A stretch of DNA of 64,000 nucleotides from positions 572,419 through 636,418 of the forward strand of contig JAFDZP010000002.1 in assembly GCA_018266835.1 (NCBI GenBank), written 5' to 3'. This DNA comes from Bacteroidota bacterium (GTDB lineage Bacteria; Bacteroidota; Ignavibacteria; Tepidaquicellales; Tepidaquicellaceae). The position numbers were made by a program, and so were the translations under genes. The notes below the pieces were generated by a model. The model made no database searches, was not told the DNA's origin, and worked only from the letters and a program-made list of their open reading frames with translations. Below are positions 1 through 64,000 of the stretch, one piece after another (the first letter of the stretch is position 1; every line of letters starts with the position of its first letter).

Positions 1-588
1 CCATTGAGTAGGATTAACTATTAAAGTTGAACCTCCAATAAAAAATAATGAAGCTACAAACAAACAGACTAATCCCCAACCACCGAATGTTGTTTTTGTT
101 TGTTTTAGACCCGATTCATATTCAGTTACTTCTTCAGGAATTTTACCTTCGTGTTTATCGCTTTCAATAACTTCTTTTAATGAGTCAACTATTTCTTCAA
201 TATCAAAATTAGCTTTATACTTATACACAAGTGTTATACCCAGATAGTAAAGAATTGATGATGCAATCATCATTCCTACAACTGCTGTTTTTGTTTCATA
301 CATGAACTGCATGTAAACAAATGTTGCTGAAAGCACAGGAATGACTCCAAGTCCGAGCCCGACACCTTTACTGAATATCAGTTTGTCTAAGATATCACAA
401 GCAAAGCGATAGTAAATTGTTCTGCGGTTATTTCTTCCTTTACGGTTGAAATAAACAGAGAAAATCGTTCCGCCGATTGTTGCTCCCATATAAGGAAAGA
501 ACAATGCAAGTGAAATAAATAAAACAAATCTTAATACCTGTAAGTGAGTTTCATTTGCCGGTATTACAATTTCGTTAAGAAAATCCAT
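1..588 (-). CDS. multi-pass membrane protein, 3' end cut off by window edge
   Basis: The reading frame opens with ATG at 588 (MDFLNEIVIPANETHLQ) and stays open to base 1, giving 196 residues without a stop; the C-terminus lies outside the window. It has a hydrophobic stretch near residues 22-40, another pair around 85-125 split by a short loop, an acidic soluble loop rich in Glu and Lys, and a further hydrophobic segment near the cut. I see no heme or metal motif in the visible part and do not recognise the family. It is the last visible gene of the respiratory operon, 22 bases after ctaB, so a role in oxidase assembly or electron transfer is an inference from position only. Confidence 0.75.
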   Translation of the reverse strand, partial: MDFLNEIVIPANETHLQVLRFVLFISLALFFPYMGATIGGTIFSVYFNRKGRNNRRTIYYRFACDILDKLIFSKGVGLGLGVIPVLSATFVYMQFMYETKTAVVGMMIASSILYYLGITLVYKYKANFDIEEIVDSLKEVIESDKHEGKIPEEVTEYESGLKQTKTTFGGWGLVCLFVASLFFIGGSTLIVNPTQW

Positions 589-610
589 TAATAAATCCTT
601 TCAAAAACTT

Positions 611-1495
611 TTATAGTATTTTTACTAATTTATCTATTGAAACAGATGTAATTATTACAAGTGTATAAATATTTATTCTAACAAATGTGTTAAGTAAATT
701 TTTCTTTTCAGCAGGTGAAGTAAGAAATTTATAAGACTCGTAAATGAACCATACTGATAAAGCAAAAATTACAAAACTTGTGATATTAAAATTCAGCATT
801 CCTGAAACAGGAATTAAAAGAGCAACACTAACAGTCGGTAAAATCCAAAAGAAAGTAATCTTCTTTAACTGCTCAGAAGAAAATTTACTTTTCAATGTAG
901 GATAACCGCCTTTTTCATAATCTTCACCGTAAATCATAACTAAAATCCAGAAGTGAGGAATCTGCCACATGAACATATATAGTGCAAGCACCCAGATGTT
1001 TGGATTTGCTATATCCGCTCCGCTTGCAACCCATCCTGCTACAGGAGGCAAAGCTCCTACTAATGCACCCGGAATAATAGCGAAGGGAGTAACTTTTTTT
1101 AACGGAGTATAAATTCCGTTATACCAGAATAATGTTACAAGTCCTACTATTAAACACTCAATATTAGAACCTAAAAGAATTACAACACTTCCTAAAATTA
1201 TTATTGATAAAGAAACAAGTAATGCCGTTCTTCTCAAAATTAATCCGGCAGGAATAGGACGGGATTTTGTTCTATCCATTAAGATATCTGAATCTGATTC
1301 CTGAACCTGATTCAAAGCTGAAGCTCCACATGCTAAAAGAAATATACCAACAACCGGATAAATAATATCGGCACCTAACATGTAGGAACCGGTAATAAAT
1401 CCCAGTGCAGTTGTAAGAGCAACAAAGAAAGTTATCTTCACTTTGCAAAGGTCACTGATGACTTTTATAGTGGATCTGAATGAAGATGATACCAA
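611..1495 (-). CDS. ctaB: protoheme IX farnesyltransferase (heme O synthase)
   Basis: This integral membrane enzyme adds a farnesyl group to heme B to make heme O, the precursor of heme A for the oxidase encoded just upstream. The UbiA-family diphosphate-binding signature is clear near residues 61-81 (N-Q-x-x-E-x-D-x-D-x-x-M-D-R-T-x-x-R-P), and about eight hydrophobic segments follow. At 294 residues it has the usual family length. No in-frame ATG exists between the upstream stop and the conserved region; the most likely start is the TTG at 1495, directly preceded by an AAGAGAAG purine run, so the exact N-terminus is uncertain. It lies 72 bases after coxB in the same direction. A heme A synthase (ctaA) is not visible in this window. 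Confidence 0.93.
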   Translation of the reverse strand: MVSSSFRSTIKVISDLCKVKITFFVALTTALGFITGSYMLGADIIYPVVGIFLLACGASALNQVQESDSDILMDRTKSRPIPAGLILRRTALLVSLSIIILGSVVILLGSNIECLIVGLVTLFWYNGIYTPLKKVTPFAIIPGALVGALPPVAGWVASGADIANPNIWVLALYMFMWQIPHFWILVMIYGEDYEKGGYPTLKSKFSSEQLKKITFFWILPTVSVALLIPVSGMLNFNITSFVIFALSVWFIYESYKFLTSPAEKKNLLNTFVRINIYTLVIITSVSIDKLVKIL

Positions 1496-1567
1496 TTCTT
1501 CTCTTACTATTATTGTTTCTTTATGTGTGTTTACTGTTTCGATTGTATTATTCTAAAACTTTTTAAA

Positions 1568-2335
1568 CTATTTTTTAACAGAATCTTTTTTAATTGCATC
1601 GGGTGGAGTCTTCATATCTTTCTTAGTTGTGTCAGTTCCTTTTTTTGTTGTATCAACAGGAGTTGATGTAGTCTTTAACGAATCCTTCATACCGCCAGTC
1701 TTAAGTGAATCTGTGGTCTTTTTAGTTGTGTCTGGAACAGGTAATTCTTTTACCCACTTCTCAAATTTATCAACAGGAATGACCATCAATACTGCATACA
1801 TATATGAGTGATTCATTCCGCAGTACTCAGCACAGGCTATATCATATCTTCCTTCATGCTCAGGGTTAAACCAGAGTCTGTTTGTCTTTCCGGGTATAGC
1901 ATCTTCTTTAACTCTTTGTGATGGAATATAGAAACTGTGATTAACATCGTTTGATTGAATTTCCATCTTGATATTCTTACCTACAGGCACAAAAAGAGTA
2001 TCGCTTTTTTTCTTTGTTTCAGGATATTCAAAGGTCCATTTCCACATCTGACCTGTTACTTTGATCACATATGCGTCAGCAGGTATATCTCTTAAATTTT
2101 TATAGCCGTTGTATCCATAGAAAAACATTACCATTACAAGAATTGTCGGAAGGACAGTCCATGTAATTTCAAGTGTTGTATTTCCGTGAATATTTTCTGC
2201 AACAGGATTCTTTTTTCTGCTGTATCTGAAGCAGAAATAAACCATTGATACCGTTACCAGCAGCAGGAGTATAATCGAACAGCCGATAATGAACATCATT
2301 GTTTCATCTGTTTGTGCTATTATATTGGGTCTCAT
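1568..2335 (-). CDS. coxB: cytochrome c oxidase subunit II (CuA subunit)
   Basis: Subunit II receives electrons from cytochrome c through its binuclear CuA centre on the periplasmic side. Two membrane helices (about residues 13-36 and 55-75) precede a cupredoxin domain. All CuA ligands are present: His133, Cys168, Glu170, Cys172, His176 and Met179. The tail after residue 200 is a low-complexity run of Lys, Thr and Asp with no cytochrome c domain, so this is not a caa3-type fusion; electrons probably come from one of the separate c-type hemes of the operon. The gene is separated by two bases from coxD, consistent with translational coupling. ATG start at 2335. Confidence 0.96.
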   Translation of the reverse strand: MRPNIIAQTDETMMFIIGCSIILLLLVTVSMVYFCFRYSRKKNPVAENIHGNTTLEITWTVLPTILVMVMFFYGYNGYKNLRDIPADAYVIKVTGQMWKWTFEYPETKKKSDTLFVPVGKNIKMEIQSNDVNHSFYIPSQRVKEDAIPGKTNRLWFNPEHEGRYDIACAEYCGMNHSYMYAVLMVIPVDKFEKWVKELPVPDTTKKTTDSLKTGGMKDSLKTTSTPVDTTKKGTDTTKKDMKTPPDAIKKDSVKK

Positions 2336-2337
2336 AT

Positions 2338-2649
2338 TTAAGGAGTTCTAAAAATTAAATCAAAAAATGTTAAACCTATCATTGTTGCAAAAATTACTAT
2401 GCATACTGCTATAAAAACTTTAAAGATAGGCGTGTCAAATTTTACGTGCATAAAATAGTTTGCCACAAGACATGTCTTTATTGTAGCAATTACTAAAGCC
2501 ACAGTCAATGTCAGTGAACCAAGATTAATACCTGCAACTGAAACAGTCACTGCCGTCAAAGCAAGAAGCCCAAAGAATACCAGAACGTAAATTCCGTATC
2601 CGTGAGCATGTGCCTCGTGTTCTTCTGCTTTATGTGTATCTATATCCAT
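2338..2649 (-). CDS. coxD: cytochrome c oxidase subunit IV (prokaryotic type)
   Basis: This is a 103-residue protein with a His-rich N-terminus (HKAEEHEAHAHG) and three hydrophobic segments, the usual shape of the small bacterial subunit IV (COX4_pro/CyoD-like). The family stabilises the oxidase core and has no redox centre. It sits between coxC and coxB, with only 38 bases to coxC and two to coxB. Family assignment rests on length, membrane topology and position rather than on a catalytic motif. Confidence 0.88.
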   Translation of the reverse strand: MDIDTHKAEEHEAHAHGYGIYVLVFFGLLALTAVTVSVAGINLGSLTLTVALVIATIKTCLVANYFMHVKFDTPIFKVFIAVCIVIFATMIGLTFFDLIFRTP

Positions 2650-2687
2650 TATGTAAAAATTAGTTTAAAGTCACTTGATAAATTCAA

Positions 2688-3350
2688 TTAATGAATTAAA
2701 TAGAATAACGGGAATAAGAAAATCCAGATCACATCAACTAAGTGCCAGTATAATCCAGCATTTTCAAGTTTCTGATAATTATCGTGAGTAATTTTATTTT
2801 TCTGAATCATTACCATAATTGTTCCGATGAAAATCATACCTACTATAATGTGAAGTCCGTGAAGTCCTGTCATTACATAATACAATCCGAAGAATACAAC
2901 TTCACCTTCGCTCATATCTGCAAGAGCCGGTCCTTTAGGATAAATACCTAAATGAATTTTATGTGTCCATTCAAAATATTTATTCACCATAAATGCTGCG
3001 CCGCATGCCTGAGTAAACCATAAGAATCCTAAACAAAGTCCTTTATTTTTTCTTTGTAAAGCAACAATGCCAAGAACTACTGCGCATGAGCTCGCAAGAA
3101 GAATAATAGTATTAATTGTTCCTATGTATGTATCGAGTTCAGCAGCCGCTACTTTATATGCATCACTGTAGATAAATCTGTACGACGCATAGAGAATAAA
3201 CATACCGCCGAAAAGAAGAACTTCTGTAAACAGGAACAGCCACATTCCCATTTTTGAACCCATATCATCGCGATGTACATGTTCACCAACATGTGCATGT
3301 GCTTCGTGTACATGCTCCTGGTGAACGACAACTTCAGAATTTTGAGACAT
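2688..3350 (-). CDS. coxC: cytochrome c oxidase subunit III
   Basis: The 220-residue protein begins with a His/Glu-rich soluble segment (residues 1-30) and then has five membrane helices, as in the five-helix bacterial subunit III group. Family features include the GMWLFLFTEVLLFGG segment at the first helix, the membrane Glu, and the C-terminal block ending YWHLVDVIWIFLFPLFYL. Subunit III has no metal centre; it supports proton uptake and stability of subunit I. It lies between coxA and coxD in the operon. ATG start at 3350. Confidence 0.95.
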   Translation of the reverse strand: MSQNSEVVVHQEHVHEAHAHVGEHVHRDDMGSKMGMWLFLFTEVLLFGGMFILYASYRFIYSDAYKVAAAELDTYIGTINTIILLASSCAVVLGIVALQRKNKGLCLGFLWFTQACGAAFMVNKYFEWTHKIHLGIYPKGPALADMSEGEVVFFGLYYVMTGLHGLHIIVGMIFIGTIMVMIQKNKITHDNYQKLENAGLYWHLVDVIWIFLFPLFYLIH

Positions 3351-3399
3351 TGAAAATTATTATTTTTCTAAAATTATAAATATTCTGTTAACTAAACTA

Positions 3400-5067
3400 T
3401 TAGTGTTTTAACTGATGCTTTACTTTTGACTCAATCAAACCTTCTCTGTCGTAAGGTCCTTTTGTTACAACAGGAATTTCTTCAAAGTTTTCCATTGGCG
3501 GTGGTGATGGAACAGTCCACTCTAATGTAGTCGAATCCCATGGATTAGCCGGGGCAACAGCACCTTGTCTTAATCCTCTTAGTAAATTTGCAAACATCAA
3601 CAGAATTCCTGAAATCATAATCCATGAACCTACTGTTGAAATTACATGGTAGACCTGGAACTCAGGTAGGTAATCATAATATCTTCTTGGCATTCCTAAA
3701 TATCCTGCAATGAACATAGGGAAATATAATCCGTTGAAACCGATTACGAAAATTATACATGCAAGCTTTGCAACTTTTTCATTATACATTCTTCCGAACA
3801 TTTTCGGGAACCAGTAATGAAGTGATGCAAAGAATAATATACCCATACCTCCAAACATAACGTAATGGAAGTGGGCTACAACGAAGTATGTATCTGTTAA
3901 ATGAATGTCTGTATTTAATGTACCTAAAACTAATCCTGTTAATCCGCCGATTGAGAATACAAAAATAAAGCAAAGAGCATAAAGCATAGGAGCAGTAACT
4001 TCGATAGAACCTCTGTATAAAGAAGCTACCCAGTTGAATACTTTAACACCTGTAGGGATAGCAACAAGGAATGTAAGAAGCGAGAAAATTACGTTTGATG
4101 TATCGCTTGTTCCTGCTGAGAACATATGATGCCCCCATACTAAATAACCTACTAATGCAATAGCAAGAGTTGACATTGCAATCGGTGTATATCCGAAAAT
4201 CGGTTTACGTGAGAATGTTGCAATAATATCCGATACAACACCCATCGCAGGTAAAATCATAATATATACAGCAGGGTGGGAATATATCCAGAATAAATGC
4301 TGATAAAGTAACGGATCGCCGCCAAGAGCAGGATCAAATACTCCAATACCTAAAGTTCTTTCAAGAATTACTAAAACTAATGTGATACCGATAACAGGAG
4401 TTGCAAGAACCTGAATCCATGCTGTTCCGTAAATACCCCAGCAGAATAAAGGCATCTTGAAGAATGTCATGCCCGGGGCACGCATTCTGTGAATTGTTGT
4501 AATGAAGTTTAAACCTGTTAATATAGAGGAGAATCCAAGAACAAATGCTGCAAAAACTGTTAACGAAACGTTAGTAGTTGTTCTGATACTGTAAGGTACA
4601 TAAAATGTCCAGCCTGTATCAGCTGCTCCTGTTCCTGTGAATAATGATATAAGAGCGATAATTCCGCCGGCAATATATAAATACCATGAAAGTAAATTCA
4701 GTCTCGGGAAAATAACGTCCTTTGCTCCGATCTGAATCGGCATTATGAAGTTACCGAACACTGCAGGTACGCCCGGAATTATAAACAAGAATACCATTAT
4801 AACTCCGTGAAGAGTAAATAATGTATTGTATGTCTGGGGCTTCATTATTGTAGCGCCCGGAGTAAGCATTTCTAATCTCATCAAAAAGCCGAAAGTCATT
4901 GCCGTCAGAAAGAAACCTATCATGACGAGCAAATACATAAGGCCGATTCTTTTATGGTCGACTGTTAATAGCCATGACCATATGCCTTTGTGTTTACTTT
5001 CCTGCTTATAAAAGTCAACCAGTTTTCCCTTTGGTTCTGCGGGAACTGCGATTGAACCATTAGCCAT
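3400..5067 (-). CDS. coxA: cytochrome c oxidase subunit I, A2-type heme-copper oxidase
   Basis: The catalytic subunit reduces O2 to water at a heme-CuB site and pumps protons. Twelve membrane segments are evident in 555 residues. Low-spin heme ligands are His87 and His401 and the high-spin heme ligand is His399; CuB ligands are His264, His313 and His314, with the cross-linked Tyr268. At the helix VI site the sequence is YSHPAVY (262-268), without the Glu of the A1-type GHPEVY. That YS motif is the hallmark of A2-type oxidases. The start ATG at 5067 overlaps the end of the SCO gene by eight bases, so the two are translationally coupled. Confidence 0.97.
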   Translation of the reverse strand: MANGSIAVPAEPKGKLVDFYKQESKHKGIWSWLLTVDHKRIGLMYLLVMIGFFLTAMTFGFLMRLEMLTPGATIMKPQTYNTLFTLHGVIMVFLFIIPGVPAVFGNFIMPIQIGAKDVIFPRLNLLSWYLYIAGGIIALISLFTGTGAADTGWTFYVPYSIRTTTNVSLTVFAAFVLGFSSILTGLNFITTIHRMRAPGMTFFKMPLFCWGIYGTAWIQVLATPVIGITLVLVILERTLGIGVFDPALGGDPLLYQHLFWIYSHPAVYIMILPAMGVVSDIIATFSRKPIFGYTPIAMSTLAIALVGYLVWGHHMFSAGTSDTSNVIFSLLTFLVAIPTGVKVFNWVASLYRGSIEVTAPMLYALCFIFVFSIGGLTGLVLGTLNTDIHLTDTYFVVAHFHYVMFGGMGILFFASLHYWFPKMFGRMYNEKVAKLACIIFVIGFNGLYFPMFIAGYLGMPRRYYDYLPEFQVYHVISTVGSWIMISGILLMFANLLRGLRQGAVAPANPWDSTTLEWTVPSPPPMENFEEIPVVTKGPYDREGLIESKVKHQLKH

Positions 5068-5875
5068 TTGTTTTATCCTCTGTTATTAAATTTGTTTTTT
5101 TCTTTTTAAGAAAAAGAATACTCGAAAAAATTATAAGTAATACTAAAACTCCGCCGCCTGCAACCCTTGTAATATTTAGAACATATTTCTTTGCATCAGG
5201 ATTGTAGCTGAAACAAAACTGAACTATCTTTGCTATCGAAGTTCCTGTTTTGCCTTGTGAAGCTTCCAGTATTGCAAGCTTAAAATCAAACGGATTAAAA
5301 TCTGTACCGAATAAATATCTTGTTATCTTTCCGTCAGGAGAAACTGCCATAATTGCAGCTCCGTGGACATAATCATTTCCCTCCTTTTTAACATAAAACC
5401 CAAGTGCATCACAAAGTTTATCAATGTTTGCACTATCAGCTGTTAAAAACTGCCAGGCGTTTTGTGGGATTTCCCTGTGCAAAGTAGTGTAATAATTTTG
5501 TTTTTTCTCTGCAGCCATCACATAATTTTCCTGAGGGTTGAAGCTCACTGAAATTACGTTGAAATCTTTTCCTGCATCTAAATCGACTTTATCAATAACG
5601 TCTGCAAGTCCGTTTGAAAGCGGACTGCAAATTCCGGGACAACGGAAATATATTAAAGAAATTATTGTTGGCTTTCCGTTTATATAATCTTTTAAAGGAT
5701 GCGGCACTCCTTTTTCATCAAACAGAACTATATCCTGCGGAACTGTCTGACCTGTTTTTTCACTTATGCCAACTTCCTTTTTTGTACTGCCGGTGTTGCT
5801 TTCATCAGCTTTTACAACTACAACATTTAACAACGAAACTAATAAAAGCAAACATAGAATGTTTACTTTTTTCAT
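5060..5875 (-). CDS. SCO1/SenC family copper chaperone for CuA assembly
   Basis: SCO proteins deliver copper to, or reduce, the CuA site of coxB. This 271-residue protein has an N-terminal signal segment, a thioredoxin-like fold with the CxxxC motif Cys79-Pro-Gly-Ile-Cys83, and the partner His171 of the SCO copper site. Unusually for a simple SCO it also has a hydrophobic segment near the C-terminus (VLVLLIIFSSILFL), so it is probably anchored by the C-terminal helix with the copper site outside. It is located directly upstream of coxA with an eight-base overlap, and 10 bases after the cytochrome c gene. Confidence 0.93.
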   Translation of the reverse strand: MKKVNILCLLLLVSLLNVVVVKADESNTGSTKKEVGISEKTGQTVPQDIVLFDEKGVPHPLKDYINGKPTIISLIYFRCPGICSPLSNGLADVIDKVDLDAGKDFNVISVSFNPQENYVMAAEKKQNYYTTLHREIPQNAWQFLTADSANIDKLCDALGFYVKKEGNDYVHGAAIMAVSPDGKITRYLFGTDFNPFDFKLAILEASQGKTGTSIAKIVQFCFSYNPDAKKYVLNITRVAGGGVLVLLIIFSSILFLKKKKTNLITEDKTNG

Positions 5876-5885
5876 ATAACCTTTC

Positions 5886-6830
5886 TTAAACTTTTATTGT
5901 GCTAAATACACCTTTAAGGTAAGTATAGAGCTGGTTCCATTCATCATCGGATAAATTCATAATCTCTGTTTTAAATCCTGCAACGTATGGGTCGCTCATT
6001 ATCAATTTAACCAAATCGTTTTTATTATCATTCCATTTAAGGTTGTCTGCAAGGAAATTCACTGCTTTAACTCTGTCTCTAACTTTACTTTTAAATAATA
6101 CTGCTCCTGCATCAGTTGTATTTGAAGAAATATTCAAATCAATTTTCATTATCAGGCTGTCTCTTCCTGCATCATCACCAAGGACTTTTTTAATAGCATC
6201 TTTTACAGGAATCTGATTAGGCTGCTTAACACCTTTTGATAAGCTGTAAGCATCATCAAGCGCTTTCAAATTTTCCTGTTTTACAGCAGGATAATTCGGA
6301 TTCAAAGTTCTTAAGAAATTAATAATTGCAATTCTATCTTCCGGCGGAATATTTGCATAGCTGGCCATACCTCTGTTTGTAATGCCTTCCTGTAAAGTAA
6401 TGTACATGCTTTCAAAGTTAGGTCCGTTTGTCCAGCCTGAAAGCTCATGAAAATTTCTTGGCTTTGGATTTAAATTTGCTCCTGCAGGTCCGTCGCCTTT
6501 TCCTTCAGGTCCGTGGCATGGTGAACATGTTGTTTCAAATAATCCTTTTCCTTTTGCAACAAGCTCGGGAGTAGAAACAGATAATTTATACACATCAACC
6601 GGAGGTGATGTAATTCCTTTTTTCATTGCAATATCAAGCATGAATGCCTGAGCAGAATCCAACTGTTTAGGTAAAAGATCTTTTGAGTTCATCGCAATGA
6701 AATCAATATTCTTAAAGTATGTATATCCCGCAGTTATAATCGCAATCAAAACGAAGATATATATCACTCCGTAAAACGGAAGCGAGTTTTTTAACTTCGA
6801 TGAATATTCTGTATTATTATCTTGTTCCAT
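5886..6830 (-). CDS. membrane-anchored monoheme cytochrome c of the ACIII-oxidase operon
   Basis: The protein has one membrane helix near residues 20-40 and a cytochrome c domain with a single heme site, CSPCH, followed by GPEGKGDGPAGANLNP. The likely axial Met is in GMASYAN. After the heme domain, about residues 190-314 form a helical Lys/Asp-rich segment with no CxxCH that I do not recognise. It lies between actF and the SCO-coxA genes, so it is well placed to carry electrons from the alternative complex III to CuA of coxB. It may be an additional ActE-like subunit, because the canonical ActE heme domain is already fused to ActD in this operon. Confidence 0.85.
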   Translation of the reverse strand: MEQDNNTEYSSKLKNSLPFYGVIYIFVLIAIITAGYTYFKNIDFIAMNSKDLLPKQLDSAQAFMLDIAMKKGITSPPVDVYKLSVSTPELVAKGKGLFETTCSPCHGPEGKGDGPAGANLNPKPRNFHELSGWTNGPNFESMYITLQEGITNRGMASYANIPPEDRIAIINFLRTLNPNYPAVKQENLKALDDAYSLSKGVKQPNQIPVKDAIKKVLGDDAGRDSLIMKIDLNISSNTTDAGAVLFKSKVRDRVKAVNFLADNLKWNDNKNDLVKLIMSDPYVAGFKTEIMNLSDDEWNQLYTYLKGVFSTIKV

Positions 6831-6857
6831 ATATTAAACTTATTCTTATAGTATAAA

Positions 6858-8024
6858 TTATAATGTGAAATTTAAACCTGCTTCTAATTTCGGATCTCCG
6901 ACAGGTGTAATGCTTTCTTTATTAGCCTTCATGCTGAATACAATCATAATTAATCCCGGTGCAAACAACAATATTCCGAGCTCCTGCCATCCGAAAACTG
7001 GTCCGTGACCGTAAGAAGGCATTATTTCCCAATATAAGTCAAGCATGTGTGCAAGTATCATCCAGACACTCATTACTTTTAAAACTTTCAGGTTTACTTT
7101 TATGCTTCTTGGTAATAAAATCAGGAACGGAATTACAAAATGGAAGAATAAAACTGCCATTGAAACATATTGCCAGCCATTATGCCATCTTGATATATAA
7201 TAAATAGTTTCTTCCGGAATATCTGCGTACCAGATCAAAATATATTGTGAGAAACCAATGTATGCCCAGAAAATATTAAAACCGAAAAGCAAGGTTCCTA
7301 AAGAATAGAAATGATCGTTACCAACTCTTGGACTTAAATAACCGTTCTCTTTTAATTTAATAGCTATGAATGTTGCAACTGCAAGACCACAAACCATTGT
7401 TCCTGCAAAGTAATAAACTCCATAGATTGTTGAGTACCATGTCGGCTCTAGGCTCATCATAAAATCTATAGCTGCCATTGTTAATGTTATGAAGAACAAC
7501 GGAGCAAATACTACCGATAATTTTATATTCCTTCTTGTTAAAGAAGGATCTTTGGTTGTATCCTGTTTCTTTGAATTTTTTGTAAAGAAATAATAAAATA
7601 AAAACCAGACAACCAGACAAAATGCAGTTCTGATAAGGAAAAAGTTAACATTTAAATATGCTTTTTTTGATTGCAGAATTTCACTTCCTGCTACAATATC
7701 GGGATGTGTCCATGAATACAGATCTTTCATGCAGAATAACAATGGGGCAACTAAAATAATAAGCAGCGGTACAATTCCGGACATGAATTCAAAAATTCTT
7801 CTGAACGGAACACTCCATGTTGCGCCTACAAGATATTCTAATGCAGTAAGCAATAATCCGCCGAGCCCAACGCTCGCAAGAAACATATACACCCAGAGAT
7901 AATCATAAGCGCCTCTTTGTTTATCTACTAAGAATGAGATTACTATAATGAGTAATCCTACGGCCGCCATTAAGTAGCCAAGCTTAGAAACTTTATCAGA
8001 TATTGGTTTATTAATTGTGTCCAA
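6858..8024 (-). CDS. actF: alternative complex III subunit ActF (NrfD/PsrC-like membrane subunit)
   Basis: This 388-residue protein has about ten hydrophobic segments and belongs to the NrfD/PsrC-like quinol-binding membrane family by its overall pattern and its place in the act order. In characterised alternative complex III, ActF and ActC are related membrane subunits; ActC is the one usually credited with quinol oxidation. No ATG fits the start: the likely start codon is TTG at 8024 (MDTINKPISDKV), with an in-frame stop a short distance upstream. The gap to the preceding actD-actE gene is 57 bases and the next gene follows after 27. Confidence 0.9.
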   Translation of the reverse strand: MDTINKPISDKVSKLGYLMAAVGLLIIVISFLVDKQRGAYDYLWVYMFLASVGLGGLLLTALEYLVGATWSVPFRRIFEFMSGIVPLLIILVAPLLFCMKDLYSWTHPDIVAGSEILQSKKAYLNVNFFLIRTAFCLVVWFLFYYFFTKNSKKQDTTKDPSLTRRNIKLSVVFAPLFFITLTMAAIDFMMSLEPTWYSTIYGVYYFAGTMVCGLAVATFIAIKLKENGYLSPRVGNDHFYSLGTLLFGFNIFWAYIGFSQYILIWYADIPEETIYYISRWHNGWQYVSMAVLFFHFVIPFLILLPRSIKVNLKVLKVMSVWMILAHMLDLYWEIMPSYGHGPVFGWQELGILLFAPGLIMIVFSMKANKESITPVGDPKLEAGLNFTL

Positions 8025-8081
8025 TGTTAAAAATTTTATTTAATTTTCTTAATTCACTATTCCTGGTGAATTATATTTCAA

Positions 8082-9269
8082 TTACGGTAAATCTGTATCT
8101 TTTGCGTTTTCTGCTCTTTGTAATACTCTAATATAATTTACAATTGCCCATCTGTCATCTCTTGAGATCTGCTTTGCATAGCTCGGCATTACATTCTGTC
8201 CGTTAGTCATTACATTATAAATATTTCCGTCTGCCCAGTCACGAACTTTCTTTGAATGAAGTGTCGGAGGGTTCGGGAACTGACCGTTTAATCTGCTATC
8301 ACCTTGTCCGAAATAACCGTGGCAGGGACTGCAGTATGTGTTAAATTGTTTCTTTCCTCTTTCAATTGAGAACTCACTCATAGGAACAGGATTTGAAAGG
8401 AGTTTTACTAATGAATCAGGCATTCCTGTGTATTCATAAGGCATAAATCCTCTAGCAACAGTTCCGTCAACAGGTCTTTGCATTGAGCGGCCGTCTTTAA
8501 ATAAAGTTGAAGGCTGCTGTGGAGTTACCTTAAACTGATTATGCATCCAGTCATAAGGAAGAATATTAACTAACTTCCCTATTGCTCCGTAACCGCCTAA
8601 TGCGGTAACGATTGCAACTACTATTAATAAGTAAATAAATTTCTTTTCAAATATCGGAGTTCTTTTAACAAGGTTTTCTTCAGGGAAATAAACAACACCT
8701 ACATCTTTTCCGCCGACTCCTGCTAAAAACGATTTTACCTTTTCTATATCAAACTGTGCATCATCTGCTTCGATAGCTATTCCGTATTTTTCAGTTGAAG
8801 CCCATTTCATAAAATCTGTATCATGCAATGGATTACTGATTTGCGGCAGCTTATTCCAGAGCAGCAACATACCGAAAATAGATAATACCCCTGTCAGCAA
8901 AATTGTTAGCTCAAACATAATCGGCACTGAAGCAGTCAGATTAAAGTAAGGCTTGCCGCCTATTATATTTTTATAATCTATTCCTGACATATACCCTATC
9001 ATACTAACTGCAGTTGTAAGACCTGCAAGACCTGCGACGAAAGCAAATTTTCCAACCATTGTGTCTTTCAGTCTCATAGCAGCGTCCATGCCATGAACGG
9101 GATATGGAGTGTATACGTCATACTTGTCATATCCTGCATTTGAAGTTTCCCTCGCTGCATGGATAATTTCATCCGGCGTATTGAATATAGCGGTTACAGA
9201 ATGTACTTTATTAGACCTTGGTACGTCCTGCGCTAATTCTTCGTCTAATTTTAAAATCTTTTTAAGCAT
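8082..9269 (-). CDS. actDE: ActD-ActE fusion: DUF3341 domain plus monoheme cytochrome c
   Basis: Residues 1 to about 180 match the ActD/DUF3341 pattern: a soluble N-terminus with the YDVYTPYPVHGMD segment, then two membrane helices. A further membrane helix (around residue 215) leads to a cytochrome c domain with heme motif CSPCH followed by GYFGQGDS, and an axial Met candidate in NVMPSYAK. In the reference operons ActD and ActE are usually separate genes, so here one polypeptide would both associate with ActC and hold the terminal heme of the complex. It is six bases from actC. ATG start at 9269 is well supported. Confidence 0.9.
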   Translation of the reverse strand: MLKKILKLDEELAQDVPRSNKVHSVTAIFNTPDEIIHAARETSNAGYDKYDVYTPYPVHGMDAAMRLKDTMVGKFAFVAGLAGLTTAVSMIGYMSGIDYKNIIGGKPYFNLTASVPIMFELTILLTGVLSIFGMLLLWNKLPQISNPLHDTDFMKWASTEKYGIAIEADDAQFDIEKVKSFLAGVGGKDVGVVYFPEENLVKRTPIFEKKFIYLLIVVAIVTALGGYGAIGKLVNILPYDWMHNQFKVTPQQPSTLFKDGRSMQRPVDGTVARGFMPYEYTGMPDSLVKLLSNPVPMSEFSIERGKKQFNTYCSPCHGYFGQGDSRLNGQFPNPPTLHSKKVRDWADGNIYNVMTNGQNVMPSYAKQISRDDRWAIVNYIRVLQRAENAKDTDLP

Positions 9270-9275
9270 AAACTA

Positions 9276-10658
9276 TTAATGTTCTTCTTCTGAATGATGA
9301 TGTGTCGGCTGAGCGCCCGGCACAACTGCTTTTAATTCCGCCAAAGATACTGACGGCATAACTTTCACGAATAATAATAACAATGTGAAGAATAATCCAA
9401 AACTTCCAATTAAAATACCATAGTCAGTCCAAGTTGCTGTAAAACTACCCCAGCTGGAAGGTAGAAAATCCCTTGTCAGCGAGGTTACAATAATTACAAA
9501 TCTTTCAAACCACATACCTACGTTAACAAGCAATACTAATACAAATGTTAATGGAATAGAACGTCTGACTTTTTTAAACCAGAATAATTGCGGAAAGCCT
9601 ACGTTACATGAAATCATTATCCAGTATGCCCAGGCATAAGGACCGAATGCTCTGTTAACAAATACAAAAGATTCAAACTGGTTACCGCTGTACCACGCTA
9701 TAAAGAATTCCATCGCATAAGCATAACCTACCATTGTACCTGTAGCAAGCAAGATCTTATTCATTTTCTCAATGTGATTGACCGTTATGATATTTTCCAT
9801 ATCATAAAGTTTTCTTATTATAATAAGAACCGTAGCAACCATTCCAAACCCTGAGAAAATAGCTCCCGCAACGAAGTACGGGGGAAAAATTGTTGTATGC
9901 CATCCCGGAATAACCGACACTGCGAAGTCAAATGAAACGATTGTATGCACAGATAATACAAGAGGTGTTGAGATACCGGCAAGAATTAAATAAATTCTTT
10001 CATAGTTCTGCCAGTTTCTGTTTGAGTTTTTCCAGCCTAAACTAAGCACAGCATATGCAGCCTTCTTAAATCCGCTGGTTGCCCTTGCTCTCATGAGAGC
10101 AATATCAGGGATCAAACCTATTCCCCAGAATAAAAACGAAATAGTAAAATATGTCGATACGGCAAATACGTCCCATAAAAGCGGAGATGTGAAATTCACC
10201 CATAAAGCATTCTGATTAGGATAAGGAATCAAATATCCTGCAAGCCATGGTCGTCCTGTGTGAAGTAAAGGAAAAATACCTGCCGTCATAACTGCGAAAA
10301 TTGTCATCGCCTCGGCAAATCTTGCAATTGCAGTTCTCCATTTTTGCCTGAAAAGAAACAGAATTGCCGAAATAAGTGTTCCGGCGTGACCAATACCAAT
10401 CCAGAATACAAAATTGACAATCCCAAATCCCCATCCTACCGGATTATTGTTTCCCCACATGCCAATACCATAATACAATGTAAATCCTACGCATACTACA
10501 CCGATTAAAAGCGCAGTATTTGCCATTAGAAATGCAATTAGCCATTTCTTAGAAGGCTTACGCTCCGTAGGGGCAAGCACTGTATTATCGATTTCAGCAA
10601 ACGAAGATCTAGAATCTACAAGTGGTAATTCTTCTGTGTATGTTGAATTAAAAGCCAT
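9276..10658 (-). CDS. actC: alternative complex III subunit ActC (NrfD-like quinol-oxidising subunit)
   Basis: At 460 residues with about ten membrane helices, this is the NrfD/PsrC-type subunit that forms the quinol site of alternative complex III, a functional replacement for cytochrome bc1. Typical segments are visible, such as GWGFGIVNFVFWIGIGHAGT, HTGRPWLAGYLIPYPNQ and the C-terminal PSSWGSFTATWTDYGIL. The C-terminus is His-rich (THHHSEEEH). It is located between actB and the actD-actE fusion, as in other act operons. ATG start at 10658. Confidence 0.95.
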   Translation of the reverse strand: MAFNSTYTEELPLVDSRSSFAEIDNTVLAPTERKPSKKWLIAFLMANTALLIGVVCVGFTLYYGIGMWGNNNPVGWGFGIVNFVFWIGIGHAGTLISAILFLFRQKWRTAIARFAEAMTIFAVMTAGIFPLLHTGRPWLAGYLIPYPNQNALWVNFTSPLLWDVFAVSTYFTISFLFWGIGLIPDIALMRARATSGFKKAAYAVLSLGWKNSNRNWQNYERIYLILAGISTPLVLSVHTIVSFDFAVSVIPGWHTTIFPPYFVAGAIFSGFGMVATVLIIIRKLYDMENIITVNHIEKMNKILLATGTMVGYAYAMEFFIAWYSGNQFESFVFVNRAFGPYAWAYWIMISCNVGFPQLFWFKKVRRSIPLTFVLVLLVNVGMWFERFVIIVTSLTRDFLPSSWGSFTATWTDYGILIGSFGLFFTLLLLFVKVMPSVSLAELKAVVPGAQPTHHHSEEEH

Positions 10659-10717
10659 TAGAAATTTTCAGTAAATAAATTTTTAATTATATATCTGAAT
10701 TAATTATTCAAAAAATA

Positions 10718-13700
10718 TTAGTGCTGTTTTTCTTCTTTTTTGTTTTCTTTGCTGTCAACTTTTTCATGCTTCTCTTCTTCCTGTCCTTCAATTACCAATG
10801 GTTCAAGTATATTTCTTAATTTTGAAATATAAGTCACATTCGGCCTTACTTTAATATCTTCAAGTACTCCGTATCCTAACGGATGCATTCTTTGTTTGTA
10901 GAATTCGGATTTCTTGTCATTCATATCACCGAATGAAATTGCATTTGCAGGACATGCTTCCTGACATGCTGTTTTCACATCGGTACCTCTTACAGTTCTG
11001 CCTTCACCTGACGCAATTTGTCTTGCATCCATAATTCTTTGTAAGCAGAATGTACATTTTTCCATAACCCCTCTTGAACGAACAGTTACTTCAGGATTGT
11101 ACATATAGTTTATGGGTTCAGTCTGGAAGTACCCGTCTCCGACTCTGTCTCTCCAGTTAAAATAGTTAAATCTTCTTACTTTGAAAGGACAGTTATTAGC
11201 GCAGTATCTTGTACCTACGCATCTGTTATAAGCCATTCCGTTTATACCGTCAGGACTGTGTGTTGTAGCTGCTACAGGGCAAACGTTTTCGCATGGCGCA
11301 TTATCGCAGTGCTGACAAAGCATCGGCTGGAAGTTTGCTCTTGGAGCGTCAGGTGTGCCCGCATAGTACCTGTCAATTCTAATCCAGTGCATTTCCCTGT
11401 TAACTTTTACCTGATCTTTACCTACTACCGGAATATTATTTTCAACGTTACAAGCAATTGTACAATAGTTACATCCTGTGCATTTGTTCATATCAAGAAC
11501 CATAGCCCACTTTACACCTGTATAATAAGGATGTAATTTAGTGCTTTCGTTAATACTCGGGAAGCTGTCGAGAGGAATTCCATGAACTTCTTCGTGCTTC
11601 TCCAAGAACTTAGGTTTCTTTTTGTATTCTTCGTAAGTGCCTTCTCTTATAATATCTCTCTTATATTGTAAATCATGTGTAACAGGGTCATCAACTGCAT
11701 GGTGCTCCTGAGTAGAAACTAATTCATATGTGCCGCTGCCCTTTTCAACTTTAACATTATTATAGAGGAATGCTGAAGGACCGTTTGAAGTCATTATTGT
11801 ATAAGTATCAAATCCGTTTCCGGTTCCGATCTTACCTCCGACTTTTCGTCCGCCGCCAAGCTCAATAGAAATCACTTTATCTGCCATTCCTGCCTGAACA
11901 AATACAGGAACTTCCATTGTTAAGCTTCCGTTGGAAACTTTTATTTTATCGTAATCTTTTACGCCTAAATCTTTTGCAGTTGCTATAGAAATTGCTGCAT
12001 AGTTATCCCATACAATTTTGGAAATAGGATTTGGTAATTCCTGTAACCATCCGTTATTTGCATATTTACCGTCAGCTAATGAGTGATGCTTTTGAAGAAG
12101 CAATACGTAATCATTAGTTGAGTTCATTTTAGAATTGCTTACAAATGCATCGGTCATAAAAGCAGGTGCTGCTGCAGGTTTTTCTGAATATGTTACAAAT
12201 CCATCCTGTAAAGCCGCATACCAGTATCTCTTGAAATCCATAGAAGGTTTAATGGAAGTATAAACTGATTTTTCCCAGTTATCCATTAAATATTCATGAT
12301 ATAGTGTATCTCTGTAAGCTTCTTTTTTGCCTGCAGTCCATACAAGCATAATTGCTTCTTTCTGTCTTGTATTGAATAAAGGACTTACAACAGGCTGCTG
12401 AAGTGTTAATACACCTGTTCTTGTTTTGTAATCACCCCATCCTTCGAATGAAGTGTTTATCGGAAGCACGTAATCGCACAAGGAAGAAGTTTCATTGGCG
12501 GTTTCGCACATTGCGATTTTTGTTCTTACATTCTTTAAAGCTTCATCGTAATTATATGTCTTCGCAAGATTAAAAATCGGGTTAACATCTAAGTGAATAA
12601 CTGCATCAATCTGATGGCTTTTCATTCCATTAATTAATGCATCGATATCGTTCTTTGAAGAGAGCGGCATTACTTCAACGCCGGTTGCTTCGTTTGAGTA
12701 TAATTTATTGTTACCTAAAATTTCATTCAAGAAATTAACTGCAATGTGAGTTGACTCAGGCATTTTATCGCCGGCAATCACAATTGATTCACCCATCTTC
12801 TTGCTTAAATCGTTAACTAAGTTATCAACGATTTTCTTATCAAGATTATTTTTCTTTACAAATGCATCTAAATCATTCTTTCCTAATACAGGAGCTACTT
12901 TTCCGTCAGTTGCAAACGCAGAAACCTTTCGTTTTCCTGCGAATTCATTTATCAGACATAAAACAAACTCTTCTATTAAGTCAGTTCTTAATCTCATTCT
13001 GTAATCTGCATTCATACCTGTAATGGTCATTGCGCCTTCAACAGAATACAATCTGTTAAATTCTTTGTCGCTCATTACATCTCTGTTGCCTGCAAATTTT
13101 CTGAGATTTTCAACATGCCCTGCATCCTGGTCTAAGAAATCTGACTCAAGAGCAAGAATTATATTTGCTTCTTCTAATTTTAATACAGGAATGTTTCTTG
13201 TGCCGTAGCATTTCTGCCAGGCAGAAGCTCTTGTGGAGTTATCAAATACTTCGTATGAATATATTTTTGCGTTTGGATATGCAACTACGAATTCATCTAA
13301 AACTTTCTTGAATGTCGGCGAAGCAATTGAGTTCGATACAACTGCAATTTGTTTAGCACTTTTTAGATCTGCAATGATTTTATCATCTATATCTGACCAT
13401 TTTACATTTGCGCCTTTAATCATCGGCTCTTTTAATCTGTCAGGATCATATAAGCTCATTATGCTTGCATGACCGATTGCGCAGATTTTGCCCTGATTAA
13501 TCGGATGCTCAGGATTACCGTCCACTTTTATAGGGCGGCCTTCACGTGTTCTTATTAAAGTACCGCATCCCTGGCTGCATCCTGCACAGGCAGATGCATA
13601 GAAATTCGGACGGCCGACAACAATATCTTCGGGTTTCTTATTATAAGGAATTACTTCACCTTTATCTCTGTAATCATTACATCCTGCTGCTGCAAGAGCT

Positions 13701-13957
13701 GCTGATGCCGAAAATAGAGCAAGGAATTTTCTTCTTGAAAGACCTGACATCTTATTGAGGTCCGGTTTTTCAAGCTGTTCTTTTGTAAACTCAGATTTTT
13801 TCGCTTTTATGAATTCAGGGTCTCTGTAAAGCTCCTTAAAGCTTCTCCAATAATTAACTTCACCTTTAGATTCCTCTTTAATATCACCCTGAGGAACTAA
13901 CTGAATCTCGTCTTCGCTTTTTATCTTATCACTGATATCGAATATTTTTTTATCCAT
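10718..13957 (-). CDS. actB: alternative complex III subunit ActB (molybdopterin-type/Fe-S fusion protein)
   Basis: The 1079-residue protein joins a molybdopterin-oxidoreductase-like domain to a PsrB-like Fe-S domain. A Tat-like motif, SRRKFL at 74-79, precedes a hydrophobic stretch ending AAAGC, so export by Tat and possible lipidation at Cys93 are likely. The N-terminal domain keeps four cysteines (124, 127, 131 and 159). The C-terminal part, after about residue 850, has ferredoxin clusters: CTGCNYCTIAC, CQHCDNAPCENVC, CVGTRYCANNC and CTFC...CQEAC. In known complexes the molybdopterin itself is absent and the Fe-S clusters carry the electrons. The start overlaps the small upstream gene by eight bases. 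Confidence 0.96.
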   Translation of the reverse strand: MDKKIFDISDKIKSEDEIQLVPQGDIKEESKGEVNYWRSFKELYRDPEFIKAKKSEFTKEQLEKPDLNKMSGLSRRKFLALFSASAALAAAGCNDYRDKGEVIPYNKKPEDIVVGRPNFYASACAGCSQGCGTLIRTREGRPIKVDGNPEHPINQGKICAIGHASIMSLYDPDRLKEPMIKGANVKWSDIDDKIIADLKSAKQIAVVSNSIASPTFKKVLDEFVVAYPNAKIYSYEVFDNSTRASAWQKCYGTRNIPVLKLEEANIILALESDFLDQDAGHVENLRKFAGNRDVMSDKEFNRLYSVEGAMTITGMNADYRMRLRTDLIEEFVLCLINEFAGKRKVSAFATDGKVAPVLGKNDLDAFVKKNNLDKKIVDNLVNDLSKKMGESIVIAGDKMPESTHIAVNFLNEILGNNKLYSNEATGVEVMPLSSKNDIDALINGMKSHQIDAVIHLDVNPIFNLAKTYNYDEALKNVRTKIAMCETANETSSLCDYVLPINTSFEGWGDYKTRTGVLTLQQPVVSPLFNTRQKEAIMLVWTAGKKEAYRDTLYHEYLMDNWEKSVYTSIKPSMDFKRYWYAALQDGFVTYSEKPAAAPAFMTDAFVSNSKMNSTNDYVLLLQKHHSLADGKYANNGWLQELPNPISKIVWDNYAAISIATAKDLGVKDYDKIKVSNGSLTMEVPVFVQAGMADKVISIELGGGRKVGGKIGTGNGFDTYTIMTSNGPSAFLYNNVKVEKGSGTYELVSTQEHHAVDDPVTHDLQYKRDIIREGTYEEYKKKPKFLEKHEEVHGIPLDSFPSINESTKLHPYYTGVKWAMVLDMNKCTGCNYCTIACNVENNIPVVGKDQVKVNREMHWIRIDRYYAGTPDAPRANFQPMLCQHCDNAPCENVCPVAATTHSPDGINGMAYNRCVGTRYCANNCPFKVRRFNYFNWRDRVGDGYFQTEPINYMYNPEVTVRSRGVMEKCTFCLQRIMDARQIASGEGRTVRGTDVKTACQEACPANAISFGDMNDKKSEFYKQRMHPLGYGVLEDIKVRPNVTYISKLRNILEPLVIEGQEEEKHEKVDSKENKKEEKQH

Positions 13958-14168
13958 TAGACTTTGTATTTATTGTTCTTTTGACTGCCGAAGGGTTTTC
14001 TTTAAAAACTATAGCTTTTGGCTGTGCCTGAGTGCCTTCTATTTTTGATTTGAAGATCTCAAACGGTAGCTTTGTTAAAGAGTAAACTCCTGCCGCAGCC
14101 GCTCCTGCGTATATAAAAAACTTTTTTCTTGTAATTTTCTTAGAAAAAGAACCTGTATTTTCTTTCAT
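13950..14168 (-). CDS. small Tat-signal-like protein between actA and actB
   Basis: This 72-residue protein starts with ATG at 14168 and overlaps actB by eight bases, so it is a coupled member of the operon. Its N-terminus, ITRKKFFIYAGAAAAGVYSLT, resembles a Tat signal or signal anchor but with an Arg-Lys pair rather than twin Arg. The rest is a short basic tail without cysteines or heme sites. I do not recognise a named family. Position suggests a small subunit or an assembly factor for ActB, whose own N-terminus carries a similar export motif. Confidence 0.7.
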   Translation of the reverse strand: MKENTGSFSKKITRKKFFIYAGAAAAGVYSLTKLPFEIFKSKIEGTQAQPKAIVFKENPSAVKRTINTKSNG

Positions 14169-14198
14169 ATTCTTTGAAGTAATATTAATAAAGATTTC

Positions 14199-14801
14199 CT
14201 ATCTGTGACAAGTTGAACAGTTGTCAGGACCTTTATTAAGCTGAGTAGCTTTTGTAATCTTATTAATGTTGTTGGGGTTTATAACGCTGACGTTTTCATC
14301 AGGAGCTCTGTGACATTGCAAACAGGCACCCATTGTGAGTGATTTTACCTGACCGTTAAGCTCGGTTTCTCTCATATTTCCGTGGCAATTCTGGCAATCA
14401 ATTCCGTTGTTTACGTGTACTGCATGGTTGAAGTAAACAAAATCCGGAGTTCTGTATATTCTTTTCCATTTAAGAGGAATGTTCTTTTCATAGTATTCTG
14501 TTAGCTTAATTATTTCAGGTTTATCTTTTCTTGCAAGTGTGTGGCAGTTCATACAGACATCTACCGATGGAACGCTTGCAAATCTTGATTTCTCTACTCC
14601 AACGTGGCAATATTGACAATCGATTTTCATTGTTCCCGCATGAAGCTTATGGGAATATGCAATCGGCTGGTCAGGCGTATATCCGATATTGTTTCTTTCG
14701 GCAAATGTTGAGTAGTATGTAAGTGCAAATACTGAAGCTGCTACGAAAACTATTATAGGCAGGCGGACTTTGAGATTATAATCCTGTAAAAATTTTTTCA
14801 T
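14199..14801 (-). CDS. actA: alternative complex III subunit ActA, pentaheme cytochrome c
   Basis: ActA is the five-heme c-type cytochrome of alternative complex III. The 200-residue protein has one N-terminal membrane anchor (residues 14-30) and exactly five CxxCH motifs: CQYCH, CMNCH, CQNCH, CLQCH and CSTCH, the last at the very C-terminus. Extra histidines such as SHKLH and FNHAVH are likely distal heme ligands. It is the first gene of the long minus-strand respiratory operon; its promoter should lie in the 292-base gap shared with the divergent beta-lactamase gene. ATG start at 14801. Confidence 0.95.
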   Translation of the reverse strand: MKKFLQDYNLKVRLPIIVFVAASVFALTYYSTFAERNNIGYTPDQPIAYSHKLHAGTMKIDCQYCHVGVEKSRFASVPSVDVCMNCHTLARKDKPEIIKLTEYYEKNIPLKWKRIYRTPDFVYFNHAVHVNNGIDCQNCHGNMRETELNGQVKSLTMGACLQCHRAPDENVSVINPNNINKITKATQLNKGPDNCSTCHR

Positions 14802-15093
14802 TAAAAACTTTTTACGCGTTTATTTTTCGAGTTAATAATATACAAATCAAAGCATTGGGGCTTGAGAGAAACTTAGTGCTTCAAAATCTATATTATTTTT
14901 GGAATTAAAACTATAAGCAACAAAATTACTAAAAATATTTTTAAGTAGTAAGAGAAAAATGCAATTATACTGATACTTTTATTTATATATTGACAGGTAA
15001 CGTTATCTATACGTAGTATAAATAACAGGAATGAAACTTCATTGAATTAAAAATACAATTCTGCGAAATTATTTTCAACTTTAATTTTTTTTA
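14802..15093. promoter_or_regulatory. divergent promoter region between actA operon and OXA-like gene
   Basis: This AT-rich gap separates two divergent genes and must hold the start signals for both. A TTGACA-like hexamer at 14990-14995 is followed by a TATAAAT run at 15017-15023; the spacing is longer than normal, so I do not claim it as a proven promoter. The stretch around 15001-15020 has short inverted symmetry (TACGTA and neighbouring TATA). Nothing coding is visible. Confidence 0.4.
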
Positions 15094-15948
15094 ATGAAAA
15101 TTATTCTTGCCCTAATTATTTCTCTCTCATTTTTCTCCTGTTCAGAAAAAAAAGAAACAACCGGCTCAACAAATAAAGATACGATAACAAAAAATACCTC
15201 TGTAAATTTATCGGATACCGTTAATATAAAAAGACTTTTTGACGATGCAAAACTCACTGGATGTTTTATTGTTTACGACATGCAAAAAGAAAAATATTAT
15301 TATCATGATTCTGCAAGATGTAATAAAGAATTTATACCTGCATCAACTTTTAAAATTCCAAACTCTTTATTTTCACTGGAAGCAGGAGCTGTAAAAGACG
15401 AGAACGAAAAATTGAAATGGGACGGTAAGGACAGGAATCGCGAAGAATGGAATCAGGATACCGATATGAAAATGGCATTCAAATATTCTACTGTATGGTT
15501 TTATCAGGAATGCGCCAGACGTATCGGAGAGAAACGCATGCAGCATTTTCTAGATACACTAAACTATGGCAATAAAAATATGTCCGGCGGGCTTGACCGT
15601 TTCTGGTTGGACGGTGCTATAAGAATAACTGCAATGCAGCAGATAGCTCTGCTTAAAAGAATTTATGATAACAAAGTCCCCTTCGCTCAAAGAAATATCG
15701 ATATTCTAAAAAACATTATGATAATGGAAAAGACAGATAACTATACTTTAAGAGCAAAGACAGGAACTGCGATGAATGATAAAGGTGAAGGTGTTGCATG
15801 GTATGTGGGATATGTAGAACGAAGCGGCGGAGTTTATTTCTTTGCGCTTAATATTGATATAAAAGATGATGCGAAGTTTGCAGAAAGAATAGCTTTGACG
15901 AAAAGAATTTTGACTCAGATGGGACTAGGTCCTTTTATAATGAAATGA
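15094..15948 (+). CDS. class D (OXA-like) beta-lactamase, lipoprotein-like signal
   Basis: Class D serine beta-lactamases hydrolyse penicillins and sometimes other beta-lactams in the periplasm. All family motifs are in order: Ser84-Thr-Phe-Lys87 (catalytic Ser and carboxylated Lys), Ser132-Thr-Val, Tyr158-Gly-Asn, Lys222-Thr-Gly and a Trp236-Tyr-Val-Gly box. The length of 284 residues is normal. The N-terminus (ALIISLSFFSC16) is a signal peptide with a lipobox-like Cys, so the enzyme may be membrane-tethered. There is no insertion sequence or resistance cassette around it; codon use looks like its neighbours, so it appears to be a resident chromosomal gene. A penicillin-sensing BlaR domain is less likely because there is no membrane sensor part. 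Start ATG at 15094. Confidence 0.92.
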   Translation: MKIILALIISLSFFSCSEKKETTGSTNKDTITKNTSVNLSDTVNIKRLFDDAKLTGCFIVYDMQKEKYYYHDSARCNKEFIPASTFKIPNSLFSLEAGAVKDENEKLKWDGKDRNREEWNQDTDMKMAFKYSTVWFYQECARRIGEKRMQHFLDTLNYGNKNMSGGLDRFWLDGAIRITAMQQIALLKRIYDNKVPFAQRNIDILKNIMIMEKTDNYTLRAKTGTAMNDKGEGVAWYVGYVERSGGVYFFALNIDIKDDAKFAERIALTKRILTQMGLGPFIMK

Positions 15949-15951
15949 AAA

Positions 15952-15984
15952 AGCCCGTTATGTTTTTTACAATATTAACGGGCT
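15952..15984. terminator. bidirectional intrinsic terminator
   Basis: A 9-bp perfect stem (AGCCCGTTA at 15952-15960 with TAACGGGCT at 15976-15984) flanks a T-rich loop and has A and T runs outside. It lies between two convergent genes, the OXA-like gene and the deoxyhypusine-synthase-like gene, and can serve both. Confidence 0.8.
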
Positions 15985-16007
15985 ATAAGAAAACTATTTT
16001 AATAAAA

Positions 16008-16985
16008 TTACTGTCCTAATATCCACGCGAAAATCAGCGGGGCTACGATCGTAGCATCTGATTCTACTATAAATTTCGGGGTATGAATATCAAGCTTTCC
16101 CCATGTGATTTTTTCATTTGGGACTGCGCCTGAGTATGAGCCGTATGAAGTTGTTGAGTCAGATATCTGACAGAAGTAGCTCCAGAAAGGAACATCATGC
16201 ATTTCCATATCCTGATAAAGCATAGGCACAACGCAGATAGGAAAATCACCTGCTATACCGCCGCCGATCTGGAAAAATCCGATACCTTTACCGCCTGAAT
16301 TTTTTGTGTACCAGTCAGCTAAGAACGCCATATACTCAATACCGCTTTTCATAGTAGAAGCTTTAATCTCTCCCTTAATTACATAAGAAGCAAAGATGTT
16401 TCCCATTGTGCTGTCTTCCCATCCCGGAACAACTATCGGAAGGTTCTTTTCCATTGCCGCAAGCATCCATGAATTCTTCGGGTCAATTTCATAATATTGT
16501 TCAAGCACTCCGCTCTTTAACATTTTATACATGTACTCATGCGGGAAATATCTCTCACCAGAGTCATCAGAGGCTTTCCATAATTTATGAATATGCTTTT
16601 GCAAACGTCTGAAAGCTTCTTCTTCGGGAATACAGGTATCTGTTACTCTGTTGTAATGATTTTCAAGTAAATCCCATTCTTCCTGAGGACTTAAATCTCT
16701 ATAGTTTGGTAAACGTTTATAATGCGAGTGTGCCACAAGGTTCATTATATCTTCTTCCAGATTAGCGCCTGTGCAGCTGATAATAGCAACTTTATCCTGT
16801 CTTATCATTTCAGCAAGTGAGATACCAAGTTCTGCTGTGCTCATTGCGCCTGCAAGTGAGATAAGCATTTTTCCGCCGCTATCAAGATGCGCTTCGTAAC
16901 CTTTTGCCGCATCTATTAACGCAGCTGAGTTAAAGTGGAGGAAGTTTTTTTCGATGAACTGCGAAATAGGACCTCTGGTTTTCAT
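16008..16985 (-). CDS. deoxyhypusine synthase-like protein
   Basis: The 325-residue protein belongs to the deoxyhypusine synthase family, NAD-dependent enzymes that transfer the aminobutyl group of spermidine. The active-site lysine context is kept, with Lys297 in ITWGKL, and the NAD-binding GGG (241-243) in FFQIGGGIAGD is present, as is the DSTMGN block. Bacteria lack the eIF5A substrate, and bacterial relatives are reported to act in polyamine (for example homospermidine) metabolism, so the true substrate is open. The gene stands alone on the minus strand between a bidirectional terminator and a tRNA. ATG start at 16985. Confidence 0.9.
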   Translation of the reverse strand: MKTRGPISQFIEKNFLHFNSAALIDAAKGYEAHLDSGGKMLISLAGAMSTAELGISLAEMIRQDKVAIISCTGANLEEDIMNLVAHSHYKRLPNYRDLSPQEEWDLLENHYNRVTDTCIPEEEAFRRLQKHIHKLWKASDDSGERYFPHEYMYKMLKSGVLEQYYEIDPKNSWMLAAMEKNLPIVVPGWEDSTMGNIFASYVIKGEIKASTMKSGIEYMAFLADWYTKNSGGKGIGFFQIGGGIAGDFPICVVPMLYQDMEMHDVPFWSYFCQISDSTTSYGSYSGAVPNEKITWGKLDIHTPKFIVESDATIVAPLIFAWILGQ

Positions 16986-17161
16986 AATTATATATCTTTA
17001 TTTTATTGTAGAAAGTTGGAAAACGATAAAATAATATTATAAGTCATATAATAAAATGACAAAAGAACTTATTCTGAAATAATTTGTATATTTTTTACGA
17101 TTTTTCAATTTTTGCAATTGATTAACTTTCAGAAAATTGGTATTTTGTTAATTCGTTCTAA

Positions 17162-17234
17162 GGACAGGTAGCTCAGTTGGTAGAGCAACGGCCTGAAAAG
17201 CCGTGTGTCGCCGGTTCAATTCCGGCCCTGTCCA
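17162..17234 (+). tRNA. tRNA-Phe (GAA anticodon)
   Basis: The cloverleaf is complete: acceptor GGACAGG with CCTGTCC, D-arm GCTC...GAGC, anticodon stem ACGGC/GCCGT with loop CTGAAAA (anticodon GAA at 17195-17197), and T-arm GCCGG/CCGGC around TTCAATT. The discriminator is A and CCA is not encoded. A TATTTTG box about 20 bases upstream of the gene could be its -7 element. Confidence 0.96.
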
Positions 17235-17242
17235 CAAATAAA

Positions 17243-17267
17243 AGCCCGTTTATAGCGGGCTTTTTTG
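17243..17267 (+). terminator. intrinsic terminator after tRNA-Phe
   Basis: AGCCCG at 17243-17248 pairs with CGGGCT at 17256-17261 around a short loop, followed by a run of T. It sits nine bases after the tRNA. Confidence 0.85.
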
Positions 17268-17375
17268 TTTTTCCCGCAACCCTCATCGGCTACCATTCTA
17301 CTCAATATTTGAATTTATTAATCAATTCTTTATAGTTACGTTTTTATCAGGCTTGGTAATAATCTATGCACAATT

Positions 17376-19148
17376 ATGAAAAAGCCAATTTTAGTAGTTC
17401 TCTCATTTTTGCTTTTCTCCATTTCACTTCAGGCACAAAACCAAAAGTCATACATAAATAATAAAGATTTAATAAAAAAAACTTTTGAAACCAAAGGCGA
17501 AGTTTTTTTTAAATTCCTTTGCGCTTCTAAAAGTGATGTCAATAAAATCACTGAAATTATTTCCATCGATAATGTTAAAGACATTGTCATTGGCTATGAA
17601 GTCCGTGCTTTTGCAAATGAAAAAGAGTTCAATAAATTTCTTGAGTTTGGAATTGAATTCGAACTTCTGCCTCTTCCATGCGAATCAATCAAGGAACCTT
17701 TGAAGATGTCCGACAATGCAAAATCAGTTTCTGCATGGGACTCTTATCCTACCTATGATGCTTACATTACAATGATGAATAACTTCGCAGCAGCATATCC
17801 GAACATTTGCAAAATCGTTAACATCGGAACCACTGTACAAGGCAGACAGCTTTTGTTTGCTGTTATTTCTGACAGTGTCAGCTCACGAAAATCAAAGCCG
17901 AGATTTATGTATACATCTTCTATTCACGGAGATGAAGTTACAGGTTATATTTTAATGCTTCGTTTTATAGATACACTTCTTAGCAGCTATAGCGCAAACA
18001 ACCGACTTACCAATCTTGTAAAGAACTGTGAGATATGGATTTGCCCGCTTGCAAATCCCGACGGCACTTACAAAGGAGGCAACAGTACAGTAAACGGAGC
18101 AGTCCGTTACAATGCAAACAACATAGACTTAAACAGAAACTATCCTGACCCTGCTGCGGGACCGCACCCTGACGGTAATGCATACCAGCCTGAGACGATT
18201 GCGTTTATGAATATTGCAAATACATACAACTTTACCATGGGAGCAAACTTCCACGGCGGCGAAGAAGTTTATAATTACCCATGGGATACATGGGCAAGAC
18301 TTCATCCCGATGACGACTGGTCAATAAAAGTCGGCAAGCGATACGTTGATACAGTTCATGCAAACAGCTCAGGATACATGACTGCTATATTAGGTTATCC
18401 AAATTATCCGGGTCTTGTTGACGGTTATGCCTGGTACAGAATAACAGGAGGAAGACAGGACTGGATGAACTATTATAAAGGATGCCGTGAAGTTACAATT
18501 GAAATCTCCACAACAAAACTTTTACCCGCATCGCAGCTTCCTTCAAGATGGAATTACAATTTCAGATCGTTTATTAATCATGTCGGCGAATCATTGTATG
18601 GTATCAGAGGAATTATAAGCGACTCTGTGACAAATCTTCCTTTAAAAGGAAAAGTATCAGTGCTCGGCAAAGATATTCCCGATAGTACATGGATATTTTC
18701 TGATTCAACATGCGGAGACTATCACAGACTAATTGCTCCGGGTACTTACACTTTAACTTTTTCTGCAGCCAATCATTACTCAAAAACTATTTCAAGTATA
18801 AGAGCGCAGTATGATTCTACTACTATATTAGATGTAATCTTAAGACCTAATGCAGTTAACATTACCAATGAAAATAACACAGCATATTCATTTGAACTTA
18901 AACAAAATTTTCCGAATCCTTTTAATCCTTCAACAACTATAAAGTATTTTATTCCAACTAAGAATTTTGTAACTCTGAAAGTATATGATTCAAAGGGAAC
19001 TGAAGTTTCTAGAATTATAAATGAATATAAAGATTCAGGTGAATATGAAATTCAAATGAACAACGGTAATCTCAGCAGCGGCGTTTATTATTATAAATTA
19101 ACAGCAGGAGATTTTTCAGAGACAAAGAAAATGATTCTATTGAAGTAA
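17376..19148 (+). CDS. secreted M14 zinc carboxypeptidase with T9SS sorting domain
   Basis: The protein has a signal peptide (residues 1-20, ending SLQAQ), a pro-segment, and an M14 metallocarboxypeptidase domain. Zinc ligands are His184 and Glu187 in HGDE plus a later His in NFHGG; the substrate-binding Arg is in LNRNYPDP and the catalytic Glu in EVTIEIS. A carboxypeptidase regulatory-like beta domain follows around residues 410-490, and the last 85 residues are a type A T9SS sorting domain (NFPNPFNPSTTIKYF ... SSGVYYYKL ... KKMILLK). It is therefore exported, then secreted or attached to the cell surface, where it trims peptides. The sorting domain is nearly identical at DNA level to that of the next gene. 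Confidence 0.92.
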   Translation: MKKPILVVLSFLLFSISLQAQNQKSYINNKDLIKKTFETKGEVFFKFLCASKSDVNKITEIISIDNVKDIVIGYEVRAFANEKEFNKFLEFGIEFELLPLPCESIKEPLKMSDNAKSVSAWDSYPTYDAYITMMNNFAAAYPNICKIVNIGTTVQGRQLLFAVISDSVSSRKSKPRFMYTSSIHGDEVTGYILMLRFIDTLLSSYSANNRLTNLVKNCEIWICPLANPDGTYKGGNSTVNGAVRYNANNIDLNRNYPDPAAGPHPDGNAYQPETIAFMNIANTYNFTMGANFHGGEEVYNYPWDTWARLHPDDDWSIKVGKRYVDTVHANSSGYMTAILGYPNYPGLVDGYAWYRITGGRQDWMNYYKGCREVTIEISTTKLLPASQLPSRWNYNFRSFINHVGESLYGIRGIISDSVTNLPLKGKVSVLGKDIPDSTWIFSDSTCGDYHRLIAPGTYTLTFSAANHYSKTISSIRAQYDSTTILDVILRPNAVNITNENNTAYSFELKQNFPNPFNPSTTIKYFIPTKNFVTLKVYDSKGTEVSRIINEYKDSGEYEIQMNNGNLSSGVYYYKLTAGDFSETKKMILLK

Positions 19149-19184
19149 TTTTTTCAAAATTGATTTCTATTTAAAGAAAGAATT

Positions 19185-20048
19185 ATGAAAGACAAATTAC
19201 GGTTATCAAACTTTGCTGCGCTTGTTTTCTTAAATTTAATATTAGGCTCAGTCCAAATTTATTCGCAGCCTGTTTTATTTGATTTTGATAATGCCCCTCT
19301 TTACACAAGCTTCCCAATTGACCAGACAGCCGGGGGAATTACAGCGCATTTCACGGCAACAGGGCAAGGGTATTCAATTCAAAATGCAAATGCTCTTGGT
19401 TTTACTCCAACAGGATTTTCAGGCAGAATACTTTATCCAAATAGTATATATCTTTCCGATATTACTATTCAGTTTGATCAATTAATTTCTGACTTCTCCA
19501 TTCTTTATTGCTGTCAGGAACTTGGCTGCGATGACGCAGCAACGATGAAAGTAACCGCTTACAAAAACGGCGCGTTAATTGGTTTCAATACCCGCACGGC
19601 TACTTATCCCGGAACCTATCCTGTTGATACTTTAAAATGTTCATTCGCTCAGGGATTTAATAGCGTTGTTCTACATTACCAACAGAGACCTCCTACTTGT
19701 CAGGATTACGGAGTAATTTACTTAGCAGATAAAATGCAGGTAACATCTTTAGTCGTAAATGTAAATTCTGCTAATAGCAATATTACAAACTTTGGATTGG
19801 TACAGAACTATCCTAACCCTTTTAATCCTTCAACCACTATAAAATATTTTATTCCAACTAAAAATTTTGTAACACTTAAAATTTACGATTCAAAAGGAAC
19901 TGAAGTAATGACCATTGTTAACGAATATAAAGATACAGGTGAATATGAAATTCAATTAAACAATACAAATCTCAGCAGCGGAGTTTATTATTATAAATTA
20001 ATTGCAGGAGATTTTTCTGAGACTAAGAAAATGATTATTCTGAAATAA
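19185..20048 (+). CDS. secreted T9SS cargo protein of unknown function
   Basis: The 287-residue product has a signal peptide (about residues 1-28), a beta-rich middle domain (about 30-195) with cysteine pairs such as CCQELGC, and a type A T9SS sorting domain from about residue 203 to the end. I do not recognise the middle domain; its length and pattern (FDFDNAPLYTSFP ... ITIQFDQLISDFSILYCCQ) resemble extracellular jelly-roll or lectin-like modules but no catalytic motif is visible. It is 36 bases after the carboxypeptidase gene and probably co-transcribed, ending at a strong terminator. Confidence 0.82.
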   Translation: MKDKLRLSNFAALVFLNLILGSVQIYSQPVLFDFDNAPLYTSFPIDQTAGGITAHFTATGQGYSIQNANALGFTPTGFSGRILYPNSIYLSDITIQFDQLISDFSILYCCQELGCDDAATMKVTAYKNGALIGFNTRTATYPGTYPVDTLKCSFAQGFNSVVLHYQQRPPTCQDYGVIYLADKMQVTSLVVNVNSANSNITNFGLVQNYPNPFNPSTTIKYFIPTKNFVTLKIYDSKGTEVMTIVNEYKDTGEYEIQLNNTNLSSGVYYYKLIAGDFSETKKMIILK

Positions 20049-20081
20049 AAACTTCTTTCCAAAAATAATTATTCCAAATAA

Positions 20082-20105
20082 AGCCTGTCACAAACAGGCT
20101 TTTTT
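20082..20105 (+). terminator. intrinsic terminator
   Basis: AGCCTGT at 20082-20088 pairs with ACAGGCT at 20094-20100, followed by a T run. It closes the two-gene T9SS cargo unit. Confidence 0.85.
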
Positions 20106-20178
20106 ATTCATAACTCTCCGCTATAATGAATTTTTACTTTGCTTCAATTAAGGTAAATTACTTAAAGAAAATTTATTG

Positions 20179-21120
20179 ATGCAAAAATATGTATGCGCTA
20201 TCGGCGGCATTAACTTAGACGTTAAAGGTATATCCAACGCCGGAGCAAAAGCAGATTCGAATATAGGCAAAGTTCATTTCACTCCCGGAGGAGTTGCCCG
20301 TAACATTTCCGAAAATCTAGCTAAGTTAAAAGTCCCAGTTTATCTTCTCGGCTGCATAGGCGATGATGCAAACGGAAAACTCATTGAAGAAAAAGCAAAG
20401 CAGAGTGGAATAAACACTGAACATGTTTTAAAAAGTCCCGATGTAAATACTTCTGTTTATCTTTCAATCTCAGACAGCGAAGGAAATCTTGTTGCTGCAG
20501 TTAACGATATGACTGAATCAATTAAGCTGATAAACCTCGAATACCTTAAGGAAAAAACCGATGTTATAAAGAACAGCAAAATTATTTTTGCAGATACAAA
20601 TCTCTCTGAAAGTTCGCTTCAGTATATAATTACAATTGCCAATGAGTACAAGATTCCACTATACATTGATACTGTTTCAATAGAAAAATCGAACCGTGTT
20701 AAAAATTTAACAGGTGAAATAATTTATCTCTCGCCAAACTTAAATGAATTCAATAATCTCTTTGGGGAATTTAATATAGACAGGATTAATTTTAAAATTG
20801 ATAATCCCGAATACCAGAAATACAATTCCATCATTCTCAAACGAGGAGATAAGGGAATAGTTTACATAGATGTAAAGAACAAAAAAATAAAATTCTTCCC
20901 TGCATTTCCTATGGAAGCAGTTGAGCCTAATGGCGCCGGAGATGCATTCAACGCAGGATTTATTTACGGGCTAATAAAAAGCTATGAAGAATACGATTCT
21001 ATTCAGCTTGGTATCTGCGCAGCATACTACACTTTAAAATCAGTTCATTCAGTTTCAGAAAAATTAACAGAAGAAAATTTAACACAATTATTTAACAGGA
21101 AAACACAAAATGAGTTTTAA
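20179..21120 (+). CDS. psuK: PfkB-family pseudouridine kinase
   Basis: This PfkB-type sugar kinase would phosphorylate pseudouridine to pseudouridine 5'-phosphate, the substrate of the next gene. Visible family marks are the N-terminal GGINLDVKG and the GGVARNISENLAKL substrate segment, and the C-terminal NGAGDAFNAGF with the catalytic Asp (around residue 255). The ATG at 20179 gives 313 residues and is preferred over an in-frame TTG one codon upstream. Its 3' end overlaps psuG by 11 bases, so the pair is coupled. The specificity call rests on this pairing; the kinase domain alone would only say ribokinase-like. Confidence 0.9.
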   Translation: MQKYVCAIGGINLDVKGISNAGAKADSNIGKVHFTPGGVARNISENLAKLKVPVYLLGCIGDDANGKLIEEKAKQSGINTEHVLKSPDVNTSVYLSISDSEGNLVAAVNDMTESIKLINLEYLKEKTDVIKNSKIIFADTNLSESSLQYIITIANEYKIPLYIDTVSIEKSNRVKNLTGEIIYLSPNLNEFNNLFGEFNIDRINFKIDNPEYQKYNSIILKRGDKGIVYIDVKNKKIKFFPAFPMEAVEPNGAGDAFNAGFIYGLIKSYEEYDSIQLGICAAYYTLKSVHSVSEKLTEENLTQLFNRKTQNEF

Positions 21121-22018
21121 TAAATTTTTAGAAATATCCGAAGAAGTACAATCAGCTTTAAACGAAAATAAACCTATCGTTGCGCTTGAGTCAACAATCA
21201 TTTCGCACGGAATGCCTTATCCTCAGAACTATGAAACTGCAAAGGAAGTTGAAGACACAGTCAGAAAAAACGGAGCCATACCTGCTACAATTGCAATCCT
21301 CGGCGGAAAAATAAAAATCGGACTTGGTGAAGATGACTTGCAAATCCTCTCCAACAGCAAAGATATTTTAAAAGCATCGCGCAGAGATATTCCAGTAATC
21401 GTTTCTCAAAAACTTAATGCAGCTACAACTGTTTCCGCAACAATGATTTGCGCTGCTCTTGCCGGACTCAAAATTTTTGCTACCGGCGGCATCGGCGGAG
21501 TACATCGCAAAGGCAATGAATCATTTGATATCTCAGCTGACTTAACTGAACTCTCACAGACAAACATTGCAGTTGTATCTGCAGGAGTAAAGTCAATTTT
21601 AGATATCGGCTTAACACTTGAATATCTTGAAACACTCGGAGTTCCTGTTATCGGTTACAATACCAATGAGTTCCCTGCATTTTATACACGGCAGTCAGGG
21701 TTCAAAGTAAATTATAATTTAAATACTCCCGAGAAAATCGGAAGCATGATTAAAACAAAATGGGAGCTCGGGCTTAACGGCGGAGTAATAGTTGCCAATC
21801 CGATACCCGAAGAATTTTCAATGGATAAAAATAAAATCGATAGCGCCATTGAAAAAGCATTAAAGAATGCAGATGAAAAAGGAATTAAAGGCAAAGATGT
21901 TACACCGTTTCTCTTGGGAGAAATCAAAAATATTACAGGCGGTTCAAGTCTTGATTCCAACATAAGGCTTGTATTAAATAATGCAAAATTAGCTGCAGAA
22001 GTATCGCAATATTTGTAA
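21110..22018 (+). CDS. psuG: pseudouridine-5'-phosphate glycosidase
   Basis: PsuG breaks the C-C glycosidic bond of pseudouridine 5'-phosphate to uracil and ribose 5-phosphate, recycling modified RNA bases. The family signature is obvious: VALESTIISHGMPYPQN near residue 23, NGAIPATIAILGG, ATGGIGGVHR and GVPVIGYNTNEFPAFY. At 302 residues it is full length. It follows psuK with an 11-base overlap. No pseudouridine transporter is present next to it. Confidence 0.96.
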   Translation: MSFNKFLEISEEVQSALNENKPIVALESTIISHGMPYPQNYETAKEVEDTVRKNGAIPATIAILGGKIKIGLGEDDLQILSNSKDILKASRRDIPVIVSQKLNAATTVSATMICAALAGLKIFATGGIGGVHRKGNESFDISADLTELSQTNIAVVSAGVKSILDIGLTLEYLETLGVPVIGYNTNEFPAFYTRQSGFKVNYNLNTPEKIGSMIKTKWELGLNGGVIVANPIPEEFSMDKNKIDSAIEKALKNADEKGIKGKDVTPFLLGEIKNITGGSSLDSNIRLVLNNAKLAAEVSQYL

Positions 22019-22052
22019 AAATAAATTGATGTAATATTTGGGTTAATTAGGT

Positions 22053-22060
22053 TATCTTTG
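22053..22060 (+). promoter_or_regulatory. Bacteroidetes-type -7 promoter element
   Basis: TATCTTTG fits the TAnnTTTG consensus used by the primary sigma factor of Bacteroidetes-type bacteria. It lies 23 bases before the start codon of the following secreted protein. A matching upstream TTG exists but its spacing (about 24 bases) is somewhat long. Confidence 0.5.
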
Positions 22061-22082
22061 TTGACCTAAAATTTAATCCCCA

Positions 22083-22904
22083 ATGAAAATCTCTAAATTT
22101 GTAATTATTGTATTAGTATTACTTTCTTCTTTTGCACTTTATGAAACTCTGGAAGCGTACAGCGGCGGAATCACCGGTCGTACAAAAAAATCAGGCAGCT
22201 CACCCGGCTGCACATGCCACGGCACTTTACCAACAACAAGTGTAAGCGTCATTATATCTGGTCCAACTTCTGTTGCTGCCGGCGATACGGCAACATATAG
22301 GTTAAAACTTTTCGGCGGTCCTTTAGTCGGCGGCGGATGTAATATTGCTGCACAAACAGGAACGCTTCAATTAAGCTATCTTGAATCTCAATTACAATTA
22401 TTATCAGGTGAGATAACTCATACTTCGCCCAAACTTTCTGTCGGAGGCGATACAATACGATGGACTTTCAAGTACAAAGCTCCTAATTCACCCAACACAA
22501 AGGATTCAATTTTTGCCAATGGTAACTCAGTAAATATGGCAAGCGGCTCCAGCGGAGATGCATGGAACTACGCAAATAATTTTGTTATAAATATTGTTCC
22601 TCCAACCTCTATTGTAAAAAATACTGAGACGGTTGAAAACTATAAGCTTTCACAAAATTATCCTAATCCTTTTAACCCAACTACAAAGATTAATTTTTCA
22701 GTACCGAAAAGCGGATTTGTAACATTAAAGCTTTATGATAATCTCGGCAGAGAAGTCGCAGATCTTGTGAACGGTAACTTATCACAAGGCAGTTATGAAG
22801 TTACAATGGATGCCTCAACTTATGAGCTGACAAGTGGTATGTATTATTACCGGCTTGAAGCCAACGGTTTCAGCGAATCAAAGAAGATGATACTGGCGAA
22901 GTAA
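22083..22904 (+). CDS. choice-of-anchor V-like domain protein with T9SS sorting domain
   Basis: After a signal peptide the protein shows the start pattern GGITGRTKKSG....CTCHG, typical of the so-called choice-of-anchor V (Reeler-like) extracellular domain, followed by a beta-rich segment up to about residue 185 and then a type A T9SS sorting domain (YPNPFNPTTKINF ... SGMYYYRLEANGFSESKKM). The CTCH site is one residue shorter than a c-type heme motif, so I do not call it a cytochrome. The function is unknown; location at or outside the cell surface is well supported. 273 residues; ATG at 22083 shortly after a good -7 box. Confidence 0.82.
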   Translation: MKISKFVIIVLVLLSSFALYETLEAYSGGITGRTKKSGSSPGCTCHGTLPTTSVSVIISGPTSVAAGDTATYRLKLFGGPLVGGGCNIAAQTGTLQLSYLESQLQLLSGEITHTSPKLSVGGDTIRWTFKYKAPNSPNTKDSIFANGNSVNMASGSSGDAWNYANNFVINIVPPTSIVKNTETVENYKLSQNYPNPFNPTTKINFSVPKSGFVTLKLYDNLGREVADLVNGNLSQGSYEVTMDASTYELTSGMYYYRLEANGFSESKKMILAK

Positions 22905-22931
22905 TAGTTTATTTTTTTCTAGGTATTATAT

Positions 22932-22965
22932 AAAGCAGCTTGCCTTTGGTGACTGCTTTTTTTAT
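22932..22965 (+). terminator. intrinsic terminator
   Basis: AAAGCAG at 22932-22938 pairs with CTGCTTT at 22953-22959, followed by a T run. It follows the choice-of-anchor gene by 28 bases. Confidence 0.7.
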
Positions 22966-23428
22966 TTGAAGTAAAGTAACATTATTGTCACATTCTTTAA
23001 TTCCGGCTCATTTTCAACACTATTCGTTTTAAAAAAAATATAATTTTGATGAGTTTTTGACGGATTCTTTAATTCCGGTTCGTTTTTGCACATCCCTCTC
23101 TAATATTCAAAAGTCGCATTATTGTCACATTCTTTTATTCTCACTACCTGATTTTGAACTTCTCCTTTCTATTTATAAAAGTCGCATTATTGTCACATTC
23201 TTTCATTCCCTCCTATTTTCAACAATTTCATTTCAATTAATTTTCCATTTTGATGAATTTTTGACGGGTTTTTCTGCAAAATAAAATCTCTCTCTTTTTA
23301 TTAAATGTCTGTCAATAAATTACAAATAAAAAAATTATAATTCATTAAGAACTTCCCTATTAGTAGGTATAGGGATTTTATAAAAATTTTCCCTTTAAAC
23401 CCGTTTTAAATTTTCATATTTTGAAGAA
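22966..23428. repeat. intergenic region with short dispersed repeats
   Basis: No credible gene is seen here. The motif CATTATTGTCACATTCTTT occurs three times in direct orientation (22980-22998, 23117-23135, 23185-23203), and a shorter copy is found far away at 52406-52420. A second motif, starting TTTTGATGA and continuing with TTTTTGACGG, occurs at 23044-23070 and, longer with a CTGCAAAATAA end, at 23248-23284; relatives lie at 52478-52514 and 57673-57710. A third, TTCCCTATTAGTAGG, is at 23353-23367. The tract ends at the island boundary. Confidence 0.75.
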
Positions 23429-23472
23429 AATTCGGGATGTAGATCAGTTGGCTAGATCGCATGCATGGGGTG
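23429..23472 (+). other. attL: left end of the island, truncated tRNA-Pro copy
   Basis: These 44 bases are identical to 44629-44672, which is the 5' half of tRNA-Pro through the anticodon loop. After 23472 the tRNA sequence stops matching. The remnant continues with GGTGG and, after a 14-base gap, CCACTCAT, which loosely resembles the T-arm. This is the expected product of site-specific integration in the anticodon loop: the original 5' half stays here, and the island supplies a new 5' half at its other end. Confidence 0.9.
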
Positions 23473-23517
23473 GTGGTCTATCGGTATTTTCCACTCATAA
23501 TTGAACTATTTTCCCGT

Positions 23518-23538
23518 AATTTGGTACCAATTTGGTAC
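23518..23538 (+). promoter_or_regulatory. integrase arm-type site pair (left)
   Basis: Two direct copies of AATTTGGTAC (23518-23527 and 23529-23538) are phased by 11 bp, one helical turn. The same motif lies near the right end at 44538-44559. Such repeats about 50-130 bp from the core are typical of integrase arm-binding sites; the assignment is inferred from position. Confidence 0.6.
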
Positions 23539-23600
23539 TTAGTTCGAGCTTAAACCTAATTTTTTCTAAATAGAAGAAACATTCTAAATTTGAAAAAGTT

Positions 23601-24626
23601 ATGTTTATCACAAAAGCTCGTAACGGTTACTTCTATCTTTACTACAATACAAATGGTAAAAGAAAGAAAGTCTCAACCTTAACCAAAAACAAGTCTCAGG
23701 CTTTAAAGTTTTTAAAGGACTTTAACCAAGATATCAAACCTATTATTCCTATCCCAAAGAGCTACTCCCTCTCGGAACTTCGCACTCCAATTCTGAATTA
23801 TGTTCAAAGTAATTATGCAAAGGACACATTAGCACAGTATATTACCACGTTCAAAAACTTAATAAGAATTTTAGGTGATATAAAATTAGAGCAATTTGGA
23901 ATAATGGAAATGGAGCATTATAAGAATATACGTTCTAAAGAAGTAAAAAAGACAACATGCAACATTGATATAAAAAATACAAAAGCAATTATAAATCTTG
24001 CCATTAAATTGGAGCTAATTACAGAAAATAAAATTTCAAAGGTGAAGAAATTTCATATCGGAGAAAGCAAGATTTTATCAATGAGTGAAACGGAAGTAAA
24101 GAAACTATTGGAAGCAATTGATAATCCAATGTTGTTAAACATAGTAAAGGTAGGACTATATTCCGGATGCAGAATTTCTGAGATATTAAATATCCAAAGA
24201 GATGATATAAATTTTAACAGCAGAATTTTAACAATTTCAAACAAAGAATCATTTAACACAAAAACTAAACTCAATAGAACAATTCCGCTAAGTGAAGAAT
24301 TTTCACAGCTATTGAAATCAATTTTAGCAACGAAAAAATCGACAGATAACTATTATCTATTTACTGATAAGAGAAAAAATAAATATACCCGAGGAGCAAT
24401 AGCTAAATTATTTAAACCATATATTCTCAAAGCAGGATTGAACAACAAATTTCATTTTCACTGTCTCAGACATACTTTCATTACACTACTCATAAAAAAA
24501 GGTGTAAGCATAAACTATGTGAAAGAGCTTGCCGGTCATACCGACATTAAAACTACTATGAATTATATACACATAGTTACAGATGATTTAAGGGACGCTG
24601 TGAGTAAAATTAATATTACTTTATAA
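23601..24626 (+). CDS. int: tyrosine recombinase (island integrase)
   Basis: The 341-residue protein has an N-terminal arm-binding-type domain, a SAM-like core-binding domain (about 55-150) and a catalytic domain with all active-site residues: Arg191 in GCRISEIL, His287 and Arg290 in HCLRH, His313 in LAGHTD, and nucleophile Tyr322 in MNYIH. It points inward from the left end, 128 bases from the truncated tRNA copy, and is the enzyme expected to recombine the two 44-bp repeats. No excisionase is obvious beside it; the small ribbon-helix-helix-like gene near the right end is a possible accessory factor. ATG start at 23601. Confidence 0.95.
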   Translation: MFITKARNGYFYLYYNTNGKRKKVSTLTKNKSQALKFLKDFNQDIKPIIPIPKSYSLSELRTPILNYVQSNYAKDTLAQYITTFKNLIRILGDIKLEQFGIMEMEHYKNIRSKEVKKTTCNIDIKNTKAIINLAIKLELITENKISKVKKFHIGESKILSMSETEVKKLLEAIDNPMLLNIVKVGLYSGCRISEILNIQRDDINFNSRILTISNKESFNTKTKLNRTIPLSEEFSQLLKSILATKKSTDNYYLFTDKRKNKYTRGAIAKLFKPYILKAGLNNKFHFHCLRHTFITLLIKKGVSINYVKELAGHTDIKTTMNYIHIVTDDLRDAVSKINITL

Positions 24627-24747
24627 AAACATAATCGGAGTTTTTATCTCTATTCTCATAGTGTTGAGTTCTAAAAATATTTATCAGTTTATTTTAAGAT
24701 CAAAACAAAAAAATCCTTCCACTTAGTTGGACTTTTAGCAAGCATTT

Positions 24748-24867
24748 GGAAGAGTTTTTTAACAATCGAAGGTGTGAATTTTTAAGTACACTGGAACAGT
24801 CAAAAATTGTTTGTTTAGTTGTTTAAAACCTTAATTGTAACGAAATTTCAACTCTTCCAGTACTTAA
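24748..24867. repeat. nested inverted repeats in the int-polymerase intergenic region
   Basis: This 345-base gap between the integrase and the palm-like gene is non-coding. GGAAGAGTT at 24748-24756 is inverted as AACTCTTCC at 24850-24858, and TTAAGTACACTGG at 24782-24794 is inverted (with one base removed) as CCAGTACTTAA at 24857-24867. These run directly into the repeat tract that follows. The organisation resembles a replication or transfer origin, which is an inference. Confidence 0.6.
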
Positions 24868-24904
24868 CGACTTACTAATGGATAGGATAGGATAGGATAG
24901 GATG
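24865..24904 (+). repeat. origin-like repeat tract, left copy
   Basis: The 20-mer TAACGACTTACTAATGGATA at 24865-24884 runs into four copies of GGATA plus GGATG (24880-24904). The same 20-mer is present in exact inverted orientation at 44308-44327, next to another short tandem repeat. In the excised circle the two would flank the attachment site and integrase. Confidence 0.75.
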
Positions 24905-24971
24905 TAGAAGAGAGAGTGTGTTGTATATGTCTTTATGTGTATAGATAAGTATAATGATATAAGCATTACAG

Positions 24972-26264
24972 TTAAGCTATAACAGGATAAAAGCCCATGA
25001 TATTTTTATACTCTCTTCTCATCACTCTTTTTAACTCACCTTCATATCGTCGGTCTATAATGAAAGAATCGTGCACACACAGAACTAAAATATCTCTCTC
25101 GGCAAAATGAAGTAAAATTTTGTTCGCTATATTAGAGTCAAGGTTCATCAAAAGATGGCATTTCTTTGTGAACATATCTTGCTCAATCACTCGGTTTCGT
25201 TTTATGAAATTATCAAAGTAAACTTTCAATACTGAATTTGTTAAGGTTGTATCAGGCAAATACTGCCTCAAATTACTATCAATTAAATCTTTCCGTATTG
25301 CTTTGTATGCTTCATTGATGCTTCCAGAATTAATGCAAATGAGAGAAATATGTTTATAAATTTTTCTTTTCTCAGGTGTAATATTAGGCTCTGCTGCATA
25401 AGGGTCTTTTGATAATTTCTTCCGTCTTAGGTTATATAACATTCCTATATGTAACCCGCTGTAATCAAGCTCAACTGTCGAATGTCCATCTATGTGGAAA
25501 TACTTTCTTACAGCTTTAGGCATGTTACATTCCACTCCTCTATAAAATCGTCCTTCTTTGTTAAAGTTAGTATTGAATATTCTTACAAGATATGTTTTGC
25601 GTAAAGGAATAGTAAAGTTGCCACCCGCTAAATTAGTCGGAATTCTTTGCGAGTACATCTTAATACTATCGGCATGTTCGTAGTATAACTCAGCCGGTAT
25701 ATTTTTTATTGATATCCTATGCCTTTCACGAACATCGGAATATTTTTCCATGTCTCTTTTCATAGCTCTTGTTAAAGTTGTATCGTTATAACTTGTATCT
25801 ATTTTATCCCCGGATGAATTTACTGTTCTTAATATAATGAAGTTTGAAGGTCTGAGGTTTATAACTTCACTTTCATCAACAGAATTAATAAAAGAGATTA
25901 AAGAAGGTTTGGGCGTGTATCCTGTTGTAACCCGCTTTGTTATATGCGGTTTTATTTCCAAGTAACCTTGTCTTACTAACTCATCAAGCAACGAACGAAC
26001 AACTGCATAGGTTTGATGATCCGGGTAATAATCACGAGGTCTTTCAGCGTACCATTGTTTGTTTTTCTGTATTATCAAAGGTCTGTTCTGAGCTAGTGCA
26101 AACTTCAAATTAACAAGCAGATTAATCAGAAAATCTTTTTTGTTCTGAAGTAGTCTGTTACCTACATCTAATTTTTCAAATAGCTCATCAGCTTTTCTTT
26201 TTAATGCTTCATTGTTTGAGTAAAACTCAAAGTTGTGACGTAAATCTTTTTCTATAAGTGCCAT
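24972..26264 (-). CDS. island protein with family A polymerase/T7 RNA polymerase-like palm motifs
   Basis: I do not recognise a named gene. The C-terminal half has two motifs spaced as in the palm of family A polymerases: VELDYSGLH (264-272), like motif A with its metal-binding Asp, and VHDSF (397-401), like motif C of PolA (VHDE) and T7-type RNA polymerase (HDSF). Between them, a basic segment at 299-326 could be the motif B helix. The N-terminal half has no exonuclease motif; residues 75-115 look like a winged-helix DNA-binding part. At 430 residues it would be a minimal polymerase or primase, fitting a replication role for the excised island. Similar proteins are, to my memory, found in integrative elements. 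A hairpin lies just before the ATG at 26264. Confidence 0.6.
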   Translation of the reverse strand: MALIEKDLRHNFEFYSNNEALKRKADELFEKLDVGNRLLQNKKDFLINLLVNLKFALAQNRPLIIQKNKQWYAERPRDYYPDHQTYAVVRSLLDELVRQGYLEIKPHITKRVTTGYTPKPSLISFINSVDESEVINLRPSNFIILRTVNSSGDKIDTSYNDTTLTRAMKRDMEKYSDVRERHRISIKNIPAELYYEHADSIKMYSQRIPTNLAGGNFTIPLRKTYLVRIFNTNFNKEGRFYRGVECNMPKAVRKYFHIDGHSTVELDYSGLHIGMLYNLRRKKLSKDPYAAEPNITPEKRKIYKHISLICINSGSINEAYKAIRKDLIDSNLRQYLPDTTLTNSVLKVYFDNFIKRNRVIEQDMFTKKCHLLMNLDSNIANKILLHFAERDILVLCVHDSFIIDRRYEGELKRVMRREYKNIMGFYPVIA

Positions 26265-26273
26265 TGTAAAAGT

Positions 26274-26295
26274 AGTCCCGTCGTTAAACGGGACT
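26274..26295 (-). promoter_or_regulatory. hairpin immediately upstream of the palm-like gene
   Basis: AGTCCCGT at 26274-26281 pairs perfectly with ACGGGACT at 26288-26295. On the minus-strand transcript the hairpin ends nine bases before the start codon at 26264 and sits between the 91-residue gene and the polymerase-like gene. It may be a weak terminator or attenuator limiting expression of the downstream gene, or may shield its ribosome site. Confidence 0.6.
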
Positions 26296-26302
26296 TTTAA
26301 TT

Positions 26303-26578
26303 TTAAAATAATTTTTCCTTTTTTTGTCTCTCTTTATTCATCTTTATCTGCTTCTCAGCATAATCGAACATCAGCTCACGATTACTATCACCTATATCTC
26401 CAGTAAAAAGGTAGTCAAGCAGATTCCTTTTTTTCTCATCAAATATTTTGAACATATCTTTACCTTTTTCTACGCCATATATATCAATAAACTCGGAAAG
26501 ACCCAGCCAATATTGCACAAGAAAAATATGCCCCATTTGATTGTAAACAGGAGTTGTGCGTCGTGTATTTAAATCCAT
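26303..26578 (-). CDS. small island protein, unknown
   Basis: The 91-residue product begins at ATG 26578 (MDLNTRRTTPVYNQMGH) and has a helical middle with FLVQYWLGLSEFIDIYGVEKGKDMF and a very basic C-terminus (KQIKMNKERQKKEKLF). No known domain is recognised. It lies 38 bases upstream of the palm-like gene in the same direction, so it is likely an accessory of that replication module; the intervening hairpin may separate their expression. Confidence 0.6.
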   Translation of the reverse strand: MDLNTRRTTPVYNQMGHIFLVQYWLGLSEFIDIYGVEKGKDMFKIFDEKKRNLLDYLFTGDIGDSNRELMFDYAEKQIKMNKERQKKEKLF

Positions 26579-26620
26579 ACTAATTTTATTAAAATTTATA
26601 TCGTTTTTCTTTTAAAAATT

Positions 26621-26646
26621 TCAGGTAGCCTTTTGGGGCTACCTGA
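26621..26646 (-). terminator. hairpin after first 41-aa gene
   Basis: TCAGGTAGCC at 26621-26630 pairs with GGCTACCTGA at 26637-26646. It begins 14 bases after the stop codon of the 41-residue gene at 26660-26785, and the same stem recurs after its tandem paralogue. Confidence 0.7.
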
Positions 26647-26659
26647 ATTAATACTGTTT

Positions 26660-26785
26660 TTATTTTATCGCTATAAGCTTTTTAATAAGTTCATCGAAAT
26701 CCTTTTGAGTGGAATCCTTGGTTAGTGTACTTATAAGCTTACCATTGGTTTGTCTTAAACCAACTATAAAAAGATTTTTTTTCAT
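26660..26785 (-). CDS. 41-aa small protein, tandem copy 1
   Basis: ATG at 26785 opens a 41-residue frame starting MKKNLFIVGLRQTNGKLIS and ending KDFDELIKKLIAIK. A second gene of the same length, 206 bases upstream, encodes a close paralogue. Differences between them fall largely in conservative positions while both ends are kept (MKKNL..., TQKDF.EL.KKLIAIK), which argues that the frame is translated. No family is recognised; the C-terminal half looks helical and the protein is basic. Confidence 0.65.
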   Translation of the reverse strand: MKKNLFIVGLRQTNGKLISTLTKDSTQKDFDELIKKLIAIK

Positions 26786-26827
26786 CTTCTTTTTTTAAAA
26801 AAAATTTAACTCGTTTTTGTTTAATCT

Positions 26828-26853
26828 TCAGGTAGCTCATCTAAGCTACCTGA
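26828..26853 (-). terminator. hairpin after second 41-aa gene
   Basis: TCAGGTAGCT at 26828-26837 pairs with AGCTACCTGA at 26844-26853 around a 6-base loop. It is nearly identical in stem sequence and in distance from the stop codon to the hairpin after the first copy. Confidence 0.7.
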
Positions 26854-26865
26854 GTTACTCCGTTT

Positions 26866-26991
26866 TTATTTTATAGCTATAAGCTTTTTAGCAAGTTCCT
26901 CGAAATCCTTTTGAGTGGGATTTTTAGGTAAAGTGCCTATAAGCTTAGCGTTGGTTTTTCTCAAACCAGCCGTATAAAGATTTTTTTTCAT
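26866..26991 (-). CDS. 41-aa small protein, tandem copy 2
   Basis: This paralogue of the 26660-26785 gene starts at ATG 26991 (MKKNLYTAGLRKTNAKLIG) and also ends KKLIAIK. It is preceded by a purine-rich AAGAGAGAAG that can serve as ribosome site. The two genes share similar upstream (AAAAACGAGTTAAATT) and downstream (hairpin) sequences, so the whole cassette, not only the gene, was duplicated. Function unknown. Confidence 0.65.
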   Translation of the reverse strand: MKKNLYTAGLRKTNAKLIGTLPKNPTQKDFEELAKKLIAIK

Positions 26992-27388
26992 CTTCTCTCT
27001 TTCTAAAATTTAACTCGTTTTTATTTTGAACTTCAACCCTCGGTGATTGAAGTTGTATTACTGTTTTTAAAATCAGAAGTCGCCCGGCTCTGAAGCCAGG
27101 TCTCTTCCTCGTTTTTATTGTCTGCAAGAGCTCAATGTGTTCAGAGGAAGTTTTATTTACCTCCTCACTTCCCTTTGGTTTATTTGTTAATTTCAAGCTG
27201 CTCATATTGAAGATTGATTTCATTTTTCCTAAATCTGTTGAACCATATACGGTTTTAATCACAGAGTAAGTGTGTTAATTGATAAGATAAAATTACGATA
27301 CTTGTGTTTAGTAAAAAAGAGTTTTTATAGAAAGTGAACGAAAAATTGGTCGAAAAAAGGAAAGTGATGTGATTACTTTGAAGGATTT
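26992..27388 (-). other. non-coding or weakly coding tract with further hairpins
   Basis: Two more hairpins follow the same pattern of an AAAAACRG motif and then a stem on the minus strand: AACTTCAA/TTGAAGTT (27029-27036 with 27047-27054), and a CCTGGCT/AGCCGGG stem around 27082-27100. This suggests decayed copies of the small cassettes. A 105-codon frame (26945-27262, GTG start, or ATG inside it after AGGA) crosses both hairpins and overlaps the 41-aa gene; I do not trust it. The rest holds the start region for this leftward unit. Confidence 0.4.
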
Positions 27389-28375
27389 TTAAGAAGATTG
27401 GATATCCAAAATTTGACACAATTTAGAGGAGAAATTAATAAACCACCTCTTTCTTTTATTTGAAGCATTTCTACCTGATGCATCACCAATTTGTTTGTTA
27501 GTCATTTCTTTTTTATATTTATCTACGAAATGTTCTGCAACCAGAACGTAATACCCATTATCATCGTTAAATTCAATTTTTTTCTCATTACGTAACGTAT
27601 CAAAAAAAAGAGCCAGACTATTAAAGTTATGGTTCCACACCAGAGGTGCAACACTGGATCTATCCATATTTAAATTTTCAACGGAAGCTTTTATTTTACT
27701 ATCTTTAACAAAAAAGTGTTGAAGTAATTGCTCATCGTCATCATAAAGAACATAATTTATTTTCCTGAATTCATTAAACAGTTTTATTAGCAATTCTATT
27801 GTATCACTCCAAACAATCTTAGGTGTTAATATTTCAGGTAAAAATTCAAATGGATTTTTGCTTTTGCCAGAATCATTTGTTGGTGTGTTTTTTACATCAT
27901 GCTTTAATTCAATTTCATCGGGGTCTCCCCATCCTAATTCAATATTATGTTTAACATAATAATTATTAGATATTCTGTGACCTACTAATTTATCTATACT
28001 GTCATTTAATAAATCTAATATTGAAAAATAATATTGTTCAAATTTATCAATTGGGTATTCTTTTATATTATAGCGAAGAATGAAGTTGTAATATTCTTCA
28101 TGATGAGAACTTATCAGCTCGAAGTTTATCTTTTTCGGTTCAATTTTAAAAATAAACTTTAGATAGTCCGGGCATAATTTTTTTAACTCTGAAATGTTTA
28201 TCGGTTTTATTTTTTCAAGTCTGGAAGCTGACTTGGGAGATTTTTTGTCGTACAAATATTTTAACTCATTGAGTAATACAATTTTTTTAAAAGCATTGTA
28301 TTCTGACACAGGAATTTTAATTCCCGCATGAGTCTTTAACTCGGTTATGTTCTTCAGTGGTTTCCTTAATGCCAT
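27389..28375 (-). CDS. uncharacterised island protein next to DUF2779 nuclease
   Basis: The 328-residue product starts at ATG 28375 (MALRKPLKNITELKTHAG). It is soluble, Lys/Asn-rich and mostly helical. The C-terminal third (APLVWNHNFNSLALFFDTLRNEKKIEF, then NKQIGDASGRNASNKRKRW) has the look of a winged-helix or RteC-like regulatory segment of Bacteroidetes mobile elements, though this is weak. It lies 37 bases downstream of the DUF2779 nuclease gene and is probably co-transcribed. No catalytic motif is seen, so it may be a regulator or a partner. Confidence 0.6.
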   Translation of the reverse strand: MALRKPLKNITELKTHAGIKIPVSEYNAFKKIVLLNELKYLYDKKSPKSASRLEKIKPINISELKKLCPDYLKFIFKIEPKKINFELISSHHEEYYNFILRYNIKEYPIDKFEQYYFSILDLLNDSIDKLVGHRISNNYYVKHNIELGWGDPDEIELKHDVKNTPTNDSGKSKNPFEFLPEILTPKIVWSDTIELLIKLFNEFRKINYVLYDDDEQLLQHFFVKDSKIKASVENLNMDRSSVAPLVWNHNFNSLALFFDTLRNEKKIEFNDDNGYYVLVAEHFVDKYKKEMTNKQIGDASGRNASNKRKRWFINFSSKLCQILDIQSS

Positions 28376-28412
28376 GAATGATACTTTTATGATTTATTGC
28401 TTAACCTTAATC

Positions 28413-29912
28413 TCAGGTCGTTAAGTTTGCTTTATCAAATTCTTCATACAAAACTTCTAAAATTTTTACCATAGCAAAAGTATCAAGCTTACAATATTCC
28501 AATAGGTTTTTCCTAAATTCAATATATTGTTCAGTAGGTAAACCATCTTTGATAAATTTTAGAAAAGAATTACTTGCAGCGGTGCCATTATTTACTGCAA
28601 GATTTTGATAACTCATGGTAGGCACCATTGCCGGTAAAACATCTTTGATAGAGTATGAACCCTTCATAGCGGGTTTATAGAAATGCTTACCTCTGAAAGG
28701 AATAACCAAATCTACAAGTCTTGATATTAAGCCATCTATATTTTGTTTGAATGAAGGGAAATCTTTGGCTATTTCATTTAATCGAGTTTTTTCAAAAGCC
28801 AGATTGTAAACGACAATACTCCCGGATGTTCCTAATTCTAGAATCAATTTTGTTATAAAATCTTCTCGGGGGTCATTTCTATGTTCGCTTAAGAATTCAG
28901 AATGTTGTGTTTCTGAATTCTTAGAGCTTTGTATATGTAAAGAATATTGAAAAGTAATTTGCTGGTGTGGTTTGGTTTTATCGAACAATGGAATTGCAGA
29001 CTTTATTGACTCGAAATCTAAAAAGTATAATGGGTAAACCAAACCACTTAAAAAACTTCTTATCTCTTCTTTGTTAATATAATCACGATTTAATTTTGCT
29101 GAGTTAACATGTATTTTTTGTGTCGCAGTTAATCCGTCTTCAGGGACATCTTTTGCTTTTATAATTCCTCTCGAGTAAAAACTAATTTTTTTCTCTTCAG
29201 TTAATCTTGAAATATCGAAAACTGAATCTTCAGGGATGCCCGACCAGCAATGAGATTTGTAATCACATTTATGTGGCTCCTCACAATGTCTTCCAATTGT
29301 TCGTGTTGGACAAGTTGTTGAATTAAGAGAATTTTTAAACTTTATAATTTCTGATGCGACGAAATCCTGTTGTCCACATATGTCTGCTAATGCTGATTCA
29401 GCTACGAATAATTCTCTTAAATCAATTTCACCATTCCTAGAATATTGGTTATTCAAGCGAATCATTGAAAAGTCATTTAATTTCAGACCTGACTTCATAA
29501 TTACATAATATTGATATGATGCATCAACTTTGTGTTCGTCTTTTATTTTTGTTGTACTTTTAACTTCGTATGCATTCCACCCATTTTCTGTATAATCAAG
29601 AATGTCAATAACAGTTAAGCACTCATCATAAAGAAATGCAGCTTCAAAGATTGTTTTCCTTTCTGAAATTAATCTTTGAGTAACCAGAATTCCTTGCTCA
29701 ATATTCCCATGATTAAAATTTGTATGTACTCCGTCCGGAAAAAGCCTTTGTGCATATTCACCAACAATTTTCCCTGTTTCAAACAATTCCTTTGTAGCTT
29801 CACTAATTGGAGCTTTCAATTCAGGATTGTTCTTATCCAAGTAAAGCATCTTGACACAATGCGACCCTCTTGTAAAACTTGTTTTGCTTAAGATGTAATC
29901 AGAATTTGGCAT
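28413..29912 (-). CDS. DUF2779 protein: Cas4/RecB-like nuclease plus DEDD exonuclease domain
   Basis: The N-terminal half resembles a Cas4/RecB-type PD-(D/E)XK nuclease: SKTSFTRGSHC near the start, then VIDILDYTENGWNAYEVKS with the Asp and Glu-x-Lys, and a cysteine cluster (CPTRTIGRHCEEPHKCDYKSHC) that could bind an Fe-S cluster. The C-terminal half has the DUF2779 exonuclease pattern: YFLDFES, VVYNLAFEKTRL and EYCKLDTFAM, giving the four acidic residues of a DEDD-type RNase H-fold. At 499 residues it is typical for the family. It is divergent from the GIY-YIG gene across a 130-base gap. Role probably in DNA degradation or phage defence; the substrate is unknown. Confidence 0.8.
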   Translation of the reverse strand: MPNSDYILSKTSFTRGSHCVKMLYLDKNNPELKAPISEATKELFETGKIVGEYAQRLFPDGVHTNFNHGNIEQGILVTQRLISERKTIFEAAFLYDECLTVIDILDYTENGWNAYEVKSTTKIKDEHKVDASYQYYVIMKSGLKLNDFSMIRLNNQYSRNGEIDLRELFVAESALADICGQQDFVASEIIKFKNSLNSTTCPTRTIGRHCEEPHKCDYKSHCWSGIPEDSVFDISRLTEEKKISFYSRGIIKAKDVPEDGLTATQKIHVNSAKLNRDYINKEEIRSFLSGLVYPLYFLDFESIKSAIPLFDKTKPHQQITFQYSLHIQSSKNSETQHSEFLSEHRNDPREDFITKLILELGTSGSIVVYNLAFEKTRLNEIAKDFPSFKQNIDGLISRLVDLVIPFRGKHFYKPAMKGSYSIKDVLPAMVPTMSYQNLAVNNGTAASNSFLKFIKDGLPTEQYIEFRKNLLEYCKLDTFAMVKILEVLYEEFDKANLTT

Positions 29913-30042
29913 GAGTTCACAATAGAAAAATAAGTTAATGATTTCAATTCAAATTTATCCTACTTCTAAGTTGAATTAACAGAGCATATTATTTAAATTA
30001 TAAATTAATAATCAATTTCTTAGAAAATAGTAATGTAGTTAG

Positions 30043-30615
30043 ATGAATCATTGGAAAGAGCCGTATCCCGATAAAATGGAAAATTTAATCTTGGATTGTG
30101 AATCTGTATTAGAATCACTACTGTTAAAAATAAATCATAAAGATTGCAAAACTTTAGGAGAGTTATTTATTAAAGATAAAAACAGCAACAAAATACTTAT
30201 AAGAAAAGATGAGATAAAAAGACTTGGTTATACTTTTAATAATCGATTAACTAAATCAGATAAAAATCTTAATGAAATTAAAGGAATTTATATGTTCGGT
30301 AGTATTGACGAAGTTGATAAAATTGAGCCTATTTACATAGGCATTTCAGGTACAATTTTGAGAAGAATTAGACAACACTGTTGGGGTAAGTATCACTCCG
30401 AAGCAACTTTAGCATATTTGATGACTTCAAGTGATTTAAACCATCAAGGTAGAAGAGACCAACTTTCATATAGTGAATTGGAATTACGACAAGTAGTTAT
30501 AAGAAACTTTAAAGTTGCTTTTTTTCCTTTACAAGATGATTATTCGTTGTATTTTATGGAAGTTTACATTGCTGGAAGGCTTAAAATTAAATGGAATAGT
30601 TTTAGAACACATTGA
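30043..30615 (+). CDS. GIY-YIG nuclease domain protein paired with PHP/SMC ATPase
   Basis: The 190-residue protein has about 75 N-terminal residues without recognised domain, followed by a compact GIY-YIG domain: GIYMFG near residue 80, PIYIGISG near 97, the catalytic Arg in ILRRIRQH, and the metal-binding Glu in FMEVYIAG near 173. The family cuts DNA with one metal ion. It lies 45 bases before the large PHP/ATPase gene in the same direction and the pair is likely an operon. A homing endonuclease is less likely because there is no DNA-recognition extension and no intron. ATG at 30043. Confidence 0.75.
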   Translation: MNHWKEPYPDKMENLILDCESVLESLLLKINHKDCKTLGELFIKDKNSNKILIRKDEIKRLGYTFNNRLTKSDKNLNEIKGIYMFGSIDEVDKIEPIYIGISGTILRRIRQHCWGKYHSEATLAYLMTSSDLNHQGRRDQLSYSELELRQVVIRNFKVAFFPLQDDYSLYFMEVYIAGRLKIKWNSFRTH

Positions 30616-30660
30616 AGTAAAAGATAAATTCAAAATATTTATTAAAACATACTAAATAGA

Positions 30661-33561
30661 ATGTTAGATTATACCAATTATAATAGAGGTTCGGAATGGA
30701 GAAAGTGGGACTTACATTTACACACTCCAGGAACAAATAAAAATGATCAATTTGAAGGTGAAACTTTGGATGAAAAGTGGAAACTATTTATTCAGACTAT
30801 CAATACATCTCCAATAGAAATTGCTGTAGTTGGTATTACGGATTATTTTAGTGTTTCAAATTATTTTAAATTTAAAGAATATTTACTAAATGGAGCTATA
30901 ACTAAAAAGATTGAGTTAATTTTACCTAACATTGAATTAAGAGTACTACCAGTTACAGGATCCTCTACCCCTATAAACCTTCATTGTATTTTTAATTCTG
31001 AAATTGATAAGGAAATTGAAACAAGATTTTTAGCAAAATTAAAGTTTACTAACGGAAGTAGTAGTTATTCAGCAACCGAATCAGAATTGGAACGATTGGG
31101 TCGTGACCATGAAAACAACACAGGACTTGATAAAATTTCTGCATACAAAAAGGGAGTTGAGCAATATGTGATTACTATGGAAACTCTTTTTGATGTATTT
31201 AAAAATGATAAAATGCTTCGTGATAACACAATCATTGTTGTTTCTAATAAAAGTAATGATGGTGCATCAGGTATTATTAAGCATGAAGATTTTTTTATAA
31301 ATGTAAATGCATCTCAATTAGACGCAACACGCCGAAGTTTGTATCAAGCTTCCGATGCTATATTTTCTTCAAATGAAAATGATAGGATTTATTTTTTAGG
31401 AAAAGGAGTTGATGATGTTAGTACTGTAATTAGGAAATGTGGTACATTAAAGCCGTGTTTTCATGGATGTGATGCGCATTCGAACGACAAAGTATTTCAA
31501 CCTGATTTTAATAGGTTTTGTTGGATAAAAGCTGATCCAACCTTTGAAGGACTTAAACAGACACTTTATGAACCTGGAGATAGGGTTAGAATTCAGTCAA
31601 TGCAACCAGATTCAAAAATGGATAGGTTTGTTATTTCCCAACTTGAATTTCTTGACAGTGGGAATTTATTTGGGAATCAAAAGATTTTTCTAAATGAAAA
31701 TCTTAATGCAATTATTGGAGGTAAATCATCCGGAAAATCTCTACTATTATTTTCTACTGCAAAAAGTATTGATCCAGATCAAGTAGAAAAAACATCAAAA
31801 AGGTTAAATTTTGATGGGTATACTTTCAATTCTAATTTTAATTTCAAGGTTATATGGAAAAATGGTGATACTGATTTATTGAATGATTTAAAAGGAGCCA
31901 AAGAACACAAAATAATATACATTCCACAACTTTACATTAATTATTTAGTTGAAAAAAACAACAAGAAAGAGTTAAATGATTTGGTTCAAAATATTCTTCA
32001 ACAAGACCCAACGTTTAAGAAATTTTATGATCAATCAACTCTATTGATTAGGAATATTACTTCACAAATAGATTTACTTTTAAATGAATACTTGGCTATG
32101 AGAAATAATGGGAAAGAACTCGTTTTGAAAATAAAGGAATCAGGTAAATCTGAAACTATAAGAAATGGGATTGCAAAACTTGAATCTGATATTTCAGACG
32201 GACAGAAAGCTGCTAAGCTTAGTTCAGAAGATATAATTGATTACAATAAATTATTAGCAGAAAAAAATACTAATGATTCAAATTTAAAAAAATTATATTT
32301 AGAACAGAATGTTGCAAACAGATTATTAGAAGAGTTAATTTCTACTAGGATTAATTTACTTGGAGATAGTACTCAGAATGACAAGATTAAATTGAAAGGA
32401 AAACTTAATAAAACTTTAGATGATTTAATAGAAATACCTGATTACATGTTAAAATTAAAAGCGAACATTGAAATTGATTACGATAAAATGATTGATAACT
32501 TAAGAAATGAAATTTTAAAATTACGGTTTGATGAAAAAATACTAATAGTCGAGGAAAAGATTAAAGTTAATTTAAGAAATCTGGAACCTTACTTTAGAAA
32601 AATTGAAGACCAAAAAGAATTAGTAAAGCTTACTAATAAATTGGAAGCTGAAAAAAAGAAACTCGATGATATTGTTATATTAGAAAACCTTTACCAAAAA
32701 TTACTTATAGAATATGCACAAATGAGGAGTAAAATTACAGAATTATTGATTAATAGATTTAGTGAGTACAAGAGAATAGTGGAAAAAATTAATGATACCA
32801 AAAGTAATATAGGTTCCGATATTGAGTTAAGTTGTGAGCTAATTTATAAATTAGAAAAATTCAATTTTTATGAACAAGTTAATAAAACTACAATTGGAAG
32901 CGAACACTTATTAAATGATTTTATAAACGGTGAGTATGTAAAATATGATTCAATAATTGACTTATTTAGTAAACCACTTAGATTTAATAACTCAATGCTA
33001 AGCGATAATAATGAAGTAAATATTACAATGAAAGTTAATGTTACTTTTGAAGATATATTGAAAGGATTAGTAAAAGATAATTTTGAAATTGAATATTCCG
33101 TAAAGTACCAAGGCGATAATTTGTTGCACATGTCTCCAGGTAAAAAAGGAACAGTTTTGTTAATCCTTTTTTTACAAATGAGTTCTTCTGAATATCCAAT
33201 ATTGATTGATCAACCAGAAGATAATTTAGATAACAGAACTATTTATGATTTGCTTTGCAAAATGATTAAGGACAAGAAAAAGGATAGGCAAATAATAATT
33301 GTTTCTCATAATGCAAATTTGGTTGTAGCTACAGATGCAGAAAATATTATTGTGGCGAATCAAGAAGGACAAGAATCGATGTTAGAACAAGGTAAATACC
33401 GATTTGAATATGTAAATGGTGCCTTAGAACATTCGTTTAAAGTAACAAATGATACTATACCTCTTCTATTTAAGCAAGGAATACGGGAGCACGTATGTGA
33501 TATACTTGAAGGTGGGAATGAAGCATTTAAACAAAGGGAAAAAAAATACTCTATAAAATAA
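30661..33561 (+). CDS. TrlF-like protein: PHP domain fused to SMC/ABC-type ATPase
   Basis: The 966-residue protein opens with a PHP phosphoesterase-like domain: WDLHLHTPG (His-x-His near residue 18), GITDYFS, LHCIF, and CFHGCDAHSND near residue 270, which together form a metal site. The ATPase part has Walker A GGKSSGKS (about 351-358), a long coiled coil (about 470-740), an ABC signature MSPGKKG near 824, Walker B YPILIDQPEDNLD near 847 and the switch His in IIIVSHNAN near 881. This SMC/RecN-like layout matches what is annotated as the TrlF family of AAA-like ATPases. It probably senses or loads on DNA or RNA and uses the PHP site to cleave phosphoester bonds; with the upstream GIY-YIG protein it may form a two-gene defence system. 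Confidence 0.8.
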   Translation: MLDYTNYNRGSEWRKWDLHLHTPGTNKNDQFEGETLDEKWKLFIQTINTSPIEIAVVGITDYFSVSNYFKFKEYLLNGAITKKIELILPNIELRVLPVTGSSTPINLHCIFNSEIDKEIETRFLAKLKFTNGSSSYSATESELERLGRDHENNTGLDKISAYKKGVEQYVITMETLFDVFKNDKMLRDNTIIVVSNKSNDGASGIIKHEDFFINVNASQLDATRRSLYQASDAIFSSNENDRIYFLGKGVDDVSTVIRKCGTLKPCFHGCDAHSNDKVFQPDFNRFCWIKADPTFEGLKQTLYEPGDRVRIQSMQPDSKMDRFVISQLEFLDSGNLFGNQKIFLNENLNAIIGGKSSGKSLLLFSTAKSIDPDQVEKTSKRLNFDGYTFNSNFNFKVIWKNGDTDLLNDLKGAKEHKIIYIPQLYINYLVEKNNKKELNDLVQNILQQDPTFKKFYDQSTLLIRNITSQIDLLLNEYLAMRNNGKELVLKIKESGKSETIRNGIAKLESDISDGQKAAKLSSEDIIDYNKLLAEKNTNDSNLKKLYLEQNVANRLLEELISTRINLLGDSTQNDKIKLKGKLNKTLDDLIEIPDYMLKLKANIEIDYDKMIDNLRNEILKLRFDEKILIVEEKIKVNLRNLEPYFRKIEDQKELVKLTNKLEAEKKKLDDIVILENLYQKLLIEYAQMRSKITELLINRFSEYKRIVEKINDTKSNIGSDIELSCELIYKLEKFNFYEQVNKTTIGSEHLLNDFINGEYVKYDSIIDLFSKPLRFNNSMLSDNNEVNITMKVNVTFEDILKGLVKDNFEIEYSVKYQGDNLLHMSPGKKGTVLLILFLQMSSSEYPILIDQPEDNLDNRTIYDLLCKMIKDKKKDRQIIIVSHNANLVVATDAENIIVANQEGQESMLEQGKYRFEYVNGALEHSFKVTNDTIPLLFKQGIREHVCDILEGGNEAFKQREKKYSIK

Positions 33562-33655
33562 AATTGCTTAAAGAATTTTTTATACATGACTTGCCGATGA
33601 ACAATTACTCAGAATTGAGTTTAGTCGTGTTAAGATGAGTGCCTATTTAAATTCA

Positions 33656-36600
33656 TCATATTCTTTTTACTCTTGATAAGTCTTTCATTAATAAATTAAA
33701 CATCTGTCCTGCAAGGAATGATTTAAACTCTGGGTTGTCATTGTATTCTTTGAACACCTCAAAGTTACTGTCAATGTGATTCATCATTTTCTCTTTTAAT
33801 ATCTCTGTAAATGTGATTTCAGCATTTTGCAAGTCATTCCTTTCTAAGGATGCATGAATATTTTCCATAGCAGATTTATCTTCTTTAACATCCTGCATAA
33901 GTTCCACTGTCATTTTCCGTACTTTGTCTTCGTTTGTAAAGTTCGTACCAAATCTATCATTGAATTCTTTGACAATTTTGGAAAGGTAGTCAAGTTCAGG
34001 CTCTGCAACACCACCTTTCATTTCTGAAGAAGGCATAAGTTCTTTTCCTGGATCAAGTGGAATAAAAGATGTTCCATGATTTATGTATTTCAAACTATCT
34101 AAATCAATTGTATCTGTAATTCCTTTTGTTAAATCTTCACCTTCCTGTCTCGGTATTTTATTTTGTAAATGATTAAGAAAAATATATAATCGCTCCAGAT
34201 AAGGATTTGTAAATGGAACAATTTGCGCTAGAAAAACATACAGGCGGACATATGATTTGCATTTTGTTCTGAAATCTTCTTGAGTTTTTTCGTCTAATGT
34301 GGTGAAAAAAATATTTGCAACAGCATCTAAAATAATATGTAGTTGGTCAATAGCAACGCCCTTAATTATCTTATCTGAAAATTCTTGCACTTGTGAAACA
34401 GTATAAATTTGAAAATTATCTAAAGCATTCTGCAAATCAAATAATTTATTAGGATCAGTTGCTTCACCTAAGACTGTTGTTTCGTAGTATGGTTCAAACG
34501 CTTGCTTTATTTCATCAGTTGTATTAGCAAAATCTAAAACAAATGTTTCAGACTTCCCTTGTATAGTTCTGTTAAGTCTTGATAGTGTTTGAACTGCACT
34601 AACCCCGCCTAATTTCTTATCAACATACATTGTATGCAAAAGCGGTTGATCAAAACCAGTTTGGTATTTATTTGCTACTATTAAAAATCGGTTTTCATTT
34701 TTTTTGAACTCTTCAGGTATGTGTGCACTCGAAAAACCATTCATGCTTTGTTCTGTTTGTCCATCAATTTCACCTGAGAAAGCTACAATAGCTTTAAACG
34801 GTAAGCCATTATCGTTTAAGAATTCATCAAAAGCTTTTTTGTATTTTATAGCATTTCTTCTACTACTTGATACAACCATTGCTTTCGCTAGTCCATTAAT
34901 TTTATGTTGTGAAATAACTGAATCTAAAAAGTGAGTAATCATTATTGCAGATTTTTTTGCAATATTTAGTTCGTGACTTTCTACATACACTCTTAATTTC
35001 TTTTGTGCTTTTTTCTTATCATACTTTGGGTCTTGCTCAATTTTCTTTAATAGTGAAAAATGACTGCTGTAAGTTGTATAATATTTCAACACATCTAAAA
35101 TAAACACTTCTTCTATAGCTTGCTTCATCGAATATAAATGGAAAGCTCTGAATTTATCTTTACCATCAGCGTGATATTTCGTTCCGAATAACTCCAGTGT
35201 TTTCGATTTTGGAGTTGCTGTAAAAGCAAAGTAACTTGCATTACTTAACATCTTACGGCTCTTTAATATTTCAACAATCATATCTTCAGTGGTAAATTCA
35301 TCGTGATTATCTTTTTCAACTACTTCAAATTCATCTTTATCGACTTCAATTTTTTCAAACTCTTTAGATAGCGTTGCATTTAGTTTTCCCGCAGTGTTGC
35401 CACTTTGACTGCTATGCGCTTCATCTATAATTATTGCAAAATTAGTTCCGGGTAATTCTCCAATTTCATTAACTACATAAGGAAATTTTTGAATTGTTGT
35501 GATAATGATTTTCTTTCCGTTTTCAAGAGCTTCCTTTAAATGTTTTGAACCTTTATCTATTGGTTCAACTATACCGGATACCTGTTCAAACTGTTTTATA
35601 TTGCGTTGTATTTGAGTATCAAGAACAATTCGGTCAGTAACCACAATAACGGAATCGAAAATTATTTTCTTGTTGGATTTATCATATAAACTGACTAGCT
35701 GATGTGATAACCAGCTTATTGAATTACTCTTTCCTGAACCTGCTGAATGTTGAATTAGATAACGCTTACCTGCCCCATGTTCTTTAGCATCTGATAATAA
35801 ATTTCGAACTGCATCTAGTTGATGATATCGAGGGAATATCAATTTCTTTTTTTTCCCTTTCTTAATTTTTCCATCTGCTAAAACCTTCTCTGATTCTTCT
35901 TCAATTAGCTGAACATAGTTTTGTATAATGTTGGTGATACTATCCTTAGTTAATATTTCTTTCCAAAGATAATCTGTCTTTATTCCTGAATCATTAGCTG
36001 GATTTCCCGCACCATTTCTGTTACCTTTGTTGAATGGGAGAAAGTAAGAATCATTTCCTCTTAAATGTGTGCACATCCAAACTTGTTCTGTATCGACTGC
36101 AAAGTGAACCAAACATCTTGCCAGCCTGAATAATTCTTCTTTGGGGTCTCGGGTAGTCTTATATTGGATTATTGCATGCTTAACGTTTTGCTTAGTCAGT
36201 TCATTTTTAAGTTCAAATGTAATTACAGGTAAACCATTTATGAACACAATTAAATCCAATGACTTTTCATTTTTTGAACTATAATGAACTTGGCGTGTTA
36301 CTGAGAAAATATTTTTTGAGTATAATTCAGTATCTTTTTTGTTAAGTGCTGATACAGGTTTATCATAAAACAATATTAACTTGATACCCGTTTTACCATC
36401 AGTTATCTCTGTTCGAAGTAAGTTCACTATTCCGCCAAGACATTTATCATTAACAACAGTTTCGTCTTTTATTTTACGATTAATAAGTCTCTTAATATTT
36501 TGTTCATAATTTTCCTTATGTTCAAGTTTCAGTTTTTCAACTTCTCTTGGTTGAGTATTTTCTAAAAACTTAAAAAACAATTCTTCATCAATACAGTCTA

Positions 36601-36703
36601 CTCGGTTGTATTGTTCGAAGTGCCGTTCTATAAATCCATTCACCAAACACAAATGTTGTGTGATATGAGATTCCAAACCTTTTTCCGACGTATCTGTTGG
36701 CAT
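33656..36703 (-). CDS. hsdR: type I restriction endonuclease subunit R
   Basis: HsdR supplies DNA translocation and cleavage in type I restriction. The N-terminal nuclease core is visible as SLDLIVFINGLPVITFELKN (Asp then Glu-x-Lys). The SF2 helicase part has Walker A in HSAGSGKSN, the DEAH box in IIDEAHSSQSG, FTATPK and later VANKYQTGFDQP and LSRLNRT motifs. At 1015 residues it is full length. The gene is the last of the R-M unit, two bases after an unrecognised gene, and converges on the PHP/SMC ATPase gene. Confidence 0.96.
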   Translation of the reverse strand: MPTDTSEKGLESHITQHLCLVNGFIERHFEQYNRVDCIDEELFFKFLENTQPREVEKLKLEHKENYEQNIKRLINRKIKDETVVNDKCLGGIVNLLRTEITDGKTGIKLILFYDKPVSALNKKDTELYSKNIFSVTRQVHYSSKNEKSLDLIVFINGLPVITFELKNELTKQNVKHAIIQYKTTRDPKEELFRLARCLVHFAVDTEQVWMCTHLRGNDSYFLPFNKGNRNGAGNPANDSGIKTDYLWKEILTKDSITNIIQNYVQLIEEESEKVLADGKIKKGKKKKLIFPRYHQLDAVRNLLSDAKEHGAGKRYLIQHSAGSGKSNSISWLSHQLVSLYDKSNKKIIFDSVIVVTDRIVLDTQIQRNIKQFEQVSGIVEPIDKGSKHLKEALENGKKIIITTIQKFPYVVNEIGELPGTNFAIIIDEAHSSQSGNTAGKLNATLSKEFEKIEVDKDEFEVVEKDNHDEFTTEDMIVEILKSRKMLSNASYFAFTATPKSKTLELFGTKYHADGKDKFRAFHLYSMKQAIEEVFILDVLKYYTTYSSHFSLLKKIEQDPKYDKKKAQKKLRVYVESHELNIAKKSAIMITHFLDSVISQHKINGLAKAMVVSSSRRNAIKYKKAFDEFLNDNGLPFKAIVAFSGEIDGQTEQSMNGFSSAHIPEEFKKNENRFLIVANKYQTGFDQPLLHTMYVDKKLGGVSAVQTLSRLNRTIQGKSETFVLDFANTTDEIKQAFEPYYETTVLGEATDPNKLFDLQNALDNFQIYTVSQVQEFSDKIIKGVAIDQLHIILDAVANIFFTTLDEKTQEDFRTKCKSYVRLYVFLAQIVPFTNPYLERLYIFLNHLQNKIPRQEGEDLTKGITDTIDLDSLKYINHGTSFIPLDPGKELMPSSEMKGGVAEPELDYLSKIVKEFNDRFGTNFTNEDKVRKMTVELMQDVKEDKSAMENIHASLERNDLQNAEITFTEILKEKMMNHIDSNFEVFKEYNDNPEFKSFLAGQMFNLLMKDLSRVKRI

Positions 36704-36704
36704 A

Positions 36705-37892
36705 TTAAAAAATTATTAAGTTTGTGTTAGATAAAGATGGAATAGTAAATTCTATTGGTTCTCGTTCCGGCAAGTTGAAAGTGAAATTTGCAGGGATATC
36801 ATTTTGTATGTTAATTATACTATTACCTTTTCCATTAAAAAATGCATGCACTTTTTTTAATAATTTAACTTTCCAATCAAAAGTATTTCCAGTTAAGTTG
36901 TTTTCGCCATAGATCTTCCTGAAATTATTATCTCTTTCTTTTTCTAAAAGATTATAATATTCGTTAAATCGTGAAATTATAGCTTCGGAAAATCGTTCGC
37001 GATTTAACAGTTCTATTGGGTTAACTTTAAGATATTCACCTAATGTTAATGTTATCTCATCATTCAAAGAGTTGGAATTAAATGTATCAACATACTGATT
37101 TCTGAAATAAGAAAATTTTACCAACATAATTTCATAAAGAATATTTTCAAACTCATTTTCTCCGTTTAACTCAAAAACTTCTGAGGCAATTTCTCTTTTA
37201 TTTTCGTCAACATAACATGTTCTAAATTTATGAACTTTTCCATCATATAAATTTACGTTCGCTATTGAAGCTTCGCTATCCATTTTAGTTATTGTTAAAA
37301 AAGTTGTAATGAATAGTAATGGTTCTTCAAGTTCATCAAACTTTTTTAAATCTGTTATTCTAGGAAATGCGTACATCACCGATTTATCAGATATTCCCCT
37401 TCTTACAAGCTCATCAGATAATTTTTTCAATGCTTCATGTTGATCATGGTCTGAATTATCATTAAACTTAAATTCTATATTGGGATTTGGAATTTTTTTA
37501 GAATTATAAAACTTACTACCTGTTATTGTATTCCAATCACTATGTTTACCACTTTTGAATTGAATAAATATTGCTCTACTCTCGTTTCTTCTTACAGGAA
37601 TTGAAATTTTTGTGTCCCACCCGCCTCCAAGATTTTCTTCAGTAGGTGTAAGACGATACAGCTTAGTTTTTCTTCCTCTGAATAAATTTATATTTAATTT
37701 TGGTAAATCGAAAATCAGTGACAATCTATTTGGATACCAAAAACTGAAAGCCGAATTAAACATAGTGGCAATTTCACTTGCAATATTTGTTTCAAGCGTT
37801 GATTCATTCAGACTTACCGGTTCTGTTCTTACTCGTTTTATTTTAACTCTTTTTTTAGCTTTTGTTTTAGTAATTTTTTTAACTTGTGCCAT
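36705..37892 (-). CDS. unrecognised protein encoded inside the type I R-M operon
   Basis: The 395-residue product starts at ATG 37892 with a very basic N-terminus (Lys/Arg in the first 20 residues), then EIATMFNSAFSFWYPN and RAIFIQFKSGKHSDW. The Gln-Phe-Lys after a hydrophobic strand could be the QxK half of a PD-(D/E)XK-like fold, but the acidic partner is not clear. No ATPase or methylase motif is present. It is 13 bases after hsdS and two before hsdR, so it belongs to the operon. It could be an accessory nuclease, an anti-restriction control, or a separate defence factor; I cannot assign it. Confidence 0.6.
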   Translation of the reverse strand: MAQVKKITKTKAKKRVKIKRVRTEPVSLNESTLETNIASEIATMFNSAFSFWYPNRLSLIFDLPKLNINLFRGRKTKLYRLTPTEENLGGGWDTKISIPVRRNESRAIFIQFKSGKHSDWNTITGSKFYNSKKIPNPNIEFKFNDNSDHDQHEALKKLSDELVRRGISDKSVMYAFPRITDLKKFDELEEPLLFITTFLTITKMDSEASIANVNLYDGKVHKFRTCYVDENKREIASEVFELNGENEFENILYEIMLVKFSYFRNQYVDTFNSNSLNDEITLTLGEYLKVNPIELLNRERFSEAIISRFNEYYNLLEKERDNNFRKIYGENNLTGNTFDWKVKLLKKVHAFFNGKGNSIINIQNDIPANFTFNLPEREPIEFTIPSLSNTNLIIF

Positions 37893-37905
37893 TAGGTTTC
37901 CACAT

Positions 37906-39129
37906 TTAAATTATTTTTCCTGTTACTACCTCATTTATTATTGCTTCACGATATTCTTCCATAAGTTCAACTTCTCTTTCGGCTTTATCTATCGCAATAT
38001 TCAAAGTATGAGTTTCAGATTTGATTTGCTTAACAATTTCTTGCTGTTCTTGTAGAGGTGGGAATGGGAGTTTTAATATTTTAATATTTTCGACTGATAA
38101 TCCAGGTTGGGCCGCAGCCATTGAATATTGATTTAGATTCATTGTTCTAAGTGTTTCCCCAAGCCAAAAAAAATCTAATTCAACTTTTGGATAAACTACA
38201 ACAGCATGTTCAGAAGCCCAAAATTTATTATAAGCGTAATTAATGTTACCACATAATGCACCTTGCCTTCCTATCAAAACAAAATCGCCATCATTTGTAA
38301 ATTTATTCGTATAGCCTCTTAATCCATTTCCACCATATACAGGAAAATCCCCAGTTTCATTTATTAATTCTGCTGTTATGGTTTCACCACTTTTCAAATT
38401 TACAATTGTTTTTAATCTTCTAATTTCCCAATGTTCAGGAATATCACCTAACCATGAAACTCCCGAAGATTTCAGTTTTACATTCTTATCAATCCCTTTG
38501 GTTACTGCATTTGTAGTTATATTTTGTCTTTGCTCTTTTAGTAGTTCAATGAAGCGTTGTTTAGTTTCGATAAAATGCTGAATTTTTGCCGAATTTTCTT
38601 TTATGTATTTCACAATTTTATCCTGCTCATCTTTAGGTGGAACAAAAGAAAAAATTCTGAAAAAATCGTCAGAGTACAATCTTAAGCGACTATCAATAAT
38701 TCCCGTTGAACTTTTTTTAAATTCTCCTTTAAAAAGAGCAGTCGAAAATAAATAACCGAAATATTCAGGATTATAATTTTCTTTTAGTCTGAATACACAA
38801 TAAGCAGGGCTAGTAATACCTTTGAAACGTGAAACACCTAAACTTCCATTCCAAGCGAGCATTATATTTATGACTAAATCTCCAACATCTACAATTTTAT
38901 AACCAACCAATGTTCTTGCATTGGTAATCTCTACATCATCATCAAATCCTTCTTTTCTTAATGTTACACCTGTGTAATGGGAAACAGACAATAAATCTTC
39001 TCTTCCGGTCATACTTCTCTCATCTACTTCATAAAAAAGGTTTTTTATCCGAATTACTTTCCAATGGTTTGGAATTTCAGGCATCCAATCAATAGTTGGA
39101 GAATTATATTTAGCTTCTTTTACTTTCAT
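37906..39129 (-). CDS. hsdS: type I restriction-modification specificity subunit S
   Basis: HsdS recognises the two halves of the target DNA. The protein has two similar halves, each beginning with a typical repeat: WMPEIPNHWKVIRIKNLF near residue 14 and WLGDIPEHWEIRRLKTIV near residue 228, followed by target-recognition domains and helical spacers (for example the KYIKENSAKIQHFIETKQRFIELLK type region). Its ATG overlaps the hsdM stop as ATGA, so the two are coupled. The recognition sequence cannot be read from the protein. 407 residues, intact. Confidence 0.95.
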   Translation of the reverse strand: MKVKEAKYNSPTIDWMPEIPNHWKVIRIKNLFYEVDERSMTGREDLLSVSHYTGVTLRKEGFDDDVEITNARTLVGYKIVDVGDLVINIMLAWNGSLGVSRFKGITSPAYCVFRLKENYNPEYFGYLFSTALFKGEFKKSSTGIIDSRLRLYSDDFFRIFSFVPPKDEQDKIVKYIKENSAKIQHFIETKQRFIELLKEQRQNITTNAVTKGIDKNVKLKSSGVSWLGDIPEHWEIRRLKTIVNLKSGETITAELINETGDFPVYGGNGLRGYTNKFTNDGDFVLIGRQGALCGNINYAYNKFWASEHAVVVYPKVELDFFWLGETLRTMNLNQYSMAAAQPGLSVENIKILKLPFPPLQEQQEIVKQIKSETHTLNIAIDKAEREVELMEEYREAIINEVVTGKII

Positions 39130-41366
39130 CCTACAATTTCTTTGAGGAGATTTTCAGTTTCATGTTCTATAGCAAGCAAATCAGCTGCAATTTCTTCTTT
39201 ACTTCTTTGTGGAATAAATTTAAAAAAGTATTTATTAAAATTTATTTCGTAACCTATTTTAGTTTCGCTATTATTCCACCAGGCATCACTTGCAAATGGA
39301 AGAACTTCCTGTTCAAAGAATTTTTGGATATCTTCATTAAGGGGAATGTTTTCATAATCTTTCAATTCAGGGTCACTTTCATATTCAATACTCCCATCTT
39401 TATTTATTTTCTTAATAACAGCTTCGGCATTTGCATCTCTCCACGATACTGCATTAAGAATATCTTTTACATCTTTACCAGCTAGCTTTATATTTTTTCT
39501 TTTTATTTCTTTGTTAAAAAGTTCACTAAAGAGATTAAAGTCTTTGTAAATATTATCACCGAAAATTCCCTGAAGTTTTTTTGATTGATTTAAAAGATTA
39601 AAATCTCGGTGCCAAGAAGATATATCCAGAAGTTGATTTGCTATCTTCATTTTCTTTTTAGGTAATGAAGAAATAGAAATTTCTGTTTCACTCTCCTCTT
39701 GCTTTTCTTCTTCATTGTCCTGAATGAAATAATTTAAAAGCCATTGTTCAATTTTACTCGTAAACTTTTTATCATAAACATCATCACCAAATTCTTTGTA
39801 TAATTCTTCACGTAGTACGGAGTTATTAGAAACAAACCTGAGAGGAGCTAAATTTTTCAATGTAAACTGAACATTTAAACGTAGTGGTCTGTGTACAATA
39901 ATTTTAGAATAACCAAACTCGTTGTTATCAAATATTTTGCTGTACTCAGTTTCTTTAAACTCCAAATAAAGTCTGGTGATATCGTTAATGTTTTTTTCAG
40001 TCAGTTCATTACGTTTACTTCCTAATGGTTTTTTCATTTTCCCGAAAAAATCTTTCCCGTTTGCATTAATAAGTTGTATCTTTCCTTTGCGTTGCTTTGG
40101 TTTTCGGTTTGTGATAATAAATATGTAAGTAGGAATACCCGTATTGTAAAAAATATCGTTCGGTAAACTAATAATTGCTTCTAATAAATCGTTCTCAATA
40201 ATGTGTCTTCTTATTTCACTTTCTCCCTGCCCAGCATCTCCGGTAAATAATGCAGAGCCATTATGAATTGATGCAATACGACTTCCTTGCTCTGTATTTT
40301 TCATTTTACTAAGCATGTGCATAACGAACATTAACTGCCCATCATTTATTCTTGTTGTAACTGGTGTCGCGATATTATTTTTTTTAATCTGAAAACGTGA
40401 ATCAATTACTTTACCTTTATCACCAACACCAAGTGCCTTTTTATCATCTGCCCAGCTAGTTCCGTAAGGTGGATTAGTTAGCATAAAATCAAACCGTAAT
40501 TCATTAGGGAAACCATACTGGCTTAGTGTACTCCCATATACAATCTTATCAGGGTCTTCATTTTTAAGCAACATATCAGATTTTGAAATAGCATAAATGG
40601 TGGGAGTATTTTCTTGACCATAAACATGTATTGTGGCTTTTGATTTTATTTCCCCTTCTTCATCAGTGATGTATTTCTTGGATTCGGTTAGCATAGCTCC
40701 CGAACCTGCACACGGATCGTAAATTAGGAATGTTCCTTTTTTGATCTGTTCTTTAATTGGTAAGAATAAAACATGAGTCATCAATTCAATTATTTCACGA
40801 GGTGTAAAGTGACGCCCGGCTTCTGCATTTGTTGCTTCATTGAATCTTCGCAATAAATCTTCAAAAACATAACCCATAGCTAGAGGCGGAAGATGTTGAG
40901 GACGTAAATCAATTTTAGGTGATACAAATTTTTCTATTACAGAAAATAATTTATTGGCATCAGCTAAAGTTTCAATTTCTGTACGGAACTTAAACTTAGA
41001 AATGATATCCTGCACATTAAAAGAAAACCCATTAAGATAATTTTCAAAATTACTTTTAAGATTCTTAGGGTCATCTAATAACGACTTCAAAGTATAAGAT
41101 GAAGTATTGTAAAAAGCATGTCCGGTACCATTTTTATTGTTTGTTAATAAAGCCGAAAGGTCTTCTAATTTATCTTTATACTTTTCATATGTGTTTAAAA
41201 CTTTTTCTTTGGTTGGTTCTAATACAGCATCTAAACGCCTTATAACAGTCATAGGAAGGATTACATCTTTATATTTACTCGGTTCATATGTGTTAATTAA
41301 AACCTGATCTGCGACTGAATATATAAAATTGATTAAAGGTTGAAGCGATTGTGTATTTAAACTCAT
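39126..41366 (-). CDS. hsdM: type I restriction-modification methyltransferase subunit M
   Basis: HsdM methylates adenine at the N6 position in the target site. The N-terminal helical domain is followed by the methyltransferase with SAM motif I DPCAGSGAML and catalytic motif IV NPPYG, together with the HFTPREIIELM block in front. At 746 residues it is longer than many HsdM proteins because of a C-terminal extension with an acidic EEEKQEESETE segment and a helical end, as seen in many Bacteroidetes versions. It is the first gene of the R-M unit, preceded by a terminator hairpin at 41507-41534. ATG start at 41366. Confidence 0.96.
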   Translation of the reverse strand: MSLNTQSLQPLINFIYSVADQVLINTYEPSKYKDVILPMTVIRRLDAVLEPTKEKVLNTYEKYKDKLEDLSALLTNNKNGTGHAFYNTSSYTLKSLLDDPKNLKSNFENYLNGFSFNVQDIISKFKFRTEIETLADANKLFSVIEKFVSPKIDLRPQHLPPLAMGYVFEDLLRRFNEATNAEAGRHFTPREIIELMTHVLFLPIKEQIKKGTFLIYDPCAGSGAMLTESKKYITDEEGEIKSKATIHVYGQENTPTIYAISKSDMLLKNEDPDKIVYGSTLSQYGFPNELRFDFMLTNPPYGTSWADDKKALGVGDKGKVIDSRFQIKKNNIATPVTTRINDGQLMFVMHMLSKMKNTEQGSRIASIHNGSALFTGDAGQGESEIRRHIIENDLLEAIISLPNDIFYNTGIPTYIFIITNRKPKQRKGKIQLINANGKDFFGKMKKPLGSKRNELTEKNINDITRLYLEFKETEYSKIFDNNEFGYSKIIVHRPLRLNVQFTLKNLAPLRFVSNNSVLREELYKEFGDDVYDKKFTSKIEQWLLNYFIQDNEEEKQEESETEISISSLPKKKMKIANQLLDISSWHRDFNLLNQSKKLQGIFGDNIYKDFNLFSELFNKEIKRKNIKLAGKDVKDILNAVSWRDANAEAVIKKINKDGSIEYESDPELKDYENIPLNEDIQKFFEQEVLPFASDAWWNNSETKIGYEINFNKYFFKFIPQRSKEEIAADLLAIEHETENLLKEIVG

Positions 41367-41506
41367 CTAAAAGATATTCTTGAATTCGAAAATTTTTGCC
41401 TGTCCGCAAATATAATAATACAATCGCTTAAAATATTTGTATAAATTTGTCAACATATTTCGAGGTAGTTGAATTTTCAAATCCGAGAAAGAATTTCTGG
41501 TTACAA

Positions 41507-41534
41507 AAAAAGCAATGATTACTCATCGCTTTTT
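41507..41534 (-). terminator. intrinsic terminator overlapping the DUF2958 stop codon
   Basis: AAAAAGC at 41507-41513 pairs with GCTTTTT at 41528-41534, extended by ATGA/TCAT inside. It separates the replication/accessory genes upstream from the R-M operon downstream on the minus strand. Confidence 0.65.
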
Positions 41535-41836
41535 AATTTAGACCACAATACTTTCGCATTCACTTCTTCAAAATGTAAATCTCTTTCAATTCCTAATCCG
41601 AACTTTCCTTTATAGTCCGCCAAATCGGATTTTGAAAAACTTCCTATTTCCCATTCAAAGATATGACAAATGCCCCAGCAATAATTTGTGTCTTCCGGGT
41701 CTTGATTTAATAAATACCATGTTCCTGCTCCTGTAGGATTAAAGAACTTTGCAACAACAATTTGTGATTCGAGATCATTTCCTTTCGGGTATTGTTCTTG
41801 TGCTTTCGCTTCTATTTCTTTAGTAAACAGTTTCAT
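41519..41836 (-). CDS. DUF2958-like protein
   Basis: This 105-residue protein matches the DUF2958 pattern common on plasmids and integrative elements: MKLFTKEIEAKA at the start, IVVAKFFNPTGAGTWYLLNQDPED in the middle, and FGLGIERDLHFE near the end. The ATG at 41836 is chosen over an upstream TTG because it matches the family start. Its role is unknown; relatives usually sit near replication and transfer genes. It follows the 152-residue gene and ends in a terminator. Confidence 0.8.
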   Translation of the reverse strand: MKLFTKEIEAKAQEQYPKGNDLESQIVVAKFFNPTGAGTWYLLNQDPEDTNYCWGICHIFEWEIGSFSKSDLADYKGKFGLGIERDLHFEEVNAKVLWSKLKSDE

Positions 41837-41908
41837 TAAATTTGGTTTGAATGAAAAGAGAGAATCATCCGAAAACAATTCTCTCTTTGTAAATAATTTA
41901 ATTTATTT

Positions 41909-42367
41909 TTAAGCTCTGACTCTTCTTAAAAACAGAGTAACTCCAAGCTTATTGATATCGATATCCACTCCGAGTTCTTCTCTTAATTTAACCGCATCTG
42001 ACATAGCTTGTAGCATCACAGGGTAGTCAGTGCTCATTGTCTCATTATCATTGTAAGGATTCTCTGAGTGTGGAGCTTGTTGTTTTGTCTCTGGCTTCAG
42101 TATGCTTATTTCGTAATCCACAATGTTTGCCTTACCGCTCTTTGTAATCTTTTTTGTAATTGTGATTTCATCCTGCTGTCCGACATGATTTTGTTTAAAA
42201 TGATCTACAACTTTCTCAGGTGCAAAGAATGAATATTCAGTGCCACCCGATATAACATTGTACAACCACCATGCACCATAAGAACTTTGCCCTGTGGCAG
42301 GGTCTGTCTGAAGCAGTTTAAATGTGCGTGGAATGTTAATGTCTAATTCAAATTTTGGTTTACTCAT
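41909..42367 (-). CDS. island accessory protein, possibly ssDNA-binding
   Basis: The 152-residue protein has an N-terminal beta-rich half with YGAWWLYNVISGGTEYSFFAPEKVVDHF and alternating hydrophobic/basic strands (DEITITKKITKSGKANIVDYEISIL), a disordered linker, and a helical C-terminus. The first half could be an OB-fold that binds single-stranded DNA. This idea rests on pattern only. It is flanked by the Gam-like and DUF2958 genes in the same direction, a context typical of element DNA maintenance. ATG at 42367. Confidence 0.6.
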   Translation of the reverse strand: MSKPKFELDINIPRTFKLLQTDPATGQSSYGAWWLYNVISGGTEYSFFAPEKVVDHFKQNHVGQQDEITITKKITKSGKANIVDYEISILKPETKQQAPHSENPYNDNETMSTDYPVMLQAMSDAVKLREELGVDIDINKLGVTLFLRRVRA

Positions 42368-42391
42368 TTTTTTTGTTTAAAGTTTTTAAAA

Positions 42392-43009
42392 TTAGTTTTG
42401 TTCTGAAAGCTTGTAATAGAACTTTGGCTCCTGGCTTTTGACGATGACACCTTTAGGAATTTCATTTGATTTGTTAATGAAGTTCTTAATTGCTTGTATG
42501 TCAGGTTCATAACTTTCAGGATGATGTTTTAAGAAATCCGGATTAGCATCTCTGAAGAATAATTCTTCATCTGTGATTTCCAATTTCTTAGGAAGCTTGC
42601 GAAGTCCTATAACTCCGTTTGGAAGTGAAAGAGATTTGAGGTTATTTGACTTCAGATAATATTTTAAGCGGTTGCTTAAATATGAAACAGATGAACTAAT
42701 ATTCCTTTCCCTGCCTTCAAGCCATTTTTCAGTTCTTGTAATAGTCTCTGTGGCTATTTGCTGGTACTTTAAAAGCTCTTCCTCTTTCTTCCTGATAACA
42801 TAAAGATATGTATCAAGTTGAACTTCAGGGGAAGCTTCCTTTAGGTTATCAGTTAAAAAGCTTTCATCCAGATTCATGCTGTTTATAATTTCTTCCAGTG
42901 TTTCTTTATCGGATAAAGACTTAATTAATGAATTAGCTTCTTCAATTGAATGAATATTCGATTCATCGAAGGAAGTTAAAACTTCCGCTGAACTATCTTT
43001 TCCTGACAT
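42392..43009 (-). CDS. Gam/Gp157-like host-nuclease inhibitor family protein
   Basis: The C-terminal two thirds has the Gam/Gp157 pattern: a long helix (KWLEGRERNISSSVSYLSNRLKYY), then a beta part, LPNGVIGLRKLPKKLEITDEE, and the AIKNFINKSNEIPKGVIV end. Such proteins bind DNA ends or block host exonucleases and help replicating mobile elements survive RecBCD/AddAB attack. The start at 43009 is preferred because it is preceded by GGAGACCTT with good spacing; an earlier in-frame TTG exists at 43072. 205 residues. Confidence 0.7.
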   Translation of the reverse strand: MSGKDSSAEVLTSFDESNIHSIEEANSLIKSLSDKETLEEIINSMNLDESFLTDNLKEASPEVQLDTYLYVIRKKEEELLKYQQIATETITRTEKWLEGRERNISSSVSYLSNRLKYYLKSNNLKSLSLPNGVIGLRKLPKKLEITDEELFFRDANPDFLKHHPESYEPDIQAIKNFINKSNEIPKGVIVKSQEPKFYYKLSEQN

Positions 43010-43205
43010 AAGGTCTCCATTTAAATTTGGCGAGCTTTGTGAAAAGTGATTCAATGCATTCACGACAAACAACTTTTGCTACGTGTTTAATAAGGATTAG
43101 ATAATAATTCATTTGAATTCTCCTTTTAGGTTTATTATTGTTTTTGATTACAATAATATTATACCAGTAAAAGTAGAATGAATATGAATTGTTAGATTGA
43201 CGAGT

Positions 43206-43340
43206 TTATTTGGAAGGTGCGACTTTTGAGATGTGCTCTCTTAAAATAATATCGACAACCTTAGTCATGGGTTGTTTTTTGCTTTGTGCTATAACGTATA
43301 GAATAGGAATTAAATCCTCTGAAATTTTTGGTGAGTACAA
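43206..43340 (-). CDS. small ribbon-helix-helix-like protein
   Basis: A strong AAAAGGAGG site is followed after three bases by TTG at 43340, opening a 44-residue frame: YSPKISEDLIPILYVIAQSK, then KQPMTKVVDIILREHI. The pattern of a beta strand, two helices and the PMTKVV turn is like small ribbon-helix-helix DNA-binding proteins seen on mobile elements. It lies 78 bases after the lipoprotein gene and before the Gam-like gene, all in the same direction. It could act as a repressor, partner of the origin, or recombination directionality factor. The short SD spacing and the TTG start lower confidence. Confidence 0.5.
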   Translation of the reverse strand: MYSPKISEDLIPILYVIAQSKKQPMTKVVDIILREHISKVAPSK

Positions 43341-43418
43341 AGTCCTCCTTTTAAATTGTTCAGAATTATTTTCTTATTCATATTATACCACAAAGCAAAT
43401 TGAAGAATTATTGATTTC

Positions 43419-43895
43419 TTAGAATGAGGCAATTTCACCCTTTGTTTCCATTTTCCAATCTCCATATTTATCTTCCCAAAAATAGTATACAGAATTAACT
43501 GAGAACTTTTTATCACCCATTCTTGCCTTTGGTGATGAAGGTAAATTAGCATATCTATAAGTTCCAACGGTTCCTTTAACGTTGATAATCATGCGTACTT
43601 CTTTAACTTCTCCTTCCGGTTTTTTGGCTTCCTTTTTTTCTACTATACTTATCTCTTCTATATTTGCTTTGCTCTCTACATAATCAGAAAGCCCTGTTCC
43701 TATGTAAGGTTGGTCTGTTGTTTTATCCATAAGAAAAGATTCCGCTCCCTGACTTGCCCATACTTTTCTAACTAACTCTTCAACTTTGTCTTTTGGTGGA
43801 CTTCCTCCACAACCATAAAAAACCAAAGTGAAGATAAACAATAAAAGTAAAACTGATGAAGATCTGAATTTAATTTTTGTAAGGTTTTTTTTCAT
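43419..43895 (-). CDS. island lipoprotein, unknown function
   Basis: The 158-residue product has a basic N-terminus and hydrophobic core ending FYGCGG, a lipobox-like Cys at about residue 29, so it is probably a lipoprotein. The mature part has alternating charged strands (IEEISIVEKKEAKKPEGEVKEVRMIINVKG) and ends with a VYYFWEDKYGDWKMETKG pattern like small NTF2-like or lipid-anchored domains. No function can be named. It is the rightmost coding gene in the island; ATG at 43895. Confidence 0.7.
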   Translation of the reverse strand: MKKNLTKIKFRSSSVLLLLFIFTLVFYGCGGSPPKDKVEELVRKVWASQGAESFLMDKTTDQPYIGTGLSDYVESKANIEEISIVEKKEAKKPEGEVKEVRMIINVKGTVGTYRYANLPSSPKARMGDKKFSVNSVYYFWEDKYGDWKMETKGEIASF

Positions 43896-43921
43896 AATGA
43901 GTTTAGGTTTTATATTAGCAA

Positions 43922-44009
43922 AAAGGACGCAACTTTAATACATCCCTCCGCAAGGTACTGGTATACCTATAAGCAAGAATAGTAAAAAAGTGCGTCCTTT
44001 ATGGACGCA
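43922..44009. other. overlapping alternative hairpins
   Basis: AAAGGACGCA at 43922-43931 can pair with TGCGTCCTTT at 43991-44000 (long hairpin with a 59-base loop), but TGCGTCC at 43991-43997 can also pair with GGACGCA at 44003-44009 (5-base loop). The two structures compete. This may be a terminator or attenuator, or part of a small RNA upstream of the lipoprotein gene. Confidence 0.55.
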
Positions 44010-44289
44010 GCTGTTTTTACCATGCTCCTGCTTATTTTACATCTACCAGTTTTTGCGGAAGAACATAGTTTTAGCTACGTAAAAATATTATATGTGATTT
44101 ATTACTTAATCTATAAACTAAATTTTTTTGTTTCGGAAAAAATAATGAAAAATTTTATTAAATATACAACATTTAAAAATGAACATTCACTCAATATATT
44201 GTCACATCTTATCAACTACTTATTCACGATTAGCTTATATAATATACCAATCCATCCCATTCTACACACCCTCCTACCCCCCCCTCATA
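44010..44289. other. non-coding region near the right end of the island
   Basis: This very AT-rich stretch has open frames on the plus strand but no convincing gene: their composition is low-complexity (Ile, Tyr, Pro, Ser) and one runs into the repeat tract. I see no further structure here. Confidence 0.5.
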
Positions 44290-44327
44290 TATCCATGTTA
44301 TCCATGTTATCCATTAGTAAGTCGTTA
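44290..44327 (-). repeat. origin-like repeat tract, right copy (inverted)
   Basis: Two copies of TATCCATGT (44290-44298 and 44299-44307) lead into the exact reverse complement (44308-44327) of the 20-mer at 24865-24884. Both tracts have short tandem units on the same side of the 20-mer, although the units differ (GGATA on the left; ACATGGATA when read on the minus strand here). Confidence 0.75.
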
Positions 44328-44537
44328 TCTGCTCGAAGCAATGAAAGTAGTTAGCATTTCCTGCTTTCAATCATTACATTACATGTGCTTTTCAAAATTT
44401 TTCTTGTCGATTTATTTTCATCTAGGGAAAATACTTCTTTCAATAAAATTATACCACAATTCATTCATCCAAAATGATTTATTATTCTATTGAAATATCG
44501 GATTTCGATAAGTAGTTTTGATGAATTCTATTTAGAT

Positions 44538-44564
44538 AATTTGGTACTCCATTTGGTACCAAAT
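44538..44564 (+). promoter_or_regulatory. integrase arm-type site pair (right)
   Basis: AATTTGGTAC at 44538-44547 and ATTTGGTAC at 44551-44559 repeat the motif found near the left end; the second copy extends into an inverted GGTACCAAAT (44555-44564). They lie about 70-90 bp from the right core site. Confidence 0.6.
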
Positions 44565-44628
44565 CGTTTTTTTGGAAGCAATTTTAGAAAATTAGGGCAA
44601 AAAAAACCTTAATTTTAGCTCAGAATTC

Positions 44629-44672
44629 AATTCGGGATGTAGATCAGTTGGCTAGATCGCATGCATGGGGTG
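44629..44672 (+). other. attR: right end of the island
   Basis: This 44-bp segment is the exact direct repeat of 23429-23472 and covers the last bases before tRNA-Pro plus its 5' half through the anticodon loop. The sequence left of the crossover (including the arm sites) belongs to the island; the 3' half of the tRNA and radC are chromosome. The crossover point is inside the shared segment and cannot be fixed further from sequence. Confidence 0.9.
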
Positions 44673-44706
44673 CATGAGGCCGGTGGTTCGAGTCCACTCA
44701 TCCCGA
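44633..44706 (+). tRNA. tRNA-Pro (GGG anticodon)
   Basis: Acceptor CGGGATG pairs with CATCCCG; the D-arm is GATC...GATC; the anticodon stem CATGC/GCATG surrounds ATGGGGT with anticodon GGG; the T-arm GGTGG/CCACT surrounds TTCGAGT. Discriminator A, no encoded CCA. The gene is intact but its 5' half and upstream promoter come from the integrated island. Confidence 0.95.
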
Positions 44707-44743
44707 CAAAATTCCCTCACCCTCGGGCAAATAACCTAAGCCT

Positions 44744-45451
44744 ATGTCCCATACTAATTTTACAGTTAAAGATTTACCACCGGATGACAGACCCCGCGAA
44801 CGTCTTGAACGCGAAGGTAAAGATAAACTCTCTGATATTGAACTCTTTGCGCTTATTCTCGGCAGTGGATTTAAAGGTACTTCTGTAATGGAAACTGCTA
44901 AGGAAATTAAGAAAAGATTTCATTCACTTGCTGATTTTAAAGAAGCTTCACTTCAGGATTTCAAAGCTATCAAAGGTCTCGGAAAAGCAAAGGCATCGCA
45001 GTTAGTTGCCTGTGCTGAAATATCCCGCCGAATTGCACGAGATGAAGCAAAGAAACGGACAGAAATAAAAAATCAGACTGCTGTAACCAATTCCTCAATA
45101 GCAGCAGAAATTGTAAGGAATCAGATTGAAGATTTTAATATTGAAAACTTCCTCATACTATCTTTCAATTCCAGAAATAAGTTAACAGGTGCTGAAATTT
45201 CAACAATAGGTACTCTAACCTCGTCACTAGTACATCCAAGGGAAACCTTCAAAGCTGCAATAAGAAATCACGCAGCAAAAATTATCATCGCTCACAATCA
45301 TCCTTCGGGAGAAATTGACCCCTCAGATGATGACTTAAAAATTACTAAAAGACTGGTTGAAGCAGGCAAGCTTCTGGGTATAGAAGTGCTGGACCACCTG
45401 ATTGTAACGCAGGATGATTTCTTCAGTTTTAAAGACGAAGGTTTATTATAA
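44744..45451 (+). CDS. radC: RadC family JAB/MPN-domain protein
   Basis: The 235-residue protein has an N-terminal helix-hairpin-helix part (LSDIELFALILGSG, KAIKGLGKAKASQL) and a C-terminal JAMM-type metal site, AHNHPSGEIDPSDDD. The family was named for DNA repair but its biochemical role is unsettled. It lies 37 bases after tRNA-Pro; before the island arrived the pair would have been contiguous with the psuG side. The start at ATG 44744 fits the family. Confidence 0.93.
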   Translation: MSHTNFTVKDLPPDDRPRERLEREGKDKLSDIELFALILGSGFKGTSVMETAKEIKKRFHSLADFKEASLQDFKAIKGLGKAKASQLVACAEISRRIARDEAKKRTEIKNQTAVTNSSIAAEIVRNQIEDFNIENFLILSFNSRNKLTGAEISTIGTLTSSLVHPRETFKAAIRNHAAKIIIAHNHPSGEIDPSDDDLKITKRLVEAGKLLGIEVLDHLIVTQDDFFSFKDEGLL

Positions 45452-45576
45452 AAAATACGTCTAAGTAGTAGAACTAAAATACACTTGAAATTGTTGGAGT
45501 TATTGAATTAATTTAACAAAAATAAAGGAGCAGGTATTGGTTTTACTTACTAGTTTATAATTTCTAAATTCACCAT

Positions 45577-48500
45577 ATGAAGAAGCTTAATTTAATTTTT
45601 GTAATTTCCTCCCTCTTTTTCCTAACCTTCATTTCCAGCGCTTATTCTCAGTTCGGACAGAATAAAGTTCAGTATAAAGAGTTTAAATGGAGTTATATCC
45701 AGACGAAACACTTCGATGTTTATTTTTCGCAGGGAGGAAAATATATAGGAGAGTTTGCTGCAGTTGTTGCAGAATCCTCACTTGCCTCATTAACCAAAAA
45801 CCTTGATTATCATATCTCTAACAGAGTACCTCTTGTGATATTCAATTCTCACAATGAATTCCAGCAGAATAATATTCTCGATGAATACCTTCCTGAAGGT
45901 GTCGGTGGTGTTACGGAATTATTCAAGAACAGAGCCTTAATTCCTTTTGAAGGCGACTATGAAAAATTCAGACACGTTATTCACCATGAATTGCTCCACG
46001 CATTTATGAATGATATGTTCTACGGGGGCTCAATTCAAAATATAATCTCAAGAAACATCACACTTAATTTTCCTTTATGGTTTAACGAAGGAATGGCTGA
46101 AGTTCAGAGTCTCTATGGCTTAGATAAAAAAACAGATATGTACATGCGGGATGCTGTAATAAATAATTACGTTCCCCCATTAGAACAAATAGGTGGATAT
46201 TTTTCATATAGAGGCGGCCAAAGCTTTTTTGCATTCCTGGCTGATGTATACGGTGAAGAAAAAATAGGCGAGCTGATGAACAACATAAAAACGTTCGGTG
46301 ATGTTGATGCGGGCTTTCATGAAACATATAAATTAGGCATTCCGGAATTATCTGATAAATGGCTTAAGTATCTTAAAAAAATGTACTGGCCGGATATTGA
46401 TACAAGAGAAGAAACTGATGACTTTGCAAAAAGAATAACAGACCACAGAAAATCTGGCGGATTTTATAATGTATCACCTGTACTTTCTCCGCAGGGAGAT
46501 AAGTTTGCTTTCATTTCAAACCGGGATGATAACTTTGATATTTTTATAGCTGATGCAGAAACAGGAAGAATAATCGATAAAGTGGTTAAGGGTGAAACTT
46601 CAGTAAATTTTGAAGAGCTTCACATTCTTACACCCGGATTAACATGGTCTCCTGACGGAAGAAAAATTGCAGTCAGCGTAAAAGCCGGTTCCAAGGATGC
46701 AATTTTTATTATAGATGTTAATAGCGGCGATAAAGATGAATTACCTATTCAGCTTGATGGTATATTTTATGTAAACTGGTCACCGGTAAACAAAGACCTC
46801 ATTGCATTTATTGGAAACAACAGCAAGCAGTCAGATATTTATTTGTACAATCTGAAAACAAATCAGATGACTGCATTGACTAATGATGTTTTCAGCGACG
46901 GAACACCTACGTGGAGCAAAGACGGACAGGAAATTTATTTTAACTCCGATAGAGGAAGCTATATTGATGCTGCAACCATTCCCGCTGATTTCAAAATGTC
47001 TAATTACGATTTTGACAGAAGTGATTTATATAAAATAAATATCAACTCAAAAGAAATTACAAGAGAATCTGATTCAAAAGATTATACTGAAAGTTACGTA
47101 ATGTTCAGCCCCGATGGCAAAAGAAAATTATTTGTATCCGATAAAAACGGAATAAGTAATCTTTACATTCAGGAAGCTGATTCATCAGGTAATATGATTG
47201 ACAGGCCGATAACGAATTCATTAAATCCAATCGACCAGATTTCGCTTTCAAGAGACGGCAAAAAACTATTGTTTGTAGCTTTAAATCAGGGCGGATATGA
47301 TATATTCTCAATTGATAATCCTCTTGAAAAATCTTTAAGCGTAAAAGAACTTCCGCTCACAGATTACATGATTAAAAGAAAAGAATGGAGAGCTAAGTTT
47401 GGTAATGACTTCACCGATAACAATGTAAACTATCAGACAAAAACTGCAGATAGTAATCTTGCCCAGAAAAAAGATACAATCGTAATAGATAACAAAGGTG
47501 ATCTTGAATTAAGAGCTGACACATTAAAATTGTACGGAGATGATATAAGTTTAAATCTCGTATCGAAAAAAGATTCAACTTACAGAAATACACAAGCAGC
47601 GATGGATTCTGTTTACAGATTCAATAAAAACTTCAATGTAGCTGATAACGTGAATGAAGACGGCTCTTATAAAATTAAAAATTATAAGATTAACTTTACT
47701 CCTGACTTAGTTTACGGTAATGCGAACTATTCAAGCTTCTACGGAGTGCAAGGCGTCGCAACCATAGCATTGAGTGACATGATGGGTAATCACAGAATTT
47801 ATATACAGACATCGATGGTAGTTGATTTAAAAAACAGTGACTACGCAGTAGCATATTATTATCTCCCCAAAAGAATTGATTACGGAGTAGAGCTTTTCCA
47901 TACTGCCAGATTTATTCTGTATACATTTAATACTAACGCCGGATACACTATTGATTCACTTTTCAGATACAGAACATTCGGCGGAGATGTCAGCGCTTCT
48001 TATCCGTTTAATAAATTCAAACGCATCCAGGGAAGTCTGACTGTCATGGGTGTATCAAGAGAAAATCTTGATAACGACAATGCGTTTTCTCAAAGCAAAA
48101 CTCTGATCATTCCATCGGTAAGTTTTGTTCACGATAATACAACTTTCGGATACACAGCTCCGATTAAGGGAACAAGATATAATTTAACTGCAATGGCTTC
48201 TCCCAAGCTTGGTAATGATGGATTAGGCTTTACTTCGTTGGTTGGTGATTTCAGGACCTATTATAAGCTTGCAGATGAATATACATTTGTAATGAGATTT
48301 GCCGGAGGTTACAGTATGGGTCCGAATCCTCAGAGATTTTATATCGGCGGAACGGATAACTGGTTAAACCGAGAATTTGAAAACAATACAATACCTATTA
48401 ACACAATAGAAGAGTATGCATTCTCAACACCGGGCTTGCCGCTAAGAGGTTTCAACTATGATGCAAAGGCCGGCTCTAAATATGCTCTTGCAAATCTTGA

Positions 48501-48795
48501 GTTAAGATTTCCACTGCTTAGATATTTTATTCTCGGTGCATTACCAATAGGTTTTGCTAATATTGAAGGTGCAATGTTTGTTGATGCCGGAACTGCTTGG
48601 AGCGATAATAACGCTTTACAATTATTCGAGAAAGTTGACGGCACTACTGTCATGAAAGATTTATTAATGGGTACAGGTGTCGGCGCAAGAGCAATTATGT
48701 TTGGTATTCCACTTAAATTTGATGTGGCGTGGAGTTATAATTTAAGAAAATTTTCACCGCCTAAATATTATCTCTCACTCGGAGTAGATTTCTAA
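45577..48795 (+). CDS. metallopeptidase-like / PD40 beta-propeller / outer-membrane barrel fusion
   Basis: The 1072-residue protein has a signal peptide (1-24), then a peptidase MA-like domain with the zinc motif His137-Glu-Leu-Leu-His141 and a downstream Glu in FNEGMAE (about 171-174). Residues 290-600 contain TolB/PD40-type propeller blades (for example FISNRDDNFDIFIAD, TWSPDGRKIAVS, YVMFSPDGKRKLFVSDK). The last 370 residues resemble a BamA/surface-antigen beta barrel, with GGTDNWLNREFENN, LPLRGFNYDA and a C-terminal YYLSLGVDF ending in Phe. It is therefore likely inserted in the outer membrane with a periplasmic or surface peptidase and propeller. The substrate is unknown. Confidence 0.85.
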   Translation: MKKLNLIFVISSLFFLTFISSAYSQFGQNKVQYKEFKWSYIQTKHFDVYFSQGGKYIGEFAAVVAESSLASLTKNLDYHISNRVPLVIFNSHNEFQQNNILDEYLPEGVGGVTELFKNRALIPFEGDYEKFRHVIHHELLHAFMNDMFYGGSIQNIISRNITLNFPLWFNEGMAEVQSLYGLDKKTDMYMRDAVINNYVPPLEQIGGYFSYRGGQSFFAFLADVYGEEKIGELMNNIKTFGDVDAGFHETYKLGIPELSDKWLKYLKKMYWPDIDTREETDDFAKRITDHRKSGGFYNVSPVLSPQGDKFAFISNRDDNFDIFIADAETGRIIDKVVKGETSVNFEELHILTPGLTWSPDGRKIAVSVKAGSKDAIFIIDVNSGDKDELPIQLDGIFYVNWSPVNKDLIAFIGNNSKQSDIYLYNLKTNQMTALTNDVFSDGTPTWSKDGQEIYFNSDRGSYIDAATIPADFKMSNYDFDRSDLYKININSKEITRESDSKDYTESYVMFSPDGKRKLFVSDKNGISNLYIQEADSSGNMIDRPITNSLNPIDQISLSRDGKKLLFVALNQGGYDIFSIDNPLEKSLSVKELPLTDYMIKRKEWRAKFGNDFTDNNVNYQTKTADSNLAQKKDTIVIDNKGDLELRADTLKLYGDDISLNLVSKKDSTYRNTQAAMDSVYRFNKNFNVADNVNEDGSYKIKNYKINFTPDLVYGNANYSSFYGVQGVATIALSDMMGNHRIYIQTSMVVDLKNSDYAVAYYYLPKRIDYGVELFHTARFILYTFNTNAGYTIDSLFRYRTFGGDVSASYPFNKFKRIQGSLTVMGVSRENLDNDNAFSQSKTLIIPSVSFVHDNTTFGYTAPIKGTRYNLTAMASPKLGNDGLGFTSLVGDFRTYYKLADEYTFVMRFAGGYSMGPNPQRFYIGGTDNWLNREFENNTIPINTIEEYAFSTPGLPLRGFNYDAKAGSKYALANLELRFPLLRYFILGALPIGFANIEGAMFVDAGTAWSDNNALQLFEKVDGTTVMKDLLMGTGVGARAIMFGIPLKFDVAWSYNLRKFSPPKYYLSLGVDF

Positions 48796-48810
48796 AATGG
48801 ACATTTTATT

Positions 48811-48862
48811 CCGTCCCGATAAATTATCACGATACTTGTGATAATTTATCGGGACGGATTTT
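48811..48862 (+). terminator. 20-bp perfect hairpin, terminator-like
   Basis: The arm at 48811-48830 (starting CCGTCCCGATAAATTATCAC) is perfectly inverted at 48838-48857 around a 7-base loop, then a T run follows. It lies 15 bases after the barrel gene and 7 bases before the next start codon. The long perfect stem is unusual for a plain terminator. Confidence 0.8.
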
Positions 48863-48868
48863 TTATTT

Positions 48869-49306
48869 ATGGTATTAATAATAAATCTTGCAGTTACAGC
48901 TCTTCTGGCCGGTTTAACCTGGTATATACAAATTGTACATTACCCGCTTTTTATCTTCTTAGATAGAAAATCTTTTCTTGAGTATCATATCTACCATCTT
49001 AAAAAAAATACCTATATGGTTTTTGTTCCTATGCTTGTAGAAGGTACTTTCGCTATTCTCTTTACGTTTGATTATCCTCTTCCTGTTAACGGGTTAATTC
49101 CGTTTCTTTGCCTTTGTATTTCAACTGCAATTTGGCTTGTAACTTTTGCTAAGCTTGTTCCGCTTCAGGATTCGTTAACTATTGATGGCTGGAATGAAGA
49201 AGTAATTGAACAACTGGTAAAGATAAATTGGGTAAGAACTATCGGATGGAGTGTTAAAACTTTGCTCTTAATGTATTGCATCGCAAAGCTGGTTTTTCTG
49301 GCTTAA
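48869..49306 (+). CDS. small four-helix membrane protein, unknown
   Basis: The 145-residue protein has four hydrophobic segments (about 3-22, 49-66, 75-98 and 123-143), with the basic YHLKKNTYM loop between. The first helix and the WYIQIVHYPLF segment resemble small membrane proteins annotated as DUF1772-like, but there is no motif that fixes function. It follows the strong hairpin by seven bases and ends in a terminator shared with korB. ATG at 48869. Confidence 0.7.
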   Translation: MVLIINLAVTALLAGLTWYIQIVHYPLFIFLDRKSFLEYHIYHLKKNTYMVFVPMLVEGTFAILFTFDYPLPVNGLIPFLCLCISTAIWLVTFAKLVPLQDSLTIDGWNEEVIEQLVKINWVRTIGWSVKTLLLMYCIAKLVFLA

Positions 49307-49321
49307 TAGAATAAAACAAAA

Positions 49322-49349
49322 CGGGCATAATGAATTATCATTACACCCG
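49322..49349. terminator. imperfect terminator between convergent genes
   Basis: CGGG and ATAATGA at 49322-49333 pair imperfectly with TCATTA and CCCG at 49338-49349, followed by an A-rich run. It separates the small membrane gene from korB, which is on the other strand. Confidence 0.5.
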
Positions 49350-49359
49350 CACAAAAAAA

Positions 49360-50409
49360 TTAATATCCTCCCTTAATTTCCCAGGTAGAATTTCCCTTTA
49401 GCAAATCATTAATATCTCCGTGACCGCTTTTTTCGTAAACATGTTTAAATTGTTCTTCAATTGTTTCTTCATAAGTGCTGCGTGACATTTCAAGGAACAC
49501 ACCTACAGGCATCGGAAGCTCAGGATGCTCTGCAAAACTACTTAATATAAAAGCAAGCTCTCTGGATGTTTCATCGTGAACAAGTAAATCATTCACTGAG
49601 TGAACTCCGTCATTTAAATCTACTACAACAGGTTTAAAGCCGTCAAGCTTAATTCCCTTATCTTTATTCTTTCCATATATCAACGGCTTTCCATGCTGAA
49701 GATATACAACGTTATCTTCTTTCGTTTCTTTTTCAGTGTAAAGGAAGAAAGCACCGTCATTATAAATATTACAGTTCTGTAAAATTTCTAAAAATGAAGT
49801 ACCGTGATGCTTAGCCGCTCTTGCGATCATTTCCTGTAAGTGTTTCGGATCTCTATCCATTGAGCGCGCTATGAAAGTACCATTTGCTCCGAGTGCTAAG
49901 TTAGTCGGATTGAACGGATATTCAGGCGATCCAACCGGACTGGATTTTGTGATTTTATTTCTTTCTGATGTCGGTGAGTATTGTCCTTTTGTTAATCCGT
50001 AAATTCTGTTGTTGAACATCAAAAGATTCACATCGATATTCCTTCTGAGTAAATGCATAAAATGATTTCCCCCAATGCTCATAAGGTCACCATCCCCTGC
50101 TGTTATCCATACGGATAAATCAGGATTGGAAATTTTCACCCCTGATGCAATTGCAGTTGCTCTTCCATGAATTGTATGAAATCCGTAAGTGTTCATATAA
50201 TATGGAAATCTGCTTGAGCATCCTATACCCGCGATGAATACAAGTTTTTCTTTTGTTATTCCCAGTGAAGGAAGTGTTCTCTGCACCTGCGCAAGAATGG
50301 AGTAATCTCCGCATCCCGGACACCATCTTATATCCTGGTCAGATGCGAAATCTTTTGCAGTATAAATTATTTTGTCGGTAAGATCTGTATTTGCCTGTGT
50401 AGTTTCCAT
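49360..50409 (-). CDS. korB: 2-oxoacid:ferredoxin oxidoreductase beta subunit
   Basis: The beta subunit binds thiamine diphosphate and a 4Fe-4S cluster for oxidative decarboxylation of 2-oxoglutarate (or a related 2-oxoacid) with ferredoxin. Visible marks are the N-terminal WCPGCGDYSILAQ, GIGCSSRFPYYM, and the TPP/Mg motif TAGDGDLMSIGGNH ... NLLMFNNRIYGLTKGQ. At 349 residues it is full length. It starts two bases after korA and the two subunits clearly form an operon. Substrate choice is inferred from korA type; a pyruvate-specific enzyme would usually be one large protein or four subunits. Confidence 0.94.
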   Translation of the reverse strand: METTQANTDLTDKIIYTAKDFASDQDIRWCPGCGDYSILAQVQRTLPSLGITKEKLVFIAGIGCSSRFPYYMNTYGFHTIHGRATAIASGVKISNPDLSVWITAGDGDLMSIGGNHFMHLLRRNIDVNLLMFNNRIYGLTKGQYSPTSERNKITKSSPVGSPEYPFNPTNLALGANGTFIARSMDRDPKHLQEMIARAAKHHGTSFLEILQNCNIYNDGAFFLYTEKETKEDNVVYLQHGKPLIYGKNKDKGIKLDGFKPVVVDLNDGVHSVNDLLVHDETSRELAFILSSFAEHPELPMPVGVFLEMSRSTYEETIEEQFKHVYEKSGHGDINDLLKGNSTWEIKGGY

Positions 50410-50411
50410 TT

Positions 50412-52277
50412 TTAGTCTTTTAAAATTTCTTCAATCTTGGCTTCAATTTCTTTTGCTTTGAAAGGAGAGCCTTTTACTTTATTTAAACCGATCGCATCGA
50501 TCAAAAATTCACTTCTTATAATTTTTGAAAGCTGTCCTAAATTCATTTCAGGAATGAGAACTTTATCAAATGATTTCAAAACTTCCTCTGTATTCTTTGG
50601 CATTGGATTTAAATATCTCAGATGCGCATGTGATACATTGTTTCCTTTCGCTTTCTGATTTTCTATCGCTGCTGTAATAGAACCGTATGTGCTTCCCCAT
50701 CCTAATACTAAAAGCTTTCCTGATTTCTCGCCTTCAACTTCAAGCAGCGGAATATCGTTCTCAATATTTTTTACTTTCTGAGCTCTGAGCTTTACCATCA
50801 GTTCATGATTCTCAGGCTCGTAGTTTACGTTACCTGTAATGTTCTGTTTTTCAAGTCCGCCGATTCTATGCTCAAGTCCCGGAGTTCCCGGTTTTACCCA
50901 TGGGCGCGCAAGATTTTCATCTCGGGAGTAAGGCGCAAATCCTTCTGGATCAGTTGTGAACTTCACATCAATATTCTTAAGGTCTTCATATTTTTTAATA
51001 AGCCACGGCTCGGAACCATTTGCAAGATATCCGTCTGATAAAACGATAATCGGAGTCATAAATTTAATTGCAAGTCTCACTGCTTCATAAGCAATATCAA
51101 AACAATCTGCCGGAGTGCATGCAGCGATAACAGGTATAGGGCACTCTCCGTTTCTTCCGTAAACTGCCTGCAATAAATCTGCCTGCTCTGTTTTTGTAGG
51201 AAGACCTGTTGATGGTCCGCCTCTTTGAATATCAATTATAACCAATGGAAGTTCAGTCATAACTGCAAGTCCCATTGCTTCAGTCTTCAGTGCCATTCCG
51301 GGACCGCTGGTAGTAGTAACACCAATGGAGCCTGCAAATGATGCGCCTATTGCAGATGTGATAGCTGCAATTTCATCTTCAGCCTGGAATGTTATTATTC
51401 CGTATTTTTTATGTTTTGCTAAGTTATGTAAAATATCAGATGCTGGTGTAATAGGATAACTTCCTAAGAATAATTTTAATCCTGTATTATGCGATGCACA
51501 TATAAGACCCATTGAAAGCGCTTCATTACCCATGATATTTCTGTAAAGTCCCTGTGTAAAGTGATGCGCAGGTTTTACAACGTATCTTTCACCGAACATT
51601 TCCGCAGTCTCACCGAAGTTATATCCTGCGTTCAGTGCGCGGGTGTTTGCTTCAACAAGGTCAGGACTCTTTGCAAATTTTTCTTTTATCCATTTCAGTG
51701 TTATATCCATCGGCCTGTCATATAACCAGTACATCAAACCAAGCGCATAAAAGTTTTTACATTTGTTTGCAGTCTTGGTGCCTAATGGTAAGTCTTTTAA
51801 AATTTCTAATGTGGATTTTGTAATGTTGACTTTATAAACATAATAACCATCAAGTGAATCATCTTCCAATGGATTTGATGCATACCCTGCAAGATCAAGA
51901 TTCTTCTTTTCAAATGAATCAAGATTAACTATAATCATTCCGCCTTTTTTTAAATCCTTAAGATTTACTTTTAAAGCGGCAGGGTTCATTGCAATCAATA
52001 CATCTGCTTCATCGCCCGGTGTGAAAATATCTTTATTGGAGAATTGTAACTGGAATCCGCTGACTCCATATGTTGTTCCGATTGGCGCGCGGATTTCTGC
52101 GGGGAAATCCGGCAGAGTGCCTAAGTCATTTCCGAAAATTGCAGTTGTATCGGTGAACTGACTACCCGTTATCTGCATCCCGTCACCTGAATCGCCTGCA
52201 AATCTTACTGTTACTGAATCAACTTCTTTTCTTGTCTTGGCAGCCCTGTGTGTTTGCTCTAATATTTCTTCTGACAT
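50412..52277 (-). CDS. korA: 2-oxoacid:ferredoxin oxidoreductase gamma-alpha fusion subunit
   Basis: Residues 1 to about 200 are the gamma-type domain (VTVRFAGDSGDGMQITGSQF), followed by the alpha domain with YPITPASDILHNLAK, FQAEDEIAAI and TTTSGPGMALKTEAMGLAV, and IQRGGPSTGLPTKTEQADL. The fused layout and 621-residue length are typical of 2-oxoglutarate:ferredoxin oxidoreductases of the KorA kind. With korB it forms the reversible TCA-cycle step from 2-oxoglutarate to succinyl-CoA. ATG at 52277. Confidence 0.94.
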   Translation of the reverse strand: MSEEILEQTHRAAKTRKEVDSVTVRFAGDSGDGMQITGSQFTDTTAIFGNDLGTLPDFPAEIRAPIGTTYGVSGFQLQFSNKDIFTPGDEADVLIAMNPAALKVNLKDLKKGGMIIVNLDSFEKKNLDLAGYASNPLEDDSLDGYYVYKVNITKSTLEILKDLPLGTKTANKCKNFYALGLMYWLYDRPMDITLKWIKEKFAKSPDLVEANTRALNAGYNFGETAEMFGERYVVKPAHHFTQGLYRNIMGNEALSMGLICASHNTGLKLFLGSYPITPASDILHNLAKHKKYGIITFQAEDEIAAITSAIGASFAGSIGVTTTSGPGMALKTEAMGLAVMTELPLVIIDIQRGGPSTGLPTKTEQADLLQAVYGRNGECPIPVIAACTPADCFDIAYEAVRLAIKFMTPIIVLSDGYLANGSEPWLIKKYEDLKNIDVKFTTDPEGFAPYSRDENLARPWVKPGTPGLEHRIGGLEKQNITGNVNYEPENHELMVKLRAQKVKNIENDIPLLEVEGEKSGKLLVLGWGSTYGSITAAIENQKAKGNNVSHAHLRYLNPMPKNTEEVLKSFDKVLIPEMNLGQLSKIIRSEFLIDAIGLNKVKGSPFKAKEIEAKIEEILKD

Positions 52278-52515
52278 CTGAATACCTTATAATTTTTAGT
52301 GTACCTTAAAAGTAAAGATAATATTTCAAAATTATAATGCAATAGTGAAGTGTAATTTGAATATTACGAGCATTAAAAGTATATGAATCAGTCTGCTCAT
52401 TGTACCATTATTGTCACATTTTCATCATTGGAAATTTTTAAGTCTTGTTTTTACAATAGTGCGATTTTTATTTTTTTAAATTTGATGGGTTTTTGATGGA
52501 TTTCTGCAAAATAAT
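52278..52515. repeat. intergenic region with dispersed repeats
   Basis: The gap holds CATTATTGTCACATT at 52406-52420 and a 37-base element at 52478-52514 ending CTGCAAAATAA, both related to copies at 22980-23284 and the latter also to 57673-57710. The element stops one base before the stop codon of the polymerase gene. The promoter of korAB should lie at the left side of the gap near 52278-52340. Confidence 0.65.
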
Positions 52516-53856
52516 TTAGCTCAAACCAAGTCTAATAATTTTTTCTCCATATTTCATTTTCAAAATATCCATTTCTTTAAACGGTAAATTTTTTTCTTGA
52601 CTAAACAAATTTAGATTTCTTTCTCCCGTATCTTTGTGTAAATCGGTACAATTAACACCCGTCATTTTAAGTTTTAAAAATCGACCCGGAGCAAATTGAA
52701 AATTTTTCAGTATTTCAAATGAAGCCAAGAATATTTCTTCATCATCATTTGTGTAAAATGGTAATTTATATTCTCCAGCACCTGACATAGGTAATTTATA
52801 TTCTTCAGCAAATGACATTAGATTTTCATATCTCATATAAAGAAAAATACGACCTGTAACTAAATTTTTATATCTTAATTTTCTTGCAACATATTCACAC
52901 ATTGACCTTAATTCTTTTAAAATTTCAGCTTTGTCATTGATACCTTTGTGTAATGTATTATGATGCCCTATCATTTTTTCACTATTTTCAGGTTTTACAA
53001 ATATCCCACTTGTATCTAAACCTTTAGCACATTTTTGCAAAACAATTCCATTTATACCAAACTCTTTTCTGATCCTATGTGAATTACAATTTGCTAAGTC
53101 TCCTAATGTAATAATGTTCATTCCTAAAAATCTCCTATACATTCTATGGGCAATTCCCCAAAGCTTATCACAGGGCAAGGGATAAATTAATTTTTCTTTA
53201 TCCGAAGGTCTAACGACTGATAAGCCGTTCGGCTTATTGAATTTGGTAGCCATTTTTGCATATGACTTGTTATAGGATAAACCGATTGAAACAGTTAATT
53301 TTTGTCTTTTATATATTTCTTCCTTCAGTTTTATCGCAAATTTTTCAGCTTCATTAATATCTCTAAAAATTTGTGAACCATCCCAAAAACATTCATCAAT
53401 ACTATATTGCTCCATACAGTCTTCTGGAAAGTACTTTTTAACAACATCTTGAATATCAAAAATTATCGATTCATATTTAACTCCATCGCACGGAAGTGAA
53501 ATTAATTTTGGACAAATCATTTTTGCTTGAACAACGCTCATACCTGTATCGACACCTCGTTTTCTTGCTTCATAATTGCAGGTCATAACAATTCCACCAG
53601 CTCCCTCTCCCCAACCTCCTACAGAAATAGGCTGGCCTTTAAATTTTGGATTATCTCTTTCTTCAACTTGTGCGAAGAAACAATCTATGTCCATGTGAAA
53701 AAATATTTTTCGAGTATTGTCTCTTAAGTTTAAATCTAAGTCTTTGATGTGAGGCATAGAATAAAGAGGCATTAATCTTACTCTACGAAATGTTTGTAAA
53801 AACTTATCAGAATTTCTGTCTATCCAAAATTGTGAACTTGCTAATCTTAATCCCAT
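52516..53856 (-). CDS. Y-family translesion DNA polymerase (DinB-like)
   Basis: The Y-family core is clear: FFHMDIDCFFAQVEERD with the first catalytic Asp, GGIVMTCNYEARKRGV, and the second catalytic site in QYSIDECFWD, then SIGLSYNKSYAKMATKFNKP. The protein copies damaged DNA with low fidelity. It has about 50 extra residues before the core, starting MGLRLASSQFWIDRNSD, that are not part of the standard polymerase IV. Two small genes follow on the other strand; the first resembles a small protein often found with such polymerases. 446 residues; ATG at 53856. Confidence 0.9.
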   Translation of the reverse strand: MGLRLASSQFWIDRNSDKFLQTFRRVRLMPLYSMPHIKDLDLNLRDNTRKIFFHMDIDCFFAQVEERDNPKFKGQPISVGGWGEGAGGIVMTCNYEARKRGVDTGMSVVQAKMICPKLISLPCDGVKYESIIFDIQDVVKKYFPEDCMEQYSIDECFWDGSQIFRDINEAEKFAIKLKEEIYKRQKLTVSIGLSYNKSYAKMATKFNKPNGLSVVRPSDKEKLIYPLPCDKLWGIAHRMYRRFLGMNIITLGDLANCNSHRIRKEFGINGIVLQKCAKGLDTSGIFVKPENSEKMIGHHNTLHKGINDKAEILKELRSMCEYVARKLRYKNLVTGRIFLYMRYENLMSFAEEYKLPMSGAGEYKLPFYTNDDEEIFLASFEILKNFQFAPGRFLKLKMTGVNCTDLHKDTGERNLNLFSQEKNLPFKEMDILKMKYGEKIIRLGLS

Positions 53857-53911
53857 TTTATATTTTTACCTTAAATTATAATGGCAGTATAAAATAAGCA
53901 ATATTAAAGAT

Positions 53912-54181
53912 TTGGGATTGACAGAAAAATACAATACTCCATTTGAAAAAGTAGAGGTAATAAACCACATGGCAAATGGAAAGATTAATATAAAGAGAAT
54001 TAAATGGAAAAATACAGTGTACAAAGTTACAGAAGTTATATCAGAATTCTTGATAAGAGAGGGAGATAATCCTTCAATGAATTATACATTAAAAACAGAC
54101 CAAGATGTAATTTTACAATTAAAATTTGATAAAATAAATATGACTTGGGAGTTAATAAAATGGGATTATGACTCAACTTAG
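53912..54181 (+). CDS. small beta-rich protein divergent to Y-family polymerase (DUF6504-like)
   Basis: The 89-residue frame has the pattern IKWKNTVYKVTEVISEFLIREGD ... YTLKTDQDVILQLKFDKINMTWELIKWDYD. It recalls the small DUF6504-like proteins encoded next to Y-family polymerases in other bacteria; I remember the family only by pattern. No ATG precedes the conserved part: the start is probably TTG at 53912, with an in-frame stop at 53879-53881. It is divergent from the polymerase by 55 bases, suggesting a shared control region and DNA-repair role. Confidence 0.6.
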   Translation: MGLTEKYNTPFEKVEVINHMANGKINIKRIKWKNTVYKVTEVISEFLIREGDNPSMNYTLKTDQDVILQLKFDKINMTWELIKWDYDST

Positions 54182-54239
54182 ACATATTAAAAAATATTTT
54201 TTTTATATAAGTTTCTTCAATTTATTTGCTTAAATTTTT

Positions 54240-54476
54240 ATGGAAAAATTACCTATAAAATTTAAAAGTTTGTTCTGGGATGTTAATTTTGATGATATAA
54301 ATTGGGAGAATCATTCTGTTTACATTGCGGTTCGGATTCTTAATTTAGGTGATTGGGACGATGTACTTTGGTTGCGAGAAAGAATGTCTAAAGATGAAAT
54401 CGTTGAATTATGTAATACAAACCCGGAAATAAATAGAAAAACAAAAAATTATTGGAATACAAGACTTGGTGATTAA
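54240..54476 (+). CDS. DUF6922-like small protein
   Basis: The 78-residue protein has the pattern LPIKFKSLFWDVNFDDINWENH, IAVRILNLGDWDDVLWL and TKNYWNTRLGD, like small acidic DUF6922 proteins often found beside nucleotidyl-transferase toxins. Here no toxin gene follows; only repeats and a terminator come next. It may be an orphan antitoxin-like gene. ATG at 54240, 58 bases after the preceding small gene. Confidence 0.65.
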   Translation: MEKLPIKFKSLFWDVNFDDINWENHSVYIAVRILNLGDWDDVLWLRERMSKDEIVELCNTNPEINRKTKNYWNTRLGD

Positions 54477-54539
54477 CATCACAACGAAATTAAAGTAATC
54501 AAAGTAAATTTAATTGTAAATTGTATTTAATAAATTAAC

Positions 54540-54554
54540 CCTACTAATAGGGAA
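54540..54554 (-). repeat. copy of the TTCCCTATTAGTAGG dispersed motif
   Basis: This 15-mer is the reverse complement of 23353-23367 and 57815-57829. All three copies lie in non-coding DNA near other repeats or gene ends. Confidence 0.6.
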
Positions 54555-54584
54555 AAACATTTTTACCTCTTGACACAAACGAAA

Positions 54585-54616
54585 AAAGTCCTGCTCAAAT
54601 TAATGAACAGGACTTT
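54585..54616 (-). terminator. intrinsic terminator after rplI
   Basis: AAAGTCCTG at 54585-54593 pairs with CAGGACTTT at 54608-54616, with A- and T-rich flanks. It ends the rpsF-ssb-rplI transcript. Confidence 0.8.
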
Positions 54617-54644
54617 CTTTTATAAAGAAATCTAAATTTAAATC

Positions 54645-55175
54645 TTATGCTGTTGCTTCTTCTGTTGTTTCAGCAGGAGCTTCAGTGTTTGTTTCTTCAG
54701 CTTTTACTTCTTCAACTTCATCATCTCCGCCTTCTTTGCCAACGTGAACTTTTACTTTAGCGATAACATCTTTCATTAATCTGATATCAACTTCATGGTC
54801 GCCCAGTGTTTTGATAGGCTCAGTTAAATGAATTTTTCTTCTGTCAAGTTCAGCAAAGCCTAACTTTGTAAGTTCGTCAGCAATCATCTGTGATGTTACT
54901 GAACCGAATACTTTGTTATCTTCACCTGTTCTTACAGTGATATTAATTTTATGCTTTTCAATTTCACCTGCAAGTGTTTTTGCATCGTTGATGAGCTTAA
55001 GCATTTTTCTGCTTTGCTGTCTTTTTGTTTCATCATAATGTTTAATATTTGATGAAGTAGCAGCAGTAGCAATTCCGTTCGGAATAAGGAAGTTTCTGGC
55101 ATAACCATCTTTCACTTCCATCACCTGACCTGCATCGCCAAGTAAATCGTAATCTTTTTTAAGTATGATTTTCAT
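54645..55175 (-). CDS. rplI: 50S ribosomal protein L9
   Basis: L9 binds 23S rRNA and stabilises the L1 stalk region. The N-terminal domain is typical: MKIILKKDYDLLGDAG, VMEVKDGYARNFLIPNGIA. The central helix and C-terminal domain follow to about residue 150, with an extra acidic, Glu/Ala-rich tail (to residue 176) that is longer than in most L9 proteins. The gene is the last of the rpsF-ssb group, but a hairpin lies between ssb and rplI, so it may be partly uncoupled. ATG at 55175. Confidence 0.97.
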   Translation of the reverse strand: MKIILKKDYDLLGDAGQVMEVKDGYARNFLIPNGIATAATSSNIKHYDETKRQQSRKMLKLINDAKTLAGEIEKHKINITVRTGEDNKVFGSVTSQMIADELTKLGFAELDRRKIHLTEPIKTLGDHEVDIRLMKDVIAKVKVHVGKEGGDDEVEEVKAEETNTEAPAETTEEATA

Positions 55176-55201
55176 ATCGAAACCTTAACTATTATAAATT
55201 G

Positions 55202-55233
55202 AAAAAGGGTGAAGAAAAAATTTCACCCTTTTT
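55202..55233 (-). terminator. hairpin between ssb and rplI
   Basis: AAAAAGGGTGAA at 55202-55213 is inverted as TTCACCCTTTTT at 55222-55233, a 12-bp stem. On the minus strand it comes 20 bases after ssb and 26 before rplI, so it may attenuate ribosomal protein L9 expression. Confidence 0.75.
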
Positions 55234-55253
55234 AATATTGTTTGAATAAAATT

Positions 55254-55697
55254 TTAGTGCTTAAGTAAGTCTGAATCTTCAGGTGAAAGTAAAGAGTCGA
55301 ATGATTCATCTGTGAAAGTTGAGATTTCTTCTCCGCCTTCAGCAGCATTTCCTTTTTTGTTAAGGAACTGAATTCTTCTTGCTTTAATTTCAACGATGGT
55401 TCTGTTTGAACCGTCTTCAGTCTTGAAAGTTCTGCTTTGTAATTCACCGTCAACCAACACAGCATTTCCTTTTTTGAGTCTGTCTCTGCAGCTCTCTGCT
55501 AATCTATTCCAAGCAACAATACCAACGTAGCACACATCTTCTTTCCACTCATCGCTCTTGTCTCTGAATCTTCTATTGCTGGCAATAGAGAAATTTACGA
55601 CAGGAGTACCTGTAGTGGTTTGTCTGAAAATAGGATCTTTTGTTAAGTTTCCTGCAATTACAACGGAATTTAATTCGGGCATCTTGAAATCAGCCAT
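55254..55697 (-). CDS. ssb: single-stranded DNA-binding protein
   Basis: The 147-residue protein has the OB-fold SSB pattern: NSVVIAGNLTKDPIFRQTTTGTPVVNFSIASNRRF, then WNRLAESCRDRLKKGNAVLVDGELQSRTF, and an acidic C-terminus. It protects ssDNA in replication and repair. The usual DDDIPF-like tip is replaced by SPEDSDLLKH, so the protein-interaction tail is atypical. The gene is between rpsF and rplI. ATG at 55697. Confidence 0.96.
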   Translation of the reverse strand: MADFKMPELNSVVIAGNLTKDPIFRQTTTGTPVVNFSIASNRRFRDKSDEWKEDVCYVGIVAWNRLAESCRDRLKKGNAVLVDGELQSRTFKTEDGSNRTIVEIKARRIQFLNKKGNAAEGGEEISTFTDESFDSLLSPEDSDLLKH

Positions 55698-55748
55698 AGT
55701 TTACCTCTAATTTAATTTTGATTATTAAATGATTTTTTAAAAAAAATT

Positions 55749-56183
55749 TTATGCGGTTTGCTCTTCTGCAACTTCAGTTCCCTGAGCTTCAGCTTCGGCT
55801 AATTTCTTAGCTTCTTCTTCTTTTGCTGATTCAAGCGCTGCCTGATGAATAGCTCTCTTTTTCAAGTAGTCAGCTTTTTCAGATAATGTTTTCTTATCTA
55901 ACGTTACAGTCAGATATCTCATTATGTTGTCATCCAGCTTATAAGCTCTTTCCAACTTTGCAATTACTGTCGGGTCTGCTGCAAATTCAAAGCAAATGTA
56001 ATAACCGTTCAATTTGCCTTTTATTGCATATGCAAGCTTTCTTCTGCCGATCTTATCGGTCAGTTTTATTTCCGCTTCATTTTTTTTAAGGAGGGCATCG
56101 TATTTAGCGATGATTTCCTCGATTGCTGCATCTTCAAAATTTCCGTCAACAATGATGTAGGTTTCGTAGTGTTTTTTGCTCAA
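55749..56183 (-). CDS. rpsF: 30S ribosomal protein S6
   Basis: S6 binds the S15/S18 region of 16S rRNA. The pattern KHYETYIIVDGNF ... IGRRKLAYAIKGKLNGYYICFEF ... LERAYKLDDNIMRYLTV is typical. The tail after about residue 100 is acidic and Glu/Ala-rich, as in some S6 proteins. No ATG fits: the start is TTG at 56183, with an in-frame TAG just upstream. Its partner S18 (rpsR), usually downstream of ssb, is not found in this window. Confidence 0.96.
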   Translation of the reverse strand: MSKKHYETYIIVDGNFEDAAIEEIIAKYDALLKKNEAEIKLTDKIGRRKLAYAIKGKLNGYYICFEFAADPTVIAKLERAYKLDDNIMRYLTVTLDKKTLSEKADYLKKRAIHQAALESAKEEEAKKLAEAEAQGTEVAEEQTA

Positions 56184-56356
56184 CTGTGCTTTTTTCTAAT
56201 GGTTAAATTTTCGTAAAAATTACAAAAATACAAATATATATTTGTGTCGTTTTAAAATCAAGTTAAAAGGTTCCACACTTTTGGGTTATACTCCTAAATG
56301 AGGAACTATACTTCCCTCTCGTTCCAATGCTCCGGCGTCGGAATGATTTATGATAC

Positions 56357-56394
56357 CGCCCCCTCAGTCACCCTCCTTGTAAAGGAGGGGGAAG
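56357..56394. repeat. CCCCCTCAGTC-type intergenic repeat, copy 1
   Basis: This repeat contains CCCCCTCAGTC followed by the inverted pair CCCTCCTT/AAGGAGGG (56371-56389). A second copy is at 57373-57411. It lies at the end of the YdeI-like gene and could also end its transcript. Confidence 0.7.
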
Positions 56395-56406
56395 CAGTTT
56401 TTCCTT

Positions 56407-56985
56407 CTAATGTATCTTTTTATTGTCTTTCATCATTTCCAGCAGTATTTTCATCCGTTTTTCTCTCGTTTCGGGCTTTTTTGCTGTCTGAAGCCGCCAG
56501 CCGATTGCATACAGATTTACTCTGTTGAGAGTCTTAAAAAAATCATATGCCTTTTTGTCTTTCTTCAGCTCTTTTAAGAAATCATCCGGGACTTCCATGT
56601 TCTTCGGCGAATCGTATGCATGTTCCCATCTACCTTCTTTTTTTGCCTTCTCAACTTCTTTCAATCCTTGCGGCTGCATGCGCTTTTCTTTTATCAGTCT
56701 TGCAACATGCTCTTTATTTCTTGCAGACCACATGCTTTTTGCGCGCCTTGGAGTGAATTTCTGAATCCATGACTTATCGTCATAAGTTTTTTTCAGACCG
56801 TCAATCCAGCCGAAGCAAAGCGCTTCATCAAGAGCTTCAGCGTATGTAACCGTTTTTTTATTTGAGTCTTTTTTATAGATCAGGAGCCAGATGCCCTGCG
56901 GCGAAGCATGATTTTTTAAAAGCCAATCATGCCACTTCTGAGCAGATGAAAATGATTTTATGGGAGCAGGTTTTACATTATCCAT
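56407..56985 (-). CDS. YdeI/OmpD-associated family protein
   Basis: The 192-residue protein has the family pattern: SSAQKWHDWLLKNH near the start, YAEALDEALCFGWIDGLKK, IQKFTPRRAKSMWSARN and VPDDFLKELKKDKKAYDFF near the end. The family is widespread and soluble, of unsettled biochemical role; some members protect against bacteriocins or peptides. It is downstream of the tRNA-Leu on the same strand. ATG at 56985. Confidence 0.88.
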   Translation of the reverse strand: MDNVKPAPIKSFSSAQKWHDWLLKNHASPQGIWLLIYKKDSNKKTVTYAEALDEALCFGWIDGLKKTYDDKSWIQKFTPRRAKSMWSARNKEHVARLIKEKRMQPQGLKEVEKAKKEGRWEHAYDSPKNMEVPDDFLKELKKDKKAYDFFKTLNRVNLYAIGWRLQTAKKPETREKRMKILLEMMKDNKKIH

Positions 56986-57032
56986 TGGAATCCGTTCAAA
57001 TATTCAAATAACTCAGGCTCTAAACAACTGTG

Positions 57033-57115
57033 TGCGGGAAGGGGGATTTGAACCCCCACGGAGAACCTCCGCCACCCCCTCAAGATGGTGCGTCTACCAA
57101 TTTCGCCATTCCCGC
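57033..57115 (-). tRNA. tRNA-Leu (GAG anticodon)
   Basis: On the minus strand, acceptor GCGGGAA pairs with TTCCCGC; the anticodon stem CCATC/GGTGG surrounds TTGAGGG with anticodon GAG; a variable arm (CGGAGGTTCTCCG) marks a class II tRNA; the T-arm GGGGG/CCCCC surrounds TTCAAAT. Discriminator A, no encoded CCA. 83 bases. Confidence 0.95.
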
Positions 57116-57865
57116 TTGGTGGAATATGAAAGTTAGCCATTTTATCAATCGTTTTCAATCCGAAATTATGTGCTTTCATCTTGATTATTTTACCACTAAA
57201 ACACAAAAGCTCAAAATAACACCAAATCCAAATCTGTTAATTATTAATTGATAATTTTTAACTGATAAAAAGTCGGGAAAAAGTCGGAAAATAGTCGGGT
57301 TTCGAATTTGGACCTGACAGGTTTTTAATCCTGTCAGGTCTGCAAGACTCTTAGGTAAATTCAACTTCAAACCACCCCCTCAGTCCCCCCTCCTTGTAAA
57401 AGGGGGGGAAGTCGAGCGCAATAAAGTCGGATTTAGTCGGATTCTCATTTTAATTACGAGTTTCAAATTACAAATTACGAGTAATTATCACTATTTCACA
57501 ACTTCTCCATTTCACTATTTGAAAAAAGTCGGGAAAAAGTCGGGTTTTATTCTGTAGCCCAAAATTACATTATACTTTCTACTTGCTGCTTTTTACTAAT
57601 TAAAAAAGTCGGGAAATAGTCGGGTTTTCAAAAATCAGTATTGTAAAAACAATCTCGCCAATTTTATTTTTCAAATTTTGACGGGTTTTTGACGAATTTC
57701 TGCAAAATAAGAAAAACTTTATTTCACCTTACAAACCTTACAAACCTTACAAACCTTACAAACCTTTGACACCACTCAAATATAAATAGAATAAAATTTT
57801 ATCCAAAGCTATTCTTCCCTATTAGTAGGTATAAGAAGAAATTGTGGAAATAAAACGTGGAAATT
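57116..57865. repeat. repeat-rich intergenic region
   Basis: No gene is seen. It contains four clusters of the AAAGTCGGG motif (about 57268-57299, 57424-57440, 57522-57548, 57602-57628); a perfect 11-bp hairpin GACCTGACAGG/CCTGTCAGGTC (57311-57340); the CCCCCTCAGTC-type repeat copy 2 (57373-57411); a 38-base element ending CTGCAAAATAA (57673-57710); a CCTTACAAA tandem repeat of four copies (57727-57762); and a copy of TTCCCTATTAGTAGG (57815-57829). The density of different repeat families in 750 bases is high. Confidence 0.75.
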
Positions 57866-58957
57866 CTATATAAAAATCAAAACAAGATACGTCACAAATA
57901 GTACGAAGTGTACAAATCCCTGTAAGGCATTTGTCTCTCCTGTTTTTGTTGTTATCATGCTTACAAAAATTGAAGTGACTATTAGTGCGGATTGTGTTGT
58001 AGTAAGTCCGAGAATCATTTCCCTGTGAGTGAGCATGCACACAATTAAAATCGCAGGAATGGTAAGAGCAATTGTGGAAATAGTGGAGCCGAGAGAAATG
58101 TTTATCGTCCGCTGCATGTCGTTTTTAAGAGCTGCACGGATAGCGGTTAAACCTTCCGGAGATACAATTACGACTGCAATTATAATAGCACCAAACTCAG
58201 ACGGCAGATGATTTATATCAGATAGATTATCAACTGCTATGGAAAGATAATGGGCAAGTACGGATACAAGTGTAATAGTAGAAACTAAAAGAAGGATGTG
58301 ATACTTTTTACTGCGGAGCTGTTTTTTAAATTCATGCCCGGGATTTATAAGCTTGTCATCGGAAGTATATGAAAAAAAGTAACTGTGCTCTTTAGTCTGA
58401 AGCCTCAAGAAGAAAAAATATACAATAAGAAATGTTGAAACTATAAAAATAAAATAATGCTGCATGTGCTCAGGTTTGATCAGATTGGGGAAGAAAAAAC
58501 CCAGGCTGAACATCATTATTATAAGTGTTACATATGAATTTGTACTTTTGAAATTATATTTCTGCTCACGGAATTTCAATCCTCCGAGGAATAAAGAAAT
58601 GCCTACGAGTCCATTTACAAGAATCATCAGAGTGGAAAAAACCGTATCACGCGCAAGAGTGGGGTCAGGGTCTCCGTGGAATATCATAGCTAGAACCATG
58701 ATGATTTCAACCGCTACTGCAGAGAGAGTGAGAATAAGAGTTCCGTACGGTTCACCGAACAAATGCGCCAGTGCTTCAGCATGATGCACCACTCCTATAG
58801 CAGCATAAAGAATAACTGAAATTACTAAGAGGAAAAAAATTATAGAGGCAGGTATTGAATTTAAAACACCCGCTTCAAAATCCACAAATATAAAAATCAC
58901 AAGCAACGCAACTAATGCTACTACAGTGGATAACTCGTTCTTAATAAAATTCAGCAA
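57866..58957 (-). CDS. chaA: ChaA-type Ca2+/Na+:H+ antiporter
   Basis: The 363-residue protein has about 11 hydrophobic segments and the two alpha-repeat motifs of the CaCA/ChaA family: GEPYGTLILTLSAVAVEIIMV near residue 68 and VSPEGLTAIRAALKNDMQRTINISLGS near 270, each with the acidic cation ligand. It would export Ca2+ or Na+ in exchange for protons. No ATG fits; the start is most likely TTG at 58957 (MLNFIKNEL). A terminator is not obvious; the gene runs into the repeat-rich region. Confidence 0.92.
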   Translation of the reverse strand: MLNFIKNELSTVVALVALLVIFIFVDFEAGVLNSIPASIIFFLLVISVILYAAIGVVHHAEALAHLFGEPYGTLILTLSAVAVEIIMVLAMIFHGDPDPTLARDTVFSTLMILVNGLVGISLFLGGLKFREQKYNFKSTNSYVTLIIMMFSLGFFFPNLIKPEHMQHYFIFIVSTFLIVYFFFLRLQTKEHSYFFSYTSDDKLINPGHEFKKQLRSKKYHILLLVSTITLVSVLAHYLSIAVDNLSDINHLPSEFGAIIIAVVIVSPEGLTAIRAALKNDMQRTINISLGSTISTIALTIPAILIVCMLTHREMILGLTTTQSALIVTSIFVSMITTKTGETNALQGFVHFVLFVTYLVLIFI

Positions 58958-59049
58958 ATTATTATTGTTATTTTTATTTATTCAGGATTTATTCGTCAAT
59001 TCTTAACCTACTTTCTACTCAATACCCAATACTCACTACTCATTACTCA

Positions 59050-60003
59050 CTACTTTCTCAATCCTGCAAGCTCTTTAAAAAGCTTGGTTTCTTTTTCTGT
59101 AAGATTTTTTAACACCTGTAAATTTACTTTAACATATAAATCGCCGTGCTGATTTTCTTTTCCGTAAATCGGCATTCCCATCCCGGGTAATCTTAATGAT
59201 TTTCCATTATCTGTTTCAGGAGCAATATTTACTTTAATCGTTCCTTTAAAAGTTTTCACTTCAGCTTTTCCGCCAAGCTCTGCAGTTATTATATCTACAG
59301 GCAAATCGGTGTATAAGTCAGCGCCTTTTCTTTCGTATCTTTTATCAGGCTCAACAACTATCGAGAGCAGCAAGTCACCATGCGCTCCGCCGCCGGAACC
59401 AGCATAACCTTTTCCTGTAAGTTTTAGTAAATGCCCGTCAGGCACTCCCGGTTTTATTTTTAATTTTATTGATTGACCGTCTATTGTAAATAATTTTTCA
59501 ACTCCGTGATATGCTTCTTCTAACGTGATGGATAAAGATGCGCGCATATCTTCTCCGCGCATTGCAGATGTTCTCCTTCCTCTTCTGGCTCCGCCGCCTT
59601 GTGAGAATCCCCCCCCGCCAAACATTGTTTCAAAGAAGTCTGAAAAACCGCCGCCGCCAGCACCGCCGAAATCAAATCCGCCGAAGTCCTGATTGCTGTA
59701 TGTCCGCTGACCTCCGCCGCCCTGATTCTGATAACGCGCCCAGTCAAAATCCTGCGCCTGACCTCCTGACTGCTGATAGTATTTCCAGTTCTCTCCAAGC
59801 TCATCGTATTTTTTTCTTTTAGCTGCGTCGCCTAATACTTCGTTCGCTTCATTTATCTCTTTGAATTTTTCTTCAGCCTGTTTATTGCCTGCGTTTTTAT
59901 CGGGATGAAATTTTACAGCAAGCTTTCTGTATGCTTTTTTTATCTCGTCCTGTGTTGCAGTCTTTTCTACTCCAAGGACTTTATAATAATCTTTATACTC
60001 CAT
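59050..60003 (-). CDS. cbpA: DnaJ-family co-chaperone, CbpA-like (no zinc finger)
   Basis: The J domain is at residues 1-70 with the HPDK motif and [22 protein letters not shown] start. A long Gly/Phe-rich region (about 75-150) follows, then the two C-terminal beta domains with no CxxCxGxG zinc repeats, so it is a type II, CbpA-like DnaJ. It stimulates DnaK and binds unfolded protein, and in some bacteria curved DNA. The gene stands alone after a terminator. 317 residues; ATG at 60003. Confidence 0.92.
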
Positions 60004-60095
60004 GTATTATAAAAAATCGTTTATATATTAATATATTTATAAAAATACAAAAATATTACATCTGTTTTTAAGATATAAAAATTCTCCAAAAAAAT

Positions 60096-60133
60096 AAAAA
60101 CGGCAGGCTCTCTCAACGAACCTGCCGCTTTTT
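60096..60133 (-). terminator. intrinsic terminator
   Basis: CGGCAGG at 60101-60107 pairs with CCTGCCG at 60121-60127, flanked by A and T runs. It lies after the Ycf48-repeat gene and before cbpA on the minus strand. Confidence 0.85.
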
Positions 60134-60188
60134 ATCAAAGAAGGAAAAAGAAAAACATTATTTTACAAATTTCTTATTTCACTATTTT

Positions 60189-62906
60189 TTATTTCAATAA
60201 CATCAGCTTCTTTGTATCTCTGAACTCACCGGCTTCCAGAGTATAGAAATAAACTCCGCTCGATAAGGCCGATGCATTGAAGTCCATATTATAATTTCCT
60301 GCATTCTGAAAACTATTCTGAAGGACAGCCATTAAACGTCCGGTGATATCGTAAATGTTCAGTTTAACGAGACTGCCCTTCGGAATTGAGTAAGATATTT
60401 TTGTTGCCGGGTTAAAAGGATTAGGATAATTTTGCTTCAGTTCAAATCCCATCGGAACTGCTCCTCCGTTATTTGATATTGCTGAAACAAATGGAAGCAT
60501 TAAAATATTTAATGAGTCCGACGTACCTCCATTATAAACATACTGGAATGTTCTGTTCTGATATCCTAATCTGCTTGCATGAATTTCATACGTTCCGTTA
60601 ATAATATTTTTCATATCATAATCACCGTTAGAAATAGAAGATGAAAAACTCTTGAACACTCCGCCTAGCTTTGCATACACTACTGCATAATCCACAACAC
60701 TTGTATCAGCAACTACGCTTCGGAAAACACCTCCGGCAATTAATCCCGTTGTTGCTCCATTGTTTATGCGGAATACATTTATATTGATATTATTTACCGA
60801 GCCGTTCGGCACAACCGTAATTGCATTTTCCCAGTCAATTGTCGATGGATAATAAGTCGGAACGAAATCAAGATTAGAATTCGGATACGCTGCTATGTAA
60901 CATGTATCGGGCGGAAGATTTGCAATGTCATATTGTCCGTTCGCCTGAATAAATCCTGAGCCGAGAACAATAACTTCATTAGTTGCTCTGTTAAGCTTCA
61001 ATGCCATCACTCTTCCGTTTGCAACTAATTGCTGATTATCAGTGTACTTCACTGTTCCGCTTAAGAACGTTCCTGAGTTGTCAGTATGTAATATCATTCC
61101 ATTATCACCGACTGCAAAAGCAGAGCTTGGTGTCGGGAAGTATAAATCATAAATATTTGAAGATGTGCTTGATGGTATCTGGAACCAGCTTAATCCTGCA
61201 TCTGTAGTTTTTATAATTCTGCCTGTAACTCCCGTTGCAAATCCAATTGCCGGGCTTAATAATCTAACGCTCGTCAGCCCTAAATTAGAGCCCGGAAAAA
61301 CTTCAGACCAGGTTTCTCCCATATCAGTTGAACGTATTGTTGTTCCGAAATTTTCCGTCACTGCAATTGCAAGATTACCATTGATAGCAATTCCGCTGAA
61401 GTTTCCTGTTACAGGATTTGTTTTCTGCACCCAGTTCGTTCCGCCGTTTGTTGTCTTCATTAAAGTACCCTGTAAACCGACTGCAAATCCGGTAGCAGCA
61501 TTTACAAATTCAATATCTCTGAAGTCCCATGTTGTTCCCGTCGGCTGACCAACCCATGTTGTTCCCTGGTCAGTAGTTTTTGAAATTTTCCCCTGCGCAC
61601 CTGCTGCATAACCTGTATTGGCATCTATAAAATAAAACTCATGATAAAGTGAGAATAATGTTGGCTGTGTAGAAATCCAGTTTACTCCGCCGTTTGTTGT
61701 CTTCCAGATGTTATTTGATTCTCCGCCTATGAATCCTGTATTTCCGTTTATAAAAAATACACCTTCGGATTGATTTGAAGGAGCAGGATGAGTAAGATTA
61801 ACCCAGTTGATTCCGCCGTTTGTAGTTTTTACTACTGTTCCGTATCCAACAGCATAACCTGTATTTGCATCAGGGAAATGAACTGAGTTAAGCATCGTTG
61901 CTGTAGCTGAGTTTTTTAATGTGTTCCAGTTAGTTCCGCCGTTTGTTGTTCTGAACATTTCTCCGTTTAATCCTGCTGCGAAACCAACATTCGCGTTACC
62001 ATTTGGAAAATTTATACAATATAAATAAGTGTCGAGCATAAATAACTGTTTCAGCCATGTTGTACCAGCATCAGTTGTTTTATAAATGAAAGCTTTATCG
62101 TAACTGAAGTCATCTCCTGCAGCAAGATAGCCAGTGGTGGAATTTACAAACTGAATATTTTCTATATGCGGATAATTTGTTGAATCAATCTGGCTTGTAA
62201 TCCATGAGGCACCGCCGTCAATTGTTTTTGAAACACCATTAAGATGATTCGCTGCAAATCCTGTTGTTGCATTTATAAAATACATGTCAAGTATTGCATA
62301 ACCACCGGGAATTTCTGTAGATGTCCAGGTTGTGCCGCCATCAGTTGTCTTTACAACTTTTGCAAGATTACCACCTGCATAGCCTGTGTTTTCATTTATA
62401 AAATGCATTGCAAATAAAAAAACAGGTGTAGTAGTGTTTTGCGGAGTCCATGTTACTCCTGCGTCAGTTGTTTTTATCATAGTGCCGCTCTCACCGCTTG
62501 CATATCCTGTATTAGTATTTAAGAATTGCACATTATATAACCATGAAGTACCTGCCCCTGTTGAAAGCGCCTGCCAGCTGCTTCCGCCATCGATAGTTTT
62601 AATTATTACTCCGTTTTTGCCTGAAGCGTATCCGATGTTAGCATCAACAAAGTCGAGAGAATATAATAATGTTGTGATACCTGTGTTTAATGTTATCCAC
62701 GATGCCCCATTGTTCGTGGTTTTGATAATAGTACCGGCGTTTCCGCAGGCAAAACCTGTATTTGCATTTACCATCTTTAAGGAAGTGAGGGTGTTTCCGT
62801 TAATAGATGGATTTTGCCATGACCAGCCCGTTTGAGCAAAAGAACTCTTCATCAATATCAGGAGGATAAGAGGAAGTAAAGATAGAGTTTTTTTCATTGT
62901 GAACAT
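60189..62906 (-). CDS. secreted Ycf48/BNR-repeat protein with T9SS sorting domain
   Basis: After a signal peptide the 905-residue protein has about 13 blades of the Ycf48/BNR type, each with NTGYA-x-G, IIKTTNGG-x-SW or close variants, spanning to about residue 610. A beta-sandwich-like region follows, and the last 85 residues are a type A T9SS sorting domain (NYPNPFNPATKISYSIP ... SGVYFYTLEAGEF-DTKKLMLLK). It is therefore a cell-surface or secreted propeller protein of unknown function. Two ATG codons near 62906 and 62897 are possible starts. A terminator ends the transcript. Confidence 0.88.
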   Translation of the reverse strand: MFTMKKTLSLLPLILLILMKSSFAQTGWSWQNPSINGNTLTSLKMVNANTGFACGNAGTIIKTTNNGASWITLNTGITTLLYSLDFVDANIGYASGKNGVIIKTIDGGSSWQALSTGAGTSWLYNVQFLNTNTGYASGESGTMIKTTDAGVTWTPQNTTTPVFLFAMHFINENTGYAGGNLAKVVKTTDGGTTWTSTEIPGGYAILDMYFINATTGFAANHLNGVSKTIDGGASWITSQIDSTNYPHIENIQFVNSTTGYLAAGDDFSYDKAFIYKTTDAGTTWLKQLFMLDTYLYCINFPNGNANVGFAAGLNGEMFRTTNGGTNWNTLKNSATATMLNSVHFPDANTGYAVGYGTVVKTTNGGINWVNLTHPAPSNQSEGVFFINGNTGFIGGESNNIWKTTNGGVNWISTQPTLFSLYHEFYFIDANTGYAAGAQGKISKTTDQGTTWVGQPTGTTWDFRDIEFVNAATGFAVGLQGTLMKTTNGGTNWVQKTNPVTGNFSGIAINGNLAIAVTENFGTTIRSTDMGETWSEVFPGSNLGLTSVRLLSPAIGFATGVTGRIIKTTDAGLSWFQIPSSTSSNIYDLYFPTPSSAFAVGDNGMILHTDNSGTFLSGTVKYTDNQQLVANGRVMALKLNRATNEVIVLGSGFIQANGQYDIANLPPDTCYIAAYPNSNLDFVPTYYPSTIDWENAITVVPNGSVNNININVFRINNGATTGLIAGGVFRSVVADTSVVDYAVVYAKLGGVFKSFSSSISNGDYDMKNIINGTYEIHASRLGYQNRTFQYVYNGGTSDSLNILMLPFVSAISNNGGAVPMGFELKQNYPNPFNPATKISYSIPKGSLVKLNIYDITGRLMAVLQNSFQNAGNYNMDFNASALSSGVYFYTLEAGEFRDTKKLMLLK

Positions 62907-62973
62907 TGTTGTTTAAAATCTTTTAGTTTAAAAATTTTTTTATCGTTTCGGGGATTTGGTGAATTAATTTCTT

Positions 62974-63843
62974 CTATTTGCTTTTAGAAGTTTTGCCTGA
63001 AATTTCTTTTTTAAAATCTTTTATAGTAAGTGAAGTATTCCAGTATGATTCAAATACCTGCACCATGTTAAGAGCGTAATCTTTATTCTTAACAATTATA
63101 TCTGCTTCATTGTGTTTCGGAATTGTCTTATCGTTTATATTCATAAAAACTGTTTCGCGGTCGAATATCGTCATATTCGGAACGCGCAGCTTACTCAGCT
63201 TTACCTGCTCTCCATACGATTCGTATGCAGAGGTAACTTTTATCAAATCTTCCATCGTGCCTGTAGTCCATGTCTCGCCTTTTTTAACTTTAAATTCAGA
63301 GTCAGTTTCATAAATGGATTTTATTACACCGCCTTTTGCAAAGAACTCTTTTGCAGTATCGTCAAGCTCATCTGATACCTGAAGTTCAAGCTTAATCATG
63401 AAAAGTATTTCATGCTTTGCCTGCTTGAAGAGCTCCATAAATTTTGATACTCTGTGCTGATTGTAACCGCGGATAAGCTCAATATTAACTATTTTGCTTT
63501 TTTCACTTTCCAGGGTTTTGTGAAGCGGTTTTAGTTTGGCGAAGGTGTCTTTAAGATTATCAATTTCTTCCTGTTTCGTCTTGATAATCTTTCGCTCAAG
63601 TTTGTCCATGATGATATCGGGGTCTATCATCTCGTATTTCAAAACAGAATTTGTCTCGATTTCGTTGCAGTATCCTTTTTCAACAAATGATTTAAGGAAC
63701 GCATAAACTTCAGTTCTTCTTACTCCGGCTTCATCTGCAACTTCAGATGCGCTCATAAGATTCCCCTTTAGCAGTGCAATAAAAACCTTTGATTCATACT
63801 CTGTAAATCCCAGCTTTTTGAGCTGCTGAATTATTTCATTCAT
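62974..63843 (-). CDS. TrmB-like transcriptional regulator
   Basis: The N-terminus is a winged helix of the TrmB type: LKKLGFTEYESKVFIALLKGNLMSASEVADEAGVRRTEVYAFLKSFVEKGY, followed by a helical segment (KIIKTKQEEIDNLKDTFAKLKPLHKTLE) and a C-terminal sensor-like domain of about 160 residues. TrmB-family proteins respond to sugars or metabolites, but some members use PLD-like domains for other signals; the ligand here is unknown. It is next to the Ycf48-repeat gene with the same direction and 67 bases between them. ATG at 63843. Confidence 0.88.
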   Translation of the reverse strand: MNEIIQQLKKLGFTEYESKVFIALLKGNLMSASEVADEAGVRRTEVYAFLKSFVEKGYCNEIETNSVLKYEMIDPDIIMDKLERKIIKTKQEEIDNLKDTFAKLKPLHKTLESEKSKIVNIELIRGYNQHRVSKFMELFKQAKHEILFMIKLELQVSDELDDTAKEFFAKGGVIKSIYETDSEFKVKKGETWTTGTMEDLIKVTSAYESYGEQVKLSKLRVPNMTIFDRETVFMNINDKTIPKHNEADIIVKNKDYALNMVQVFESYWNTSLTIKDFKKEISGKTSKSK

Positions 63844-64000
63844 TTTGTAAAAATTTTGTATTAGGTATCACCTACTACGAAATTATCAAGTTTGAATATT
63901 AAAGTCAAGTCGATTTTTTAAAAAAATTAACTTTTATAGATTAACTGCAATTATAACCGGGTTTTCACATAATTTCTTCATTATTTGTAAATCAGACGTA
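63844..64000. other. upstream region of the TrmB-like gene, no gene seen
   Basis: This AT-rich end of the window holds only the presumed promoter of the regulator; no strong box or repeat was recognised. Confidence 0.4.

Follow-up and report, generated by a model that had tools for sequence, protein, structure and literature searches.

Two neighbouring genes in a 64,000-nucleotide stretch of a Bacteroidota genome (the window) encode a small GIY-YIG protein and a large protein that joins a PHP domain to an SMC-like ATPase. An initial annotation presented them as a candidate two-gene defence system. This raises the question of whether the two proteins form a system in their own right or are separate genes that share a mobile element. 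The two genes are as follows:

30043..30615, plus strand: GIY-YIG nuclease by domain, single domain, 190 aa (weak PF01541 match; catalytic residues invariant in alignment)
30661..33561, plus strand: TrlF-family protein with PHP, coiled coil and ABC/SMC-like ATPase, 966 aa (NF045780 match; motifs invariant)

Both open reading frames are intact and lie on the same strand with a gap of 45 bases, as first described, and no plus-strand terminator-like site falls between them. They form one apparent transcription unit, the 45-bp spacing suggesting co-transcription.

The two proteins

From its sequence, the large protein is a member of the TrlF family, to which it had initially been likened. It matches NF045780 (TrlF_fam_ATP, NCBIfam) at 580.8 bits over residues 9-963 of 966, against a curated cut-off of 350, and shares with the family the order of PHP domain, coiled coil and ABC ATPase. 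Across 14 aligned TrlF proteins, the PHP ligands (H19, H21, D61, E92, D271 and H273), Walker A (G353, G358 and K359), the signature (S825 and G827), Walker B (D850 and E853) and the H-loop (H883) are all invariant. PHP motif II reads TDY instead of TDH (Y62), so the hydrolase activity could be altered. The same is seen in 11 of these 14 proteins; TDY occurs in many relatives, and nothing in the window protein excludes family membership.

A PDB sequence search returned no solved structure matching TrlF, AlphaFold models of the two window proteins were poor (pLDDT 35 and 41), and literature searches on TrlF and PHP-SMC defence proteins found no relevant study. In one TrlF relative (L016), the PHP domain is similar to RNase RNM and to 3',5'-nucleoside bisphosphate phosphatase; in the NCBIfam scan, the window protein itself scored below both models.

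The small protein is, by its motifs, a diverged yet complete member of the GIY-YIG superfamily. Its match to Pfam PF01541 is weak (E 1e-3; 19.8 bits vs a cut-off of 22.6). An alignment of nine family sequences (the window protein and eight relatives) places the GIY and YIG motifs and the catalytic Arg, Glu and Asn in the window protein, with ten residues invariant throughout, including G81, Y83, Y98, R108, H112, E173 and N185. The family profile matches UvrC and T4 endonuclease II in the PDB, while the PADLOC matches of the window protein are weak and at domain level only (UzuA and PDC-S14). PD-T4-3 and PD-lambda-1, which have been named as GIY-YIG nucleases (PMC10952713), have the catalytic domain in common with it, a likeness at the level of the domain.

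A mobile element with exchangeable cargo

The pair was initially placed in an integrated island. This is now identified as a 21.2-kb element at tRNA-Pro, set by a perfect 44-nt direct repeat and an integrase. Its other main features are:

23429..23472, plus strand: attL, left attachment repeat; first 40 nt of tRNA-Pro plus 4, a perfect 44-nt repeat with 44629-44672
23601..24626, plus strand: tyrosine integrase (Phage_integrase E 7e-34; PHROG integrase)
33656..36703, minus strand: HsdR, type I restriction, convergent with TrlF (HSDR_N, SWI2_SNF2)
36705..37892, minus strand: 395-aa gene, flanked by hsdR and hsdS (matches nothing in Pfam, PADLOC or NCBIfam)
37906..39129, minus strand: HsdS (PADLOC Specificity_I, 312 bits)
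39126..41366, minus strand: HsdM (PADLOC MTase_I, 809 bits)
41519..43072, minus strand: element backbone, with DUF2958, 152-aa and Gam-like (Mu Gam) genes (sister-species identity)
44629..44707, plus strand: right attachment repeat (44629-44672) and intact tRNA-Pro (44633-44707)

The type I restriction-modification (R-M) neighbour reported earlier is present, with the added precision that it reads towards TrlF; being convergent, the hsd genes lie outside the TrlF operon. The reported Cas4 gene was also found in the island, as a Cas4-like/DUF2779 gene.

A related element occupies the same tRNA-Pro in a sister species (G498). Its backbone genes share 89-94% amino acid identity with those of the window (41.5-43.3 kb), and the 14-kb G498 stretch holds no match to the window hsd, TrlF, GIY-YIG or Cas4-like genes. 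Instead, its cargo includes a CBASS cyclase (PADLOC 359 bits) and a patatin phospholipase effector (335 bits), together with T5orf172, HNH and UDG genes. A shared backbone with different cargo marks the window pair as swappable cargo in a defence slot. The defence-cargo setting, already suspected from the neighbouring genes, is well supported, and the adjacency of TrlF to hsd genes on several branches of its tree, along with the GIY-YIG relatives at hsd loci, agrees with it.

Several further observations were made at this site. The natural cargo swap at the same tRNA-Pro can be seen at sister-species locus L219:4738-8545 (CBASS cyclase and patatin phospholipase). Within the window element, a Cas4-like and DUF2779 protein is followed on the same strand by a 328-aa gene (window 28413-29912 and 27389-28375), and the two are possibly a further uncharacterised cargo unit. 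A tandem duplication of ~206 nt at window 26656-27008 seems, by eye, to hold two copies of a minus-strand ORF of ~42 aa (MKKNL...KKLIAIK). A 430-aa element gene (window 24972-26264) has phrog_4756 as its sole match (168 bits), the function of which is not annotated.

Conservation of the pair

A two-gene system would be expected to recur. The pair was sought by protein and by profile in samples of the phylum, class and order, as well as in plasmids, phages and viral contigs, the sampling being mainly of Bacteroidota, viral contigs and plasmids. For TrlF, the comparison set consisted of 82 other loci, 36 from Bacteroidota and 46 near-full from viral contigs, with flanks inspected up to ~8.5 kb and up to 6 kb, respectively, where the contig allowed.

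No other genome among everything searched keeps the pair, which goes against the two-gene system first proposed. None of the 82 other TrlF loci has a member of the window GIY-YIG family within the available flank. The view from the other gene is the same: TrlF stands beside none of the other GIY-YIG relatives at 11 opened loci. On plasmids, four GIY-YIG relatives turned up, none of them near TrlF. The closest TrlF (58% identity, from Ignavibacteria) has a small P-loop gene in the GIY-YIG position. When 84 TrlF proteins are placed in a tree, a GIY-YIG neighbour occurs on the terminal branch of the window only, and the sister row is without one. The pairing is a single event on one branch. Because no other examined genome keeps both genes together, they probably represent separate items of defence cargo. 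A recently formed pair could nonetheless be functional; as an apparent one-off, it does not warrant a system name.

Two candidates for a second pair were considered and set aside. At L098, the only TrlF locus with a GIY-YIG profile match, a GIY-YIG/SLFN-g3 helicase fusion lies upstream of TrlF. This fusion is a different type of protein, has its own MazG-like partner and also occurs without TrlF at L081, so it was not counted. At L083 (genome G222), a weak GIY-YIG match ~0.9 kb downstream of a TrlF-like gene belongs to an unrelated 137-aa protein. The MazG-like gene followed by the fusion recurs in two genomes (L098:5565-8131 and L081:4590-7126, the latter copy seen by eye), adjoining TrlF in the first and a GIY-YIG gene of the window family in the second.

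Gene neighbours in other genomes

The company kept by the 11 other GIY-YIG relatives consists mostly of nucleases or restriction functions. For example, a relative 40% identical to the window protein (L082) is part of an hsd operon, between a 428-aa gene and hsdR, just upstream of the latter. Another lies 35 bp from hsdR (L049) and a third follows an MmeI-like R-M gene (L046). Others adjoin DUF2130 and an AAA_13 ATPase of coiled-coil type (L047), the GIY-YIG/helicase fusion gene (L081) or a small P-loop gene (L048), and the remainder are near TIR, SRA, HNH or methyltransferase genes. The P-loop genes at L048 and upstream of the closest TrlF belong to one family, so these small genes move around within a shared pool of defence genes.

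TrlF is itself widespread, with a match above the cut-off in 36 of 395 sampled Bacteroidota genomes. Within the order it is patchily distributed (2 of 44 genomes at E 1e-60). It is common on conjugative plasmids (154 of 194 strong plasmid matches), including those of enterobacteria; in the one enterobacterial plasmid record opened, TrlF stands alone.

The TrlF tree of 84 proteins has two deep halves, and a recurrent partner is found in one of them. At 14 of the 82 loci, a protein with Schlafen AlbA_2 and HATPase_c_4 domains is encoded directly downstream of TrlF, always on the same strand and at -65 to +39 bp. This looks like a real, recurrent two-gene TrlF module. It is restricted to the half of the tree to which the window does not belong, and the window locus is without AlbA_2. 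Loci with this partner include L029, L097 and L116, and the genes often overlap.

Adjacency to type I genes occurs on separate branches. In the window's half of the tree, hsdR lies 4 bp from TrlF on the same strand at L050, while at L096 the two genes overlap by 29 bp, also on the same strand. At L125 (5323-14550), TrlF has same-strand overlaps of 4 bp with both hsdS and hsdR. TrlF abuts an hsdS-like gene on the same strand at L117 (a weak match, 27 bits), and hsd genes diverge from it at L139. In the other half, a TrlF-AlbA_2 pair is enclosed between hsdS and hsdR (L159). On a wider scale, hsd genes were present within ~20 kb of 4 of 36 Bacteroidota TrlF loci vs 1 of 40 random windows, a difference that is not significant (Fisher p 0.18). 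Therefore, only direct hsd adjacency is relied upon here, as a lead.

Comparison with known systems

The window TrlF has PADLOC matches only to Ppl, mad3, HEC-01A and AriA, all of which reach the C-terminal ATPase; no PADLOC protein of the Lamassu or Wadjet SMC systems matches it. With the anti-phage protein Ppl (NF042955, PADLOC Ppl), the similarity amounts to 82.1 bits, far below the 1000-bit equivalog cut-off, and its best stretch is the C-terminal part, while some other TrlF proteins (L029) match Ppl also in the PHP region. The TrlF and AlbA_2/HATPase_c_4 pair is a recurrent arrangement of the family, but not that of the window.

Like TrlF, PrrC and RloC carry an ABC ATPase and a nuclease-type domain on one polypeptide, and all of them can be encoded next to type I R-M genes. 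A linked type I enzyme keeps PrrC silent, and the ABC ATPase RloC is a homologue of PrrC (PMC2610378). However, these proteins have an anticodon-nuclease domain where TrlF has an N-terminal PHP domain, and the R-M link of TrlF is not obligate: type I genes are adjacent but convergent in the window, whereas TrlF is inside hsd operons in some relatives. Pfam gave no AAA_13 match in the window TrlF.

Competing explanations and a proposed mechanism

The explanation favoured here, with reasonable though far from complete confidence, is that the pair represents separate, interchangeable defence cargo and not an obligate system, TrlF most likely acting alone or with whichever restriction system is at hand. 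A genuine two-gene system, newly assembled, in which the TrlF ATPase locates the DNA that GIY-YIG cuts, would fit the arrangement of the window genes, which are intact, on one strand and 45 bp apart with no terminator-like site between them. The relative near another coiled-coil-type ATPase, AAA_13, at L047 would fit it too. Nevertheless, such a system is quite unlikely, given that neither the 82 TrlF loci nor the 11 other GIY-YIG loci hold a second case and that the closest TrlF is without GIY-YIG. The idea that TrlF is a DNA-handling protein, concerned with repair or plasmid exclusion and not an anti-phage effector, draws on its SMC/RecN-like ATPase match and on its frequency on conjugative plasmids, which it could serve. 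Against this idea, TrlF shares its element with R-M genes, the sister copy of that element bears CBASS, and TrlF is only patchily present in the order; we regard the idea as very improbable.

The hsd adjacencies bear on the chief rival, namely that TrlF is a PrrC-like restriction guard, silenced by an adjacent type I R-M system or sensing its failure, with the PHP domain, in place of an anticodon nuclease, stopping the infected cell. Type I genes that abut TrlF (L050, L096, L125 and L117), diverge from it (L139) or enclose it (L159) on separate branches argue for such a role, as does the precedent of PrrC. At the same time, the 20-kb comparison was not significant, the opened enterobacterial plasmid record shows TrlF alone, the window hsd genes are convergent and outside its operon, and TrlF has no PrrC or RloC family match; a guard function thus appears unlikely. 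A broader version, considered doubtful, sees TrlF as a modular PHP-ATPase defence core that has repeatedly acquired different helpers (AlbA_2 in one half of the family, hsd operons on several branches and GIY-YIG in the window), a PrrC-like guard firing its PHP domain when restriction fails.

For the separate-cargo explanation, the best reading of the sequences is that TrlF would act on its own as a PHP nuclease or phosphoesterase gated by ATP, and that the GIY-YIG protein would be a restriction-linked DNA nuclease. We infer a mechanism in which the coiled-coil ABC/SMC-type ATPase of TrlF would recognise invasion, probably through DNA that is abnormal or unprotected. ATP turnover would then gate the N-terminal PHP metal-dependent phosphoesterase, and the gated domain may degrade nucleic acid. 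The likeness of the L016 PHP domain to RNase RNM and the bisphosphate phosphatase favours RNA or nucleotides as substrates. The GIY-YIG protein would be a small DNA endonuclease from a family whose members accompany restriction-modification and ATPase genes.

Implications for the TrlF family

The GIY-YIG/TrlF pair itself is ordinary, and the TrlF family is of moderate interest. The window locus offers an entry point to this widespread family, for which no published study was found. The repeated insertion of TrlF in type I operons, together with its tight pairing with AlbA_2, makes the restriction-guard hypothesis directly testable.
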